Source of the DNA: Irpex lacteus
Taxonomy: Eukaryota; Basidiomycota; Agaricomycetes; Polyporales; Irpicaceae
Assembly (NCBI GenBank): GCA_001986395.2
Contig: MQVO02000004.1
Location: forward strand, 124,001 to 188,000
Length of the DNA stretch: 64,000 nucleotides
Direction of reading: 5' to 3'
Shown: positions 1-64,000 of the stretch, piece after piece
Layout: each line of letters starts with the position of its first letter
Numbering within the stretch: position 1 is the first letter of the stretch
Notes under the pieces: generated by a model
The model's database searches: none
What the model was told of the DNA's origin: nothing
Seen by the model: only the letters and a program-made list of their open reading frames with translations
Program-made: the position numbers and the translations under genes

Positions 1-784
1 GAGACATTCGCGGCCGTCACATGGATGCGAGGTCGGTGTATATGGACGTGATGTTTTGAATGGTGAAGATGAGCCATGATGGGAGCGTAATACGCCAGCA
101 GGTCTGATTCTGAGACCGTGAGCTCGAAATCGAGCACGCCAAGGAACTCGCGCTCTATGAGGCCAATGTCGCGTTTGTCGAATACGCCAGAGCAAGTAGC
201 CCAGTGAATGTTCTTCAGCGTTACGTCGTTACAGAACTATATCGAAGCAAATGTCAGCGTGTGCAATATGCGAGTAAACGGATGCAGAAACGTGTGGGTC
301 AGTCAACTTACTTTGTCAGCGACGATGAGTGCTCCCAGAAATGTCCGCTCATACGCCCACTCCTCCAGCGCGATGCTCAGGTACGCCTTGGCTCGGTCGA
401 GGTATACGAGAGTCACGAGTAAAACGGGTACTGTCACGTCAGCTTTGACGACGACACGGTCTACGAACCGCGCGAAGTCGGTATGATGATAGTTGGGAGA
501 ATGTGAGCGAGTCGCAGTGCCATCAGAAGTTGAGGTAGATGGGTAGCCAAGAGCATAGTCAACTGTGTCGATGGTACGTTGCACTATGTATTCTGTGGTT
601 TGACGTTATCAGATTAAGGTCTCCCATATAGCTATCAGGTCCGGGAGTACTTACCTCTCAAGCTGTGCGACATCTTGAGATTGACCATCTCAAGCACCTC
701 AGGCGGGTGCAGAGTGGCATCTATTAGACTAGATTTGAGTATCCTCGGATTAGTGGGAGATCGTTGTTGAGTAACTTCGTACAT
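1..784 (-). CDS. Cyclin-domain protein, 3' part beyond the window
   Basis: This is a cyclin-box protein, probably a partner of a cyclin-dependent kinase. The start is the ATG at 784-782 (MYEVTQQRSP). Exons read 784-655, 583-312 and 236 to the edge, with GT..AG introns and phases that agree. The middle exon encodes a helix typical of the cyclin box (YLDRAKAYLSIALEEWAYER, then FLGALIVADK). The last visible exon continues with IHWATCSGVFDKRD and IEREFLGVLDFELTVSESD, the usual end of the first cyclin repeat in fungal Pho80/Pcl-type cyclins. The frame is open to position 1, so the C-terminus lies outside. The exact cyclin subfamily cannot be decided from this part. Confidence 0.8.
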
Positions 785-1718
785 CGGTTAAAGTGCGTAG
801 GAGAGCGATGATAGAGAAGTTAGGAGGGTCGTCAACAACGGACGAAAGGTAATATAACCAGAGCAAAAATCAGCTCGCGGGGCGACGCCTGCAAGGCACA
901 GTCATCCTCCACCCGTACTCTCCGTACAAGCCGGACAATACGATGAACAAACCCGCTTATTAAGATGCTCTAGCTGATCAGCTCCTGTGGCTCTGGATGA
1001 TTCGAACGTTCGGGGCGCTGGGCAATTCACTGATTAGGTTGACTGGGAAAGGTTCCGTGTGTGTGTTATTGGATAATCAGTCGATTAACGTCATACTCAG
1101 GAGGCCCCGAACAACCTTTCCGGGCCACACGCAGTACGAGTGAACAGGGGCGACCGGCTGCTTGCGCAATGCGCTCGGTTTGTGTAAGCTCTCACGAAAA
1201 TCCGCAATCAGACAGCACAGTCTCAGAGACGAAGGCGAGTACATGCCTAGCTCACCTGCATGCCTGGCGCAGCGTCGTAAGTATATGAGCCCCTGATTGA
1301 CTTCGGGATGACGAAGATCTGCTTACCTTCTGGTGGATTACTTCGAAAACTAAAGAATGGAGATCGAACTCACGCTTTTTGGCGATTGTATGTTTGAACG
1401 AAGAGACGTGGTGGTGTGTTGATGATATATGCAGGATATACAGACGCGACAGAGGCAGTATATGTGCTTTGAGACCGAGGAACATGAGAGATGTGAACAA
1501 ACCATTGTCCGCGCCGGGCTTTCGCGGAGTACCAGGCTCGCATAAGCATGATTAGTCAGGTTCACTACGATGCCACTGTACGAAATAGGAAGGTGTAGTC
1601 TTTGATTTCAAGTCGCATATCGATACTCATTACATAGTGAATTGGCGTAGTACGTTGTCACAATCAAAAAGAACTGAGAGAAAATAAAATCATAACGAAA
1701 TCACTGTCACCCTTTCCT
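785..1718. other. Intergenic, no gene seen
   Basis: This lies between the starts of the cyclin gene and the 3' end of the P450 gene. Only short frames without recognisable protein features occur. It presumably holds the cyclin promoter and the P450 terminator. Confidence 0.5.
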
Positions 1719-3798
1719 TCACTCGTCGACAGATAGAATGAGCCTCTCCGCCTTCGCTGAGCGCGGCACTATAGAGTATTTGAACGGCATAGGATGACTA
1801 AGTGGCAATAAATCAGCATCTGTGAATGTTACTGAACAAGATACTCCCTACCTGACGGCGCTCGAAGTATACTCGCCAGCGGGCTCGATGATTTTGCCAT
1901 CGTCACTGACTGCTTTGGAGATGTCGTACACTGAGAGTATCATGGCACACCAAAGGAATATAGAGGCGTCGGCAAAGTGCATGCCTGGACAAATACTATA
2001 AGTCGAACGATGAGTATCGTGAATGTACCAAATTAGTAGGGATGTAGCTTACCGTCTTCCGTAACCGAAACACGCGTCGTATGGGCTAGGAGCATCCGTT
2101 GTTTCCCCAGTCTCGGTAACAAATCGGTTCGGGTCAAAGGAATCTGGGCTGGGGTACGCCTCTGGGTCGTGGAGAATAGCCCTAGTGTTGTGGCACATGG
2201 GTCAGTAAAGACATCATGCACGAGGGAGGAATGTGAGACAGACCAGATGTTAGCGAAAACGGTGGTCCCCTTGGGAATAAAGTACCCCTCGTGAATATCA
2301 TCCTCTGTTACTCGATGAGGGAGGGCTGCAACATGAAGTACACCATCAGTATCCATGAGCTGGAGTGAATGTAGTTGGATCATGACTGACTCAGTGGTGC
2401 CACGCATCTCCATCTTAATGATTCCTTGACGATAGCTTCGACGAATGGGAGCTGCTCTCGGTCGTCAAACGAGGGTAGTCGGTCGTTACCAACGATAAGA
2501 TCTATCTCGTCTTGGGCGCGTTTCTGGATGTCAGGATAGAGCGCCATAGCGAGAATGAAGGAGTGCATGGTAGAAACGGTCTATGACGGTCGGCCATTTT
2601 AGTACTGAGACAATACGCCACGCGCCGTATATTACTTACGGTATCCGATCCTCCTATTATAGTCAAAGTCGTAAGCAATGGTGCAAGACGGTAAGGTGAT
2701 ATTCATGGAAGCACGTACCAGAATATATCGAGGCAGCAGCCCATTTAATATTGTGCTCTGCCTCTGCGTCTGGATTCTGTTTCTCAAGGCAATCGGTAAC
2801 AAAGTTAGGCGGAACGCTTTCGCCATCAATCTGGTAAAACCAATCAGTGAGATCAGTGCAATTCTAGAGCTGATGGAAAGAAAACGGACCAGCTGCTTCT
2901 TCAAGTGCTCATAGGGTACATCCGCCATATCCTGCACCAGCTTTCCCATTTCAGCTGCTATCTTCTTGAAGCCGGCTCCCGGAAACCAAGTCGGCAGAAA
3001 GCGTAGGAAAGGGAGGGTATCGACAAGCCATACTCCAGGAGAAGTAGCAGGAGTCATAGTTTCCATGGCCTTTTCGACAAGTATCACCATAGGGTCTGCC
3101 TCTTCCTGTGCGGTATAGCCATAAGCCAGTTTCAGAATAATAGTCCCAGCGCTTCTACGCATAGTGTTTTCATCGTTAGCTACATGTCTGGTAGGCAAGG
3201 GTAGAGGGCGACTTACTTGCGGATATCGACGCCAATATCATTTGTACTCCTCAACACCCGGCGCAGAAACTTCCGGTTTTCCTCAACGATCAGCCCATGG
3301 TGTTTCTCTACCAAATTCTTCGAGCCCATCGACTTGTGTATGTAACGTCTATACTCGCGGGAGCGATGACCGTAAGGAGACATTGCTAGCGCGTTCTTCC
3401 ATCCTACCAGCTCCCCACCCATTTGCAAGGTCGGCCTGTCCGAATAGATATTGGATTTCTTGTCGAGCATGGAGACAGCCTGTTTGGCAGAGTTAAGGAT
3501 GACGATGTGCTGACCAAGGACGGATACGTGGACGATTTCGCCTAGACCGATGCATGAGCATGACGCGGCCGCAGGTGACAATGGAATGTAACGACGTAGA
3601 CTCACCGAATTTGGTGCCCCATTCTGTGAACGTACGCCATGGATAATTGGCAGGCATGTCCAGCATATTCCCAATAATCGGATAGCCCTTGGGACCTGGT
3701 GGTAAGGGAGCAGGATATTTGCGTTTTGCAACGCGAGAGATGAGGAAGACGGCGAGCAGGAGGAGTCCTCCGTCAATGAAGATGCGTGTGTCAGACAT
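1719..3798 (-). CDS. Cytochrome P450 monooxygenase, copy 1
   Basis: A membrane-anchored microsomal P450, predicted 510 aa. Exons: 3798-3606, 3541-3217, 3154-2890, 2830-2719, 2653-2640, 2580-2391, 2325-2244, 2181-2053, 1995-1852, 1797-1719. The N-terminus is a hydrophobic anchor (IFIDGGLLLLAVFLI) followed by the proline hinge PAPLPPGPKGYPIIGN. The I-helix oxygen-binding site is GGSDT, the K-helix is ESLR, the PERF-like motif is FDPNRF, and the haem loop is FGYGRRICPG with the cysteine ligand. The fifth exon is only 14 nt and encodes part of the I-helix site. It is a close paralogue of the gene at 12.3-14.4 kb with the same exon plan. The type resembles the fungal P450s often named O-methylsterigmatocystin oxidoreductase-like; the substrate is unknown. 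Confidence 0.93.
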
Positions 3799-3883
3799 AT
3801 GTCAGGAGTAGTTGTAGACAGTGTAAAATGTGAGCGAGTTGGGTATGAGTACGATTTGAACTTAGTCTCGTAGACCAGCACAT

Positions 3884-3891
3884 TATTTATA
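3884..3891 (-). promoter_or_regulatory. TATA box of P450 copy 1
   Basis: TATAAATA on the minus strand, about 90 bp upstream of the P450 start codon. This is a sensible spacing for a fungal core promoter. Nothing tests its use. Confidence 0.5.
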
Positions 3892-3954
3892 CGAAATCTA
3901 CTCTGCAGGAGGGCGCGATGCTCAGCTCAACACGGTGTGGCCTATAGAAACACA

Positions 3955-5420
3955 ACTTACATTTTGGGTATGTAAAGCATCAAATCTAGCCACAGCATGA
4001 CACGGAAGATCTTCTTGCTGCGAAAACGAGTTGATCCCACGAGTTCATGCGAAATCACCGGCCGCGGAGAAACACAAGTTGGGAAAGCTCATAGCTGTTT
4101 TTGTGCTCGCGCAGTTTCGGCTGAGTTTGACGACATAGCTCCGCCACATGAGACGGCTGCTTTCTGGCTGAGGAGCTGGTATGGAGGCTAATTGATGTTT
4201 GCCCGAGCTCTGCCCGACGGTCCCTGGTTTCGGAGTGTCCCGCTAGTAATCAGTAAACTACGGCGACAAATGTATGTTTCGATCACGCTGAAAGTGAATG
4301 TTTATTCAATGCACATGCATATGCATATGGTATATTTGAAGGAACGTACCCCCCACCGACGATGGCCACACAGACGAGCTTGAACACTTGCGGCGTCAAC
4401 AGGTGAACACCCCAGACGTTCAAACTTTCACTGCCTAAAAAGGTAGTGCTGTCATCCTACAAGGTACAGTACCCTCAACGTGATTTCCGTAATTTTTGCA
4501 ACTCGGGACACGCGGCTCACTCCTAAGGGCTATGTTTCTCTTCTGCGGTGACGTCACTCCAGCCCGGAAATTCGATATGTTCACTATGAGGACTTCAAAT
4601 TGAAAGTTCCTGAAATTATGGAAGGTCACGGCCGTTAGTTTTCCGTATACGCTAACGTAAGTTATAGCCACGGCGATTGAAAAACATAGCTTACTTTTGA
4701 GGCACGTAAAGCATCAAATCGGGCGTACAATGACATAGAAGATCTTCTTTCTGCGGATTCTACTCATATCTCACGACGCCACGCAGAATCCGGGCGCGGA
4801 GATCTGAAATGGTAGCTATGTTATTATTAATATTCATGCAGGGTTTCGGATGCGCTTGACGTACCATATGTGCGTGGGACACCCGATAGTGATTTGCTGG
4901 ATGAGATCGTGGTATGCAGGTTGATTGATCTCTGCCCGGGTTCTGCCCGATGGTCCCTCATTTCTGTCGCCGCGACAATATTGCTGCAAGCTTGGAACTG
5001 TGTTGGCTTGAGTGGGGTGCTTCAAATGTAGCAACAGAATTAGTTCAATATGCATAGCTAAGTGAGCTGGTCGATGTAGGCTTCTTAATGACACACACAA
5101 TAAAAAACCCATCCTATGCGGTACACCTACGCATCCAAAAGGCGCTAAGGAGGTGGACATCCTAGACGTTGACTGCCTAACCTGGATATCCCTGTCACGA
5201 TTCCTCAGCAGCACCCTCAACGTGGTATTTGACAGCTCGCGATCGGGGATCGCGGCTTGTGCACATCCCCTTCATCTGCATAGGTATGTGTGTTAGTTTT
5301 CTCTCGTTCTAGCGGCAGTGACGTCACCGTACGAACCCCTGGAAACTCGATGTGTTCCCAACATATGAGAACAACTTCAAATTGACTCTGCCGTCGCCCA
5401 TTATAGGTCTGAGGCTGAAG
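3955..5420. repeat. Diverged tandem duplication, unit about 735 bp
   Basis: Unit 1 spans about 3955-4640 and unit 2 about 4688-5420. Matching blocks occur in the same order: GTAAAGCATCAAATC with GAAGATCTTCTT (near 3976 and 4708), CTGCCCGA.GGTCCCT (near 4210 and 4942), ACCCTCAACGTG (near 4471 and 5213), and TGACGTCAC followed by ACTTCAAATTGA (near 4550-4600 and 5320-5385). The offset grows from about 733 to 781 bp because of indels. No convincing gene is visible in either unit. Confidence 0.75.
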
Positions 5421-5543
5421 CGTAGTGATATTTTCGGCATGATATATGGCCAGGATCGGGATCGACCTCGGGCTTCCGTTATTCTCGCCCGACCCAGAGA
5501 GTTTGGCCAACGGATAGGTGGACGAGAAGGACGCAGAGTCCGT

Positions 5544-6450
5544 AGAAATCGCAGCTGGTAACCTCAACGGCCCGTGTTGGTAGCCTTGGACCGTGTTCCA
5601 TGGTATTCACACCTCGTATTTCGCTGATTGTTGGCACCTGGTACGGGACGTTATTCAAGGAAAGTGCGCGACGTTCGATAAACATACCGTGCATGGGTGA
5701 ACGAGCATTAAGGCACGCATGCTTGAATAATCATGTTCGGAGTACGTCCAAGCACCCATCCAAAGTGTTCGCGTTCGGGGGTTCAGTTTCGTAAATGTTG
5801 GACGCCGAGGATAGGATGGTGATATTGATGGTACGCTGTGTGCTGCTCTATACTCGGAAGGCGGCATTCTTCTTGAGTGGCGAGGACCGGGCCAGACCTC
5901 GGGAGAATACATGCGACCAAAGGATCGCGCCTGACCTAGCAGTGATAACGCAGTAACATGAATGACCCGGGCCACCGCTGTCGCTACCTAACATGGCCGG
6001 CAACTTCAAGGGGCCGCCTTGGGGACCTTGATTGTGTTCCACTTGTATTCCATACAGTTTTGAAGCTCAGGATCGCTAACACCTGGATGTAGGACGTTAG
6101 TCAAGCAAGATACTTTGACGTTCGATAGACATACCGTGCATGGATGGACGGGTATTAAGGCACGCATAGTTGAAAATTCCAGTATGACCGAGCAGCAATC
6201 CAAAGCGTACGGAAGTCCATTCCCGCCGTATATGTTGGTTACTGAGGACAGGATGGCTATGACGATGGCACGCTGCATGCTGCTCTGAAGGAGTTGCTGT
6301 GCTTGAGTGGCGAGGATAATGAATCAACGTTGAAGTGCTGGCAGGCTGGAATGCACGTCCGAGACAAAGGGCGCGTCCGCACGCGGTCTGTACCAAACAG
6401 CGCCGCAGTACCATAAAGAACCAAGGCCACCACAACCTGTACCCGCCATG
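5544..6450. repeat. Diverged tandem duplication, unit about 437 bp
   Basis: Unit 1 is about 5544-5976 and unit 2 about 5977-6450. Shared blocks include CGTTCGATA.ACATACCGTGCA (5673 and 6120), GGCACGCAT, a block around AGGATGG..AT (5810 and 6249), and CTTGAGTGGCGAGGA (5871 and 6303). On the minus strand both units keep the donor CACG|GTATGT, an acceptor near CAG|GTG and an in-frame TGA. This suggests that a protein-coding exon pair was duplicated. Confidence 0.7.
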
Positions 6451-6604
6451 TCCCAAAGCAGTGCATGAGTATATGCGTTGTCGAGAACAAAGGCCTTTTA
6501 AGGTTACTTACCCTAGGACCCTGAGTGGCGAGAACAATGGCTCGAGTTGGGGCGGTAACTACATGGTAGTAGGTTGCGGTGGCAGAGTCGCAGGCCGTGG
6601 TCAT
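6006..6604 (-). CDS. Possible small gene of unknown function
   Basis: This is a tentative minus-strand gene. The start at 6604 (MTTACDSATATYYHV) sits in a good context and is followed after 31 codons by a GTAAGT donor at 6511. Further down, a frame with NIYGG or FNYACLNTRPSMH ends at a GTATGT donor near 6134. The last exon (GVSDPELQNCMEYKW to TGA at 6006) follows a CAG acceptor. The same splice sites and stop recur in the neighbouring duplicate at 5544-5976, which is why a real gene is suspected. The middle exons could not be resolved and no family is recognised. Confidence 0.25.
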
Positions 6605-6682
6605 GGTGTTGAGGAGTGAGCGTTGTGCAGCGGCCGTTGTTGGATCGAGATTCGAGTCGAGAGGGTGAGCCAGGAAGATGGA

Positions 6683-6688
6683 TATAAA
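6683..6688 (+). promoter_or_regulatory. TATA box upstream of the gene at 6770
   Basis: TATAAA lies 82 bp upstream of the start codon at 6770. The inverted sequence could also serve the tentative minus-strand gene that starts at 6604, so this may be a shared divergent promoter. Confidence 0.4.
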
Positions 6689-6769
6689 ATGGTGAAGTGA
6701 GCGTAAGGGGCCTCTAACTTTTTGATCTTTGAACTTCTCGCAACTACGAGCAATCTCGAGCACTGAAGC

Positions 6770-7609
6770 ATGACACACGAACAACCTGCATACCCGACGG
6801 CGTCTCACCGTCAGCGAAGACAGAAGAGGAACACCCTAGAGACTCGGAACTGCAAACCTCGAGCGCCACCTCAGAGAGCGCATTCGTTGCCGACCCGTTT
6901 CTCTATCAGATATCCAGCGTCGAGGGATGGGAGTCGCCTTCGGATTGACGATATAGAACTTGAAGACGAGCAGCCACTACAACTTGGACCCGAGGACGGC
7001 GGCCAGAACTCTAGTGGCTTTTGCAGTCCACCCCTTGGCGTCCTATCTCCCATATGCATGACTCCTGTTCATGCCCCATACTTCCAACGCCACCCGCCCT
7101 TCCCCCCGCCTCCGCCTCCACCTCCAGCATATGTCCCGTGGCGCCACATTCCCCGGCCTCCCCTCCTCAGACCAGACGCGATCGTCCATCTTTACAAGGC
7201 ACCAACCTATACTCACCGGCGGCAGTGGCGTACGAGATTCCTCCTAGGATATGGAGGCCTTCCCATCGACGCCATACCACTCACCTATCTATGTATGCGT
7301 TCAACCAACGAGGTCGCCGTCCAGCGTGCATCTGCAGGACTCAAAGTGCTTGAGAGGCTCGCGCCGTATATCGCTAGGAGGACTTTCCCTGATATCGGTT
7401 TTTGTGAGCAAACAGCGATGTTTGGGTGTGAAGACATCGTACCTGTGCATCCGAGAGGGTGTCCCGCATTCGATCCGATTCTGGGGAATATATGGTGCGA
7501 TAGTAATGGATGGATCGTGGCGGTGACGAACCCTGGAGTGGTGTTTACGGATGAGAGGGTGTATGGGGGATTGGCGAGGAGGTTTTCGCACTGTCGTGGG
7601 CAATGTTAG
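6770..7609 (+). CDS. Hypothetical protein, proline-rich middle
   Basis: A single open frame of 279 codons starting MTHEQPAYPT. Residues 1-60 are basic. A proline run (FPPPPPPPPAYVPW) is near residues 110-125. The C-terminal 90 residues form a compact region with GLKVLERLAPYIARRTFP, FGCEDIVPVHPRG and NGWIVAVTNPGVVF, ending HCRGQC. No known domain is recognised. The C-terminal part is duplicated at 8216-8487 with mostly conservative changes, so it was probably under selection as a protein. An intron ending at CTGCAG (7339) is possible, because the duplicate begins its homology there; the N-terminal half would then be spliced differently. Confidence 0.55.
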   Translation: MTHEQPAYPTASHRQRRQKRNTLETRNCKPRAPPQRAHSLPTRFSIRYPASRDGSRLRIDDIELEDEQPLQLGPEDGGQNSSGFCSPPLGVLSPICMTPVHAPYFQRHPPFPPPPPPPPAYVPWRHIPRPPLLRPDAIVHLYKAPTYTHRRQWRTRFLLGYGGLPIDAIPLTYLCMRSTNEVAVQRASAGLKVLERLAPYIARRTFPDIGFCEQTAMFGCEDIVPVHPRGCPAFDPILGNIWCDSNGWIVAVTNPGVVFTDERVYGGLARRFSHCRGQC

Positions 7610-9070
7610 GTGGAAGCTGCTGGTTTGGCTATACTGTAAAGCTATACTATAATCTGTATGTTCATTAGAAGTTAGTGATGATAGTATGGAGTGCGCAAGA
7701 GTGGCGAAACGTACCGTATGCGTTGTGTGCGGCACCACTATCATTGAGTGTTCACACAGCCGGAGAGAGAAGAAATAGATGCAATTCGAGTGAGTGATAG
7801 TAGCGATGCAATAGCTTAGAGCACATCACTATTGTAAGACGTTGAGGACATCATGACGATTGAGACCAGTCGGGTTTGCGGGCGACTCATGAGGTGGTGC
7901 GCCCCATTCTGGCAGCCCAGCAGGCCCGTGGTATTCGCTTGTTGTCCCAGCCGTTGTCTCGTGCCGCATTTGGTCGCTAGTTGCACCCATAAGTGAGATG
8001 AGGCTGGAAATATGAGGTGGTGACGCATGTAGTATCCCTCTCTGATATCGAACTTCCGTCTATTCTTGTCCAGTCCTGGCTCTTGTTCTTTTGTTACCTG
8101 CATACAGATACAAAACGAGCACCGATTACCACCCGCACACACTGATATATGCGACGAAGTCGCACGGTTTGGAACTTTTTGTCATGCAGCTCATGCTTTG
8201 TCTGTGCATCTTCAGGTCTTAAAGTGCTTGAGAGGCTCGCGCCCCTTATCGCCAGGAATGTTTTTCCTAACGTCAATCTTTGTGAGCAAACAGTGATGTT
8301 TGGGTGTGAAGACATCATACCTGTGCATCCAAGAGGAAACCCGGCGTTCGACCCTGTGCTGGGGAATGCATGGTGTGACAGGAATGGATGGATCGTGGCG
8401 GTGACGAATCCGGGGGTTGTGTTTGTGAATGAGAGGGTGTACAGACAACTGGAGAGGAGGTTTTGGCATTGTCGTGGGCAATGTTAGGTGGAAGCTGGGA
8501 TTTGGCTATACTTTAATGTTATACTATAATCTGTGTGTTAATTAGTTAATGATGATCATATGGAGTGCAAGAGTGGCAAGACGTACCGTATGCGTCGTGT
8601 GCAGCACCAGTATGACTAATGTGTTCACACAAGCGGATAGGGGAGAAATGGATGCAATTAAAGTGAGTAATAGTACAAATGCAATAACTTAGAGCACATT
8701 AATATTGAGGATATCATGACGATAGAGACGAGTCGGGTTTTGGTAGCGGCTCGGTGGGTGGGACGCCCCATTCTGGTAGACCCGCAGGCCGTGGTATTCG
8801 CTTGTTCTCCCAGCCGTCGTTGTCTTGTGCCGCATTCAGCCGCTATGTGCATCCATAAGTGAGATGAGGTGGACAATACGGGGTTGTGACGCACGTAGTA
8901 TTCCTCTCTAATGTCGAACTTCCGCCTGTTCTTGTCTAATCCGAGTTCTTGTTCTTTCGTTACCTACAAGTAGATGAACAACGAGCACCAGTTACCACCC
9001 GCACACACTGAAATATGCGATTAATACGCACATTCTGGATCTTTTTATCGTGTAGCTCATACTTTGTCTG
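7327..9070. repeat. Tandem duplication, unit about 870 bp
   Basis: Unit 1 is about 7327-8202 and unit 2 about 8203-9070. Each holds, in order, the C-terminal coding block, the 3' flank (GGCTATACT, ACGTACCGTATGCGT, GACGCCCCATTCTGG or the like) and a tail with TTACCACCCGCACACACTGA. The units differ by many point changes and small indels, so the event is old. Unit 2 lacks a second downstream coding block. Confidence 0.9.
8149..8487 (+). pseudogene. Duplicated C-terminal fragment of the 6770 gene
   Basis: This open frame of 112 codons begins MRRSRTVWNF in former flanking sequence. From about residue 23 (GLKVLERLAPLIARNVFP) it is homologous to the C-terminus of the upstream gene, ending HCRGQC. 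The N-terminal half and the proline-rich part are absent. It is either a truncated pseudogene or a new short chimeric gene. The conserved frame and mainly conservative substitutions leave the second option open. Confidence 0.55.
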
Positions 9071-9427
9071 AGTGAAACTAGAGAGTCCGAAGGAAGCACC
9101 GACGACGATGAGCACGAAGGGTATCCCAAACAACGATGGGTGTTTTCGTAGTCGCTCGTGTATTGGATGACGCCTGAGCGGATGTGAGGTAAACGGCGGC
9201 ATGGTGGTCCTCGCCGTGTCGTACAATGACGAGCTCGTTGTTTACGACGAAGTTGAAAGCGAGGGCGCGGACGGACGTCCGGGGCTCGTTCGGACCGGCC
9301 GAGCGACCAGCCAAAACTGGAGCCCCGACTCGTCCGTTCACAAAATGACTCTGACTCTCATCCACCACCATCAGATAACCGTCTCCCCTCCATCTTCGAG
9401 TAAACACTCGACGGTATTCGTGCCACC

Positions 9428-11259
<1,832 letters not shown>

Positions 11260-12347
11260 ACGGTGAAGAAGATTGAGAAGGAAAGAAAGAAATGAGATGG
11301 GAGTGTGTGTAAGGGGAAAAGAAGAAATGTATTGATTATTGTAGAGAATCAGAAGTGTGTTTGAAGTGTTCACTTACTCGTCAGTGCTCTAGGTCTTGAT
11401 CAGTAAATAGGTGTGACGTTCACGGAGCTAAGCAAACCTACTCTAGCTCTTTCATCTCTAGGTGAGTATACCACCACCCGATGACTACTTGGATTCACTA
11501 ACATATACAATAATTTCGGATTTCAGGTCGCGCTGTGGCCCTGGCGCAGGTATGAAAGACTTCCGAACGAGTTGATAGGCATGATCTGCATCTACCTGCC
11601 AAGCCCTCCGTTCGTTTCTGTCATACGACTGCGACGACAAGGTTGGTTGGTACCTGGGGACTAGAACGTCCCTAGGGGAGCTGTATCCTGGACTATCGAC
11701 GGCAGTGAGATGATAGACACAACGATATCGGCGCAATTGGAGGGTCATATGGTGGTACCGTTCATACATAGCCACCCGCAGAACTCGCGGCTTTTTCGTT
11801 TACTTAGAGAGTTTGAGACGATGGGAGCCTTCCGAGGCACCTGACTACCAGCGGGATCCGGTTTGTGTACGCGTCCCCTTCAAAAACGTTGTTCCGTTAT
11901 ATAGTACCAATCCGCAATTTTCATTGAAGGACCTCAAATGACCCAATCGAATGTTGCGATACTAGGGCTCGATGACTTCAGCATCGAGTGGACCAGTATC
12001 GCGTTCGTCTCCAGGTACCGTCGATATCCTGGCCGGACTCTTGCCTCTGCTGAGGTTGAAATGTCCAAGTTCAGGCCCGGTGAATCGTCTACTTTGTTCG
12101 ATTATAATTAAATACCGCTTCGATTGCGTTCATACTTGCCAGATCGCTTGTGCTACATCGAGGATGACTAGTGACCATCCAATTCGATTCGGCGAATATA
12201 TTTATAATCTCATCTGTACTCTAAATGTCAAGTGCAAGCACTAAGAGCGGACACACATTCCCGGCAGTACATGTGAGACTATGTGGGATTGATACAGCTA
12301 CTGATAATTACATAGTCGACAATCGGTGTGCCTGTGCTGATGTGCGG
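11260..12347. other. Intergenic between two 3' ends
   Basis: The synthetase and P450 copy 2 converge here. Only short frames without recognisable features are present, so the stretch should mainly hold terminators. Confidence 0.5.
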
Positions 12348-14396
12348 TTAGTTGTCAGTTGAGAGAATGAGACGTTCAGCCTTTTCATTGCGGGGCTTGA
12401 TAGCATATCTGAACGGCTTCGGGTGACTGTGCGGAGTCCATATTTTAAATGGGGTCGAACAAGTCAACATTGAGATACGTACCTGACCGCACCCGTGGTG
12501 TAAGCATCAATCGGGTCGATGGGCTGACCGTTCTCCACGGCCTTCGAAATGTCGTAAACTGCCAGAATCATGGCACACCAGATATAAACCGACGAGTCCG
12601 CGAAATGCATGCCGGGGCATATTCTGTACACAGCGGTAGTATCAGCCTTGTTCAAAAGCGCATTTTTATTCCTCGTATCACCTACCTTCGTCCATAGCCG
12701 AAGCAAACATCGTAGACATTTGGACCGTCGGTGGGCTCGCCCGCCTCAGTCACATGCCGACTAGGATCAAAGACTTCCGGGTTGGGATACGTATCCGGAT
12801 CGTAAAATATAGCCCTACGGTACGTCCGAGTCAGCGTCATAACCGGAGACGAATGAAGGCATACTGACCAAATGTTTCCAAACACGCTAGTACCTTTGGG
12901 GATGTAATAACCCTCGTGGATTACGTCTTCCATCATCCGATGAGGAAGAGCTACACACGATCCAAGGCATCAGTAGACGACGACCGATATAGAAATCGCA
13001 AAACGCACTGGTTGGGGCAAGAGGTTTCCAACGGAAGATCTCCTTCACGATTGCCTCGACGTAGGGAAGTTGCGGGCGATCATCGAAGGTTGGGAACCGA
13101 TCATTTCCGACGACTAGGTCTATCTCTGCTTGTGCGCGCTTCTGTACTTCTGGGTACAAGGTCATAGCCAAAACGAAAGAATGGATGGCAGAAACGGTCT
13201 ATAGTAGACAGGCGCGGTGGAGTCAGTGAGGTAGTAACGACACATCGACGTACAAACGTACCGTATCAGCCCCGCCTATGTCACACAAAAGCGCATTAGA
13301 ATCCGCGTTCGAGCACAGGTAGGCCAGCTCCGCTTACCTGAGTAAATCGATGCGGCCGCCCACTTGATGTTGTACTCAGTCTCTGGGTCGAGCTTCTTGG
13401 TATCTAAGCAGTCCGTGATAAGGTTCGGAGGTAGCTCTACGTTACGCGCCTGTAACAAGAGATCAGTATTACTCACAGGTGGAACAGAGAAAGAACGTAC
13501 AATTCTATCCTTGGTAAGATCATAAGGAACGGCGGCCATGTCGGTCACTAATGCCTTCATCCACTTTGCTTCATTCTTAAATCCACCACCAGGGAACCAC
13601 GATGGCAGAAAACGCAAGATCGGGAAATAGTCGACGAACCATGCGCCGGGAGTTGTACCTGCAGCTAGCGTATCCATAGCCTTCTCTACGAGGTGGACAA
13701 TGGGGTCATTCTCTTCCTTAATAGAATAGCCATATGCAAGATTCAAGATAATAGCACCGGCGTTTCTATTGAACCGTAAGTTTTGGTTCAGCAATTATTA
13801 TCCCTCAAAGGGCGGTACTTACTTGCGAATCTCGACGCCGATGTCTTCCTTACTATGAAGGACGCGACGGAGAAACTTGCGATTTTCCTCTATCATCAGA
13901 TCGTGGTGACGCTCGACCAGAGACTTCGTGCCCATTGACATGTGGAAATACTTGCGATATTCACGGAAACGGTGGCCATACGGAGTGAGGGCCAGCGCAT
14001 TCTTCCACCCAAGTAGTTCGCTGGCCATGGCAAGCGTTGGTCGATCAGCGGTGATGCCGCTCTTCTTGTTCAGGAGTGCCGCGGCCTGTTTAGCGGAATT
14101 GAGGACGACGACGTGTTCTCCAACCACGTTCACGTGTACGATGTCGCCTATGTAGAATGTCAGCTACGCGGTGCACGATGGGTAAAGAATACATTCGGCT
14201 CACCGTATTTCTCTCCCCATTGCATATAGGTGCGCCATGGGAGAGAGGTTGGCATGTCGAGTAGATTGCCGATGATGGGGTAGCCCTTGGGGCCTGGAGG
14301 GTAAGGAGCAGGCTGCTTGCGCCTGGAAAAGTGGACGATAAGGCTGATTGCAGCGAGCACGATTCCCGCATCTATGAGGAGTTGGGTATTGGTCAT
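12348..14396 (-). CDS. Cytochrome P450 monooxygenase, copy 2
   Basis: A membrane-anchored P450, predicted 509 aa. Exons: 14396-14204, 14147-13823, 13765-13501, 13449-13338, 13275-13262, 13198-13009, 12950-12869, 12814-12686, 12623-12483, 12426-12348. Features are an N-terminal anchor (LLIDAGIVLAAISLIV), the hinge PAPYPPGPKGYPIIGN, the I-helix site GGADT, the K-helix EIFR, FDPSRH in place of PERF, and the haem loop FGYGRRICPG. Every exon has the same length as in copy 1 except exon 9 (141 against 144 nt), including the 14-nt exon. The pair therefore arose by gene duplication; synthetase and duplicated DNA now separate them. The substrate is unknown. Confidence 0.94.
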
Positions 14397-14443
14397 TTTA
14401 GAAAGCAGTGGTTTGATAATAGACCTGTAGAGGAGCGGCCGCT

Positions 14444-14451
14444 CTTATATA
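14444..14451 (-). promoter_or_regulatory. TATA box of P450 copy 2
   Basis: TATATAAG on the minus strand, 48 bp upstream of the start codon of P450 copy 2. Confidence 0.5.
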
Positions 14452-17400
14452 GTCGCATAGTCTGGTGTTCGTAACGCTCGTAGTCCTGGGAAGCGTGAAC
14501 CTAACATATAGGGAAGTGAGCGACAAGAACACAAAGTTCACAGATGGGCGATACCGTTCCGGTCGGAGGAGCACCTGTGATAATATGTGCCCTTGGTGGA
14601 TGTCTGCCATCAGACTGCAGTACGCAGTCCCCTATCAACTACCATGCCGAAACCGTGGTTATCCTGCGCTTTAGTGAGCGGCTGAGTTCGCGTTGTCGGT
14701 GTCGTGACGAAACCAGAAAATTGCTCCAAGGACATATTTTGATGAAAGAACATTATTCTCTCAGTCAGATCAACTGGGCAGCATTTGTGGGTTCGAAAGA
14801 AATTTGTAATAAAAACATAACTTACCGTTACTCTGTCGTATTTTAGCTATACCGTCGCTGTTATCTAAGGCAAAATATATGAGAATGCTTGCAAGGACAG
14901 ATGTTCTCGTATTTATGCCGGTGCTGTTTTTTCGGCGATACGAAAAACGGCAGGTATTGGGCCACCAATACAGGATTCCTTTGTGCCGTTTATGCCACAG
15001 TAATCACCCCGTGATGGACATCCTCAGTCATGGATCGCATCGCAAGGGTGTTCTGGAGTCGAGCATGGTATGTGCACCGTGTTCTATCTGGTAGGATGTT
15101 CATTCAGGTCAGTGTACGTGTACAATAACGAGGAACTCACCATGTTCTGTGACATGATTTGATCCAGTCGTCAGAGTACAGCGCGTTGTGGCGCATTGAT
15201 ACCAGGACTTCTGATACTTCTGAACTCCAAAATTGAGCGCAGAAGCTGGAGTTGTGATCCACAGCTCAGAACTTGGAGGCAAATCGGACAATATGACAGG
15301 GTTCAATAGCTATACCCTACACATGCAGCGTTGGCATGCTGCTAACCACGATACGACAACGCCACTGTGCGGCATAGAGAACCGGCCACCTATACCCACT
15401 GGCACTTCCCGTCGACAAGTCTTGAATCGTGCCTGGGTTGGGAGATCAAAATGCCACATTTTGAGATATAGAGCTGCATAGAGCCTAGTACTGGTCTACC
15501 GGTTCATTGGGGCTAGGTGAGCTCAACTTCCTCGCTTCACATACCGAATGTGCCTGCAAATAAATATGCAAAAGGTTATCGACGAATCGGGGCGACAACT
15601 CACCGTGACATTGGAGTCGATACCGTGATTTCGGACTCATACACAGAAGGCCTGCATTTCTCACGGTGCCTCGAACTGCTATCAGACAGCTTCATAATGG
15701 TGGGGTGTGTTGGATTTGTGAACACTTGAACAAGGACGTCGACGTGATGAATCTCGATGATAATGAAGCTTTGAAGAGCAATTGGTAAGAAGGGGAACAG
15801 ACGCCCAGGGACAGTGGTCTCGGATCATTTTTGTTACTTCCCAAAAGCGATCACGTACTTCGCCGCAGAAACGGCGAAAGTGCAGCAATGTCAAACTCCT
15901 GCTTGTCTATCTGTCTTTCTGGGTATACCTCTCGATGCCTCTATCCAGAGTGAGTGGTCTTATCTATCCTATGGAATACTACGTGCATTCACCTGAGTCG
16001 TAGAATGGATCATAGTAGTACACGGCCAAGTGTAGTCAACAATGTCTCATCAGCGTTGGCGACCATTTCTCGAGTGGTACGAAACGGTCGATAGTCTGTA
16101 CTGGTCTGGCAGCTCCGAGGCGATGCAACAGAGATCCGTGCCTACTTAGTGGCGCCATTCTTTGAATTGTAAAGCTCCGAGATAACACTGACAGGGTGAC
16201 ATGTATAACGTTGAGCGCAGCCTAGGCTACGCCGTTTGATAAGTAATGAGCTATGCGCATTGTCGATTTGCGGACCAATCACTAATTATGTCTAGATGAC
16301 TGCATGTGTATACAACGAGTGGTGTAATACTTGCCTCAAGGACTGCGGCCGGATTATGTCTCGGTCCGCGGCGAGTATTATTGCAAAGCTGCCATCTCCA
16401 CTCGATGTCCGCTTTCCAATTGGGTTTTGGTATATCTGTTCGCTATTTCATTACGCTTGACATGCTTATAACCTCCACAGCACCAAGCCCTTTTCACCAA
16501 CGTTATTGACGAGTCACGACATACCGTCCTGCCAGTACTGCAATGTTGGACTCATACAGTCTCCGACCGGTCATCGGCTGTGCGATGGTCATGGCTTTCC
16601 GTATCGGGAGGACAAAGCTTGGTTGACTCAGAACTGCGACTATCGCCGCTCATAAAAGATACTGAGAGCGCTAGCTGTCATGCAAAGACAGAGATTACGC
16701 AAGGTCTGAGCCTGAGGGTGAAAGATTGACACTGGACCCTACACTCAGCGCCTCGGGATCCGTTGCGGTGCAGCTTTAGCAATGCAACTTTCAACTCGCC
16801 TCCAACAGACAACTCGGCCCAATAGCTTGTCCCTCTTTCCGGGTGAATCCTGCGGACATTCTGGCTAGATTACTCACGCGAGCATGCGGTGTAGCTTGAG
16901 GTATTTCTATCCCCAAGAAGCCAGTACCGTGCAGCCTCAAGTACGGACACTCCTGCTCCTCTATCTCATCCTTCACATTCTGCAGTCTTCCAGATTAATC
17001 TTGCTTTAGTCTATACGTCGTGAGAGCGGTACGCCACATCTGCATTCCTCATAACATCGCGCCTGATATCCTGTCTAAGAGACAATGATACGGAGGAGTA
17101 TTCGTCCACCTCGGGCTTTCACAGCGTGGCCGAGGTTCCAACTAACGACGATATGCACCAAACTTGGCGACAGGTGTACAAGTGGAGTCTGGTGTTTTCA
17201 AATACGCAGCCTGTGCTGCACGGGGGCACGACGAAGACGGTGCGTACACCGATCACATCGCAAGGTTTACTTGCATTGATGGCATATGTGTCGTAGACAA
17301 GCGTACAAGATTGTTTTTTGACACTCGTACAGGCACCCTTCACCCTAGATTTGGAGCCGAGAACTGTCGATCTCGGAATACTTCTCAAGCGTTTACGTGA

Positions 17401-18707
17401 AATGGCAACAGGCACAGTACTTGCGAATTGTCGAAGGTATCGTTTTCGCTCACGAATAGGTGCTTTCTTGGTCGGTCTCAGCCATGCCAAGTCCACTTAT
17501 GGCATGAAACAGATAAGTGAAGCGCAGGTCCCTCAACATGTCCGAGCCCGTGATGCGTAGTAAGTGGCCTTGTTACCGATCAGGATACAAGAGCGAATTT
17601 TCATGACAAGAGTGGCTATGTTATAGGGATGGGTCTCATCGGACAGGACAAATTCAATCGTTATACGGCCCCGGGAGGTTCTCATTTCAGCAATACGTAT
17701 GGAGGAAGTCGTGCGGTACCAAGCGCGAACATTGACACTATGATATTTCAGTAAGTGACCCATCGGCCGAAGGTAAAAGCCATACTATATCGCGGCAACG
17801 TACCTCTCTGAGCATATATTATAGACCACAAGGGCATTCAGTCGCTGAAGTTGGTGTCAGGATGGTGCCGAGCATGATCAGCGTCACGGCAGACATTGAA
17901 AATGTAACTTTATTCCGATAACTTATCATCGACGATAATGCTGTGAAGGCTGGCTACGGATCTGTTCACTCATACAGATTGCATGATCTTGCTGTTGCCT
18001 GACTCGGAGTCAACTTGCTGGTTGGTGTTTAGCCGCAATATACAACGTGGATTGGTGCCAACGTCCAAAGCCATCGGACGACATCCGAACTCCCATCTCT
18101 AAAGCTGGCTGCTCTCTCCGACTTATCGCGTGGATAACAGTGAGTCTGGTTTCTTGCATATTCTTTGGATCCTCCAATGATCTTTTCAGCCAGACGAGCA
18201 CTCTCTTTAAGAGTGTCCACATCGTGTGAGTATATCATCGGCATCTAACCTCCATCTAGTGACGAAGGTGACACCTGCGAAATCATTCCAGAAACAGAGT
18301 ATACTCAGAGGTGCTCGATGGCGAGAGCCTGAGCGTCCAAAGATATGTTTTGTTTTATCAGGTCTCAGATTGGTCGTGTGGATAAGTTGCGGAACACGTT
18401 TCCGCCAGCTGTGTACTACTTATATCGCGTGAGCAATGCCCTTTAATCAAGTCTACAACTTCGAATCTAAAGTAAACGAACATTTAAGTCGTTGACAGCT
18501 AAAATACTCTCGTAATAAAGGTGTAATATACAGCCAGCACGAGTTCAAGGATGCGACGAGAAGACAGCCGATAATAGTTCATCTAAGTCAGGTATGTGCT
18601 TCTCAGCCTTGTGAAGTTGACAAAAATACCAGGATAGGCACTCAGATCTCCACGACCTCTCGAGAATACTGCAAACTTCTCACGACGATGATCAAATGAG
18701 CATTCAA
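14452..18707. other. Gene-poor degenerate stretch
   Basis: About 4.2 kb without a gene that can be supported. A frame at 17318-17560 (PFTLDLEPRTVDLGILLKRL) with a broken upstream continuation looks like a decayed coding region of unknown type. A minus-strand frame near 18150-18240 (DVDTLKESARLAEKI) may be another remnant. No terminal repeats of a mobile element were found. Confidence 0.4.
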
Positions 18708-18745
18708 ATGGTAATCTACCCATCGAATGGTAATCTACCCATCGA
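18708..18745. repeat. Two tandem 19-bp copies
   Basis: The 19-bp unit AATGGTAATCTACCCATCG occurs twice in a row and without change, immediately before and into the BTB-like fragment. Confidence 0.85.
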
Positions 18746-19050
18746 TGCGCGGTACCCCAGTGATCAACGCTCACCCTGATGCAATCAAAGCAATCCTATT
18801 AAAGAGCCTTGCAAAGTATGTGGCTTCCTCGTTTTCAGTCTACTTGCTCTCGTCCAAGACACTCATGACTCCACCATCCAAAGGCCGCTCCAAGCGGAAA
18901 TTCTGGGCGCCCGTTCTTGAAGGCGCACTTGCTGCCTCTATCACAGAGGGTGTCTTCATAGATACAGCTTACTATCTTTACGCTGGAAGATTCGCCAACG
19001 GAAAAGTTGGTAGATCTCGCGCCATCAGGAAACACGCTAAATCCGGGTAG
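18727..19050 (+). pseudogene. BTB/POZ N-terminal fragment
   Basis: The frame has GVFIDTAYYLYAGRFANGKV near its end, which resembles the first strand of the BTB domain in Agaricomycete BTB proteins. It stops after GRSRAIRKHAKSG. The next expected piece (FASSAVMRDASSYF) appears 1.65 kb downstream at 20700. The fragment is probably the front half of the same gene, separated by inserted DNA that contains a MITE. The assignment rests on family resemblance only. Confidence 0.4.
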
Positions 19051-19376
19051 TTAGCGATCATCTACGGAGCGCCCTCAGCAGTGTTCTCCAGTCACTGAGG
19101 CGAGGTGGTGCACGGTAGCACGGTGCAGATGATCAGCATGTCTTCGTAGCATGCGGTAGACACATACGCCTGGTGTGTAGACTGCCGACCGAAATTTTAT
19201 TTGAAACTCGAGTTCAGTGTTGTAGTAGCGTATCGCTACTGCCGCAATCATTTTCACCGCTGAATCGAAGCTATCAGTACGCGTGTATCTCGCGAAATAT
19301 TAGAGCCGTTGATAGTGACCATTAGGGACTGAGTTCTGGCGCAAAACAACAACTGTACGTATACAAAGCTATTGTC

Positions 19377-19638
19377 AGTACTGTACTATTACGACCGTAA
19401 CGGGGGTCACGGGTCACAGCGGGGGATGTTGTTAAATCCTGGCGAGTCGGCACATCACGCCTGTCACAATTTGTCACATATTTTCCGTGCCTGCGGCGCA
19501 CTGAGTGACACGACCGTGACATATGTTGTTAAAATAGCGGATGTCACGGTCCCACCCCCCGGGTGGTTGTTAGAATCTAACAACATGCCGCGTCACAGTC
19601 ACAACCCACGCCCGCTACGGTCGTAATAGTACAGTACT
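19377..19638. mobile_element. Non-autonomous MITE, 262 bp
   Basis: The ends are perfect 23-bp terminal inverted repeats (19377-19399 and 19616-19638) beginning AGTACTGTACTATTACGACC. They extend imperfectly for roughly ten more bases. The interior has no coding capacity and is rich in GTCAC/GTGAC and GTTGTTA motifs, with a small hairpin (GTTGTTAGAATCTAACAAC). No clear target duplication was found: TGTC precedes the left end and occurs one base after the right end. The superfamily is not assigned. Confidence 0.8.
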
Positions 19639-20699
19639 CTGTCGTCGGTCGAACTGTCTAAGTACTTCGCGTCTCTGTGAAGCTCAAGACGCCGAAGGTG
19701 GGGCCCATCAGCGGACTTTGAATTCCTGTCCTTATGCGCTGGGACGCCGCGCGTCGTCGGAGTCGTCCTCTGTCCTCTCATCCTTCATGTTACCTCGCAT
19801 AGTCTCCGGAAACCATTCCAGCTGCGCTCAAGAACAATAGTGGAGCGATGCATCTTGATCATGATGTGAGTATTCGGTCAATGATAATACAACGGTCAGG
19901 ATTATGTACTCAACGTTTCAACTTGAACGTTTGAACTCTTGCATATGTCGCTCGTAATTTCCGCTCCCAAGAACCAGACCCTTTAGCTTGACTACTGGCA
20001 ACTGCCAACGTTGTCGTTCCGAACGGTAACGACTCGATCCATGCACTGACCCGCTCATTGATGACCGTCCCCCCTCTGTTGGTCTTCACCATCGGCGCTC
20101 AAAAATAGGTTCGTGCTCTCGTCTTCTCATTGGGTGTATCATCGGCTCATCGACGTCCGTCCGTGTGCTTGTTAGGTGAGTCAGCAGGTCGGTGAAGCAC
20201 ATCAGCTGATACTCGCATCATGCATGATTCACTTAGCACATATTTTTGAGGTACGTAGACCACTATCTTCGTCACAGAGCGCACACTAATATCTTTAATA
20301 GACTTGATATCTGCAGCGCGTTGGTACTGTTCTCGTCGCACACATCTGAGCACACATGTGAGTTGCAACAGTTGGCCGTGGAAAGATGTAGTGGTTCAGC
20401 CTGCTTAGTTTATGTATAGCACACATATCCTGTATTTAGTCTTGGCCGTATTTCAGCTTGCAATGCCATTATTAGTCTTTTTATTATCGCGAGTGATATG
20501 AGAATTAATCAAATACTACAAGTCTACGGATCTATGTGCTGTTACTACCACGATCTACGGGGCTGTCGCTCTATGCTACGACGTGCTACGGAGATACGTG
20601 CTCAGCGGGCCGCTGCTACACGTAGGGGGTACTTGTCTACGGACAGTACGAGCGATACGGCGTCAACGTAGCTCTTGGTTGCGTCCGCGCTGTTTCCTG

Positions 20700-21814
20700 A
20701 TGGCGGTGTTTGCTAGTAGTGCCGTTATGAGAGACGCATCGTCATACTTCACATCTCGTAAGTACCGCACTGCTTGTCATTGTTGTTGTAGAAGCCTTCT
20801 ACCTATGAGAGCGCCTCCGGCTGACGATAAAATCGACAGAGCTTTCAGGTGGCTTTTCCGTCGATCAGAAGATCAGCATGAGTGCAGATAATTATGGTTA
20901 TGAGTCTGACAGCGATCTGGAAGAAATCGAAAGCGAGGACCAGCACGACGACACCAAGACTACACCACTTCAAAGCGACCGTGGCGCTGAGCCGCGTGCT
21001 TCTCAAGAAGTATGATACGCCTCAAGCACACTCTTCTTAATGTGATGAGCTCACCAACTTACAAGAACACCTTCTCAGTTGATGGCTATGAACACTTGAA
21101 GTATCATGTTGTCATTCCCGACGTTGCCGCGCCCACGTGAGTATATACTTTACACTGCACGGATATTCTGCGTCTCTCACGCCTTCCAACTTTATACCTG
21201 GCTGTAGATTTCAATCTCTTGTACACTATATATACACAGCAAGGATTCGATTCGCTCCCCTGAAGTCACAAGGTCGTGAAGCTCGTCACACAGAATTAAG
21301 CGAACACCGAACGAATTTCTCGAAAATGCCTCCTCTTTGCTCGCCAAAATCTATCTACCGTCTTGCTGATATTGTGGGGTGTTTCACTTTCTCGTGAAAT
21401 ATGGAATCCCTTGATATATCTCGCGCTTGTGTAGGTCGATATACCCGAGTTGAAAGAACTCGCACTCGAGGATATTCAATCAAAAATAACTGCAGACAGT
21501 ATCGCTAAAGAGATATTCTCTCCATTTTCATCCACGTATGTTCCGTCACTCTAGATCGACTGGCCTGTCCATTTGCTCTGGAGAAGCTGACCACGTCACG
21601 GCTTTTGCGTAGTTATGAAGAGATTTTGAATATGGAATTGAAGATTCTTTATGCTGATGCTACTATGGCCAAAGTTATGCCTGAAATCATCAAAACCGTC
21701 CCGTTGCTCGTGGGAGGTGGAATGGCCCATGGCGAAAACGTAGTAACAGCGCTGCTGCTGAAGCTATCCGCATTATTAGCCGGACCTAATTATGTCACGA
21801 GAACTAGTACATAA
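20700..21814 (+). CDS. BTB/POZ domain protein, probably 5'-truncated
   Basis: Exons: 20700-20757, 20849-21009, 21066-21136, 21208-21373, 21435-21535, 21613-21814, giving 252 codons in one frame. The first exon reads MAVFASSAVMRDASSYFTS. Next come an acidic loop (YESDSDLEEIESEDQ), DGYEHLKYHVVIPDVAAP, and FQSLVHYIYTARIRFAPLKS. The later part has CSPKSIYRLADIVDIPELKE, LALEDIQSKITADSIAKEIF and ILYADATMAKVMPEIIKTVP. This follows the BTB and BACK-like order of Agaricomycete BTB proteins. BTB domains mediate oligomerisation and binding to cullin-3. The normal N-terminal strand of the domain is missing here and may be the fragment at 18727-19050. If so, the gene is a pseudogene. Confidence 0.65.
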
Positions 21815-22650
21815 GGACTTGAGGTTTGTGTCAATGCTAGTTCAGTAATTTCCTTGGACCTAACTAAGCTCCAGAAGAAAGCAATATCAGTTCGTGTGGC
21901 TGCCTTCAAGGTCCTAGATGACCCTGGTCATGGTCATGGTGACGCATAAGTGCAAAATGTCATTTTCTACCCAAAATATGCTCCATACCAAAGTGTTACC
22001 TCTATTTATGGTGCTGCTCCGAGTCCGAAGTCTTGTAGTGTCACGGATCGAGTGTTTCGCCAAAGATCTCGATGACATCATGATCATGATCAATGTCAGG
22101 ACTATTTCCCTTTCGGGCAATAGTGCATCGAATGACTTCCGCCGCGCCGCTTAAGACCAAACGATTATCCACTTGTGACTACTAACAGGGTTGTTGGCCC
22201 GCACAAGAAGTTGCCCCATACCCCAGTTCAACAACGCTACAGCACCGCCCATAACCGCTTCGGAAACAATGGCAAGCTTAATCGTCTCAAGCCCCGTTTC
22301 AAATTGCGGCTTGCGATAAAGCCGAACGAAGTGAGATGCACCGGTACAAGCCAAGTGGAGGTCAAATATTGAGACGTGATGGATAGCAGATTGTACTACA
22401 TTACTAATGCGTGAGTATGTACATGATAGCAAGTCCGTGAAGTCCATGTACAAACAAAGTCCTAATGGGTTGGCGATAGCGAAAAAAGCGAAGAGTATTA
22501 CATTTGAGTACGGTATTAGAAGTATCCCGTTAAATCGTGATAAGTGTCCAAGTCGTGAGTTCGTACAATCGTGCGAGAGTTCATTCATTAGTTCGTTTCC
22601 AGGGTCAATTATCGGCCGTCATCGACGAAGAGCATGAAGGGGTGAGGTGT
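21815..22650. other. Intergenic, nothing recognised
   Basis: A minus-strand frame of 145 codons at 22151-22588 has no recognisable feature. The rest is without long frames. Confidence 0.4.
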
Positions 22651-23164
22651 TTACTCGGAGATGACGCCGTTGATCTTGAACTGGTCGCTCCAGTTGCCTG
22701 AATCGCCGAACACTATACCTGGTATAAGCACGAGCTCAATGCTCTGGGAAAGACTAGTATACTCACAGACAAGGCTGAAGTCGTCGCGAGTGACGACATC
22801 GGGGACGGTGATTTCGACACGTCCGTCAGTCAACTTAAATCCGTGACCGACGACGACTGGTGTCTCGATGTTACCGGTCCTCAAAAGTATGAAGCCGTCA
22901 TTGTTCGTGATCTGGGCTGGTTTGCTCGAGAGGTCCCTATTGAACGAAGGAGCATAATCAGATTTAAGAAGGTGGAAAAGTGAGTGAGGGTTCGATAGAT
23001 ACTTACCAGGTGACATTGTGTCTTTGGCCAGATGTCCAGACAGTGCCCGCGCGGGGGTAAAGGACCTTGGGAGCCCAGACGTCACGAGTGGGGAGCTCGA
23101 CGGGGGCTGCGCTGACAGCAACAGCAGATGCAAAAAGGGCGGAAACAATAGAAGTGAACTTCAT
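22651..23164 (-). CDS. Small secreted Kre9/Knh1-like cell-wall protein
   Basis: Exons 23164-23007, 22936-22767 and 22712-22651 give 129 aa. The signal peptide MKFTSIVSALFASAVAVSA is cut near Ala-Ala-Pro. The mature part is one Kre9/Knh1-type beta-sandwich module (Ser-Thr-rich GPI-anchored family): LYPRAGTVWTSGQRHNVTW, then FILLRTGNIETPVVV, VPDVVTRDDFSLV and VFGDSGNWSDQF. There is no C-terminal anchor, so the protein is probably released or held non-covalently in the wall. The gene at 24362 is its paralogue, with identical exon lengths and opposite direction. Confidence 0.85.
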
Positions 23165-23291
23165 GGTAGGTGAGGATGAGTGCGTATGATAGGTCGTAAA
23201 AGTGATGGAAGTAGTAGGTATTGAGGTGTGTTGGGGGAATGTGAACGACGGGTAAAACCACGATAGGAAAGCCGCCACAGAGCCCTTAGGG

Positions 23292-23299
23292 TATTTATA
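23292..23299 (-). promoter_or_regulatory. TATA box of the gene at 22651-23164
   Basis: TATAAATA on the minus strand, 128 bp upstream of the start codon. Confidence 0.45.
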
Positions 23300-24361
23300 C
23301 CCTCGGACATCCTGACTTTTGGTCCAGTAAACAAATCGCAAGGTCCGGTTAGAATTTCAGAGACGTTCGGTCGAGGTTCGAGAGAGGTACAGGTCAAGGC
23401 CAGACTCGATCGACAGTACGCTTCATCCGGGCGTCGGGTTTCACCGGAGACAGCGCCCAGCTCCTCCCGCTGCGTCCTCCTTCCTGCAGAGCACAATCAC
23501 GGCACAGCCTCGCCGAGGGTTGATGTTGATTTCGCACAAAAATGCCAGATAAGATACTCTCGGCCTTGCAGCTGACCGCGAATGCAATAATAAAGTACGC
23601 AAAATCGACGGGCGCAAGATGAATCCGCATTCGTCAGGGTTCGTGAACACCTGACTGGCAGAGTGACTCGCTTTCGCTGGAGCTACGATAGCATGCGGCC
23701 CTTAGAACTGTCACACAGAAAACGTCAACGATTCTACGATGTCCCTGTTAATAGGAATACGGTAAGTGGTCCCCGTACTGCGAGGTACATACTGACATTC
23801 ACTCAGTACCTAGTGGGCTGTAAACTCCACTCTTAGGTCTGGAAGATCGTAGAATTCGTTATGTCCGAGGTAAATGCATGACGAAGCACAGCCTATAGAG
23901 CTTGGCTGACCACTACCCTTACAATACTCATAACCTACGACGACGCTCTATCATGTAGACATTGATGCAGAACTCGACTCACCTCCACTATCGCGAATAA
24001 CGTCGGCGCCGATGGCCCAGGACCTTGATCGTAAGACAGTTTGACAACGTGCGGCAGAGTACATGCAGTTCATGGCTTGAATGATCCGAATTCAGCGTAC
24101 TCATCCCCTAGTTGAGCATTGCTAACAGGCACCGTCGAATCTTGATGCGCTCAGGAATGCCCGTCTCCACAGTCTGGTCCACTTCTCATTGCAAGTGGTC
24201 TACTTGGCGGATGTACACAACAGCAAATTCTCTCGACGCATAAAAGCTGGGGTACTCTGCCATATCCCCTTGTGGTCTCATCCAGCACACATACACTCAC
24301 ATCCCGCTATTCAGTGTCGTTCGCGACACTTTTACGACCTCTCACAAACCCACTCTCACAT
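23300..24361. other. Divergent promoter region of two paralogues
   Basis: About 1.1 kb between the two divergently transcribed Kre9-like genes. A CATAAAAGC element near 24240 is a plausible TATA for the right gene. No genes are seen. Confidence 0.45.
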
Positions 24362-24880
24362 ATGAAGTTCCTCTCTACCGTCGTCGCCCTCTTCGCTGCT
24401 ACTGCTGCAGTCAGCGCCGCCCCTACCGAGCATACACCTCGTGACGTTTGGACTCCCAAACTCCTTTACCCCCACGCCGGTACTGTCTGGTACTCTGGCC
24501 AGAGGCATAACGTCACTTGGTAAGCATCTCTGATCAATTCTCCTTATCAATTCTCCGATTCACGTATATCTAATCTAACTAATCCACTCAGGGATCTATC
24601 GAGCAAACCCGTAAACATCACCAACAACAACGGGTTCATCCTTTTGAGGACCGGTAACATCGAGACACCAGTCGTCGTTGGCCATGGATTCAAGCTCACC
24701 TCCGGACGTGTGGAGGTGACTGTCCCCGACGTTGTGACTCGCAACGACTACAGTCTCGTTTGTGAGTATCCTCGTCTTCTTAATATTGTTTCCGTGATAG
24801 TAGCTAACCTCCTCTTAGTGTTCGGCGACTCTGGCAATTTCGGCCCAACTTTCACAATCAAGGGCGTCATTGACCTGTAA
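24362..24880 (+). CDS. Small secreted Kre9/Knh1-like cell-wall protein
   Basis: Exons 24362-24519, 24592-24761 and 24819-24880 give 129 aa. The signal peptide MKFLSTVVALFAATAAVSA is followed by the single Kre9/Knh1-like module: LYPHAGTVWYSGQRHNVTW, FILLRTGNIETPVVV, VPDVVTRNDYSLV and LFGDSGNFGPTF. It has the same three exon lengths (158, 170 and 62 nt) as the minus-strand gene at 22651-23164. The two come from one inverted duplication. The role is inferred from the family (wall beta-glucan assembly or wall structure); the exact function is not known. Confidence 0.87.
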
Positions 24881-25248
24881 ACGTCCGGGAACTTGAACGA
24901 TGGAAGAGTGAATGAATGAAACGAAACGCAGACACGATCGAATGATTTAACGCAATCACGACCTCGGACTTGTTGGATTATAAACATATCTTAATGACCT
25001 GTTCGCTCTTCTCACTCGTACCTTACTGTTCCATAGTAGCTGTTTTTGGATTTTGGATACGGACTTGACGGACTTCGGATGTACTACTAGTATCGAATGT
25101 GAACCATACAGATCATTTCTGTTGTACTTGCGATTTGTAGTAGTAGGATTCAGACTATATTTGCAGAAGAAACGAGAAGAGAGTATTTCGTAAGAGACGA
25201 GTGCTACGCGCAGAGCCTCGCTCGCTCAGCTTTCTCCGAATTTCCAGG

Positions 25249-26383
25249 TCATTTTCTCCCCTTTGTAGATTGGCTGTTTGACTTCGACTTGAGACTCGAC
25301 TTGCTTGGTACCAGCTCGCTTGATACTCCGCGATTCTCAGTCGGTATTTCTGTTGACCAGTTTTGCTGAGGTAGTGCATTTGGCGGCGGGTAATACTGAG
25401 GAGGGGCTATCATTGGATAGTAAGCTTCAGGTGGCATGATAGGAGGATGCTGTGGGCCTGGTTGATGTGAATACATCGACGGGCTGAAGGCGATAGGGGG
25501 GAAACTCTGCCCGTATTGGCCAAGGGGCCATGGGCCTGGGAGCGGCTGATTATAATGATATGGCAGTGGCGGCGTTCCTGGGTACTGAGAATAGGGTTAT
25601 TTCAGCAAATGGAACAAGGACTGAATAGAGGCTTCTGACCATATGTGGATCTCTAACCGTAGCTTCAGTATCTCCGGTTACTTTAAAAGCATAGTGTCAG
25701 TATTATTGTCACAGTGCTTGACGGACTCACTACTCACCAGGACTGACGTACGGTGCTCCATTCACGTACAATGTAGTCCATTGTGGTATTTGCGGAGGAT
25801 ACATCGCCAAAGGTGCAGGCAGAAACTGATACATAGGATACTGAGGATACTGAGGGAACACGGGGCTCGGTAGATATTGCCCGTATCTAGGTGGCAGCTG
25901 AGAGGGTACCTGCGTACTATCCTGCGTTACCCCTGTTTCTGTGGCGGCGACAGGGGAAGGCGGCGACTGGGCCGTGGGTTCCTCGGAGGGGGTGGCAGGT
26001 CTAAAATTGAATAATCAACAATGCTGAGAAGCCATTCTAGCAGACCACGCACCTCGGACTAGCGTCACGAGTGGCCATCATGACAGCTCCAGCAGCGCCG
26101 ACAGGACACGTCGGATTTTTACCATCATAGTGCGTCTTTATTCCTTCAGCATCTTGCGCATCGAAAAGTTCCAGACAATTTCTGCACAAAAAAAGACGAG
26201 TAGGAAACTTAAGAACGTTGATCGAGAGTCTGTTTTGTTTAGAAACGCCGGGTGTGTCCAATATTTCAGGCCGTATTACTGCCTCGGAGAATTTGGTGAA
26301 CTTCATAGATCGTAAGCAATCCTGTCGTTCAGTTAATGGCAACGTTACTCAAGCGTTGTGATACTTACCGCCTTTTTGCTCAT
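25249..26383 (-). CDS. Zinc-finger-like protein with proline/tyrosine-rich tail
   Basis: Modelled exons: 26383-26369, 26321-26053, 26000-25738, 25680-25640, 25584-25249, giving 307 aa. The N-terminal part has FPTRLFLCRNCLELFDAQD and GIKTHYDGKNPTCPVGAAGA, a single C-x2-C ... H finger-like motif. The rest is disordered and rich in Pro, Gln and Tyr (YGQYLPSPVFPQYPQYPMYQ; PQYYPPPNALPQQ). The start is uncertain. A coding-like stretch in another frame just upstream (26369-26464, TTVRGESPRRVYRG) may belong to the gene, which would need one base less in the A5 run near 26375. It is distantly related to the two genes on its upstream side. Confidence 0.6.
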
Positions 26384-27464
26384 ACATCATCTCAATGGGA
26401 GTAACAACTTGCACATATTTGTTTCCGCGATATACACGCCTTGGACTCTCACCGCGAACGGTGGTAGGGCCTTGACTGCCGATTGAAACGCGAGACTTGC
26501 TGAGTATCGCGGTCCTAGAGGGCGTGGATGGTTAGCCATGGATGATACGAGGAATGTGCACATCTTACAAGAGCGGTATAAATACGCCAGCTGCATGCTA
26601 TAAAGGGAGAGCACATGAAAGAACCTCGGCGGAAAGAAGCAAAGAACACCCAAGCCTGATTTCCTTTGTTTCATTGAGGCGTTGGATATATCGTGTGAAC
26701 ATGTTTCAATTTCCTGACAATGACGAACAAGAGATCGTAGAATTGCTTGTAGCTTGTAGATCGCGTCGAAGGCTTTCATATAAGCTTTGTACTTGGCCAA
26801 CTTCAAGTTGCTGTTATTTGTTAGTAAGTACGAGTCGCTCCATCACCGTAGCTTGCCATATCCGCCAATGCTCGGAGATAGTATGAGCATGTCTTGTAGG
26901 GAAAGGCGCAGAGCCGCGACTCGCAATATGCGCTGAGTTCGTGTTGCATCTGGCCATAGTTTCTGGCAGTCCGAGTTGGTGCGAGTCGGCATTGGCCGCC
27001 CCGGCACAGTGTGATGGCGGAGATCTAATTTAAGTCTGACTCAACAACTGCCTCAATAGGCAGTTGCTGTAGAGGTGAGATCACATAGAAATGGCGGCTT
27101 ACCTATGAGACGAACACATAGCAAAGGGAATGCTACGTATTACAGAGAAGGGAGCTGTGTAGCATTGAGCTGATGCGTACCAGAAATGTAAATCAAGCGA
27201 TACACGGCCCTGTACTTCAAGTTAACCATTCAGTCCGCATCGAGGACAGAAAAGCGATAGCATTGGTAAACAACAATAGAAAAGCAAACATAACGTACAG
27301 AGCAATACATACAACGCAAAATACACAATCTAGCACCTGAAAAAGAAATCATCATAAACAACAGCGACTCCTCATAAATATCAGAGTCGTTCTGAAAAGT
27401 TGAGTGTATCTATCAATAGGTCGTCAATACTCTGCGAATCATTCAATCCAGAAACACGTACGCG
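26384..27464. other. Intergenic with possible 5' exons
   Basis: The part next to 26384 may hold lost or shifted first exons of the zinc-finger-like gene (see that entry). The rest, to 27464, shows no gene. Confidence 0.35.
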
Positions 27465-28185
27465 TTATTTGAGACCCATACATTTCATCGCACCAAGAAG
27501 GTCATTATACTCTGCCTCGCGGGTAGAGGAAATGCGCATGACCTCTGAGAATAGAGCCGGCAGGTCTATGGTGGGGGTAGTACTCGTGCTTGAGGAGGTG
27601 GAGCTGGCAGGAGAATGTGTTGGCCGATTGGATGAGTTCTGTAACCAGCTCGCAGTAGCTTTTGGTATCTCGTCGTATAAGCTATTGCCTTGGTTGATCC
27701 CCATGCTCTCCAGCTGGTAGGCCAGCTCCTGCTCTGGGGAAGTCGCGTGCACTCCCGACGGCAACGTATATTCAAGGTCGAGAACGTCGGTGAGGCGGTT
27801 GCGGTGAGTGATAGAGTCGCAGTGCGAGACGGTGTTGTTGAAGCTTGCGTCAAAGATGGACTTGCAGACGAGGCAAAGGTGCATGCGACGCGGGAGGTAG
27901 CCGGTGTTCTGTTCAAAGTCGTAGTCCGAATGGTATCCATCACTGAGGAACTGGTAGTACTAGAAAATAAAATATCTGAGAACAGAGAACGCAACAGAAA
28001 GTATAAAAGCTTACATCGTGACGGGAGGTCATGGACCAATGACAAATAGCGCCACCTTTCACGCTCAGAGGGAACCATCCCAATCGAGGGTGAGGTCTGT
28101 GCATCCCATGCTTCCAATGGTCGCGAAGACCCCAGCTCCCGTGGAAATAACCTGTTCCTGCTCCAACCTCATCCGTGAACTCCAT
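27465..28185 (-). CDS. Single C2H2-like zinc-finger protein
   Basis: Exons 28185-28015 and 27959-27465 give 221 aa. Exon 1 (MEFTDEVGAGTGYF...) contains PRLGWFP and ends SRHD. Exon 2 holds the finger-like motif LCLVCKSIFD...SHCDSITH, a serine/threonine-rich linker (SPASSTSSSTSTTPTIDLPA) and a C-terminal helix (REAEYNDLLGAMKCMGLK). The gene at 29282 has the same intron position, the same WFP motif and the same finger spacing, so the two are tandem paralogues. No named family is recognised. Confidence 0.65.
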
Positions 28186-29281
28186 AATAGCCTGCTTATC
28201 GAGTCGAGACAGCGAGAGCGCGACGGCCGGGAACGATTGTTGAAGGTAAAAGAAAGGGATGTAATTTCGAACCAATCGCCGGGTTATCGCAACAATAACA
28301 CGAGGCGTCACGTCACGCTTCAGGCACCTCAGGCCGTTGAGGCCAATGGTAGCCTAACAACGCGTATGTCTCGAGGTGGTGGTTGAAGCTAGAGGTCAAA
28401 GAGAGAAGCGCCCAACCCGACGCAGGTTCCATTTGTACACGTTGCTGATAGTAGACATGAAAACTTTTTAATAGCGTACGAGATGACCACCTGGCTATGG
28501 TATTTATTTTTATGCAGACAGAGTTTTGACACACCCCATAAACGCTGTTTCGGAGGCGAGTAGAGGCTGGTTACGGTGCAACTCCAGCAAGATCAGGATG
28601 CATGCACTGGCAGCAGTCCTGAAACTGGGTTATATGAGCTCTAAAATGAATATAGCGTAGTGGGACATACCACAGAGCACAAAGCCATGTTCCAGACTTC
28701 GGAAGATACGTAGACCAGTCGTTACTTAAGTATAGGTTTTTGATCTATGCTGAACTCGAGGCATATTTGGTGCTAGGGACCTCCAGATCTTACTAGTTAG
28801 TATGGCAGCGTACATGTCAAGTCTGTTGGAAGAGGACGAGCTGGTTCACAATGAGATCAGTCCAGGTCGTCAACGAGCAAACTTGAAGCCACGTCGTCAG
28901 CCACAAAGCTTAGACTTGCCATTTGGGTAAAGAGGCTTCGGCATTGAGAGCACTGTCGGGGGTCTTGTTACTGACGCGTTGACGGCTGGCCTAGCTCAGC
29001 GTTCCGCACACTTTACCGACTACGATCACTACGAACACCCGCAGAACCGAGCATACAAGGCGAAGAGCACCTCAGAAGTGGTAAAATTCACAATTCATTT
29101 GTATCGCTCAAATAGATGAACATGACAATTCAAAGCTCCCAGAAACCGGTAGCAAGCCGCCGCAGCCTGAGGCGTAGGAAGGTCGTCTCGTGCTATCTCT
29201 GTGTATCGCAGCGAAGCTTCTTTTCCTGGGCGGGATATGAATGAAATGATATTCTGGAGAGGAAACATCGACGTACCATTC
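28186..29281. other. Intergenic, nothing recognised
   Basis: The first few hundred bases are the promoter side of the gene at 27465-28185. A minus-strand frame at 29095-29382 partly overlaps the end of the next gene. It could not be spliced to that gene in phase. Confidence 0.4.
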
Positions 29282-29935
29282 TTACAGATTGAGCGTGCCC
29301 ACTTGCGCAACCACGGCATCCAACTGCAAACGGACGCGGCGTCCAGCCTCGTATTCGGCACGTAACCTCTTGCGAGTGTCACTCGCTCTTTGCATTTCCT
29401 TATGTTGGTGATGCTCTAACTCTTGTCTCAGCTCCTTGACTTCCTCGCTGCTCCTCAGTCTGGTATGATAGGCAGATGGATCCTCTACAGGAGGTAGAAC
29501 TACCTCGTGGCTACGAGGTAGAATATCTGAGAGACCGTACGTCATAGAGACAAGTTTCCTGTGGCGCTCTTTGTTACAGTGTCTCGATGCTGGCTCTTCC
29601 CTCAGAATAAACGTTTCCGCGCACGCCACGCATCGCACCAGGGGCAGGGGAAGGTCGAATGCGTCGGGGAGATCGTCATCCAGCGTAAGGTAACGACCGA
29701 GCATAAGCTTTGTAAGCTTCAGGTGATGTCAACTACGTATATTCATTAACAATACACCGTATTGAAAACTCACATCGTCCTTTGTATACAGCGTAGAATC
29801 CGTCATAGCCCATGCTGTCTCTGGAAACCAACCCCACTGGTGGTGAGGGGCAGGCACCCAGCGGCCGCTCTTGCTATCTAGTATCGCACAAGATTCCAGC
29901 TTCGACAAAAAGTGAGCGATATCTTGAGAAGACAT
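29282..29935 (-). CDS. Single C2H2-like zinc-finger protein with coiled coil
   Basis: Exons 29935-29774 and 29707-29282 give 195 aa. Exon 1 (MSSQDIAHFLSKLE...) has HHQWGWFPETAWAMTDS and ends KDD at the same intron position as in the gene at 27465. Exon 2 has LVRCVACAETF...SRHCNKERHRK, a C-x2-C ... H-x5-H finger. A charged coiled coil follows (SSEEVKELRQELEHHQHKEM) and the protein ends VGTLNL. It is part of a run of three related genes on this strand. Function unknown. Confidence 0.65.
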
Positions 29936-30587
29936 AATGACTTGACGCCCTGCCAAGTGCTCCGAGTCGATAGGTAACTTGGTCGAGTTCAATGCGCTAG
30001 AGATGACGAACATCGAGAAGCGGTGACGATGGTTTATGAGAGGGAGAGTAAAGGCGCTTGAAGTAGCCTTACCTGTGTTCGTTGGCCGCTGCAGTGTCCC
30101 CAATCATGCTGTGACCACCTAACTTCGGCGGCCAAGCCCTTTGTCACGTTCACGTCTGTCGTCAGGCCAACTATGATCAGCTCTGAAATGCATGTTAATT
30201 ACCAGTGACGCATAGGCCACAGTACGTGCAAAGGCCTTTGCTGACCCGGATATGTTCTCGAAGGGATCAGAGCATTGCCATTTGCCTAGAGTCGATACTA
30301 AGCAGGAGTCTCAGAGTGTCACCAATTAACGGGCAGCGGCCGCGTGTATCTCTATATGCTCAACAGAACTTTGTCTTGACTAAGATTGCATACCACGGTA
30401 AGTAGGAGCAGCTGCACACTGCCTGGAGCGCGGGTACAGAATCCGGCCAGACTTGCGCATACTAGTAGCAGTGGCCCGGGGTCCTTGATCTCACCGTGCT
30501 TATCTAATCGAATGATATCACTGATATCGAGCTCGGACCCAGCGTTCTGAACTTCCATCTCTCGTTGAAGTTATACTACCGTACGTC
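29936..30587. other. Divergent intergenic region
   Basis: Promoter region between the minus-strand zinc-finger gene and the plus-strand ECM15-like gene. No gene seen. Confidence 0.45.
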
Positions 30588-31214
30588 ATGGCTAGCAACG
30601 ACTTGTACGCAATAGCAGGTAACTACACGGTTCTCACTTCCTTCAAACCCCGTGCGATTGCTTACAAGCCCGCAGATTTCTGCCTCATTCCAATGGGCCT
30701 CGGCGATCCCTCAGTACGCGAACTGTCGAATCGGACTTTATCGCGTACTAAATTGACGATCTTGCATTGTAGGTCGCTGAGTACATTGCTGAATGTGCGC
30801 GGATATTGGAGAAATCTGGGCTGAAGCATAAGGTATGGAATTTGATCCGACAACTTGACCATCGTCGTTGACTTTTTGTATAGATGCAGTAAGTATCGAC
30901 CTTCGCACGCAAGAACGTTTAACGCTAACCATCCGCACTCGGCAGTGGCTACGGCACCAACCTAGGTTAGCATTCTTCACAGTATCCAATATGCCCCTAA
31001 ACTGACTGCACTCGTATTCTCAGAAGGACCGTGGTCCGAAGTCTCCAAGGCCATCCACGATTGTCACGCCGCCGTGCACGCCAAAGGCGCACCCCGCATC
31101 GCAACCGATATCCGAATCGGCACTCGCATCGACAAGGAGATAGCACCTGGTACTGGAAACGATAGCAAACTGAAGCGCGTTGAAGATATCCTTGCGAAGG
31201 ATGCGAAAGCATGA
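30588..31214 (+). CDS. ECM15: MTH1187/YkoF-type small protein (ECM15-like)
   Basis: Exons: 30588-30618, 30676-30713, 30773-30832, 30884-30888, 30946-30965, 31024-31214, giving 114 aa. Family features are DFCLIPMGLGDPS at the start, ARILEKSGLKHKMH, the conserved YGTNLEGPWSEV and HDCHAAVHAKGAPRIATDIR. The family (UPF0045, MTH1187; yeast Ecm15/YBL001c) forms tetramers of ferredoxin-like folds, and some members bind thiamine or similar ligands. The fourth exon is only 5 nt (ATGCA) and is needed to read KMHGYG in frame. The frame and family motifs are intact throughout. Confidence 0.9.
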
Positions 31215-31319
31215 TCTAAGTGTCGAGAGTCAAAGCAATTAGAATTAGTTTGTACGTGGTATATATACAAGTAGAATATATGGAGATATAAGCGATAGAT
31301 GTACGTGAGGGGTATTCAA

Positions 31320-34300
31320 CTAAAGGCTAGTCTGATGCGAGGCAGGCGTGTAGTCCCAAAAGAAGAAACCCTCCGTATGCGCAAGCTTAGCGAGAACAAT
31401 GTTGTGAAAGGGCGAGTCAGGGTCCAGATCCCCACTCGCAGACGTCCGGACGAGTTGTTGACGGTTGTGAATTAGATCAGAACCCAGCAAAGGGAGAAGT
31501 TTCTTCTTGAAGTCTTCGAAAGCTTTGTTGTCCTCACGGAAGTCGACTGGCCGTATATGTTGAAGAAAGCCGTTTGGTTCTTCCTATACGGTAGTCAGCA
31601 TATGAGAATGAATGAGAGAAGGTAAATGACGACGTACTCTGGATGATGCCAACGCGACTGAGATCCGTTCGCCCTCGTCGTCTTCCAGCATAAGACTGAA
31701 CTTGAAATACGGCCGGACGAACGACTCGGCCATATCGTCGTCGCAAGCCGTACATATCCGCAGATGACTAGGAATACTATCACAAAACTCAGCAATCTCA
31801 GTCCACAATTGATAAGAAACAACTCACTCTTGCTGGCAATTGGAGCAATACAACGAGACGAAGTCCTCCATTTGCTCCGGCCAGTGATCCACGACTCGCG
31901 CCAGCAGAAGGTACTTTCCAGGCGCAGAGTCTGGGTGGACCTTCTTGAGATCCCGTACGCATGTGGTTTTGGGAAGCCGCTGTGGTGCAGCTCGGATGCG
32001 CTTTGTTGTGGCCTCCTGAGTCTGAGGCTGGACGACCTCGTGGACGAACGACTGCCTAACGGCAGCGCCCTTCCCCTTCCCCTTCCGCTTCGAAGTCTCT
32101 GCTTCTTTGGCTTTCTGAGCAGACAGCCACGCTTCTCTCCGCCTATATACATAAGTGAATGTATAAGAATCAACTGCAAAACAAATAAACAAGTCCAAAA
32201 AACCACTCACTCAAGCAACGCAAGACAATCCTCATTCCCCGTATTCACCGGATCCAGCTTGTGCAACAACCTCTCCTCCCCTCCAAGCAACCCACTCAGC
32301 GCCCCACCCAGCACAGCCTTCAGCCTCATCTTCCTAATCGCCACAAAATCGCCCTCCCGCAGCGACTCAGCGGCCTTTGCCTGCGCCTGGAGTAAAGCGA
32401 CTTTGAGGATACGGTCGTGTGGGATGCCGCGTGTCCAGTCGGCTGTGGCGGCGATGAAGGAGAGGTCGGGGCGGGGGGTGTAGTCTGTTACGTAGAAGAG
32501 GGCGCGGTCGTCTTTTGGTGAGATTCGGAGGATCTGGGGGTTAGTTTGTTAGTGGCAAGGATTGGATGGAATGGAGAGATGAGAAGTACCTCGACTGTGC
32601 AGTCGAAATGAGAATCTGGCTGGGCGTCTTTAATTAACTGATGGGGAAACTTGTGAGTCCCATTAGCATCCGCCTCATCTTGCCACGCCTTCTTCCGTCT
32701 ACGAAGCAAAGAACCAGAGTCAGCTATACATGCACAACCACCCAACAAGATCACCAAACCACGTACTTGAGCAACTCAACAAGATACGGAACCTCCTCAA
32801 GCTCATCCTCATCCAACCTCCTCATCTTCCTAACCTCACTAAAGCTCCCCTCCCAATAACCCCCCGTACTCTCCTTAATCCTACAATTCTTGATCTCCCA
32901 GTACTCGCCCACATTCAACTCGGGACCCTTTAGGGAGGCTTCGTTCCAGAGTTCGATCTTGAAGACGAGGGAAGAGAGGGCGGGGATGCACCAGGATGCG
33001 AGCGTGGGGGCGATGGAGGGGTTGGAGGTGTAGTCGGTTACGTAGAGGGAGTAGACGCCGTTTGTGTTTGCGTGGCCGTGGAGGATCTACAGAGAGGAGA
33101 GTAAGTATTGAGTTCACTGAGCAATGGGGATGGTGGATGGTGGCGCACTCACCTCGACGGTACAATCAAAATACCCACTCGGAGGCGCATACGGAGACGC
33201 GTCCTTAATCAACCGATGCTCCCTCCCACCCCCTCTCTCCGTCGCCACAACCTGCTGCACCACCACCCCATCCCTTCCCTCTCCACTCCCCTTCGAAACC
33301 TCCCTCCACCAATCCGCCAACCTCACACAATATTGGTTCTCCTGCGTTGAGAGAATAGGATGGGTGTGAGGGGAGTGGGGGGAGAGGGCGGGCCCGCCGC
33401 TGTGGAGGGTGCCGTCTTCGGGGTGGAAGATCGTCCAGGACCAGGATTTGTAGGAGGGGCAGGAGCCTGTTAGGCGGGCGCCGCGGTGGTTCTCGGTCTG
33501 TGATATATATAGCAGACGTTAGTATTGGACGTTCGGTGAGAGGTGAATGGTCCGAACCACGAATAAGCAAAGGAGAGAAGGCAAGAAAGAGAAAAATAAT
33601 CACGCACCCACATATCCCTAACAACAAGAACATCACCAACAACCGCATCAGGCAAGTTCTCAGCCGTCCGCTTATCAAAACATATAAGTGTAAACCCCGA
33701 CGTAAGGATATCGGGGTCGAGGTTTGTATGATCCACGAGCGTTATCCGGCGGTATTTCTCTGCATAACACGAGAGTTAGTGAGTTTAGAATTCGAGAAAA
33801 GAGAAGAGGAGAAGAGCAGGGAAGAAGAGCAGAGAGTGGGGAGAAGCTTACCATCCCTAGCACTAGTATTAACCCCCCCAACAGCACACACAACTCCAAT
33901 CGCGAGGCTCACCCGCCCGGGTTGGAGTGCGTCCAGCGGCAGCCATGGGCCCTACACATCACACCACACATTACAACGTAGGACGTTCGTTAGCGGCGTA
34001 CATCGTCAGCGAAACGTAAGGCGGGAGGATGAAGGGAGGATGAAGGGGACTTACGTGGATATCTTTGAGGTTGAGGTTGGTTGTTTGTGAGGAGGAGGGG
34101 GGAGGAATGGTGGTAGGAGGAGGGACGCTGACGGATGTGACGAGGGATTTGGCCGTTGTGAAGTTCATCGAGAGAAGAGCCGTGGTCGTCGGGTGATTGC
34201 TCGTCGTAGGTTTGAGCTGCGCCGACGCCGTCGTAGGCTTAGGCTGCGAAGACGAAGAAATTGGAGGGACAGGAGGAGGAGGGATAGGCTGCGAAGAAGA

Positions 34301-35737
34301 AGACGAAGACGAAGACGAAGGGACAGGAGGAGGTAGGGTGGTGGAGGTGGAGGTGACAGGGGACTTCGCGGTCGTGAAGGTTGTCGAGAACGGTTCCTTT
34401 TCCGTCGGGGGAGGCTTACTCGTAGGAGCTGGCGGAGGTGGAGGTTTCGTAGCCCCTGTTTCTGGAGGTGCAGCCTTCGTAGCTCCGGTTTCTGGAGGTG
34501 CTGGAGGGCCGGAACGAGCGAATTGACCTGGCGAATCGACCACTGGCACATCGACCGCCGCCCCCACTTCGTCTTCACCTCCACCTCCCGAGCCATTGAT
34601 AGCGATAGCAGCTTTGCGCGCCGCGCGTTGTGCTTTCTTCGACGCTTTTTTCTTCTCCGGATTCGCACCCACCGCAATGATTTCGTTTTTGTGAGTTGAG
34701 TTCGATGGGCCTGCAGGCGCATTCGGAGGCGAGTTCGATTTGGATTTGGATTTCGGCGGGCCTCCCGTCGGATTTGTCTTCGAGGTCTGGTTTGCGTTCG
34801 ACGTAGAGTTGGAGGTAGATGTTGCAGGAGACGCTTTGCGCGATGTATCCGTTGAGATAGAGGTGGAGGTGGAGGTTGATTTCTGGTGTCGTTTGGAAGA
34901 ATTAGTGTCTCGGTATAGTTTCTTCGTGACTACGGGCGGAGGCGGTGGTGGCGGTGGTTGCGGTTGAGGTTGGACAAGTGACGACGACGACGACGCGGCG
35001 GGTTCGTCTACGTCCATGGGTGTCTCGTTACGCAAAGGACTCCCGGCGGGTGGTGCAGAGTTAGTGCGCTCGATAGAGGCGGGTTCGGTAGTTGTATTGT
35101 TCTGCGCGACGATGTTCTCGGGTGGTGTAGAGAACCAGTCGTCCGTGAGCGGCGCGTCGCCAGACGGCGCATTCTGTCGAGTAGCTGTACCATTTACAAG
35201 TTAGCACTATTCATAGTGAACAATAAAATAAGGACTACCAGGCCAGAAATTGATGACAGAGCCACTCGCAAGCGGCTTCTTCTTCTTCACAAACTCCAAG
35301 CACACCCCACTCTCATAAGTAATACTCATAGGCAAGCCCCTACTGCCCGAGCTCTCCCTAGGCTTCTTCGCCACCTTCGCACCTCTCAACGACAACCGCA
35401 CGGTGTCACCAAAGTCAAATTGCACGCCTATGGAATGGAAGAACCGTGCGCATTGGTGCAGGAAGAAGACGTCGTAGGTATAGGAGAGTTGGCCTGCGGA
35501 TTCTTGGGCTTGGAGGTGGTACTTTCCGGGGATGTGGTCCCATTTCATTGATACTCGGAAGGTGAGAAATGTGTCTTCGTCTGAGTCGGGTATGCCGTGC
35601 TCGTAGACGTCGGTCGCCGAGCGTTGTTTCGAGGCGGCGAATATCTTGTCGGTGGGTTCATGGGTCGAGCTCGACTTGGTTCGTTTAATTGACTCCGTCG
35701 GGTTGGTTGAATCCGAGTCGTCGACTGACCTCTTCAT
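31320..35737 (-). CDS. POT1: POT1-like telomere single-strand binding protein, long form
   Basis: Binds the G-rich 3' overhang of telomeres. Exons: 35737-35239, 35184-34055, 33951-33852, 33759-33608, 33497-33153, 33086-32767, 32698-32590, 32533-32211, 32142-31828, 31776-31638, 31583-31320, giving 1231 aa. An upstream in-frame ATG at 35809 would add 24. Order: an N-terminal beta-rich region of about 165 aa; a disordered Ser/Pro/Thr-rich linker of about 375 aa; the first POT1 OB fold (GPWLPLDALQPGRVSLAIGV, LVDHTNLDPDI, FDKRTAENLPDAVVGDVL); then two OB-like units that resemble each other (FDCTVEVLHG..YSLYVTDYTS and FDCTVEILRI..LFYVTDYTP), each preceded by LIKDA; a Lys-rich stretch; and a C-terminal part with ICTACDDDMAESF. 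Known POT1 proteins are mostly 550-650 aa, so the N-terminal extension is unusual. Confidence 0.85.
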
Positions 35738-35940
35738 GACGTGGATGGTCTTTACCAGGGATATGATCGAGGGCGTCGGACCTGAATGCCGTGTCCACGT
35801 CGCGCTCATTTCTGCCAACGCGTTGTCACCGTCACATGCACGTGTCCGTGACTCTCGTGTGAACGGACGCGCCCATAGCATCTGGCGCCGGGGTCTATAC
35901 ACTTATTAACCTCGAATTATATTCAGCACACAACATCCCG

Positions 35941-36318
35941 ATGCCAGACAAGTCAGACGTAGACACAGTAAGATTCTCCAAAAGTGCGTTTATGGTTTCG
36001 ACTCCTGACTAGATCTGACTCGTGCGATTCATAGGATGTCACGTCGCCGTCTCTACCGCGCGACACTTCAAGGTCACGGTGCCAGCTGCAGGAAGTTACT
36101 GCATGTCGCTGTACGAGCATCGTGTAGCTCTACATGTCTTCCTCATGAGATCTGGGACGCCATAATCCTCGACAGATACCCGAAGACCTCAATCACAGCA
36201 TGGCAGATTCCACCGCGCACTGGTGGAATCTGTGCTCTCTCGTATGTCAACAGTGGCGCAGTATCGCACTGCCGTATCTCTTCCGTCGTATCTGGATCAC
36301 CTGGAACGGTCGAAAGGT
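35941..36318 (+). pseudogene. F-box gene, 5' half (split by the transposon)
   Basis: Exon 1 (35941-35967, MPDKSDVDT) and the start of exon 2 (from 36035) align with the intact F-box gene at 50195. The F-box core is visible as LPHEIWDAIILDRYPKTSIT near 36130-36200. It already carries an in-frame TAG near 36121 and frame changes around the F-box. The coding sequence stops at the transposon, before the ACA at 36319. The second half resumes at 47563. Confidence 0.85.
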
Positions 36319-36366
36319 ACACACTGCGTGCATCACCCGATGTTCCGCGGCGGAGATGAAATAATG
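36319..36366. repeat. Left target duplication and terminal inverted repeat
   Basis: ACA at 36319-36321 is the target duplication. The repeat at 36322-36366 begins CACTGCGTGCATCACCC and contains TTCCGCGGCGGAGATGAA. It matches the reverse complement of 47518-47562 at 42 of 45 positions. Confidence 0.95.
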
Positions 36367-37293
36367 CTCGTCAAGAACCAATCAGAATGGTATCCTCCAT
36401 TTGCGGAGAAGTAAATTTTGAATTTTCCTGGCTGTAGCGGGTTTTAATGTTCCGTGACTGCTGCCCTGCTCATTATTTTATATATGCTAGAGCTAATCAG
36501 TATGAATGTCCTAACAGAGGACATAGAGAACCCATTTTTGTAGTTGCGCGAAGGAAGACTGAAGGAAAAGTCTTTCTAGGTGCGCACTGAACTAGTAAAT
36601 AAGGCCCTGCGAAGTACACGCACAGTCGGATCAGACATGTGGAGGATATCGGTCCGAAGTTGTCAGTCTGATGCATGTATGATAGCGACCGGTTAACTTT
36701 CGCAATATAGCCCGTAGATATCGGCGTGTACAATATCTGGTGGATCTCCGGAAATGATGTCAGCTAAACAAATTTCGAATGACAAGATGACAGCGTCGAT
36801 TTATCATATGCATATGACAAGCTGGTATATCCTGCGGATATGAATTCTGAGATATATGTCGGACAACCGCGCTATAAGCACAATTTATCATCTCTTTATT
36901 GTAGGTTCAATAGGCGAGTGTGCACCCGCAGGGATCGGGCTAGCTTATAGGATGCTTACAGGTTTCTGGCGGGCCCATTAACAGATAAAAGCATGTATAA
37001 TGTGTGCGAATGTACTAAAACGATGCAATACAATACGTGAGGCACAAGAAATGACAGCTATTAAATGATTATACGTAGGCCCGGGCCCAGACATCACTGG
37101 CTGCAAAGCATTCCGAGCGAAGCAAGCAGCCCGAACGAAACAGGAACGCGTGAGCAAAGGAGAGCAGCGGCAACGTCGACGAAAGAGAGAGAGCGGCGGT
37201 ACCAAGCAGAGACAACAGCAATGAAAGACGGCGGCGGCAACGTCGACGAAGTAAAGCGGTAGCCGACGACGACAACCGCAGGCTCAGAATGTC
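36367..37293. other. Left subterminal region of the transposon
   Basis: Non-coding, AT-rich DNA between the left inverted repeat and the first internal gene. It contains motifs such as GGTGGATC (near 36740) and TGACAGCGTC (near 36790) that recur in the right subterminal zone. These are candidates for transposase-binding sites, but no count was made. Confidence 0.5.
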
Positions 37294-38848
37294 CTACAGA
37301 GAATGGTAGTACGATTCAGCCATTTGCTGAAGGGTGGTAGGCCCGTTGTGATGCTCAGGGACCCTCTTGTTGCCGAAAAGCCTGCAGTCCGTGGCGAAGC
37401 ACTCAGAGAAGAACCTATATGCGTGTGAACATGTTTAGCAATAGAGACACTGATAGATTATAATATGAACTTACTCGTTCAGCTTCATCTTGTACTGCGC
37501 CTCAGTGCGTGGCGCCGTCTCAGGACCACGGCAGTCAAGGTGAACCTTCTCCAGAGTGTTGTCTACGAACTTCCAAAACCGCTTTGTGACATCGTTCTCC
37601 TCCACGAAGCTGGCCTCAGACTCATCCTGCACGGAGGCAGGCTCCGATGTAGACTCGAAAGTGACGGAAGAGGTCGACACAGACCTGGTCAGGGAGCGAG
37701 GAGCCGACACCGGAGTCGGGCCATCTGCAGCGGGAGTCGAGGGGCGGGTAGCGGGAGTCGAGGGGCGGGTAGCAGGAGCCGGTTCCTTCAACTGCTTCTG
37801 GAACTGGACATAGGTCAGGCGCTGCTTGTAGTTAGCATCTGTATGTCACAGGTATTGATACACGTACCAGAAAGGCTATGCGGGTGTAATGCACGGCGTC
37901 GATTTCAACATGCGGAGCGAGACTAAAGATCCTCTTCGTCAGCTCCACCACATTTTGAGGTCTGGTCCTAACACGCCCGTTCTGCGAGACATAGCCGACG
38001 AGGGACTGCTCAATCTACATAACGGTTAGTATGTATATTAGGTGAAGTGAAGACTCGTACCTTGGCCTTGATAGCCCCACGAACACGACTCAAGAGCAAG
38101 CCAATAAGCCTCATGACGATATTCCACTTCTCAGCACTTTCGACCGTCGTAGCCGGGATCTTGAAAGACTGGGGATTACTGCGAACCAAGAGCTGATGGT
38201 ATACACTGCTCGTCAGTAAGTTCGCAACATGAGATAACAATATGACATACCGTGATATCGTCCAGCGCGGTCTTCACGTAGGACCTGATGCTGGGGGAGA
38301 GCATACAGCCGACGAGGTCCTTTTGGAAGCCTTTCTGTAAATTTTGTTAGAACACGGTTTCTAAAGTAACAGGTAGCTAGCGTACCTTGAAATCCGCGCT
38401 CGTAAGGTAGGCAATGGTGTTCTGGGCCTCCAGACCGCGGTTGGTATGAGCAGTCAATTTGGCCATGATCTCAATATCCCTGTAAACCCGGGGAAGCTGA
38501 TAGCGCGTGAGTAGGGATTTTTGAGTATATGAAACGTGAAATGATTATGCTTACGACGGCAAACCACTCGAGGCTGTCGACAGCAAGCCCCTCCCTGGAA
38601 GACGCAGCACGGGAATACGCCCTGAGACGTTTGTGAGCAGCCTCGTCAGCCGGATCCTCATCCTCGTCGTCAGAACGCTCTTGAGTTGAACGACGACGCA
38701 AGATAGGGCCGACATGGGATGGACCTTGGCTTGCCGTTTGGCTCGCACTGTCCGAGCCCGCAGAACCAGCAGAAGAGTCGAGAGACGTGTCATCCTGCCT
38801 ATTGTCCTCGGCAGGGATGAAGTCGAAGCGAGAAAAGAAAGACTCCAT
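37294..38848 (-). CDS. Transposon-borne protein of unknown function
   Basis: Exons: 38848-38555, 38496-38386, 38334-38251, 38192-38061, 38014-37868, 37824-37475, 37414-37294, giving 412 aa. The start MESFFSRFDFIPAEDN is followed by an acidic Ser/Asp-rich segment with RRRSTQERSDDEDEDPADEA. A helical region (LPRVYRDIEIMAKLTAHTNR) and a conserved-looking middle (GFQKDLVGCMLSP, KWNIVMRLIGLLLSRVRGAI) come next. Then come a Pro/Thr repeat (ATRPSTPATRPSTPA) and a C-terminus with FFSECFATDCRLFGNKRVPE. No known domain is recognised. It is transcribed in the same direction as the transposase and lies downstream of it. Its clean seven-exon frame suggests it is maintained; a role in transposition or regulation is only an inference. 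Confidence 0.75.
37730..37771. repeat. Two tandem 21-bp copies, coding for PSTPATR
   Basis: The 21-bp unit GCGGGAGTCGAGGGGCGGGT(A) occurs twice in phase, with a partial third copy. It encodes a Pro/Ser/Thr repeat in the gene at 37294-38848. Confidence 0.8.
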
Positions 38849-39067
38849 CGAGCTCGAAAGGTCGAGCTCGATGAAACAGCGAAGGAGGGAAAGAATGAGA
38901 CGCAATGGGATGGTGGTTGAAGTCGAACATGGCGCGTCTATATATTCAGCAATAGGCGCACATAACTTATGTTTTGCACGCCGGCGGCTGCCAGTGCAGC
39001 ATCTGCACGAGAAAGGTGCTCAATACACGAGGTAAATTTGAGAAAACTTGAGGTGAACACATGCAAT

Positions 39068-42000
39068 CTATTGTACGTGATAATTGGGCATTGCAGGCGA
39101 GCTGCGTACCCATTGCGTAAAGCGGTTGAATTGAGAAGAAGGTGTAGTCGGGATGGAACTTTCCTCTGTACCAGCAACAGTAAAGGCATGCGACTGAAGT
39201 GAGTGCGCAAATGCGAATTGTGGGTCATGAGGCTGTGATGGGAACGCGTAAGAAGGTTCTCCATTTGAGATCATGAGGGGGGGAGGCAAAGAAGGTGATG
39301 CGTGGACAAAAGGCGAGTAAGGGAGCCCCATCATGGGGGACCACTGCAAGGGATCTGCGTAAGAACTTGAAGGAGGCACTGGCGCGGGGAGCTGTTGCCA
39401 ATATGCCCCTGTCTCTGTGTGATCGCGCGGGTGTGCGTGTGCACTGACGAACCCGCTGGTAGCCAATGAACCATCCATCCCTAGTGGGGCTTGCTGTGGC
39501 GATTATGAGATACGGAGCATTATAACGACAATAAAGAGACTTACACTCGTCAAAGCAATCCCCTGCGCTGCAGTAATTTCATGCATACTCGCGTCCCATG
39601 GAGGATGATTTGGGCCTTCTGCTGAACGTGCCACTGATGGCCCGGGAGCGCACTGTAAAACATTACCTCAATACTAGTAAGCGATCTATTCACTGGATGA
39701 GACGACAAGTGTACTTACGTCCGCTACAGATTGCGAGATTGAGTCAGCTGGTTCGCGCTGCATTGCGGATGCCTTCCGTTTGTGCCCTCTTGTCGGACGG
39801 CGACTAGATATTTGGTCGAATGCGATGTCTAGAAGTCGAAGTTAGCAATTGAGACATCCGAGGGATCCTTTCATTTGTGCGTATATGGAAAAATCTCCTA
39901 CTCACCATGCTGTTCCCCCAAAGTGAGGCCCAAGCTGCTCTGAATTTCACTTGTCAAGTGCATCTCGAGCGGTGATGCACCAACAGAGGAAGGTTGAAGC
40001 TCGGGCTGGGGTACCGGTATGGCTTTAGTTCGTGTACGAGAGGTGGCTGGCTGAGAACCTCGGCGTCCTCCACGGTTGGTAGTTGCTGCTGAGCTTGTGA
40101 CTTGTGGGATCTGGATGGCGGCATTTTTGCGAGCCTTCATCGTCTCGACCGCCTGAGCTTGAATCCCAGATCGAGCGTCCTCAGGGTGTACCAAGGTGAT
40201 CTTGTGAAGGTCTTCTGGTAATGCATCGCGGATTTGCTGATAGTTGTGTATCGAGTGCGTGTTAAGCAGATATAAGGCTGTATCTGCGTGACGAAGGACG
40301 GGAAGAGTGCAGTGATCACTAATGACGCGCTCTTGTTTCCGCGGTTGGGATGTGATTTCTTTGCAGTTACTGTCAAGACAATTGTGCTGAACATTAACCG
40401 CACAGATCAAGCTCTGGCGTGGAAGTCAATGGGAAAGAAAAAAAAATTGCAGCGCGAGAGAACATACCTCATACGAGACGACCGTTTCGCGCTGCGTGAG
40501 AGTCAACTGCGGCAGCCTGTAACGGTCATGTCTGGTGCTCTCGAGATAAAATAACTGTAGACAAACGTGCGAGAGGTATTTGTTTGCCTTAGAAGGGGTA
40601 AGCATCTCTGTTATCCTCGCAAAGCAAGGCTAGTTGGCGAAAAAGACTCAGCAAACTTGAAGTCTATCGACTTGGAGAATGCAGCGCACCTTGCCATCGG
40701 CACCTGTCGCAATGATGTCATCTCCGATTGAGACTTTATCACCATTGTTGAGGACCACAGATTGGACCTGCATAAATTGTAGTTCCATCGGTGGCTCGCT
40801 ATCGGCTGCAAATTTTGAGCATCGGGTTTGTGACCATAACACAGGAGGGGGAGCCCGCCCATTGTTCGTTGACTTAACTAAAGTAAGAGAGCCTGTATGG
40901 TGTGAACGCTGAGGTAAGTAATGTCGCTCTCATGAACATCGGAGATATATACGTACCATGATTCGTGGCCGGCTGAGTGTATCCCAGATATGCCTTGTCT
41001 TTCGGGTTGTCGTCCATATACTCTCTAACACCTTGCCCTGCTTGACGCCAGACTCGTTTTTGATGATCGTACCAATATCCCCCAAGAGCAATGTGTCGGA
41101 CGGTGTCTTGTTTGGCGAAGCTGATGCATGTGTCCCGACTAGGAGCTTGGTGGTTGCTAAAGATTGAGGAGAGGCGGAAGACATGGTTGAAGCTTTCGTA
41201 GCGCTCTGTCGAGAACAATATAGCGGGACCGAAACGTCGAATGTAAGCCGGAAGATGCACGAGAAAGTGGAACTTAGGCTTGCTAATCAGGATACTTGGC
41301 GCACATTGCGCAGTGATATTAAGGAGATCTTGAATTGTTCGAGACAACGTCGCCTATTGGCATGCATAGAGTGATTAGTCTAGGCAACGCTCAAGCAAGT
41401 GTACTTACCAGATAGTCTTCCATGTCGTCAATCTTGGTGTGCCATAAGAGCATCACCAAATCGCCAATAACGTTCCATGCGTTAAGAACATTCTGAGGGA
41501 CAAGATCAAAGATCACAAAAGGCATCACCTGAGCGATGCTCTTGAAGTGCTTCCCAATAAGACCGCCCCGGTAGTGGCAAATGTACTCCGGGACAAAAGA
41601 CGGGAGATTCAAACCGTGTGTGGACAACGACTGCATTCGAGCCTGTAAAAGGTCAAGTGCTTTCGCTTTTTCTATCCACGCAACTGTCTGTGCCCAGAAG
41701 TACTTGACGACACCCAGGAGAATAGTATGCAGAATCTCCGTGGGTGTGTCTTTGTGAATATCAACACCTGTGCGGCCCGGATGATTCAGTACAAAGATCA
41801 GTCGCTCTCACGAGTATCACGGGTGTAAGCTCACCTGCTAGTCCCAGTAAGGGATTTATCCAGTCATCGACGGGGCGCTGTTTAAGGAGATTGTGCAGCT
41901 CATTTTCGAGCTGCTGTCTTATATCTGCCTCTGATCGACGAGGCTGATTAAGCTGCTTCTCACGAAGCTTCTTACCCAGCTCAACCACGGTTTGAATGAC

Positions 42001-44301
42001 ATTGTCCAACCCCGTGTCGCGGATACCGGTTGCCCGACGAGTATTGTCAATTTCAGTCTGAGCTCCGGACCTTACGGACGCAGCAACCTGTTTTCGTATC
42101 TCTTCTGCGGTTTCGGCGGGTGTGCGATGTCGACCTTCCTAAGTACTCACACAAATGAAGAAGTTTCATTGCTGGCTAGGAGAGAGAAACGCCTACCTTG
42201 AACAATGTCGCATAACCTTCTAAGGAAGACTTGAACTCTCGTGTACCTCCAACATGACAGGTTCGACAGAAGAAGTTTCCTTGCAAGCCCAATTGGCTAG
42301 CAAGCTCAGCCTGCATTGGGTTGTCGCCTGCAAAGAACAGAGCATACGGCAGGAGCAGAACATCTTCATTGTTCATGCAATCCCACGCATCTACGCCTGA
42401 CTCGGCAGCCGAGCTTAGATGAGGTGAGAACATTACAGCACATGCCTCACGCGAGACGATAACACGTACCTTATTGAATCCCGAATGGCCTGCATCAACT
42501 CCATTGGCGAGGCATGCGGCGACGAGGTCACAAACCGTACACAAAATTCCTTCTCAATCATTTCGCGAGGGAGATTTGCGTTCGACATATATGCAACGAA
42601 ATGCTTGTTCCATTGCTTGGAAATATTCCCCGAGACGTCGTCCATGAAGATAATGAGCGGGACCGAGTAGCACATTCGTCCCTTGGCACGCTCTCGGATT
42701 GGGTGTGGCATGCGTGCAGCATACTCTGAGGATTCGTCTGTGTATCTAAGCATTAGTCTGCGCACTCCCGGATAGATTAGAATATATATATACCTGTGAA
42801 ACCATGCGATAGATCGCTCGAAGGCAACTGATCATATGGAATGTCAAACGATGAAGTCCGGCGGATGACTTGCTTCTGACTATCGACACTAAATCCTCTC
42901 TGGATATCATATGAGCCTCTGAACACGTTGATATCATTTAGCACATACCTCGATTTTCTTTACCACTCGTCCTAATGCTAACAGCTCTTTCTCTGGTTTC
43001 TCCGAGTCCCCAGTTGCACCAGTCTCAGAAGACCTCGGCACACCCATATAGAATCTCTCAGGAATAAAGAACGACCCATCAACGCATCGGAGGAGCTCAT
43101 TGACGAAATATATCTGACCTCGAACCTTTGCGCAGGGGGTTGCAATGCCTTGTGGGCTGTCAAGAAGCATTTTGTGTCCGTGAAATGCTTGTGACGCCCC
43201 CTTGCCTTCAAGCTCGGGAAAGTCGGACATTGCAAAACGTGTAAGTGGATTCGAGTAGTCCTTCGTTCAAAACCTGAGTGAGGGAGCTTTATCTTGATCA
43301 CTCGTGTACTCACCTTCGCAATGGCATGAGCGATGTCGTTGATATAGAAGATGTTCCCGCCCGTCCCGGTCACCTTCTTTGTCGGATTTCCGAGTATTTT
43401 GGCCAGATCCCGTTGAGACTTGTCGAGCGCATATTTGCTTGGAACATCTTCTGCTTTGAGTGCCTTGGCCCATCGTAGGATTGCTTCCAGCTGTGCTTCC
43501 GAGAACCTGAGGCGGGGGGAACTCAGAAGTAGATCAGTGAGAAAAACCTGTGTATAGCTATCAATAGTACGTGATTTAATATTCTAAGATTACGTGCACG
43601 TACCGACTTCGAAGGCCATGGATAGTATGGGTTGTCTCGGACTGGAATATCTAGGAGGTTACGTGCACCTTAGCTCGTTTATGGGAAATACGATACATCG
43701 ACTCACCTTCGGCTTGATCGTGCTGGCCTCCGCTGGAGCTGGCACCGGTGGGGAGTTGCATATCTTCGTCATCAGGAAGCGCGTCATCATTATCTTCGAA
43801 TGACTGTTCCAGTGGTTCCTCACGAGGCGGCGGGGCAAGACTGATATCTTGGTCATCTACTTCCCAAAGCTCGCTCAAAGGGACCAGGTCCTCTGCGTCG
43901 GCGACGTCGGGCTCCGCATTCTCTGCAGCTTGTAGGGCCTCTACGTCTTCATCGGGGCTGTCTTGCATCGTACATAGTTCGAATTCCGGGGATTGTTGGT
44001 CCCTTGGTTGTTGCTCCTTCTCACTGGCACGCGCCAGTGACTGCTGTATACGACGAGTTTCTAAGTTGAATAGTATGCGTTTGTGACGCTCTTGATGTCT
44101 ACTGGTGGCTTCGTGTTTAGCCACAAATCGCCGGCCCATTATCTTCGGTTCACCTGTCTTCCCGTCACTGCAGATTTGGCACTGAACAGTGTTGCCACCT
44201 GGTAGTATTGTCCACACTTGTAATACATGAGTTTTATTGACGTGGCATGCTAAAAGCGTTAAACTCACCCTGCGGATCCAAGGGAGCATTTTTTCCCGCA
44301 T
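39068..44301 (-). CDS. Plavaka-family transposase
   Basis: A multi-exon DDE/RNase H-fold transposase related to CACTA transposases. The start is near 44301 (MREKMLPWIRR). A C2H2-like segment follows (VQCQICSDG...ATSRHQERH), then an acidic stretch. Typical Plavaka blocks occur in order: NPYYPWPSKS, FSEAQLEAILRWAKALKAED, GNIFYINDIAHAIA, VRGQIYFVNELLRCVDG, LIIFMDDVSGNISKQWNKH (about 42.64 kb), FFAGDNPMQAELASQLG with FCRTCHVGG (about 42.3 kb), FHFLVHLPAYIRRFGP and STERYESFNHVFR (about 41.2 kb). Candidate catalytic acids are the Asp of MDDVSGN, the Asp of AGDNP and a Glu of STERYESF. The C-terminal part runs through a basic AT-hook-like stretch (TTNRGGRRGSQPATSRTRTK) to a proline-rich end at 39068. 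Exon borders between 39.1 and 40.6 kb are uncertain. Confidence 0.85.
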
Positions 44302-44773
44302 GCCTGCTCATCGCGATGTTCTATTAGTTGGGAGCTTCTGCTCGATGACGAGGAATCTGAATATTGGAAAGAACGCGACGCGACGTGCTGCCGCGATCAC
44401 ATGTGCGTTCGGCGCTACGACCTTGTGTTGCACGTTCAACTTGAACATGCCTTGTCCTCGTTGCTTTCTCCTCCTTTGTCCTTTGAACCCTCCTCCCTCC
44501 TCGCCTCCGCCACCACCACCAGAGCCCATGGAAAAGGGCAGTTTCTCTCTGAATAGACACAATGGAGCCCCCCCTTCTCGCCTGGGCCCACTGAACCCGA
44601 TGCAGTTCGAGTGGTCGATCAATACGCCGTCGGCTGGGGATGGACAGAAGACGGTGAGTACTGTTTTTGAATATATTTCTATCTACACTCACTTCTAGTA
44701 GTCCTGTACTTTTACCTTCAGAGACCAGTCCTTCACCTTCGACCTCTGTGGCCCCACCACGGTCATCTTCACC

Positions 44774-45631
44774 ATGCCCACCGCCCGCTCACCGCGTGTT
44801 ATCGCCGACGTCTATACCTTGACCGAGGGGACGGTTGAGCCACTCGAGGCACTCTGCGACGACCAGGCCCCAGCTACGGCCAATACACCATACGACACGG
44901 CCGTCGACCAGGCGATCGAACACGCCGTCGACATTGCTGTCAAGGACGAGGCGACAGACTCGGCCAGTGTGAACTGGGAGGAACGGTCCCCAGATTGCCC
45001 CCTCGATGTGGACGAGAACGCTGGGATGGGTGCCGAGATGGTTGACCACGAGGATTTCAGAGAACAGGACGACGGCTACGATGACGAAGACAACGAAGAC
45101 GACGGCTACGATGACGAAGACGACGAAGACGACGACATCGACTCCGACGCCTCGAGCGAGCTGGTTTACGGCCGTCAGCCGGTGAGTACGAGGCATTATC
45201 ATTTCTTATTCACATCACACTCATACAACACCTAGGACCCGGACTCCGATGATCTGCTCGTGGACGAAAACGACCCTCCCTTCTTTCACCTCATCATGAA
45301 GAAGAAGTTCAGGTACAAGCTCACACCTCCTTGGCTGATGCTCAGCCTCCGGATTCAAGACTGGCTCGCTAAGCTCGTGCGCGACCATGACGAGCATCCC
45401 CTGCTGCAATGGGGGATCGAACTTTTCTGGATTTCCTTCGTCGGTGCCTACCCAGACTTTCCGTATGGAATATGGCCCTCGTGGAATGGGTACGCTGCCC
45501 CCTTCGACGGCGCATTCCTCACCAGCTGGTTGAAAAGGCCTCGTGGCGAGCACCCACCCGATGACGTTCGGCAGGAGATGTGGAATGAGCTTACTTATCG
45601 TGTCATATCGTATCATGGTGGTGTTGTTTAG
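44774..45631 (+). CDS. Transposon-borne acidic protein of unknown function
   Basis: Exons 44774-45181 and 45236-45631 give 267 aa from the ATG at 44774 (MPTARSPRVIADVYTLTEGT). The same frame is open upstream to the acceptor at 44721 (DQSFTFDLCGPTTVIF), so an earlier exon probably exists. The frame of the coding-like stretch at 44528-44653 does not join it in phase. The middle is very acidic, with a 30-bp duplication at 45069-45128 encoding DDGYDDED. The C-terminal 120 residues look globular (FFHLIMKKKFRYKLTPPWLM, LQWGIELFWISFVGAYPDF). It is transcribed divergently from the transposase. No family recognised. Confidence 0.65.
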
Positions 45632-47517
45632 AATTTTGTCTCTCATTTGGTCGCTTTTTTTGAATGGATACTCTACATGTGCTCTGTTACCCTGGAATCA
45701 TATATGTGCTTGGTTTGAATGTGCACGCGAGTGATACTTAGTGTGAATTTGCTTGTGCCGCCGCGCCGCATGTCAGTATACTCTGGATATCTGCCCGCTA
45801 TCTGTGTGATAACTCTCGGACATCTCAGCGGTGGATATCCGGTGGATATCATACTTCAATGATCAGTAGATGTGTGAAAGTTTTATCTCGTTGCTATCCT
45901 CCAGATCATTGCTGCGTGTATCCTGTGCAATTCACCATTATGAACATTTGACAGCGTCAAAATATCGCTACGGCGGTATCCTCAGCATAAAACAATAATT
46001 TATTCACCGGTTACTCAATACATGATGACAACGTATGGCCCGATCATCACCGGCATAACTTTCTCACTTTTATCCGCCCTATAAATTATTCACCTGGGCG
46101 TGTATATACAGTGTAATCACGCTGTTTCTATGATGCTACGCTGCCTGACAACTTGTATGCTGCTTCGAGTAACAATTACTTGAATGATGGGAGATACATT
46201 TTGATTATATTACAGAGTAATGGGAGGCATGTTGCACGAACTTTCCGGCATGTTCAATTGATAAAGTAATCTGCATGCTAATCTGAGTAACAAAACTTCA
46301 ACATACGGTGCTACCTTTTAGAATGTTGCCGGTTAGAGTGGGTAAGGATACATTGATAAGAAAAAAAACATGTTTTGTAGTGATACATTCAAGATTCTGC
46401 CGGGTGACAATTGAGTAACATTGAGAATGTTTCGGAGGATGACTTCGTACCGATTGTTTGCAGGCGGAACAGAGGATATGCCCCACATGAAAGCATCGCG
46501 TACATCATTGGAGGAGGAGTCAAAATGTTCCCCGACGCAATATGCTAAATAATGCCATGTCGCGCTTTTAACACGAGGAGGTACCCCGAGCACCGATTAA
46601 TACCGCGGTTTGACGGAAACTTATAATTAGTATGTTAAAGAGACCTAAATGTCATGTTTCCTAATATTCACCTAAACAGAGCGGCTGCACATGTGAATGG
46701 CAGCGTTTGCGTTGATTTTCCCGAGGCCCTTCCTTGTCGGTGTCTATCACGTGAGCGTAAATGCTTGCAATCAAACTATGCAGTGTCAGAGGTCCCAGTG
46801 AACGATCACATCCTCCATTACACCGTTGTTTTTAATGTCAGCCTCATGTAAACACCATGTTTCCTCGCGCAATAATCTCAATGTTCCGTACACATTGTTT
46901 CCTCCTGCACTTTCTTCAATGCTGGCTCGACACACAGTTTTGATTTCTCTACGGCGTGTTCGCTCGGGAGCTATCCAAATGTTTCGCGGCATAATGCATG
47001 GAGCATTATTACTTCTTACACAAACGAGTTCGCGGGAACAGTACTTATGCTTCTTCGAAATCCTTTTCAACAGGCTTCCTGCTATAGCAAATTTATTTCT
47101 ATTCACATTATGGCGCAGGGAGATTTGGTGGGACTTTATGACAACTTCAGAGAGATGTTCAGAATGTTATCGCGGTAATCTTCAATAATTAATCCCATGC
47201 TAGCATCGTCAAAGAGTCCGCGATGTGTGTCACATGCTTCTGCTAGTTCCAAATGTGGGACATTTTGCTCACTTTTAATCCCCTCAGTCGGCGCAACATC
47301 GAAAAAGATGTCATAATTCTATCGGTCTGCTTTGTGAAGCTACAACTCAAAAGCATCTGGCCGTGTATTGTAGTCTTTCCTCCTCGTTTCTCACTGGTGA
47401 ACACTGTAAAAGATACGCTCTGCAATATTAAGACCTATTCTTTGCGATACATGTAATATATTTTAGCAATGTTTGCCAAGTAACCAGTATGATAAAAATC
47501 AAAATTATCCCTAATAA
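45632..47517. other. Right subterminal region of the transposon
   Basis: About 1.9 kb of AT-rich non-coding DNA. It holds repeated short motifs: GAGTAACA (near 46169, 46284 and 46413), TGGATATC with CGGTGGATAT (near 45830), a GCCGG-containing motif near 46330 and 46400, and TGACAGCGTC (near 45952). Such repeats are expected in the binding zones of CACTA transposases. Confidence 0.5.
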
Positions 47518-47565
47518 CATTGATTCATCTCCGCCGCGGAACATGGGGTGATGCACGCAGTGACA
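47518..47565. repeat. Right terminal inverted repeat and target duplication
   Basis: 47518-47562 is the inverted counterpart of 36322-36366 and ends CACGCAGTG. ACA at 47563-47565 is the second copy of the target duplication. Confidence 0.95.
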
Positions 47566-48679
47566 GGAATACGCCGAGTTCTTCGCCAACAACCAGCACG
47601 TTGCGCGGCTCCACATCAACGACCGGATCGTCCAAGTCGAAGAACTGTTCTACATCCTAAGCTCTCTTCCACGGATACAATCCTTACACATGGTCAACAC
47701 CCGATTCAAACGAGGCGTATACCACCCAGCCCCTTCACCTTCGCGCTTGAGCACCTACAATGGAAACACACCTATGAAGAGACACCCGAAACTCTCTACC
47801 ACCGCAACTTTTGACGTGTTGTCCCTGTTTTCCAACATCAAACTACTGTCCTTGTCATCCCGCCGGGAGAGCGAGCCCGAACCTCCCAATCACCAAGCCT
47901 CTGCTCTCATCGCCGCCTCCCTCGTGGTTGGGAAACTACAGGTAGATACACTATCGCTCAACTCCGGATCGACCGTCCCCTCATTTCTCCTGGAGGTCGG
48001 CTCGTTGGATAAGCTTACCGAGCTGAAGCTCTCCGTCCATGACCCTCTGCTGATAATAGGTCCGTTCAGGAACCTGCTCTACTATCGGGGATAGCCTTCG
48101 GTCTTTGCACATAGACATAAACTACATAGGGCGGTGGCTTGACGTAGAATCCCCACAGATCACTAGTGAGTGTGAGCCATGTTTCTATCGCTCCTGCATA
48201 CCATCATATCAGGGAAGGAAACCGTCCTGACTGACTGAAATAAGCCCAGGTCTCTCCGCGTGCTCCCGCCTCTATTCGCAGCACTCTACAACTCACCAGG
48301 CAACCCTGCCATATGCGTCGAAGGCTGGCTCGCTGATCCAGCTCCTCCCCGCCTCGAATCTCCGCTCCCTCGTCCTGGACGTCCAATCCGACCCGAACAT
48401 CTTCCACTCGCTCCCCTGGGGCTCTCCGCGAACCGAGCTCCGTCGGTTCCCTCGCCTGGACACCCTCACCACGCGGTGTCGTGCGCGAGTTCAGGGATAG
48501 ATTGCGCATGCGCAGTGGTGCCCCGTCTGTCGGTGCACCGATTTGGACTGCGGGAAAGACGCTGCTGGGAACGAGGACACCACTTTGTACGAACTGTGAG
48601 CTTCTGAGCTTCTGGGACTCGCATGCTGACCCAAGAGATTTTTCATACGTTTCTAGCGAACTGGACAGCGACCGGTAGT
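47563..48679 (+). pseudogene. F-box gene, 3' half (split by the transposon)
   Basis: Directly after the transposon the frame resumes as EYAEFFANNQHVA and LHINDRIVQVEELFYILSSL. It continues with leucine-rich-repeat-like sequence (FDVLSLFSNIKLLSLSS; LDKLTELKLSVHD). Two compensating frameshifts bracket about 47715-47810: the matching stretch LEHLQWKHTYEETPETLYH is in another frame. A 12-nt in-frame deletion near 47611 is also seen against the paralogue at 50195. Later exons up to about 48.68 kb are recognisable but also broken. Confidence 0.8.
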
Positions 48680-50194
48680 GAGATTTGAGGTCACTCAGCG
48701 GAACCGGTGCTTTTCCTTTGTGCTCAATCGTACTGTCTTACTGTAAAGTAAGTCTCTTGCCTCGCCTGCATTAGATTGTGTTCCAGGTTATTCCGCATAT
48801 CTTCCCCTACTCGTTAAAAATCAAATCAATTTACCTTCCATCCTCCTAGCTTGCACCGCGTTTGTCTGCAAAAACAAAAACACAGTGACGTTCGTATTGG
48901 GTCTTGAATGCACCATTGTCAATGAGAGCAGGTGCGCTTCCGAGTCGCTACGGTACGATCTCAGGCTCTGTCGCGACTCGCGAACGCCACACTCGTAGAT
49001 TGTGACCTAGGATATCCATGTTCCCGTACGTGCGTGTTTCCTACTATGTATCTGCGTTCATCTCTGTAAGACCTTACAGGTACGCCGGGACACATGATGC
49101 GCTTCGTCGAGTTCACCGGCAAGGTTCTCCAAGTTGGGACTCAGCATCAGTCGTTACACAGAGCCGCCGGTAATATCTCGTCGATTGCCATATGGCAACG
49201 CCTCTCGACACCCTAAGATCCTAAGTAATACCTACCAACACAGGACCGCTGAGAGAGGCAGACGCATCCTACCGGCACTTAACTCCATACGTGGTTTACG
49301 ACAATAGGGTCAGCTGTGAGTCGGGGAGGTTTAAGATGCTAGAACATGCGCGTATGCGAGCTTCCCATCGTCCCTGGCTTTCCCAGCCACAATTCCGATC
49401 GCATTGTGACGAATACATATTCGCTTGTGTCCGCACACTGGCATTCCAAGTCGATAGCTCCGAGTCCAGGAAAGCTTCTGGCGAGCGTTCTCCTGGTATA
49501 AGTATACCGTATATACAGGGTGCATCTAGGATGTCATGTTGAGCAATACCGTCACCGATCCAAGCTTCACTACGACTGGAAGCTGTGCAGTGCACTGTAT
49601 AGTAGAGACAAGAGTGGCCCTCGCTACGCTTCGGGTGGTCCAGGGGAGCGAGGGTGCAAGGATCAACGACTGCAAGAGGAAAGCGGATCACAGTACACTC
49701 CAAGATTTGAGTTCCGTAAGAGCGGAGGCCGATACTTACGGTAATACCGCAGCAGAACAAAAGACTGGTTCGCGAAGTCTCCACCGGGGCACGATAGAAC
49801 GGACACAGGGTGCAAATAAATGACATCATAGGTACACGCAGAAAGATAAATAGTCAGGGAAGGCAGAGATCCTGCGGGGGAGGGGAGGGCACGACTATCG
49901 AGTCAAATAAGTAAGCACTAAGTAAGCTAGGTAAGTAAAGATAAGAAAGGAATGGACGCCCTGACATGGCGTCGTAAGTAAAAGTGAAGCGATTGAGCAA
50001 CGGTAAGAAAAAAATTGAAGCTTGGGGGGACATGGTTAATAACACGGAGTAATAATAATCCAAATTCAAATCGACGTCGAGCCAGCTGGCGCCTATCTGA
50101 GCACTTGGCATGTCAGAAAACCGCTTGTGGCTCCCAGTCGGTGGCGTTAATTACAGCGGCTTGACCTCGAACTACTCACGACACCGCGTCACAA
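48680..50194. other. Intergenic, nothing recognised
   Basis: A 177-codon minus-strand frame at 49296-49829 has no known features or neighbouring exons. No repeats were noticed. Confidence 0.4.
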
Positions 50195-51859
50195 ATGTCG
50201 GACATGCCAGACGAAGACGCAGTGAGATTTTATGTGCATGTGGTGAGTGCATGGTCTCAAGACTAACTCCTTTTTCGTAGGATGTCACGTCGTCTCCGAG
50301 TCTCCCGCAAGACACTATAAGGTGCCAGGAAGTTACAGCATCTCGTCGTACGACGACCCACGCACCTGGAAACCAAGTAACGTGTGGATATATGCGCCTG
50401 CCACATGAGATTTGGGATATCATTATCCTCGACGGGTACCCGAAGACACCGATAACGTACTGGGAGACTCCACCTTACGACTTGTGGATTCCGTGCTCTC
50501 TGGTTTGTTGGCAATGGCGCAGAATCGCCTTGCCATACATCTTCCGTCGCATCTGTATTGGCATGCTATCATCTGGTGTACAGAAATACGCCGAATTCTT
50601 TGCGAAAAACCGACACATCGCACAGTTGGTGCACCACCTCCACATCAACGACCGGGAAGTTGAAGTCGAAGAGTTATGCTACATCTTACGCTCTCTTCCC
50701 AAAATACGATCCTTGCACATGATTGGGACTCAAGTAAAGCGAAGCGAGGATTCTACTACACCGCTCAGCCAGCTGGATCTTGCCTTGGAGTGCTTGCAAT
50801 TGAACTTCGAGCGCAAGAAAGTACCGGAATCGGTGTACAACTCCATCTTTGATGTTTTGTCTTTATTTTCCTCCATCGATCTACTTTTCTTATGCTCAGA
50901 CTACGTCTATGAACCTGAACCCTCGAATGATCAGGTCCCTGCTCTTCTTGCCACTATTCCTGTTGGCAGGCCGCAGATCCGGACAATGTCGCTCAGATGC
51001 GAGGAGGTTATGACATCGTTTCTCCTGATCATCCTTCTCAAGGTCGGCTGGCTAGACAAGCTCACGGAGTTGAAGATTGCTGTTCATAAACCTTCGCGGG
51101 TATTCGGTCCACTTGCGAATCTGCTCCGCTCTGTTGGGGACACGCTACGGTCCTTACACCTCCACATCCCCACCATGATCCCGTGGCTTAAGATCGATGG
51201 CTCACAACTGACGAGTGAGTATTTACAATTTTTCTCTGTCCACTAATCCAACTAAAATAATGCACAGGAAGAGACATCCTTCTTGCCGAGATAAGCGAGG
51301 GGCTCTCAGCGTGCTCCCATCTCGATAATTTCTCTCTATCCGCAATCATATTCAACGATATCTGTCTTCAAAGCTGGTCTGTTGTGGACGGGATCACCCA
51401 GCTTATCCCTGTTGACCATCTCCGCCAGCTCTCCTTGGACGTCCGATTCTTTGAGGCCAACCCAGACATTGCCCATTCGCTATCGTGGTGTAATCTACAA
51501 GCCAAGTTACGCCGTTTTCCTCGTCTTGACTCCCTCACGACGCGGTTTTCCTCGCATCAGAACTATGAGTTCGTGTCCTGCGCCCCTTGCGTAGAGCTGG
51601 AGTTGCGAGAATTCAGGAATATCCTGCGCAGTGGCGTTAAATTCTATTCGGGCGATTGTAAATGCAAGAATTCGGATTGCAAGAGATACAGCGAGGAGAA
51701 TGATATTTCCAGAAAACACTGCACCACGATGTAAGCCCTGTAAATCTTTGTACTGCGCAGTGATTCGCGTGCTAACTACCAGACATCTTGTGTTCTTCTA
51801 GCATGCCCGACTCGGACTGCGATGACTGGTGGCTAATGAAACCGATTCTCTTCAACTAG
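50195..51859 (+). CDS. F-box protein with leucine-rich region
   Basis: Exons: 50195-50221, 50281-51214, 51268-51730, 51802-51859, giving 493 aa. The start MSDMPDEDA is short and followed by an intron, as in the paralogues. The F-box core is MRLPHEIWDIIILDGYP, then SLVCWQWRRIALPYIFRRI. The remainder is leucine-rich (HHLHINDREVEVEELCYIL; GWLDKLTELKIAVHKP). A cysteine-rich segment follows (CAPCVELELREF, CKCKNSDCKRYSEEN). F-box proteins bring substrates to SCF ubiquitin ligases, with Skp1 binding the F-box. The last intron could be retained, in which case the protein stops at 51733. It is the intact reference for the copy split by the transposon. Confidence 0.85.
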
Positions 51860-52726
51860 GCGCATCATCTTACAAAGTAATCCTTTCCATAAACACATTG
51901 CTTCTTATGAATTGACACTAAAACATATCTCAGGTTATCCAGCTTGTTCTCCAAGACTACCTTAACACTTTTCACGGATCTGCGTTACCTTAGATCCCCG
52001 TTGACTAATCGATACTCATTCCACTTACGTCACGGTCTCTCTTCATTCAACATAATTCCCGCCCTATTTCCTCTTGACGTTCGTCTCCCCAGGCTCTATA
52101 TGCCAGAACAGCTGATGCATATGCTCGGTCGAGTCCATTGGTAAGGTTTCCGACCGTGGGGCGACACATGTAAGTTCCTTGGGATTAAATTCACCAAACG
52201 AGCAGCAGTTCATAGATCGTTCTATTTTGACACCCACCCAAAGTTCTACGAAGCTCACCTTGCCCTAAGGATAGTTCATATTGAGGTTCAATTAAGCATA
52301 GCGTGAGCGGAACATTGGTACTGATACAGAACCACTGACAGTACTGAGAGAGGTAAGCATATCCCACTCCAACGCGATCTGCGACGGCTTACAATATACG
52401 TCCCATTCAGCAAATCTCCATGACGTCCATTTCACCTGACACCGAAAACCTCCCTCCCACAGATACCGACCGTTCCTCACGCGGTTGATGGTCAACCACC
52501 CGCCACCTTGCGTACAAGCATTGACCAGCACTAAATTCCAACCCCGCTTTCTCATATACCGCTGGCTTCGGGAATTCCTTCGCGTATTCTCCGTGCAGAT
52601 TTTCCCTCGGTCCTGGTAGAGAGGTTACCGGCAATGGGAGTACGAGTCGCATCGCCGTGTGATGCGAATCCCGGTGTTACTCATGGAGTACGTTGCTGTG
52701 CTGCGCACGCATGGACGCGTGCACGG
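51860..52726. other. Intergenic, nothing recognised
   Basis: Between the F-box gene and the PEBP gene. Only short frames. Confidence 0.45.
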
Positions 52727-52733
52727 TATATAT
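52727..52733 (+). promoter_or_regulatory. TATA box of the PEBP gene
   Basis: TATATAT, 60 bp upstream of the start codon at 52787. Confidence 0.5.
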
Positions 52734-52786
52734 GAACCATCAACAGCGACGTACAAGCCTCACCTCAGAGTCAGACCTCTGCCAGC

Positions 52787-53700
52787 ATGATGGGGTACAC
52801 TAAGCTTGTCACTTGCCTGCTCGTCTCTTTCGCCTCTGTGGCCGTCGCTCAGGATCGGAGCACGGCTCAAGTGAGAGCTGCGTTCCAAAACGCTAGTGTA
52901 AGTCATCGACGACGCCCCATGACTTACTTTTGCTAACTCACACACTTTAAGATCCCAGAGGATCTCCACATCAACTTCAACCCCCAGTTCCTCCTCGAAG
53001 TGACCTTCCCTCAGCCCGGCGGACGCTCAGTACCAGTCACCGCAGGCGTCCAGCTCCCTCGCAACCGTAAGTCCGCATCGCCTTACGTGAAAGCTTACTC
53101 ACCCTATACTTCGTATGTAGAAACCGTTGGACCTCCTCACTTTGCAGTCAGCGGCGACCACGGGCTCGAACTCGGCCAACGCTTCGTCGTCGCCACCGTC
53201 GACCCCGACGCACCCACTCCTCAGGACCCAACCTCCGCCCAGATCAGGCACTTCCTCGGTGACAACTTTGTTCTAAGCCCGGGCGCGCTCCTCGTCGGCG
53301 AGAGGCACCTCAATAACCTCACGGTCCCCGTGTCCAACTGGCTTCAACCGACTCCGCCTGCGGGTTCTGATGCGCATCGGTAAGTGAGAGTGTGGATTTG
53401 TGATGTTATGTGGAGTACTTACGAGTCACCTGACGGTTTTTGGATTGGAATAGCTATGTGTTCCTCTTGTTCCGCCAACCGCGAGACTTCAACAACCAAA
53501 CTTTGGTCACTGCTGGAACTTCGGTCGCAAACTTCAATATCAGTTCGTTCGCTGCGGCGACTCACCTCGGAAACCCGATCGCGGGTACCTTCATCCGGGT
53601 AGCCCCAGATCCATGTAAGTCTTGTATACTGATCTTCGGTTCGTTGATGTTGTAACAGAGAACTGACTCTCGTGTGCTTATGTGTCGTATAGCTGCTTGA
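52787..53700 (+). CDS. Secreted phosphatidylethanolamine-binding (PEBP) family protein
   Basis: Exons: 52787-52897, 52952-53066, 53121-53379, 53454-53614, 53693-53700, giving 217 aa. The signal peptide is MMGYTKLVTCLLVSFASVAV, cut after AVA. The PEBP fold is marked by the conserved FVVATVDPDAPTPQDP and ARSEIRHF-type region (here SAQIRHFLGDN), and YVFLLFRQP, which forms the ligand pocket. The protein ends DPSA with an 8-nt last exon. Fungal PEBP proteins of this kind are often extracellular or vacuolar and can bind lipid head groups or inhibit serine carboxypeptidase. The function here is not shown by the sequence. Confidence 0.9.
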
Positions 53701-54331
53701 TTTGGCAAATTCGAAGTCAAAAGGGTTGGTGCGAGAATCGAATATGATTGCGTCGTATGTAGCTTGTGCTGTCGTACTGTACCTCGGATATGCGATTGCA
53801 TGGCGTATCAGCTGGTGTAGCGTGCTCGTATCCAAAATACAGAAGTAGCTTCTGATGCTCTAGAACAAACCACGTCGGTGTGGCAATTGAGAGAGGTTTA
53901 ATCGTACACATGCATGGAGCTTCTGGACCTTGGATGTGCGGTGTAGTTCACTTGTCTGTCAGAATACATGGTTTCCGATGCACCGATACGGGAGGTGGCA
54001 TAAACACCAATGCAACGCAGTCGATACTCTGACTGCACCGCCACAAAAACGACATGAGTAAACCCACATAACGTATAAATACAACAACAACATTACCTTT
54101 CACCTCATCCTTATCACTCCAGCTCCGTGCTCGACCGTGAATGTGTTCGTACAAATACAAATACCTCCTGATTCAATCCGCCGAGCCAAAAGAATCATAC
54201 AAATACAACGCAGCACAGCGCACTCATCGTCATCATCCTACACAGCAAAAACGCACTAGAAATCAGCAAAAACAAATTCTGTGGTGCCTCATAAAACAAT
54301 AACACTCACCAAACCCCAGCTTGACACATCG
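53701..54331. other. Intergenic between two 3' ends
   Basis: The PEBP gene and the GID5-like gene converge here. No gene seen. Confidence 0.45.
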
Positions 54332-57300
54332 TTACTCCAACTCAGGAAAAACAACCTGCAGCCGATTCAACGCCTCCCTCGCCTTCTCCTTCACCTCCCT
54401 ATCATCCTCGACCCCCATATGTCCAAAGCCCCCACCGCCATGAAACCTCCCCGCCGTTGGACTCCCTCCTCCTCCTCCCACGCCCCCTATCCCACCCCCA
54501 AACCCACTACCACCCATATACCCTATCCCACCACCATAATCACACATATGCCTTAACGTAGAGTCGATCCCAGATTCGCGTAACGCCTTCTGTGCACCTG
54601 ATGGATTAGCCTTGATGAGTTGCAAGACGGCTGTGACGGCGGGCCGTCGTACGTCTGGTTTGGCGTCGACGAGGCAGAGGCGGAGGGCGTGTAGGATAGG
54701 CGTATGCGAGAGGATTTGGGGGGAATGGGTGGGGGAGTTTGAGAGGTTTCCGGTTAGGTAGACAGCCTGGGAGGTACAGTGAGCGTTGTGCGCAATGATA
54801 GAATTAAAGGTAAAGAGGGAGTACCTGGCGAAGAACGTCCTCGTTATCCGACTCCAACGCATGACTCAACGAGCTGAGCAAGTACTCGCTCCCCAGCTCG
54901 TCAAAGATCATAGCGATGCCTTCCTGGCTGTCTGCGAGGTTGCGCAGGATGTGGAATGTTTGCTCTTGGAAGCCTGGGTTGTCGTGTACTAGTAGACTAC
55001 CCGCGAAAAACTATATCAGTCTTAACCCTCGGATAGCTCGAGATAAGGAGAGAAGATTAGGAAACCGCACCTGGCAACACTCTCCCAGCAAAGCGCCCTC
55101 ATAACCCGCCCCTTGAGCTCCAACGTGCTCTTGTACAGCAGATTCTTGAACGCCCACAGCGCGTCGAGCATGAGGCTCTCCTCGCCCGACTGCAGGAGCC
55201 GCACGAGTCGCTCGATGACGCCTCTTTCCAGGAGGGTCTGCCACCAAGACCACTCAATTAGTCTACCACTTTCCTCTAGTCCAGAACAGCAGTGTGACGA
55301 TAAACTCACAGCTTGTAGAGGACTAAAATCAGATATGATGTTGCATATAACGCTCGCTGCAGCGTGCAGCACCCTGGATTCCTCCCCCTCCCTACAAAAC
55401 ACCCCCTCATACACCTTCAATCCCAAACCCGAATCAACAAGATTCGTCCTTAACACCGCTACCGCGCGCGAAAGGGCCCGCACACATTGGCAGGCGGAGA
55501 AGCGGACAGAGGGCGAGAAGGAGGAGAGGGAGAGGTGGATGGTGGGGATGAGGCGCAGTGGGCCGGAGATGGAGGCGCGGATGTCGGTATCGAAGAGGGA
55601 AATTGAGGCGATGGATGTTAGGGCTGCCTTTGTTTAGTACTTCGTCGTCAGGAGAGGGGCTTTCAAAATAAGAGGGGAATAAGCAAGCTTACCGCACGAA
55701 GCGCAGAAACACTCTCAGGCTCGTCCTCGTCCCAACCCCACCCCAAATCTGCTGTGTCGCTCGGGGTGATGTTCTTCACCAAGCTCGCCAATTTTGCAAG
55801 AGACCCTCGTTCGTAGGCGAGTTGGCAGAGGTCTTTGTCGTCTGCTACCAGGTAATCTGCTCCAACGATATTAGTGATGGTATTAGCGATGGATGGGATA
55901 GAAGCATGTGGTATGATAAATTGGTAGGGACGAGGTAGGAGAAGGCGGCGAGAGAAGGGAAGGTACGGTGGGATAGGGAGGTGAGAGAGACGCACAGATG
56001 ATATAACAAGCTTTCATCCTCGTCCGCGGACTCTCGCCCTCGGCTTCAATAAGGCCGTTCATGACATGTATGACCGTCATTGGGGCCGTTTGGTCGAGGT
56101 GCGTGTGAGGGGGTGCGTTGGCAGCGGATGCTCTGAATATGTTTGTCGCGCTTTCAACGACAGTGCAAGTGAGTTAGTGAAAAGGAGGCAAGGGGTGTGA
56201 GGATTGGAAGGGAGGGAGGTGAGGATGCGTACCATAAACAGGCAGCTAACTGTAAATCCGTAGCGCGGGATTTACAGCATGAGAGAACTGTTGTTAAGAC
56301 CGCTGAAGAGTCTTGTGAGATGCACGGATAGCGGAGGGAGGGATCGGACGGAGGACTTACGAGGATGATCGGTGGTAGGTCTGGTGAGGCTGGTGGCGAC
56401 TGCTGGGTTGTCTTTGGCGAGAGAGGCTAGGGCTAACAGCGCCGCTTCTTGGTGCTATCATAACATGAAAACGCGCGCGTCAGCACTACCATCACATTAA
56501 ATTGCACACAAACGCACCTTGACGTCCTTCCTCTCTAGAAGCCCAACCAACACCCTCGCAACCCACCCACCACCTCTACTCGGATGGGAAGACGTACCCT
56601 CCGACTTCTCCCACCCCCTCTTCCCTCTGACGACGAACTCCTTTTGCCTCTCTGCCGGGGGCGACCATTCCGCCACTGCGTTCCGGTAGAGCGGGAGCCG
56701 GAGGGTTGAGGCGAGGAGGTGCGCTATGGAGGATGATATTTGTGGGGAGGAAGGAGAGGTTGAGATAAGGAGGGGGAGGTAGGTGTCTAATGCATCCATC
56801 TGTACATTCGGGTTAGCCTTTCCGTGGGTATTGAAGAGCTGGTTGAATGGATCGTACCTGAAACAGCGCTTCCAACGCAGCGCGAGCCTCTTCTTGGATA
56901 TCAGGATGGTCATCTTGCAGACCCCATTGTGCTGGGCCTATGATGTCCGCTATGGCTGCTCCTAGCGTTTTGAGTGCACGTGCGAGAGCTGCGCGCAAGG
57001 ATAGACTTGTGGAGGGGCCGGTGTGGGAGATGGCAAGTAGTAAAGCTTGTAGGGCGTTGGCTCTGAGGAGAGTGCGCAGTGCTTCGGAAGATCCTACGCC
57101 ACGAGTATGTGTGAGTGAGCGTAGGGTTGAGTGGGAGTATAGAGAGCTAAGGAGTCGCACCGTAGGAGAGCGAGGCGAGTATGTGCGCGGCCTCGACGCG
57201 GAGGTCGTCCGAGGGCTCGCTGGATGCCTCTGCGTCGTATATAAAGTTGACTAGCCTATAATAATTGATAAAAAAGATAATTATGTTAGGTTTGTGCAGA

Positions 57301-57431
57301 ATGAGGACGGAAGAAACTCACGTTCCTATGAGTGCCTCGTCCCGTGCCAAGGCTCGTTTTGCGGTGGGGTTTCCTATGACAGCATTCTTTGCTTGTTTTA
57401 GAGATGAAAGTGTTATCTCTGTAATTGCCAT
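54332..57431 (-). CDS. GID5: Armadillo-repeat protein, GID5/ARMC8 (Vid28) type
   Basis: A scaffold subunit of the GID/CTLH ubiquitin ligase, which degrades gluconeogenic enzymes in yeast. Exons: 57431-57322, 57255-57161, 57093-56858, 56799-56518, 56454-56361, 56287-56233, 56150-55996, 55856-55693, 55627-55310, 55237-55071, 54996-54825, 54766-54332, giving 760 aa. The start MAITEITLSSLKQAKNAVIG matches the LKNAVIGN motif at the beginning of ARMC8. Armadillo-type helices follow throughout (VEAAHILASLSYG; LMLDALWAFKNLLYK; QEQTFHILRNLADSQEG). The C-terminus carries a glycine-rich stretch (MGGSGFGGGIGGVGGGGGS) before the last helix. An alternative upstream start exon cannot be excluded. Confidence 0.85.
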
Positions 57432-58054
57432 TCCCAGATTTTGAAGCCCTGAAGCTTGAAGGTGAGGAATGGACGAGGTGGTCGTCGATGGCAACTTGTC
57501 TTGGAACAAGTACAGCGACCGAGGGAATGATCATTGCTATCGGGCCGTACTGCGACTCGCGGCGCTTCGAGCTTGAACTCGACTTGAACTTCTACCATAC
57601 GCTTCAAGGCTTGTAGTGAGGACATGGGTCAGTATTTATTGCTTCAAGATGGCAACCTAATTGCATCCTGTATAGCTAATAGCTTTCTATCAGGACGAGC
57701 GAGCCCCAGAGGATTCCCTGTCGACTGGATTGTTGGGACCCCGGCAATATGTAGGCTATTCGTCGTGATACTCGACATGGGACGTAACTGAGGAAGCTAT
57801 GCATTGTACGGTGGGCCGCTCACGTACTTTAACATGAGTCTGTGGTTTTGCCAGTGCTCCATCTCATGATTAGTGAGCCTTCCTCCCTGATACAGTCGGC
57901 TGACATAGAATTATCGAAGTTTACTGCTGGGAAGTATACCACAAACACCACCTTCTATTCTCACGCTATGGCGTATATCTATCATAGCGACATACGCAAA
58001 TGAGCACGGCCTTTGCTTATCACCCCTACCTGCGCACTCCAATTCCATTCACAC
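57432..58054. other. Divergent intergenic region
   Basis: Promoter region between the GID5-like gene and the epoxide hydrolase. The block AGCGACATACGC near 57984 recurs upstream of the second epoxide hydrolase (near 62556) and may be a conserved promoter element. Confidence 0.45.
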
Positions 58055-59652
58055 ATGTCGTTCAGTGATCTACGCAACATTTCGATCCACTATGAGGACG
58101 ATGCGGTCCAGAGCATGATCTCTGTGATCAAGACCGCACCATTCCCTTCACAAGCTCCTATTGACCCCGCTTCGCCTTGGAGCCTCGGTATCGATTACAA
58201 TTATCTCCTAGATCTAAAGCAAAAGTTCGCAAACGGGTGGGAATGGACCAGACTCGAGAAAGAGGTAAACAGGTTCAGTCATTTCTTCGTCGACTACGCC
58301 ACTCCCGAAGGAGACGAGTTGCAATTCCACTTCGTGCACCAGAGAAGCGAGCGAGTTGATGCAATCCCCCTGCTTCCCCTTCACGGATGGCCAGGTGAGC
58401 GTTTCCATACTGCCTATCCAATGACATAAACTGATAGCGGAAAGGCACATTCTACGACTTTCACAAGGTCATTGAACCTCTCGTTAATCCAGGCAATCCT
58501 GACCTTCCGGCGTAAGTTTTCAACGCTATGTCGTTCAAATACGCTACCTAACTGCGATATAGCTTTCACGTCGTAGTACCGTCCATCCCTGGATATTTCC
58601 AATCGACTCTCTCTCGACGTGACGGTTGGAACCTAGAGGACATAGCTCGTCTCTACAACGAACTCATGGTGAATTTGCTCGGGTATAAGACATACGCTGC
58701 TCAAGGAGGCGACTGGGTATGTCGATCAATGAGAACGGGGGAATTAACGTCTACAGTATTAACAGTGTCACGCTTGCAGGGCTCGATGATCGTACGCGTC
58801 ATGTCAATTCAGTATCCCGAGTCGCTGCTTGCGGTTCATTTCAACGTTTTCCTTGGACCAGAGTCCGACGATGAGGATACATCGCAGCTTTCTGCTGCTG
58901 AGCTGAAGCAGCGCGATCAGAAGGCACGGTTCCAAAGTGTTGGAAGAGGATACTCACAAATACAAAATACGAAAGTAAGCCATACCCTCCCCTTCCCTCT
59001 CTCCATAACCTTACGATCTCCTGATTCCCATCTTAGCCGTTTACGATCGGGATAGCCATTGGCTCTTCACCGCTGGCTATCCTAACATACATAGGCGAGA
59101 AGTTTCATGATTGGTCGGACCCTGCAAAGCTTGATGCACAGGATGTCATCGACACCGTTGCGCTATATTTCCTGAGCAGCTCTTTCGCGAGTTCTGTCTT
59201 GATATATAACCAGGTGAGTGCAACGGATTTGCTTTTGCTCCATACTCTGACAAAGCGCGTCGTCGATAGGCGTGGAAAGATCCCGCCGGGAGGGGAATAG
59301 TGACAAGTAGAACGACACTGCAAGTGAAGTCAAAGTCGTTTGGGCTTTCGATCTTCGTACGTATGAAGCATAAGGCTATAAGCCTTATGTCGTTGTGATC
59401 CAGCACTGATCCTAATTTCGCTAGCCCTACGAGATCGGAGGCGTCCATCGAGCTGTCGCCGAGAAATTCGGAAATCTAACGTTCTATAAAGGTCAGTGCT
59501 CGTATGCTATCGCACGAGATTTCACTGCCGAAAAGCTTCTCACGGTGTACATTCTCACAGTGCATGAAAGCGGTGGGCATTTCCCTGCGCTCGATAGCCC
59601 GGACAAGTTCCTCGAGGACGTGAGGGAGTACTTCGGGAAGAACTACAAGTGA
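58055..59652 (+). CDS. Epoxide hydrolase, copy 1
   Basis: An alpha/beta hydrolase with the N-terminal epoxide hydrolase lid domain, 392 aa. Exons: 58055-58394, 58445-58511, 58563-58716, 58780-58974, 59037-59213, 59270-59356, 59425-59491, 59561-59652. The N-terminal domain has GIDYNYLLDLKQKFANGWEW. The oxyanion loop is HGWPG, the nucleophile elbow is AAQGGDWGS with the catalytic Asp, and the C-terminal His is in VHESGGHFPALD. The enzyme should open epoxides to diols and may act with the P450s of this genome in xenobiotic or secondary metabolism. No N-terminal anchor is visible, unlike mammalian microsomal enzymes. A truncated paralogue starts at 62621. Confidence 0.92.
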
Positions 59653-60282
59653 GAAGAAGTATTAACCCTCATGTACCACTGGCATGCAATCAAGTAGTAA
59701 CAAGCAGAATGGATATTTATATAATGGTGCTTTAGGACAACCTCCACGATGTGCACCGATTTAGTACTACTAGTAGTACCGTACGTATATGTATCCTTTA
59801 TCAATGGAAAGTGTCAACGGCACGGAGGGGCGGTCGTTAGCTTCAACAAAGCGACATGATTGTGTGCGAGGGTCCAGATGGACTGCCATAGGAATGTGTA
59901 CAGTTAGTCGTCGCGGATCACGGATACAGAGCTACAAGTGTGCTTGCTTCTCTCGAGACGTTGTCACGGGTAGACTACAACTAAGTTCTATGGCTGTTGC
60001 ACTCGAGGCAATGAACGATAGAATATTTCATCATCTCTCCCGCACTTAGTGGTATATTCCAAACAGACATGAAACAATGTTGTATTGTGCAAGAGACGTA
60101 TTAGCTAAAGCGTGGGTAGGGTAAAACTAGTTCATTGGAATGATCATTGATTAGGCCAGAGACTTGAAGAACATGCAGATTGGCCTGTAAGACGCTCATG
60201 TATCAGTTGATCGAAGACGATACGGTGAGACGATAGAATCACTGACACTATACAGGCAGTGCATCCTGTCGAAGGATGGTTC
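59653..60282. other. Intergenic between two 3' ends
   Basis: The epoxide hydrolase and the minus-strand F-box gene converge here. No gene seen. Confidence 0.45.
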
Positions 60283-61986
60283 TCACCATGGTGAATTCAC
60301 CCGTCGTCGCTGCCGAGCGCACTGAGGATATTTCGTGATTAGCGATTGTATCTTCGCGGTGAAAAGAAAACGCTCATGATGCTTACATATCATCGCCGCC
60401 GTTCCGGAAATGTTACTCTTCTCGGCGTATCTCTTGCATTCGGAATTATTGCAATGACTGTCGATTGCACAACGTGGGACATCACTGTGCAGGATAGTCT
60501 TGAATTCTTGCAGCTCGAACTCAACGCACGGCGCACACGACGCATTGCCAAGGTCCTGAAACACGGAGAACTGTGTTGTGATAGCACTAAGATGAGAGAA
60601 ACGGTGTAATCCGGCTCGCAAATTGCCCCATGGAAGTGAATGGCAGATGTCGGGGCCAGCGTCCCCGGAGAATTGAACCTTCAAGTCAAAGTGGTGGAGG
60701 TAGCCGACAGGAACGAACTGAACGATCGTATTCACGATAGACCAGCCTTGAAGACATAGATCGGGATCATCTACGATATGATATATCATCGCTGATAGAG
60801 AGAACTCCTCGAGACGGGAACACGCGAAGAGACCTCGGTGTATCTGGGTAAGCAGGGTCTCCGTTCCTGTATGACCATTTAGCGGCTAGTCTGACTAAAG
60901 AGGCGATGAAACATTAGGTTCACTCACTGGTGCCTTGTGGTGATCGTATATCGATCCATTTCAAGCTAGAGGTTATATTGATATGTAAAGACCGAAGCAT
61001 GTCTCCGACATTGCAGAGCAAGTCGGCTAACGGACCAACTACTCGCAAGGGGTCATTGAGGGAAAGCTTCAACTCCGTAAGTTTGTCTAACCAGCCACCC
61101 TTGAGAAAAAAGGTCAAGAGCCACGAGGTCATGATAGCTCCGCATCGAAGGGACACCGCATGAGCTTGTGGCCTCTTGCTGAGGAGGAAAACGGCGACCG
61201 GGGCAGAGATTTGACTATTTAGAGCTTCCGGCTCATAGTGGTAATCTGAGGATAGTGATAGTAGTTTGATGACAGAGAACAGAGATAATATATCGGAAAT
61301 CTGATCGTGCACAGTTTCTGGTGATTCCTGGAAACTGATCTTCCATGAGAAGCACTCAAGCGTGAAGCTCGAGTGAGTAGGTGATATAACGGAGTCCTCC
61401 CCTCGTTCGAAGCGAGTATTGAGCAGGTGCAAGGACCGGATCTTGGGAAGTGAGCTTAAGAGGTAGCGCAGCCTCTCGACTTCAACCGTCCTGTCGTTGA
61501 TATGGAGGTGATGCACCGACCGCGCGATATGTTGGTTCTTGGCGAAGAAAATTGCGTATTCTCGTACATCACGGCCTTCCCAAGTAATCCAGATGCGACG
61601 GAATATGTACGGTAGGGCAATTCTGCGCCATTGTCGACAAACAAGAGAGCACGACATCCACCACGTGTGCGGCGGAACCTCCCAAGACGTTATTGGTGTC
61701 TTCCGATTCGGATAACCGTCGAGAATTATAGCATCCCAGAGCTCATAAGGTAAACGTGTGGATCCACATATTGAACCATTGTTAAGCGCATTGGTAGTCG
61801 TTGTAGCACCACGAGACGCGGCACCATGATTCTGATACCCCAGAGTACCGAGTGGTAGAGACGTCGACGTGGCACCCTATGGAACAAATGAGTTAAATAT
61901 GCGACAGTGAGCTTAATACAGGCGTTCAAGCAGAGTCTTACCGCAGGAGCTACTTCAGATTCTGCATAGAGGTTCAATTTGTCCAT
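60283..61986 (-). CDS. F-box protein with leucine-rich region, paralogue
   Basis: Exons 61986-61942, 61876-60928 and 60866-60283 give 525 aa. Exon 1 is MDKLNLYAESEVAPA, then a Thr/Ser-rich stretch. The F-box is TRLPYELWDAIILDGYP followed by SLVCRQWRRIALPYIFRRIW. Leucine-rich-like segments follow (HHLHINDRTVEVERLRYLLS; GWLDKLTELKLSLNDP), and the cysteine-rich segment CAPCVEFELQEF with CNNSECKRYAEKSN. A possible last intron after the ISGTAAMI region (donor GTAAGC near 60408) would give a different C-terminus, as in the gene at 50195. It is the same family as the gene at 50195 and the split copy at 35.9-48.7 kb. Confidence 0.82.
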
Positions 61987-62620
61987 TGTGCGACGTAGCG
62001 AATATTGTCGTTGGAGTGCAAGCTCAGGCTGTGGGTGCAATTGTTGACTGCGAATGAGCGCCTAAATGCGAGTATATCACATGGCATAGACGCGTGCATT
62101 CCTGGTATCCCATACCTCAGACTCCCATTCATGATCAGCTCCTTCGGATTCGCGCGCGGGAAGTGAGAAAGGAACTCGCTGTTCCGACCCTATGTATGAA
62201 TCTCAGAGCCAGGACCTCATGACAAGCAACACTTTCGCACAAACCACCATCTGAGCTACAGACTACCATCCGGTGAGTGCGTGATCTGAGTCCTCACATC
62301 TCCGAACTTAAACAACTCGCGTTTCTAGTGGACACTGATCGCTAACCGTCTCAGCGAGCTTCATATCCAACCGTATTCAGTCAATTTCATTGGTTCCGGC
62401 GCATAGAGAGTAAGTATGTACTACGCTGCCACGGATCTTCCAAGCCGTCATTAATTCATCGCTTGTGTGTCCTTCGTATACCCGGCTGACAAAACGCTTG
62501 CTGTGAAGGTCGCTACGTACTTTCAAGATTCTCACGGGGTAGCGTAGATCTACCGAGCGACATACGCGCGTGAACACAATCCTTGTTAATCAGCGCTGCG
62601 TACCCCATCCACATCTCGGT
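61987..62620. other. Divergent intergenic region
   Basis: Promoter region between the F-box gene and the second epoxide hydrolase. It carries the AGCGACATACGC block shared with the upstream region of epoxide hydrolase copy 1. Confidence 0.45.
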
Positions 62621-64000
62621 ATGCCGTTCAGCAACCTGCACCAGATTGCGATCCACTATGAAGATACCGCAATTGAGAGCATGATCTCTATGATCAAGAC
62701 CGCGCCATTCCCTACACAAGCTCCTATTGATCCCGCCTCGCCTTGGAGTCTCGGTATCGATTACAATTACCTTACAGACTTAAAGCACAAGTTCGCAAAC
62801 GAGTGGGAATGGACCAGACTCGAGAAAGAAGTAAACAGATTCAGCCACTTCCTCGTTGACTACGCCACTCCCGAAGGAGACGAGCTGCAATTCCATTTCG
62901 TGCACCAGAGAAGCGAGCGAGCTGATGCAATCCCCCTGCTTCTCCTTCACGGATGGCCAGGTGAGCGTCTCCATACTGCCTAGCCAACCTTATGGACTTA
63001 TCGCAAATAGGCACATTCTACGACTTTCACAAGGTTATTGAACCCCTCGTCGACCCAGGCAATCCTGACCTTCCTGCGTAAGTTTGCAACATTATGCTCT
63101 CCGAATATACTGCCTGACTGAGATGTAGTTTTCACGTCGTAGTACCGTCTATCCCGGGATATTTCCTTTCGACTCTGCCTCGACGTGACGGTTGGAACCT
63201 GGAGGACATAGCTCGTCTCTACAACAAACTTATGGTGAATTTGCTGGGGTATAAGACTTACGCTGCACAAGGCGGTGACTGGGTACGTAGATTAATGAGA
63301 ACGAGACTAGTAATCACGCCTATAGTATTGACATGTCATGCTTGCAGGGTTCGATGATTGCTCGCGTCATTGCTCATCAATATCCAGAGTCGCTACTTGC
63401 GGCCCACTTCAACCTGTTCTTTGGCACAGAGTCCGACGAGGAGGACATATCGAAGCTCTCAGCTGGCGAGAAGAAACAGCTTGAACGCAAACTACAGTTC
63501 CAAAGCACTGGAAGAGGTTACACACTGATTCAAAAGACCAAAGTATGTCATCCCTGCCTTCTTCCTCTCCATAGCCTTGTCGAGCCACTAGCTCTATTTC
63601 CTAGCCGTTCACTATTGGAATAGCTGTTGGATCTTCGCCGTTAGCTGTGCTCGCCTACATAGGGGAGAAAATCCACGACTGGTCTGATCCTACAAAGATT
63701 GATCCACAAGATATTATCGACACTGTAGCGCTCTATTTCCTCAGTGGTTCCTTCGCAACCTCAGTCTTAATTTATAATCAGGTCAGTACATCATCTGGCA
63801 CTTGCTTCACATTTTATCGTATTCATTCACCGTCTTCTGCTCACTGACGTACGGTGTCCTCTGCCAGGCGTTCCAAGATCCTGCTGGGAGGGGGATAAGT
63901 ACAAGTCGGACGACACTGCAAGTAAAGTCCAAGTCGTTTGGACTTTCTATCTTTGTAAGTGCGGGCCGTAAGCAGTGGATCGTCGTAGTCTTGCGTTGAT
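62621..64000 (+). CDS. Epoxide hydrolase, copy 2, cut by the window end
   Basis: Visible exons: 62621-62960, 63011-63077, 63129-63282, 63348-63542, 63605-63781, 63868-63954. All six have exactly the lengths of the matching exons of copy 1 (340, 67, 154, 195, 177 and 87 nt). The start is MPFSNLHQIAIHYEDTAIES. The lid domain (GIDYNYLTDLKHKFANEWEW), HGWPG and the nucleophile elbow AAQGGDWGS are present. The exons with the catalytic His lie beyond the right edge. The frame is open and no damage is seen. Confidence 0.9.

What the first reader, a model, noticed from the sequence alone, without database searches (positions are those of the whole stretch)
36319..47565. Complete 11.2-kb CACTA/Plavaka transposon with precise ends
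Seen: 45-bp inverted repeats (42 identical) starting CACTG, the 3-bp duplication ACA on both sides, and the two halves of one F-box gene joining across the insertion point. Known: CACTA-type elements have CACT(A/G) ends and 3-bp duplications, and Plavaka is a fungal branch. Inference: the element is recent in the sense that its ends and target duplication are intact, and it may be autonomous.
Basis: partly seen in the sequence, partly recalled or inferred. Interest (0 to 1): 0.85.

Follow-up and report, generated by a model that had tools for sequence, protein, structure and literature searches.

The report
Two nested transposons, not one
What looked like one complete 11-kb fungal transposon is a 9.5-kb transposon that jumped into a small 1.75-kb transposon, which had itself landed in an F-box gene, so the large element's true ends are not the ones first reported.

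The parts
36319..36321 (.). outer target duplication ACA, left copy
47563..47565 (.). outer target duplication ACA, right copy
36322..36366 (+). outer (CACTG) terminal inverted repeat, left
47518..47562 (-). outer (CACTG) terminal inverted repeat, right
36322..36616 (.). left part of the outer element (295 bp, with one TA)
   Evidence: only its first 54 bp recur in the genome
46105..47562 (.). right part of the outer element (1,458 bp)
   Evidence: only its last 136 bp or less recur in the genome
36615..36616 (.). inner target duplication TA, left copy
   Evidence: by analogy with siblings that have empty sites; the window's own empty site was not found
46103..46104 (.). inner target duplication TA, right copy
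   Evidence: as above
36617..46102 (.). inner element, 9,486 bp, termini CACGCACAG...CTGGGCGTG
39906..44301 (-). transposase gene of the inner element, many short introns; exon borders approximate
39973..40896 (-). part of the gene that matches the homologs' C-terminal region (BAH-like by fold in a homolog)
44702..45631 (+). two open frames on the other strand of the inner element, conserved in siblings C21, C40, C188 (44-57% identical)
   Evidence: no Pfam family
37471..39502 (-). further open frames of the inner element, conserved in the siblings (44-64% identical)
   Evidence: no Pfam family for the three tested
36009..36321 (+). 5' part of the interrupted F-box gene (approximate; reading frame changes within it)
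47566..48094 (+). 3' part of the interrupted F-box gene

Best explanation
A nest of two cut-and-paste transposons. First, a small (about 1.75-kb) non-autonomous CACTG-ended element of fungal CACTA/EnSpm type inserted into an F-box gene and duplicated ACA (ends and duplication shown). Later, a 9,486-bp element ending CACGC...GCGTG inserted at a TA inside it and duplicated the TA (ends and duplication shown on siblings and their empty sites; the order follows from the nesting). The inner element encodes a DDE transposase of RAG1/Transib fold (shown on a homolog's predicted model), which presumably cuts at the CACGC ends and joins them to TA targets (inferred). No transposase was found in the outer element; it is presumably moved in trans by an unseen relative with CACTG ends (inferred).
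For: Transposase region recurs at C40, C21 and C188 and not at the CACTG copies; all four copies share the ends TACACGC/GCGTGTA in unrelated flanks; C40 and C188 are 94% identical inside the core and have no match outside it. Terminus: 23 hits, 0 control hits, 10 inward-facing pairs and 3 singles. Empty sites: five of five MITE copies with one TA for C21; one for C267b; matches spanning the joined flanks for C272 (92%) and C1 (87%) (not viewed base by base). Outer remainder of 1,753 bp fits four short CACTG copies of 1,712, 1,720, 1,729 and 1,915 bp. Parallel case: C54b is a 1,729-bp-type CACTG element (899 + 830 bp, 96-97% identical to C66) around a PF18759 Plavaka element.
Against: No un-nested copy of the window's own outer element exists in the assembly, so the window's inner empty site is predicted, not seen. 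Two CACTG elements each holding a large transposase-bearing element is a coincidence that asks for an explanation. At C54b the bases beside the TA differ between occupied and empty copy. One CACTG pair (C255) has non-matching 3-bp flanks.
Confidence: 0.93

Rival explanations
1. One 11.2-kb CACTG-ended autonomous element; the siblings lost or swapped their ends.
For: Intact CACTG ends and ACA duplication enclose everything; no un-nested copy of the outer halves was found; C54b has the same CACTG-plus-transposase layout.
Against: Core homology stops at the same TACACGC/GCGTGTA points in four copies; the core family has its own short copies and empty sites with one TA; the C54b insert is a different transposase family with its own CATCA..TGATG ends.
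Confidence: 0.04
2. The nest is right but the inner element belongs to Plavaka, as a divergent branch.
For: Its family shares the D, D, C(2)C, H(3)H, E motif order that the paper gives for Plavaka and its relatives; a profile of its family aligns two short motifs of the C54b Plavaka protein (11 bits in a single-target search).
Against: No PF18759 hit for the window model or for any of 23 homologs; the window locus and the three sibling cores are absent from the 107 PF18759 matches listed for this genome; termini are neither TGT..ACA nor CATCA..TGATG.
Confidence: 0.15
3. The core came into the CACTG element by recombination or gap repair, not by transposition.
For: The window's own empty site was not found, so capture cannot be excluded for this copy.
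Against: Exact termini and TA at both borders, as in ten of ten copies whose flanks were read.
Confidence: 0.03

Closest known systems
ESTA, EnSpm-like transposons with TA duplications (Kojima 2025, PMC12730594; abstract, sections 16, 18, 24 part 1 and 34, and search passages read)
   Same: TA duplication; CA..TG termini; the motif order given for this clade; RAG1 similarity, which the paper reports by HHpred for ESTA and which is seen here by fold on a homolog.
   Different: The published TET-bearing ESTA families are from rusts; no TET/JBP gene was recognised in the inner element. Whether it groups with ESTA in a tree was not testable.
Fungal EnSpm/CACTA (for the outer element)
   Same: CAC..GTG termini and 3-bp duplications, as stated in PMC12730594 and found here in seven complete copies.
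   Different: No transposase found in the outer element; its CACTG-ended autonomous relative was not identified.
Plavaka (PF18759)
   Same: Same broad clade by motif order; a true Plavaka element is nested in the CACTG element C54b.
   Different: The inner element here has no PF18759 hit and other termini.
RAG1, BbRAGL, Transib

Membership tests
Plavaka (inner element) | PF18759 domain in the transposase (the criterion stated in PMC8290104, passage read) | tested here: not met
   positive control C54b scores 5.5e-85
Plavaka (inner element) | termini TGT..ACA (PlavakaA) or CATCA..TGATG (PlavakaB), as in PMC12730594 | tested here: not met
   termini are CACGC..GCGTG
ESTA (inner element) | TA target duplication | tested here: met
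   on siblings; window borders agree
ESTA (inner element) | CMCT-type motifs: D, D, C(2)C, H(3-4)H, E in that order | tested here: met
   columns kept in 22 or 23 of 23 homologs, the last glutamate column in 21; the window model carries the motifs
ESTA (inner element) | groups with ESTA transposases in a tree | not testable with these tools
Fungal EnSpm/CACTA (outer element) | CAC..GTG termini | tested here: met
Fungal EnSpm/CACTA (outer element) | 3-bp target duplication | tested here: met
   window and six further complete copies; one further pair, C255, does not match
Fungal EnSpm/CACTA (outer element) | EnSpm-type transposase encoded | tested here: inconclusive
   no Pfam family in the one outer open frame scanned; consistent with a non-autonomous copy; autonomous relative not identified (searches covered only parts of the large CACTG copies)
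BAH domain (in the inner transposase family) | BAH fold | tested here: inconclusive
   fold matches; no sequence-profile match

The most novel reading that the evidence does not exclude
Probability: 0.3. Interest if true: 0.65.

Novelty: new member of a known kind. Interest (0 to 1): 0.35.

Why it matters
Nested transposons are common, but here the nest misleads: ends, duplication and family name would all be assigned to the wrong transposase. The siblings and empty sites fix the true ends of a widespread mushroom transposase family (120 homologs at E <= 0.001, among 7,995 scored candidates; no PF18759 in the listing's Pfam column). Its possible reader domains, if confirmed, would make chromatin-guided insertion testable in this family.

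Tried and rejected
Single-element reading: disfavoured by siblings and empty sites. Plavaka membership of the inner element: rejected on PF18759 and termini.

A preference of the inner family for other repeats was considered. Of 10 copies whose flanks were read, 7 lie in or next to repeated DNA (window, C21, C188, C267b, C272, C1, and C66b: left flank, plus a 59-bp right-side match) and 3 (C40, C257, C296) show no second copy of the 200 bp tested on each side. In a small control, 4 of 6 segments of the same length also had other copies, so no preference is shown. The control segments came from loci that carry CACTG ends and are not random. Flanks of the C58 copy were not fetched.

BAH by sequence: profiles of both candidate segments found no BAH chain in the PDB sequences and no BAH family in Pfam. 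The whole-family profile against PDB sequences gave only two chance-level hits. The second model is poor overall (mean pLDDT 61.8, pTM 0.38).

The first gene-model attempt was too strict. The typed 1,027-aa model has doubtful exon borders at two places; homologous blocks are colinear with short gaps and I saw no clear inactivating change, but there is no transcript.

An autonomous partner for the CACTG ends was sought in young CACTG-ended repeats (C255/C267, C165/C38): ten open frames gave no transposase in Pfam, and the inner family's profile found none; only about 19 kb next to each end was held. Literature searches without any paper. One search listed five papers, not opened; of the five only PMC12730594 was read.

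Full report
The ends. The inverted repeats at 36322-36366 and 47518-47562 match at 42 of 45 positions and stand apart from the other five inverted pairs listed in the same 12.4 kb. ACA flanks both sides. A search of the assembly (44.3 Mb, 317 contigs) with the left end gave 14 hits. Six further copies have both ends, of 3195, 1729, 12404, 1720, 1712 and 1915 bp, and each has a perfect 3-bp duplication (CAG, CAC, TCT, ATA, AAA, GTA). With the window that makes seven. An eighth pair, C255:855727 and C255:903199, has TAT on one side and ACA on the other.

The host gene. Joining the flanks with one ACA gives continuous reading through the junction. Two open paralogs in the same window align across it at 54% and 56%, with no gap at the junction. 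Elsewhere the gene changes frame relative to these paralogs at two places, so it looks decayed apart from the insertion, unless unrecognised introns explain this.

The core is a separate element. A search with the transposase region found it at C40, C21 and C188, not at the other CACTG copies. In all four copies the homology starts and stops at the same points, TACACGC on the left and GCGTGTA on the right. C40 and C188 are 94% identical inside and show no match outside. The terminal pattern occurs 23 times in the genome and not once in the reversed control: 10 inward-facing pairs and 3 single hits. One of the singles (C267:77318) has a partner end with a slightly different sequence. Copies of 1,377-1,388 bp (C257, C267b, C272, C296) are much shorter than the full element and presumably non-autonomous.

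The duplication is TA. C21's core lies in a MITE of about 575 bp. Five unoccupied copies of that MITE were read; all five have one TA where C21 has TA-element-TA. The C267b copy lies in a repeat whose other copy has one TA at that point. For C272 and C1 a match runs across the joined flanks elsewhere in the genome (92% and 87%); I did not view those two base by base. In none of the 10 copies whose flanks were read are the 3 bp outside TACACGC and GCGTGTA the same on both sides. C188's core lies inside another element with 165-bp inverted repeats and a 9-bp duplication, TTACCGTCA, Mutator-like by recalled criteria.

The outer element. Without the inner one it is 295 + 1,458 = 1,753 bp, close to the four short CACTG copies. 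Its interior has no second copy in the genome: 54 bp of the left side and at most 136 bp of the right side recur. So the window's own inner empty site is predicted, not seen. C54b is a parallel: its first 899 and last 830 bp are 96-97% identical to the two halves of the 1,729-bp copy C66, and between them sits an insert with a Plavaka transposase (PF18759, E 5.5e-85) and CATCA..TGATG ends, as published for PlavakaB. The bases beside the TA differ there between C54b and C66, so that empty site is not exact.

Verdict. Ends real, interpretation corrected: two nested elements. The nesting itself is ordinary; the transposase family and its possible reader domains are what a specialist might follow.

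Noticed in passing
G000:C54:1140978-1153381 (L017, L018): A CACTG element (899 + 830 bp, 96-97% identical to the 1,729-bp copy C66) holds a PF18759 Plavaka element with CATCA..TGATG ends. It also holds an open frame that resembles a TET/JBP-type dioxygenase to my eye; no Pfam family supports that, so it is recalled only.
   Followed up: partly
G000:C255:855727-903199, C267:21689, C165:341623, C38:18815: Large, young repeats end exactly at the CACTG terminus (C255/C267 99.2-99.8% over 17 kb; C165/C38 99.3-99.7% over 7.6 kb). C255's two ends lie 47.5 kb apart, but their flanks do not match (TAT, ACA). Flank TAT matches that of C267 and ACA that of C165, as a swap between copies or a chimeric assembly would give.
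   Followed up: partly
G000:C21:55328-72308 and C60, C20, C1, C255, C267 copies (L035-L039): A MITE family of about 580 bp starting AGGTAGGCG, apparently with TA duplication; its copy at C21 hosts a 16.4-kb member of the inner family.
   Followed up: yes
G000:C188:20429-34204 (L033, L034): An element with 165-bp inverted repeats and a 9-bp duplication (Mutator-like by recall) hosts another member of the inner family.
   Followed up: partly
window 50281-51246 (+) and 60920-61876 (-): Two uninterrupted F-box paralogs of the interrupted gene. The query gave 46 matches in the genome, two of them its own halves, so this is a large family.
   Followed up: partly
G000:C38, about 5933-17121 (L026, L027): Relative to C165, C38 carries about 11 kb extra with a 2,729-aa open frame that looks like a Gypsy-type polyprotein (recalled, not tested).
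   Followed up: no
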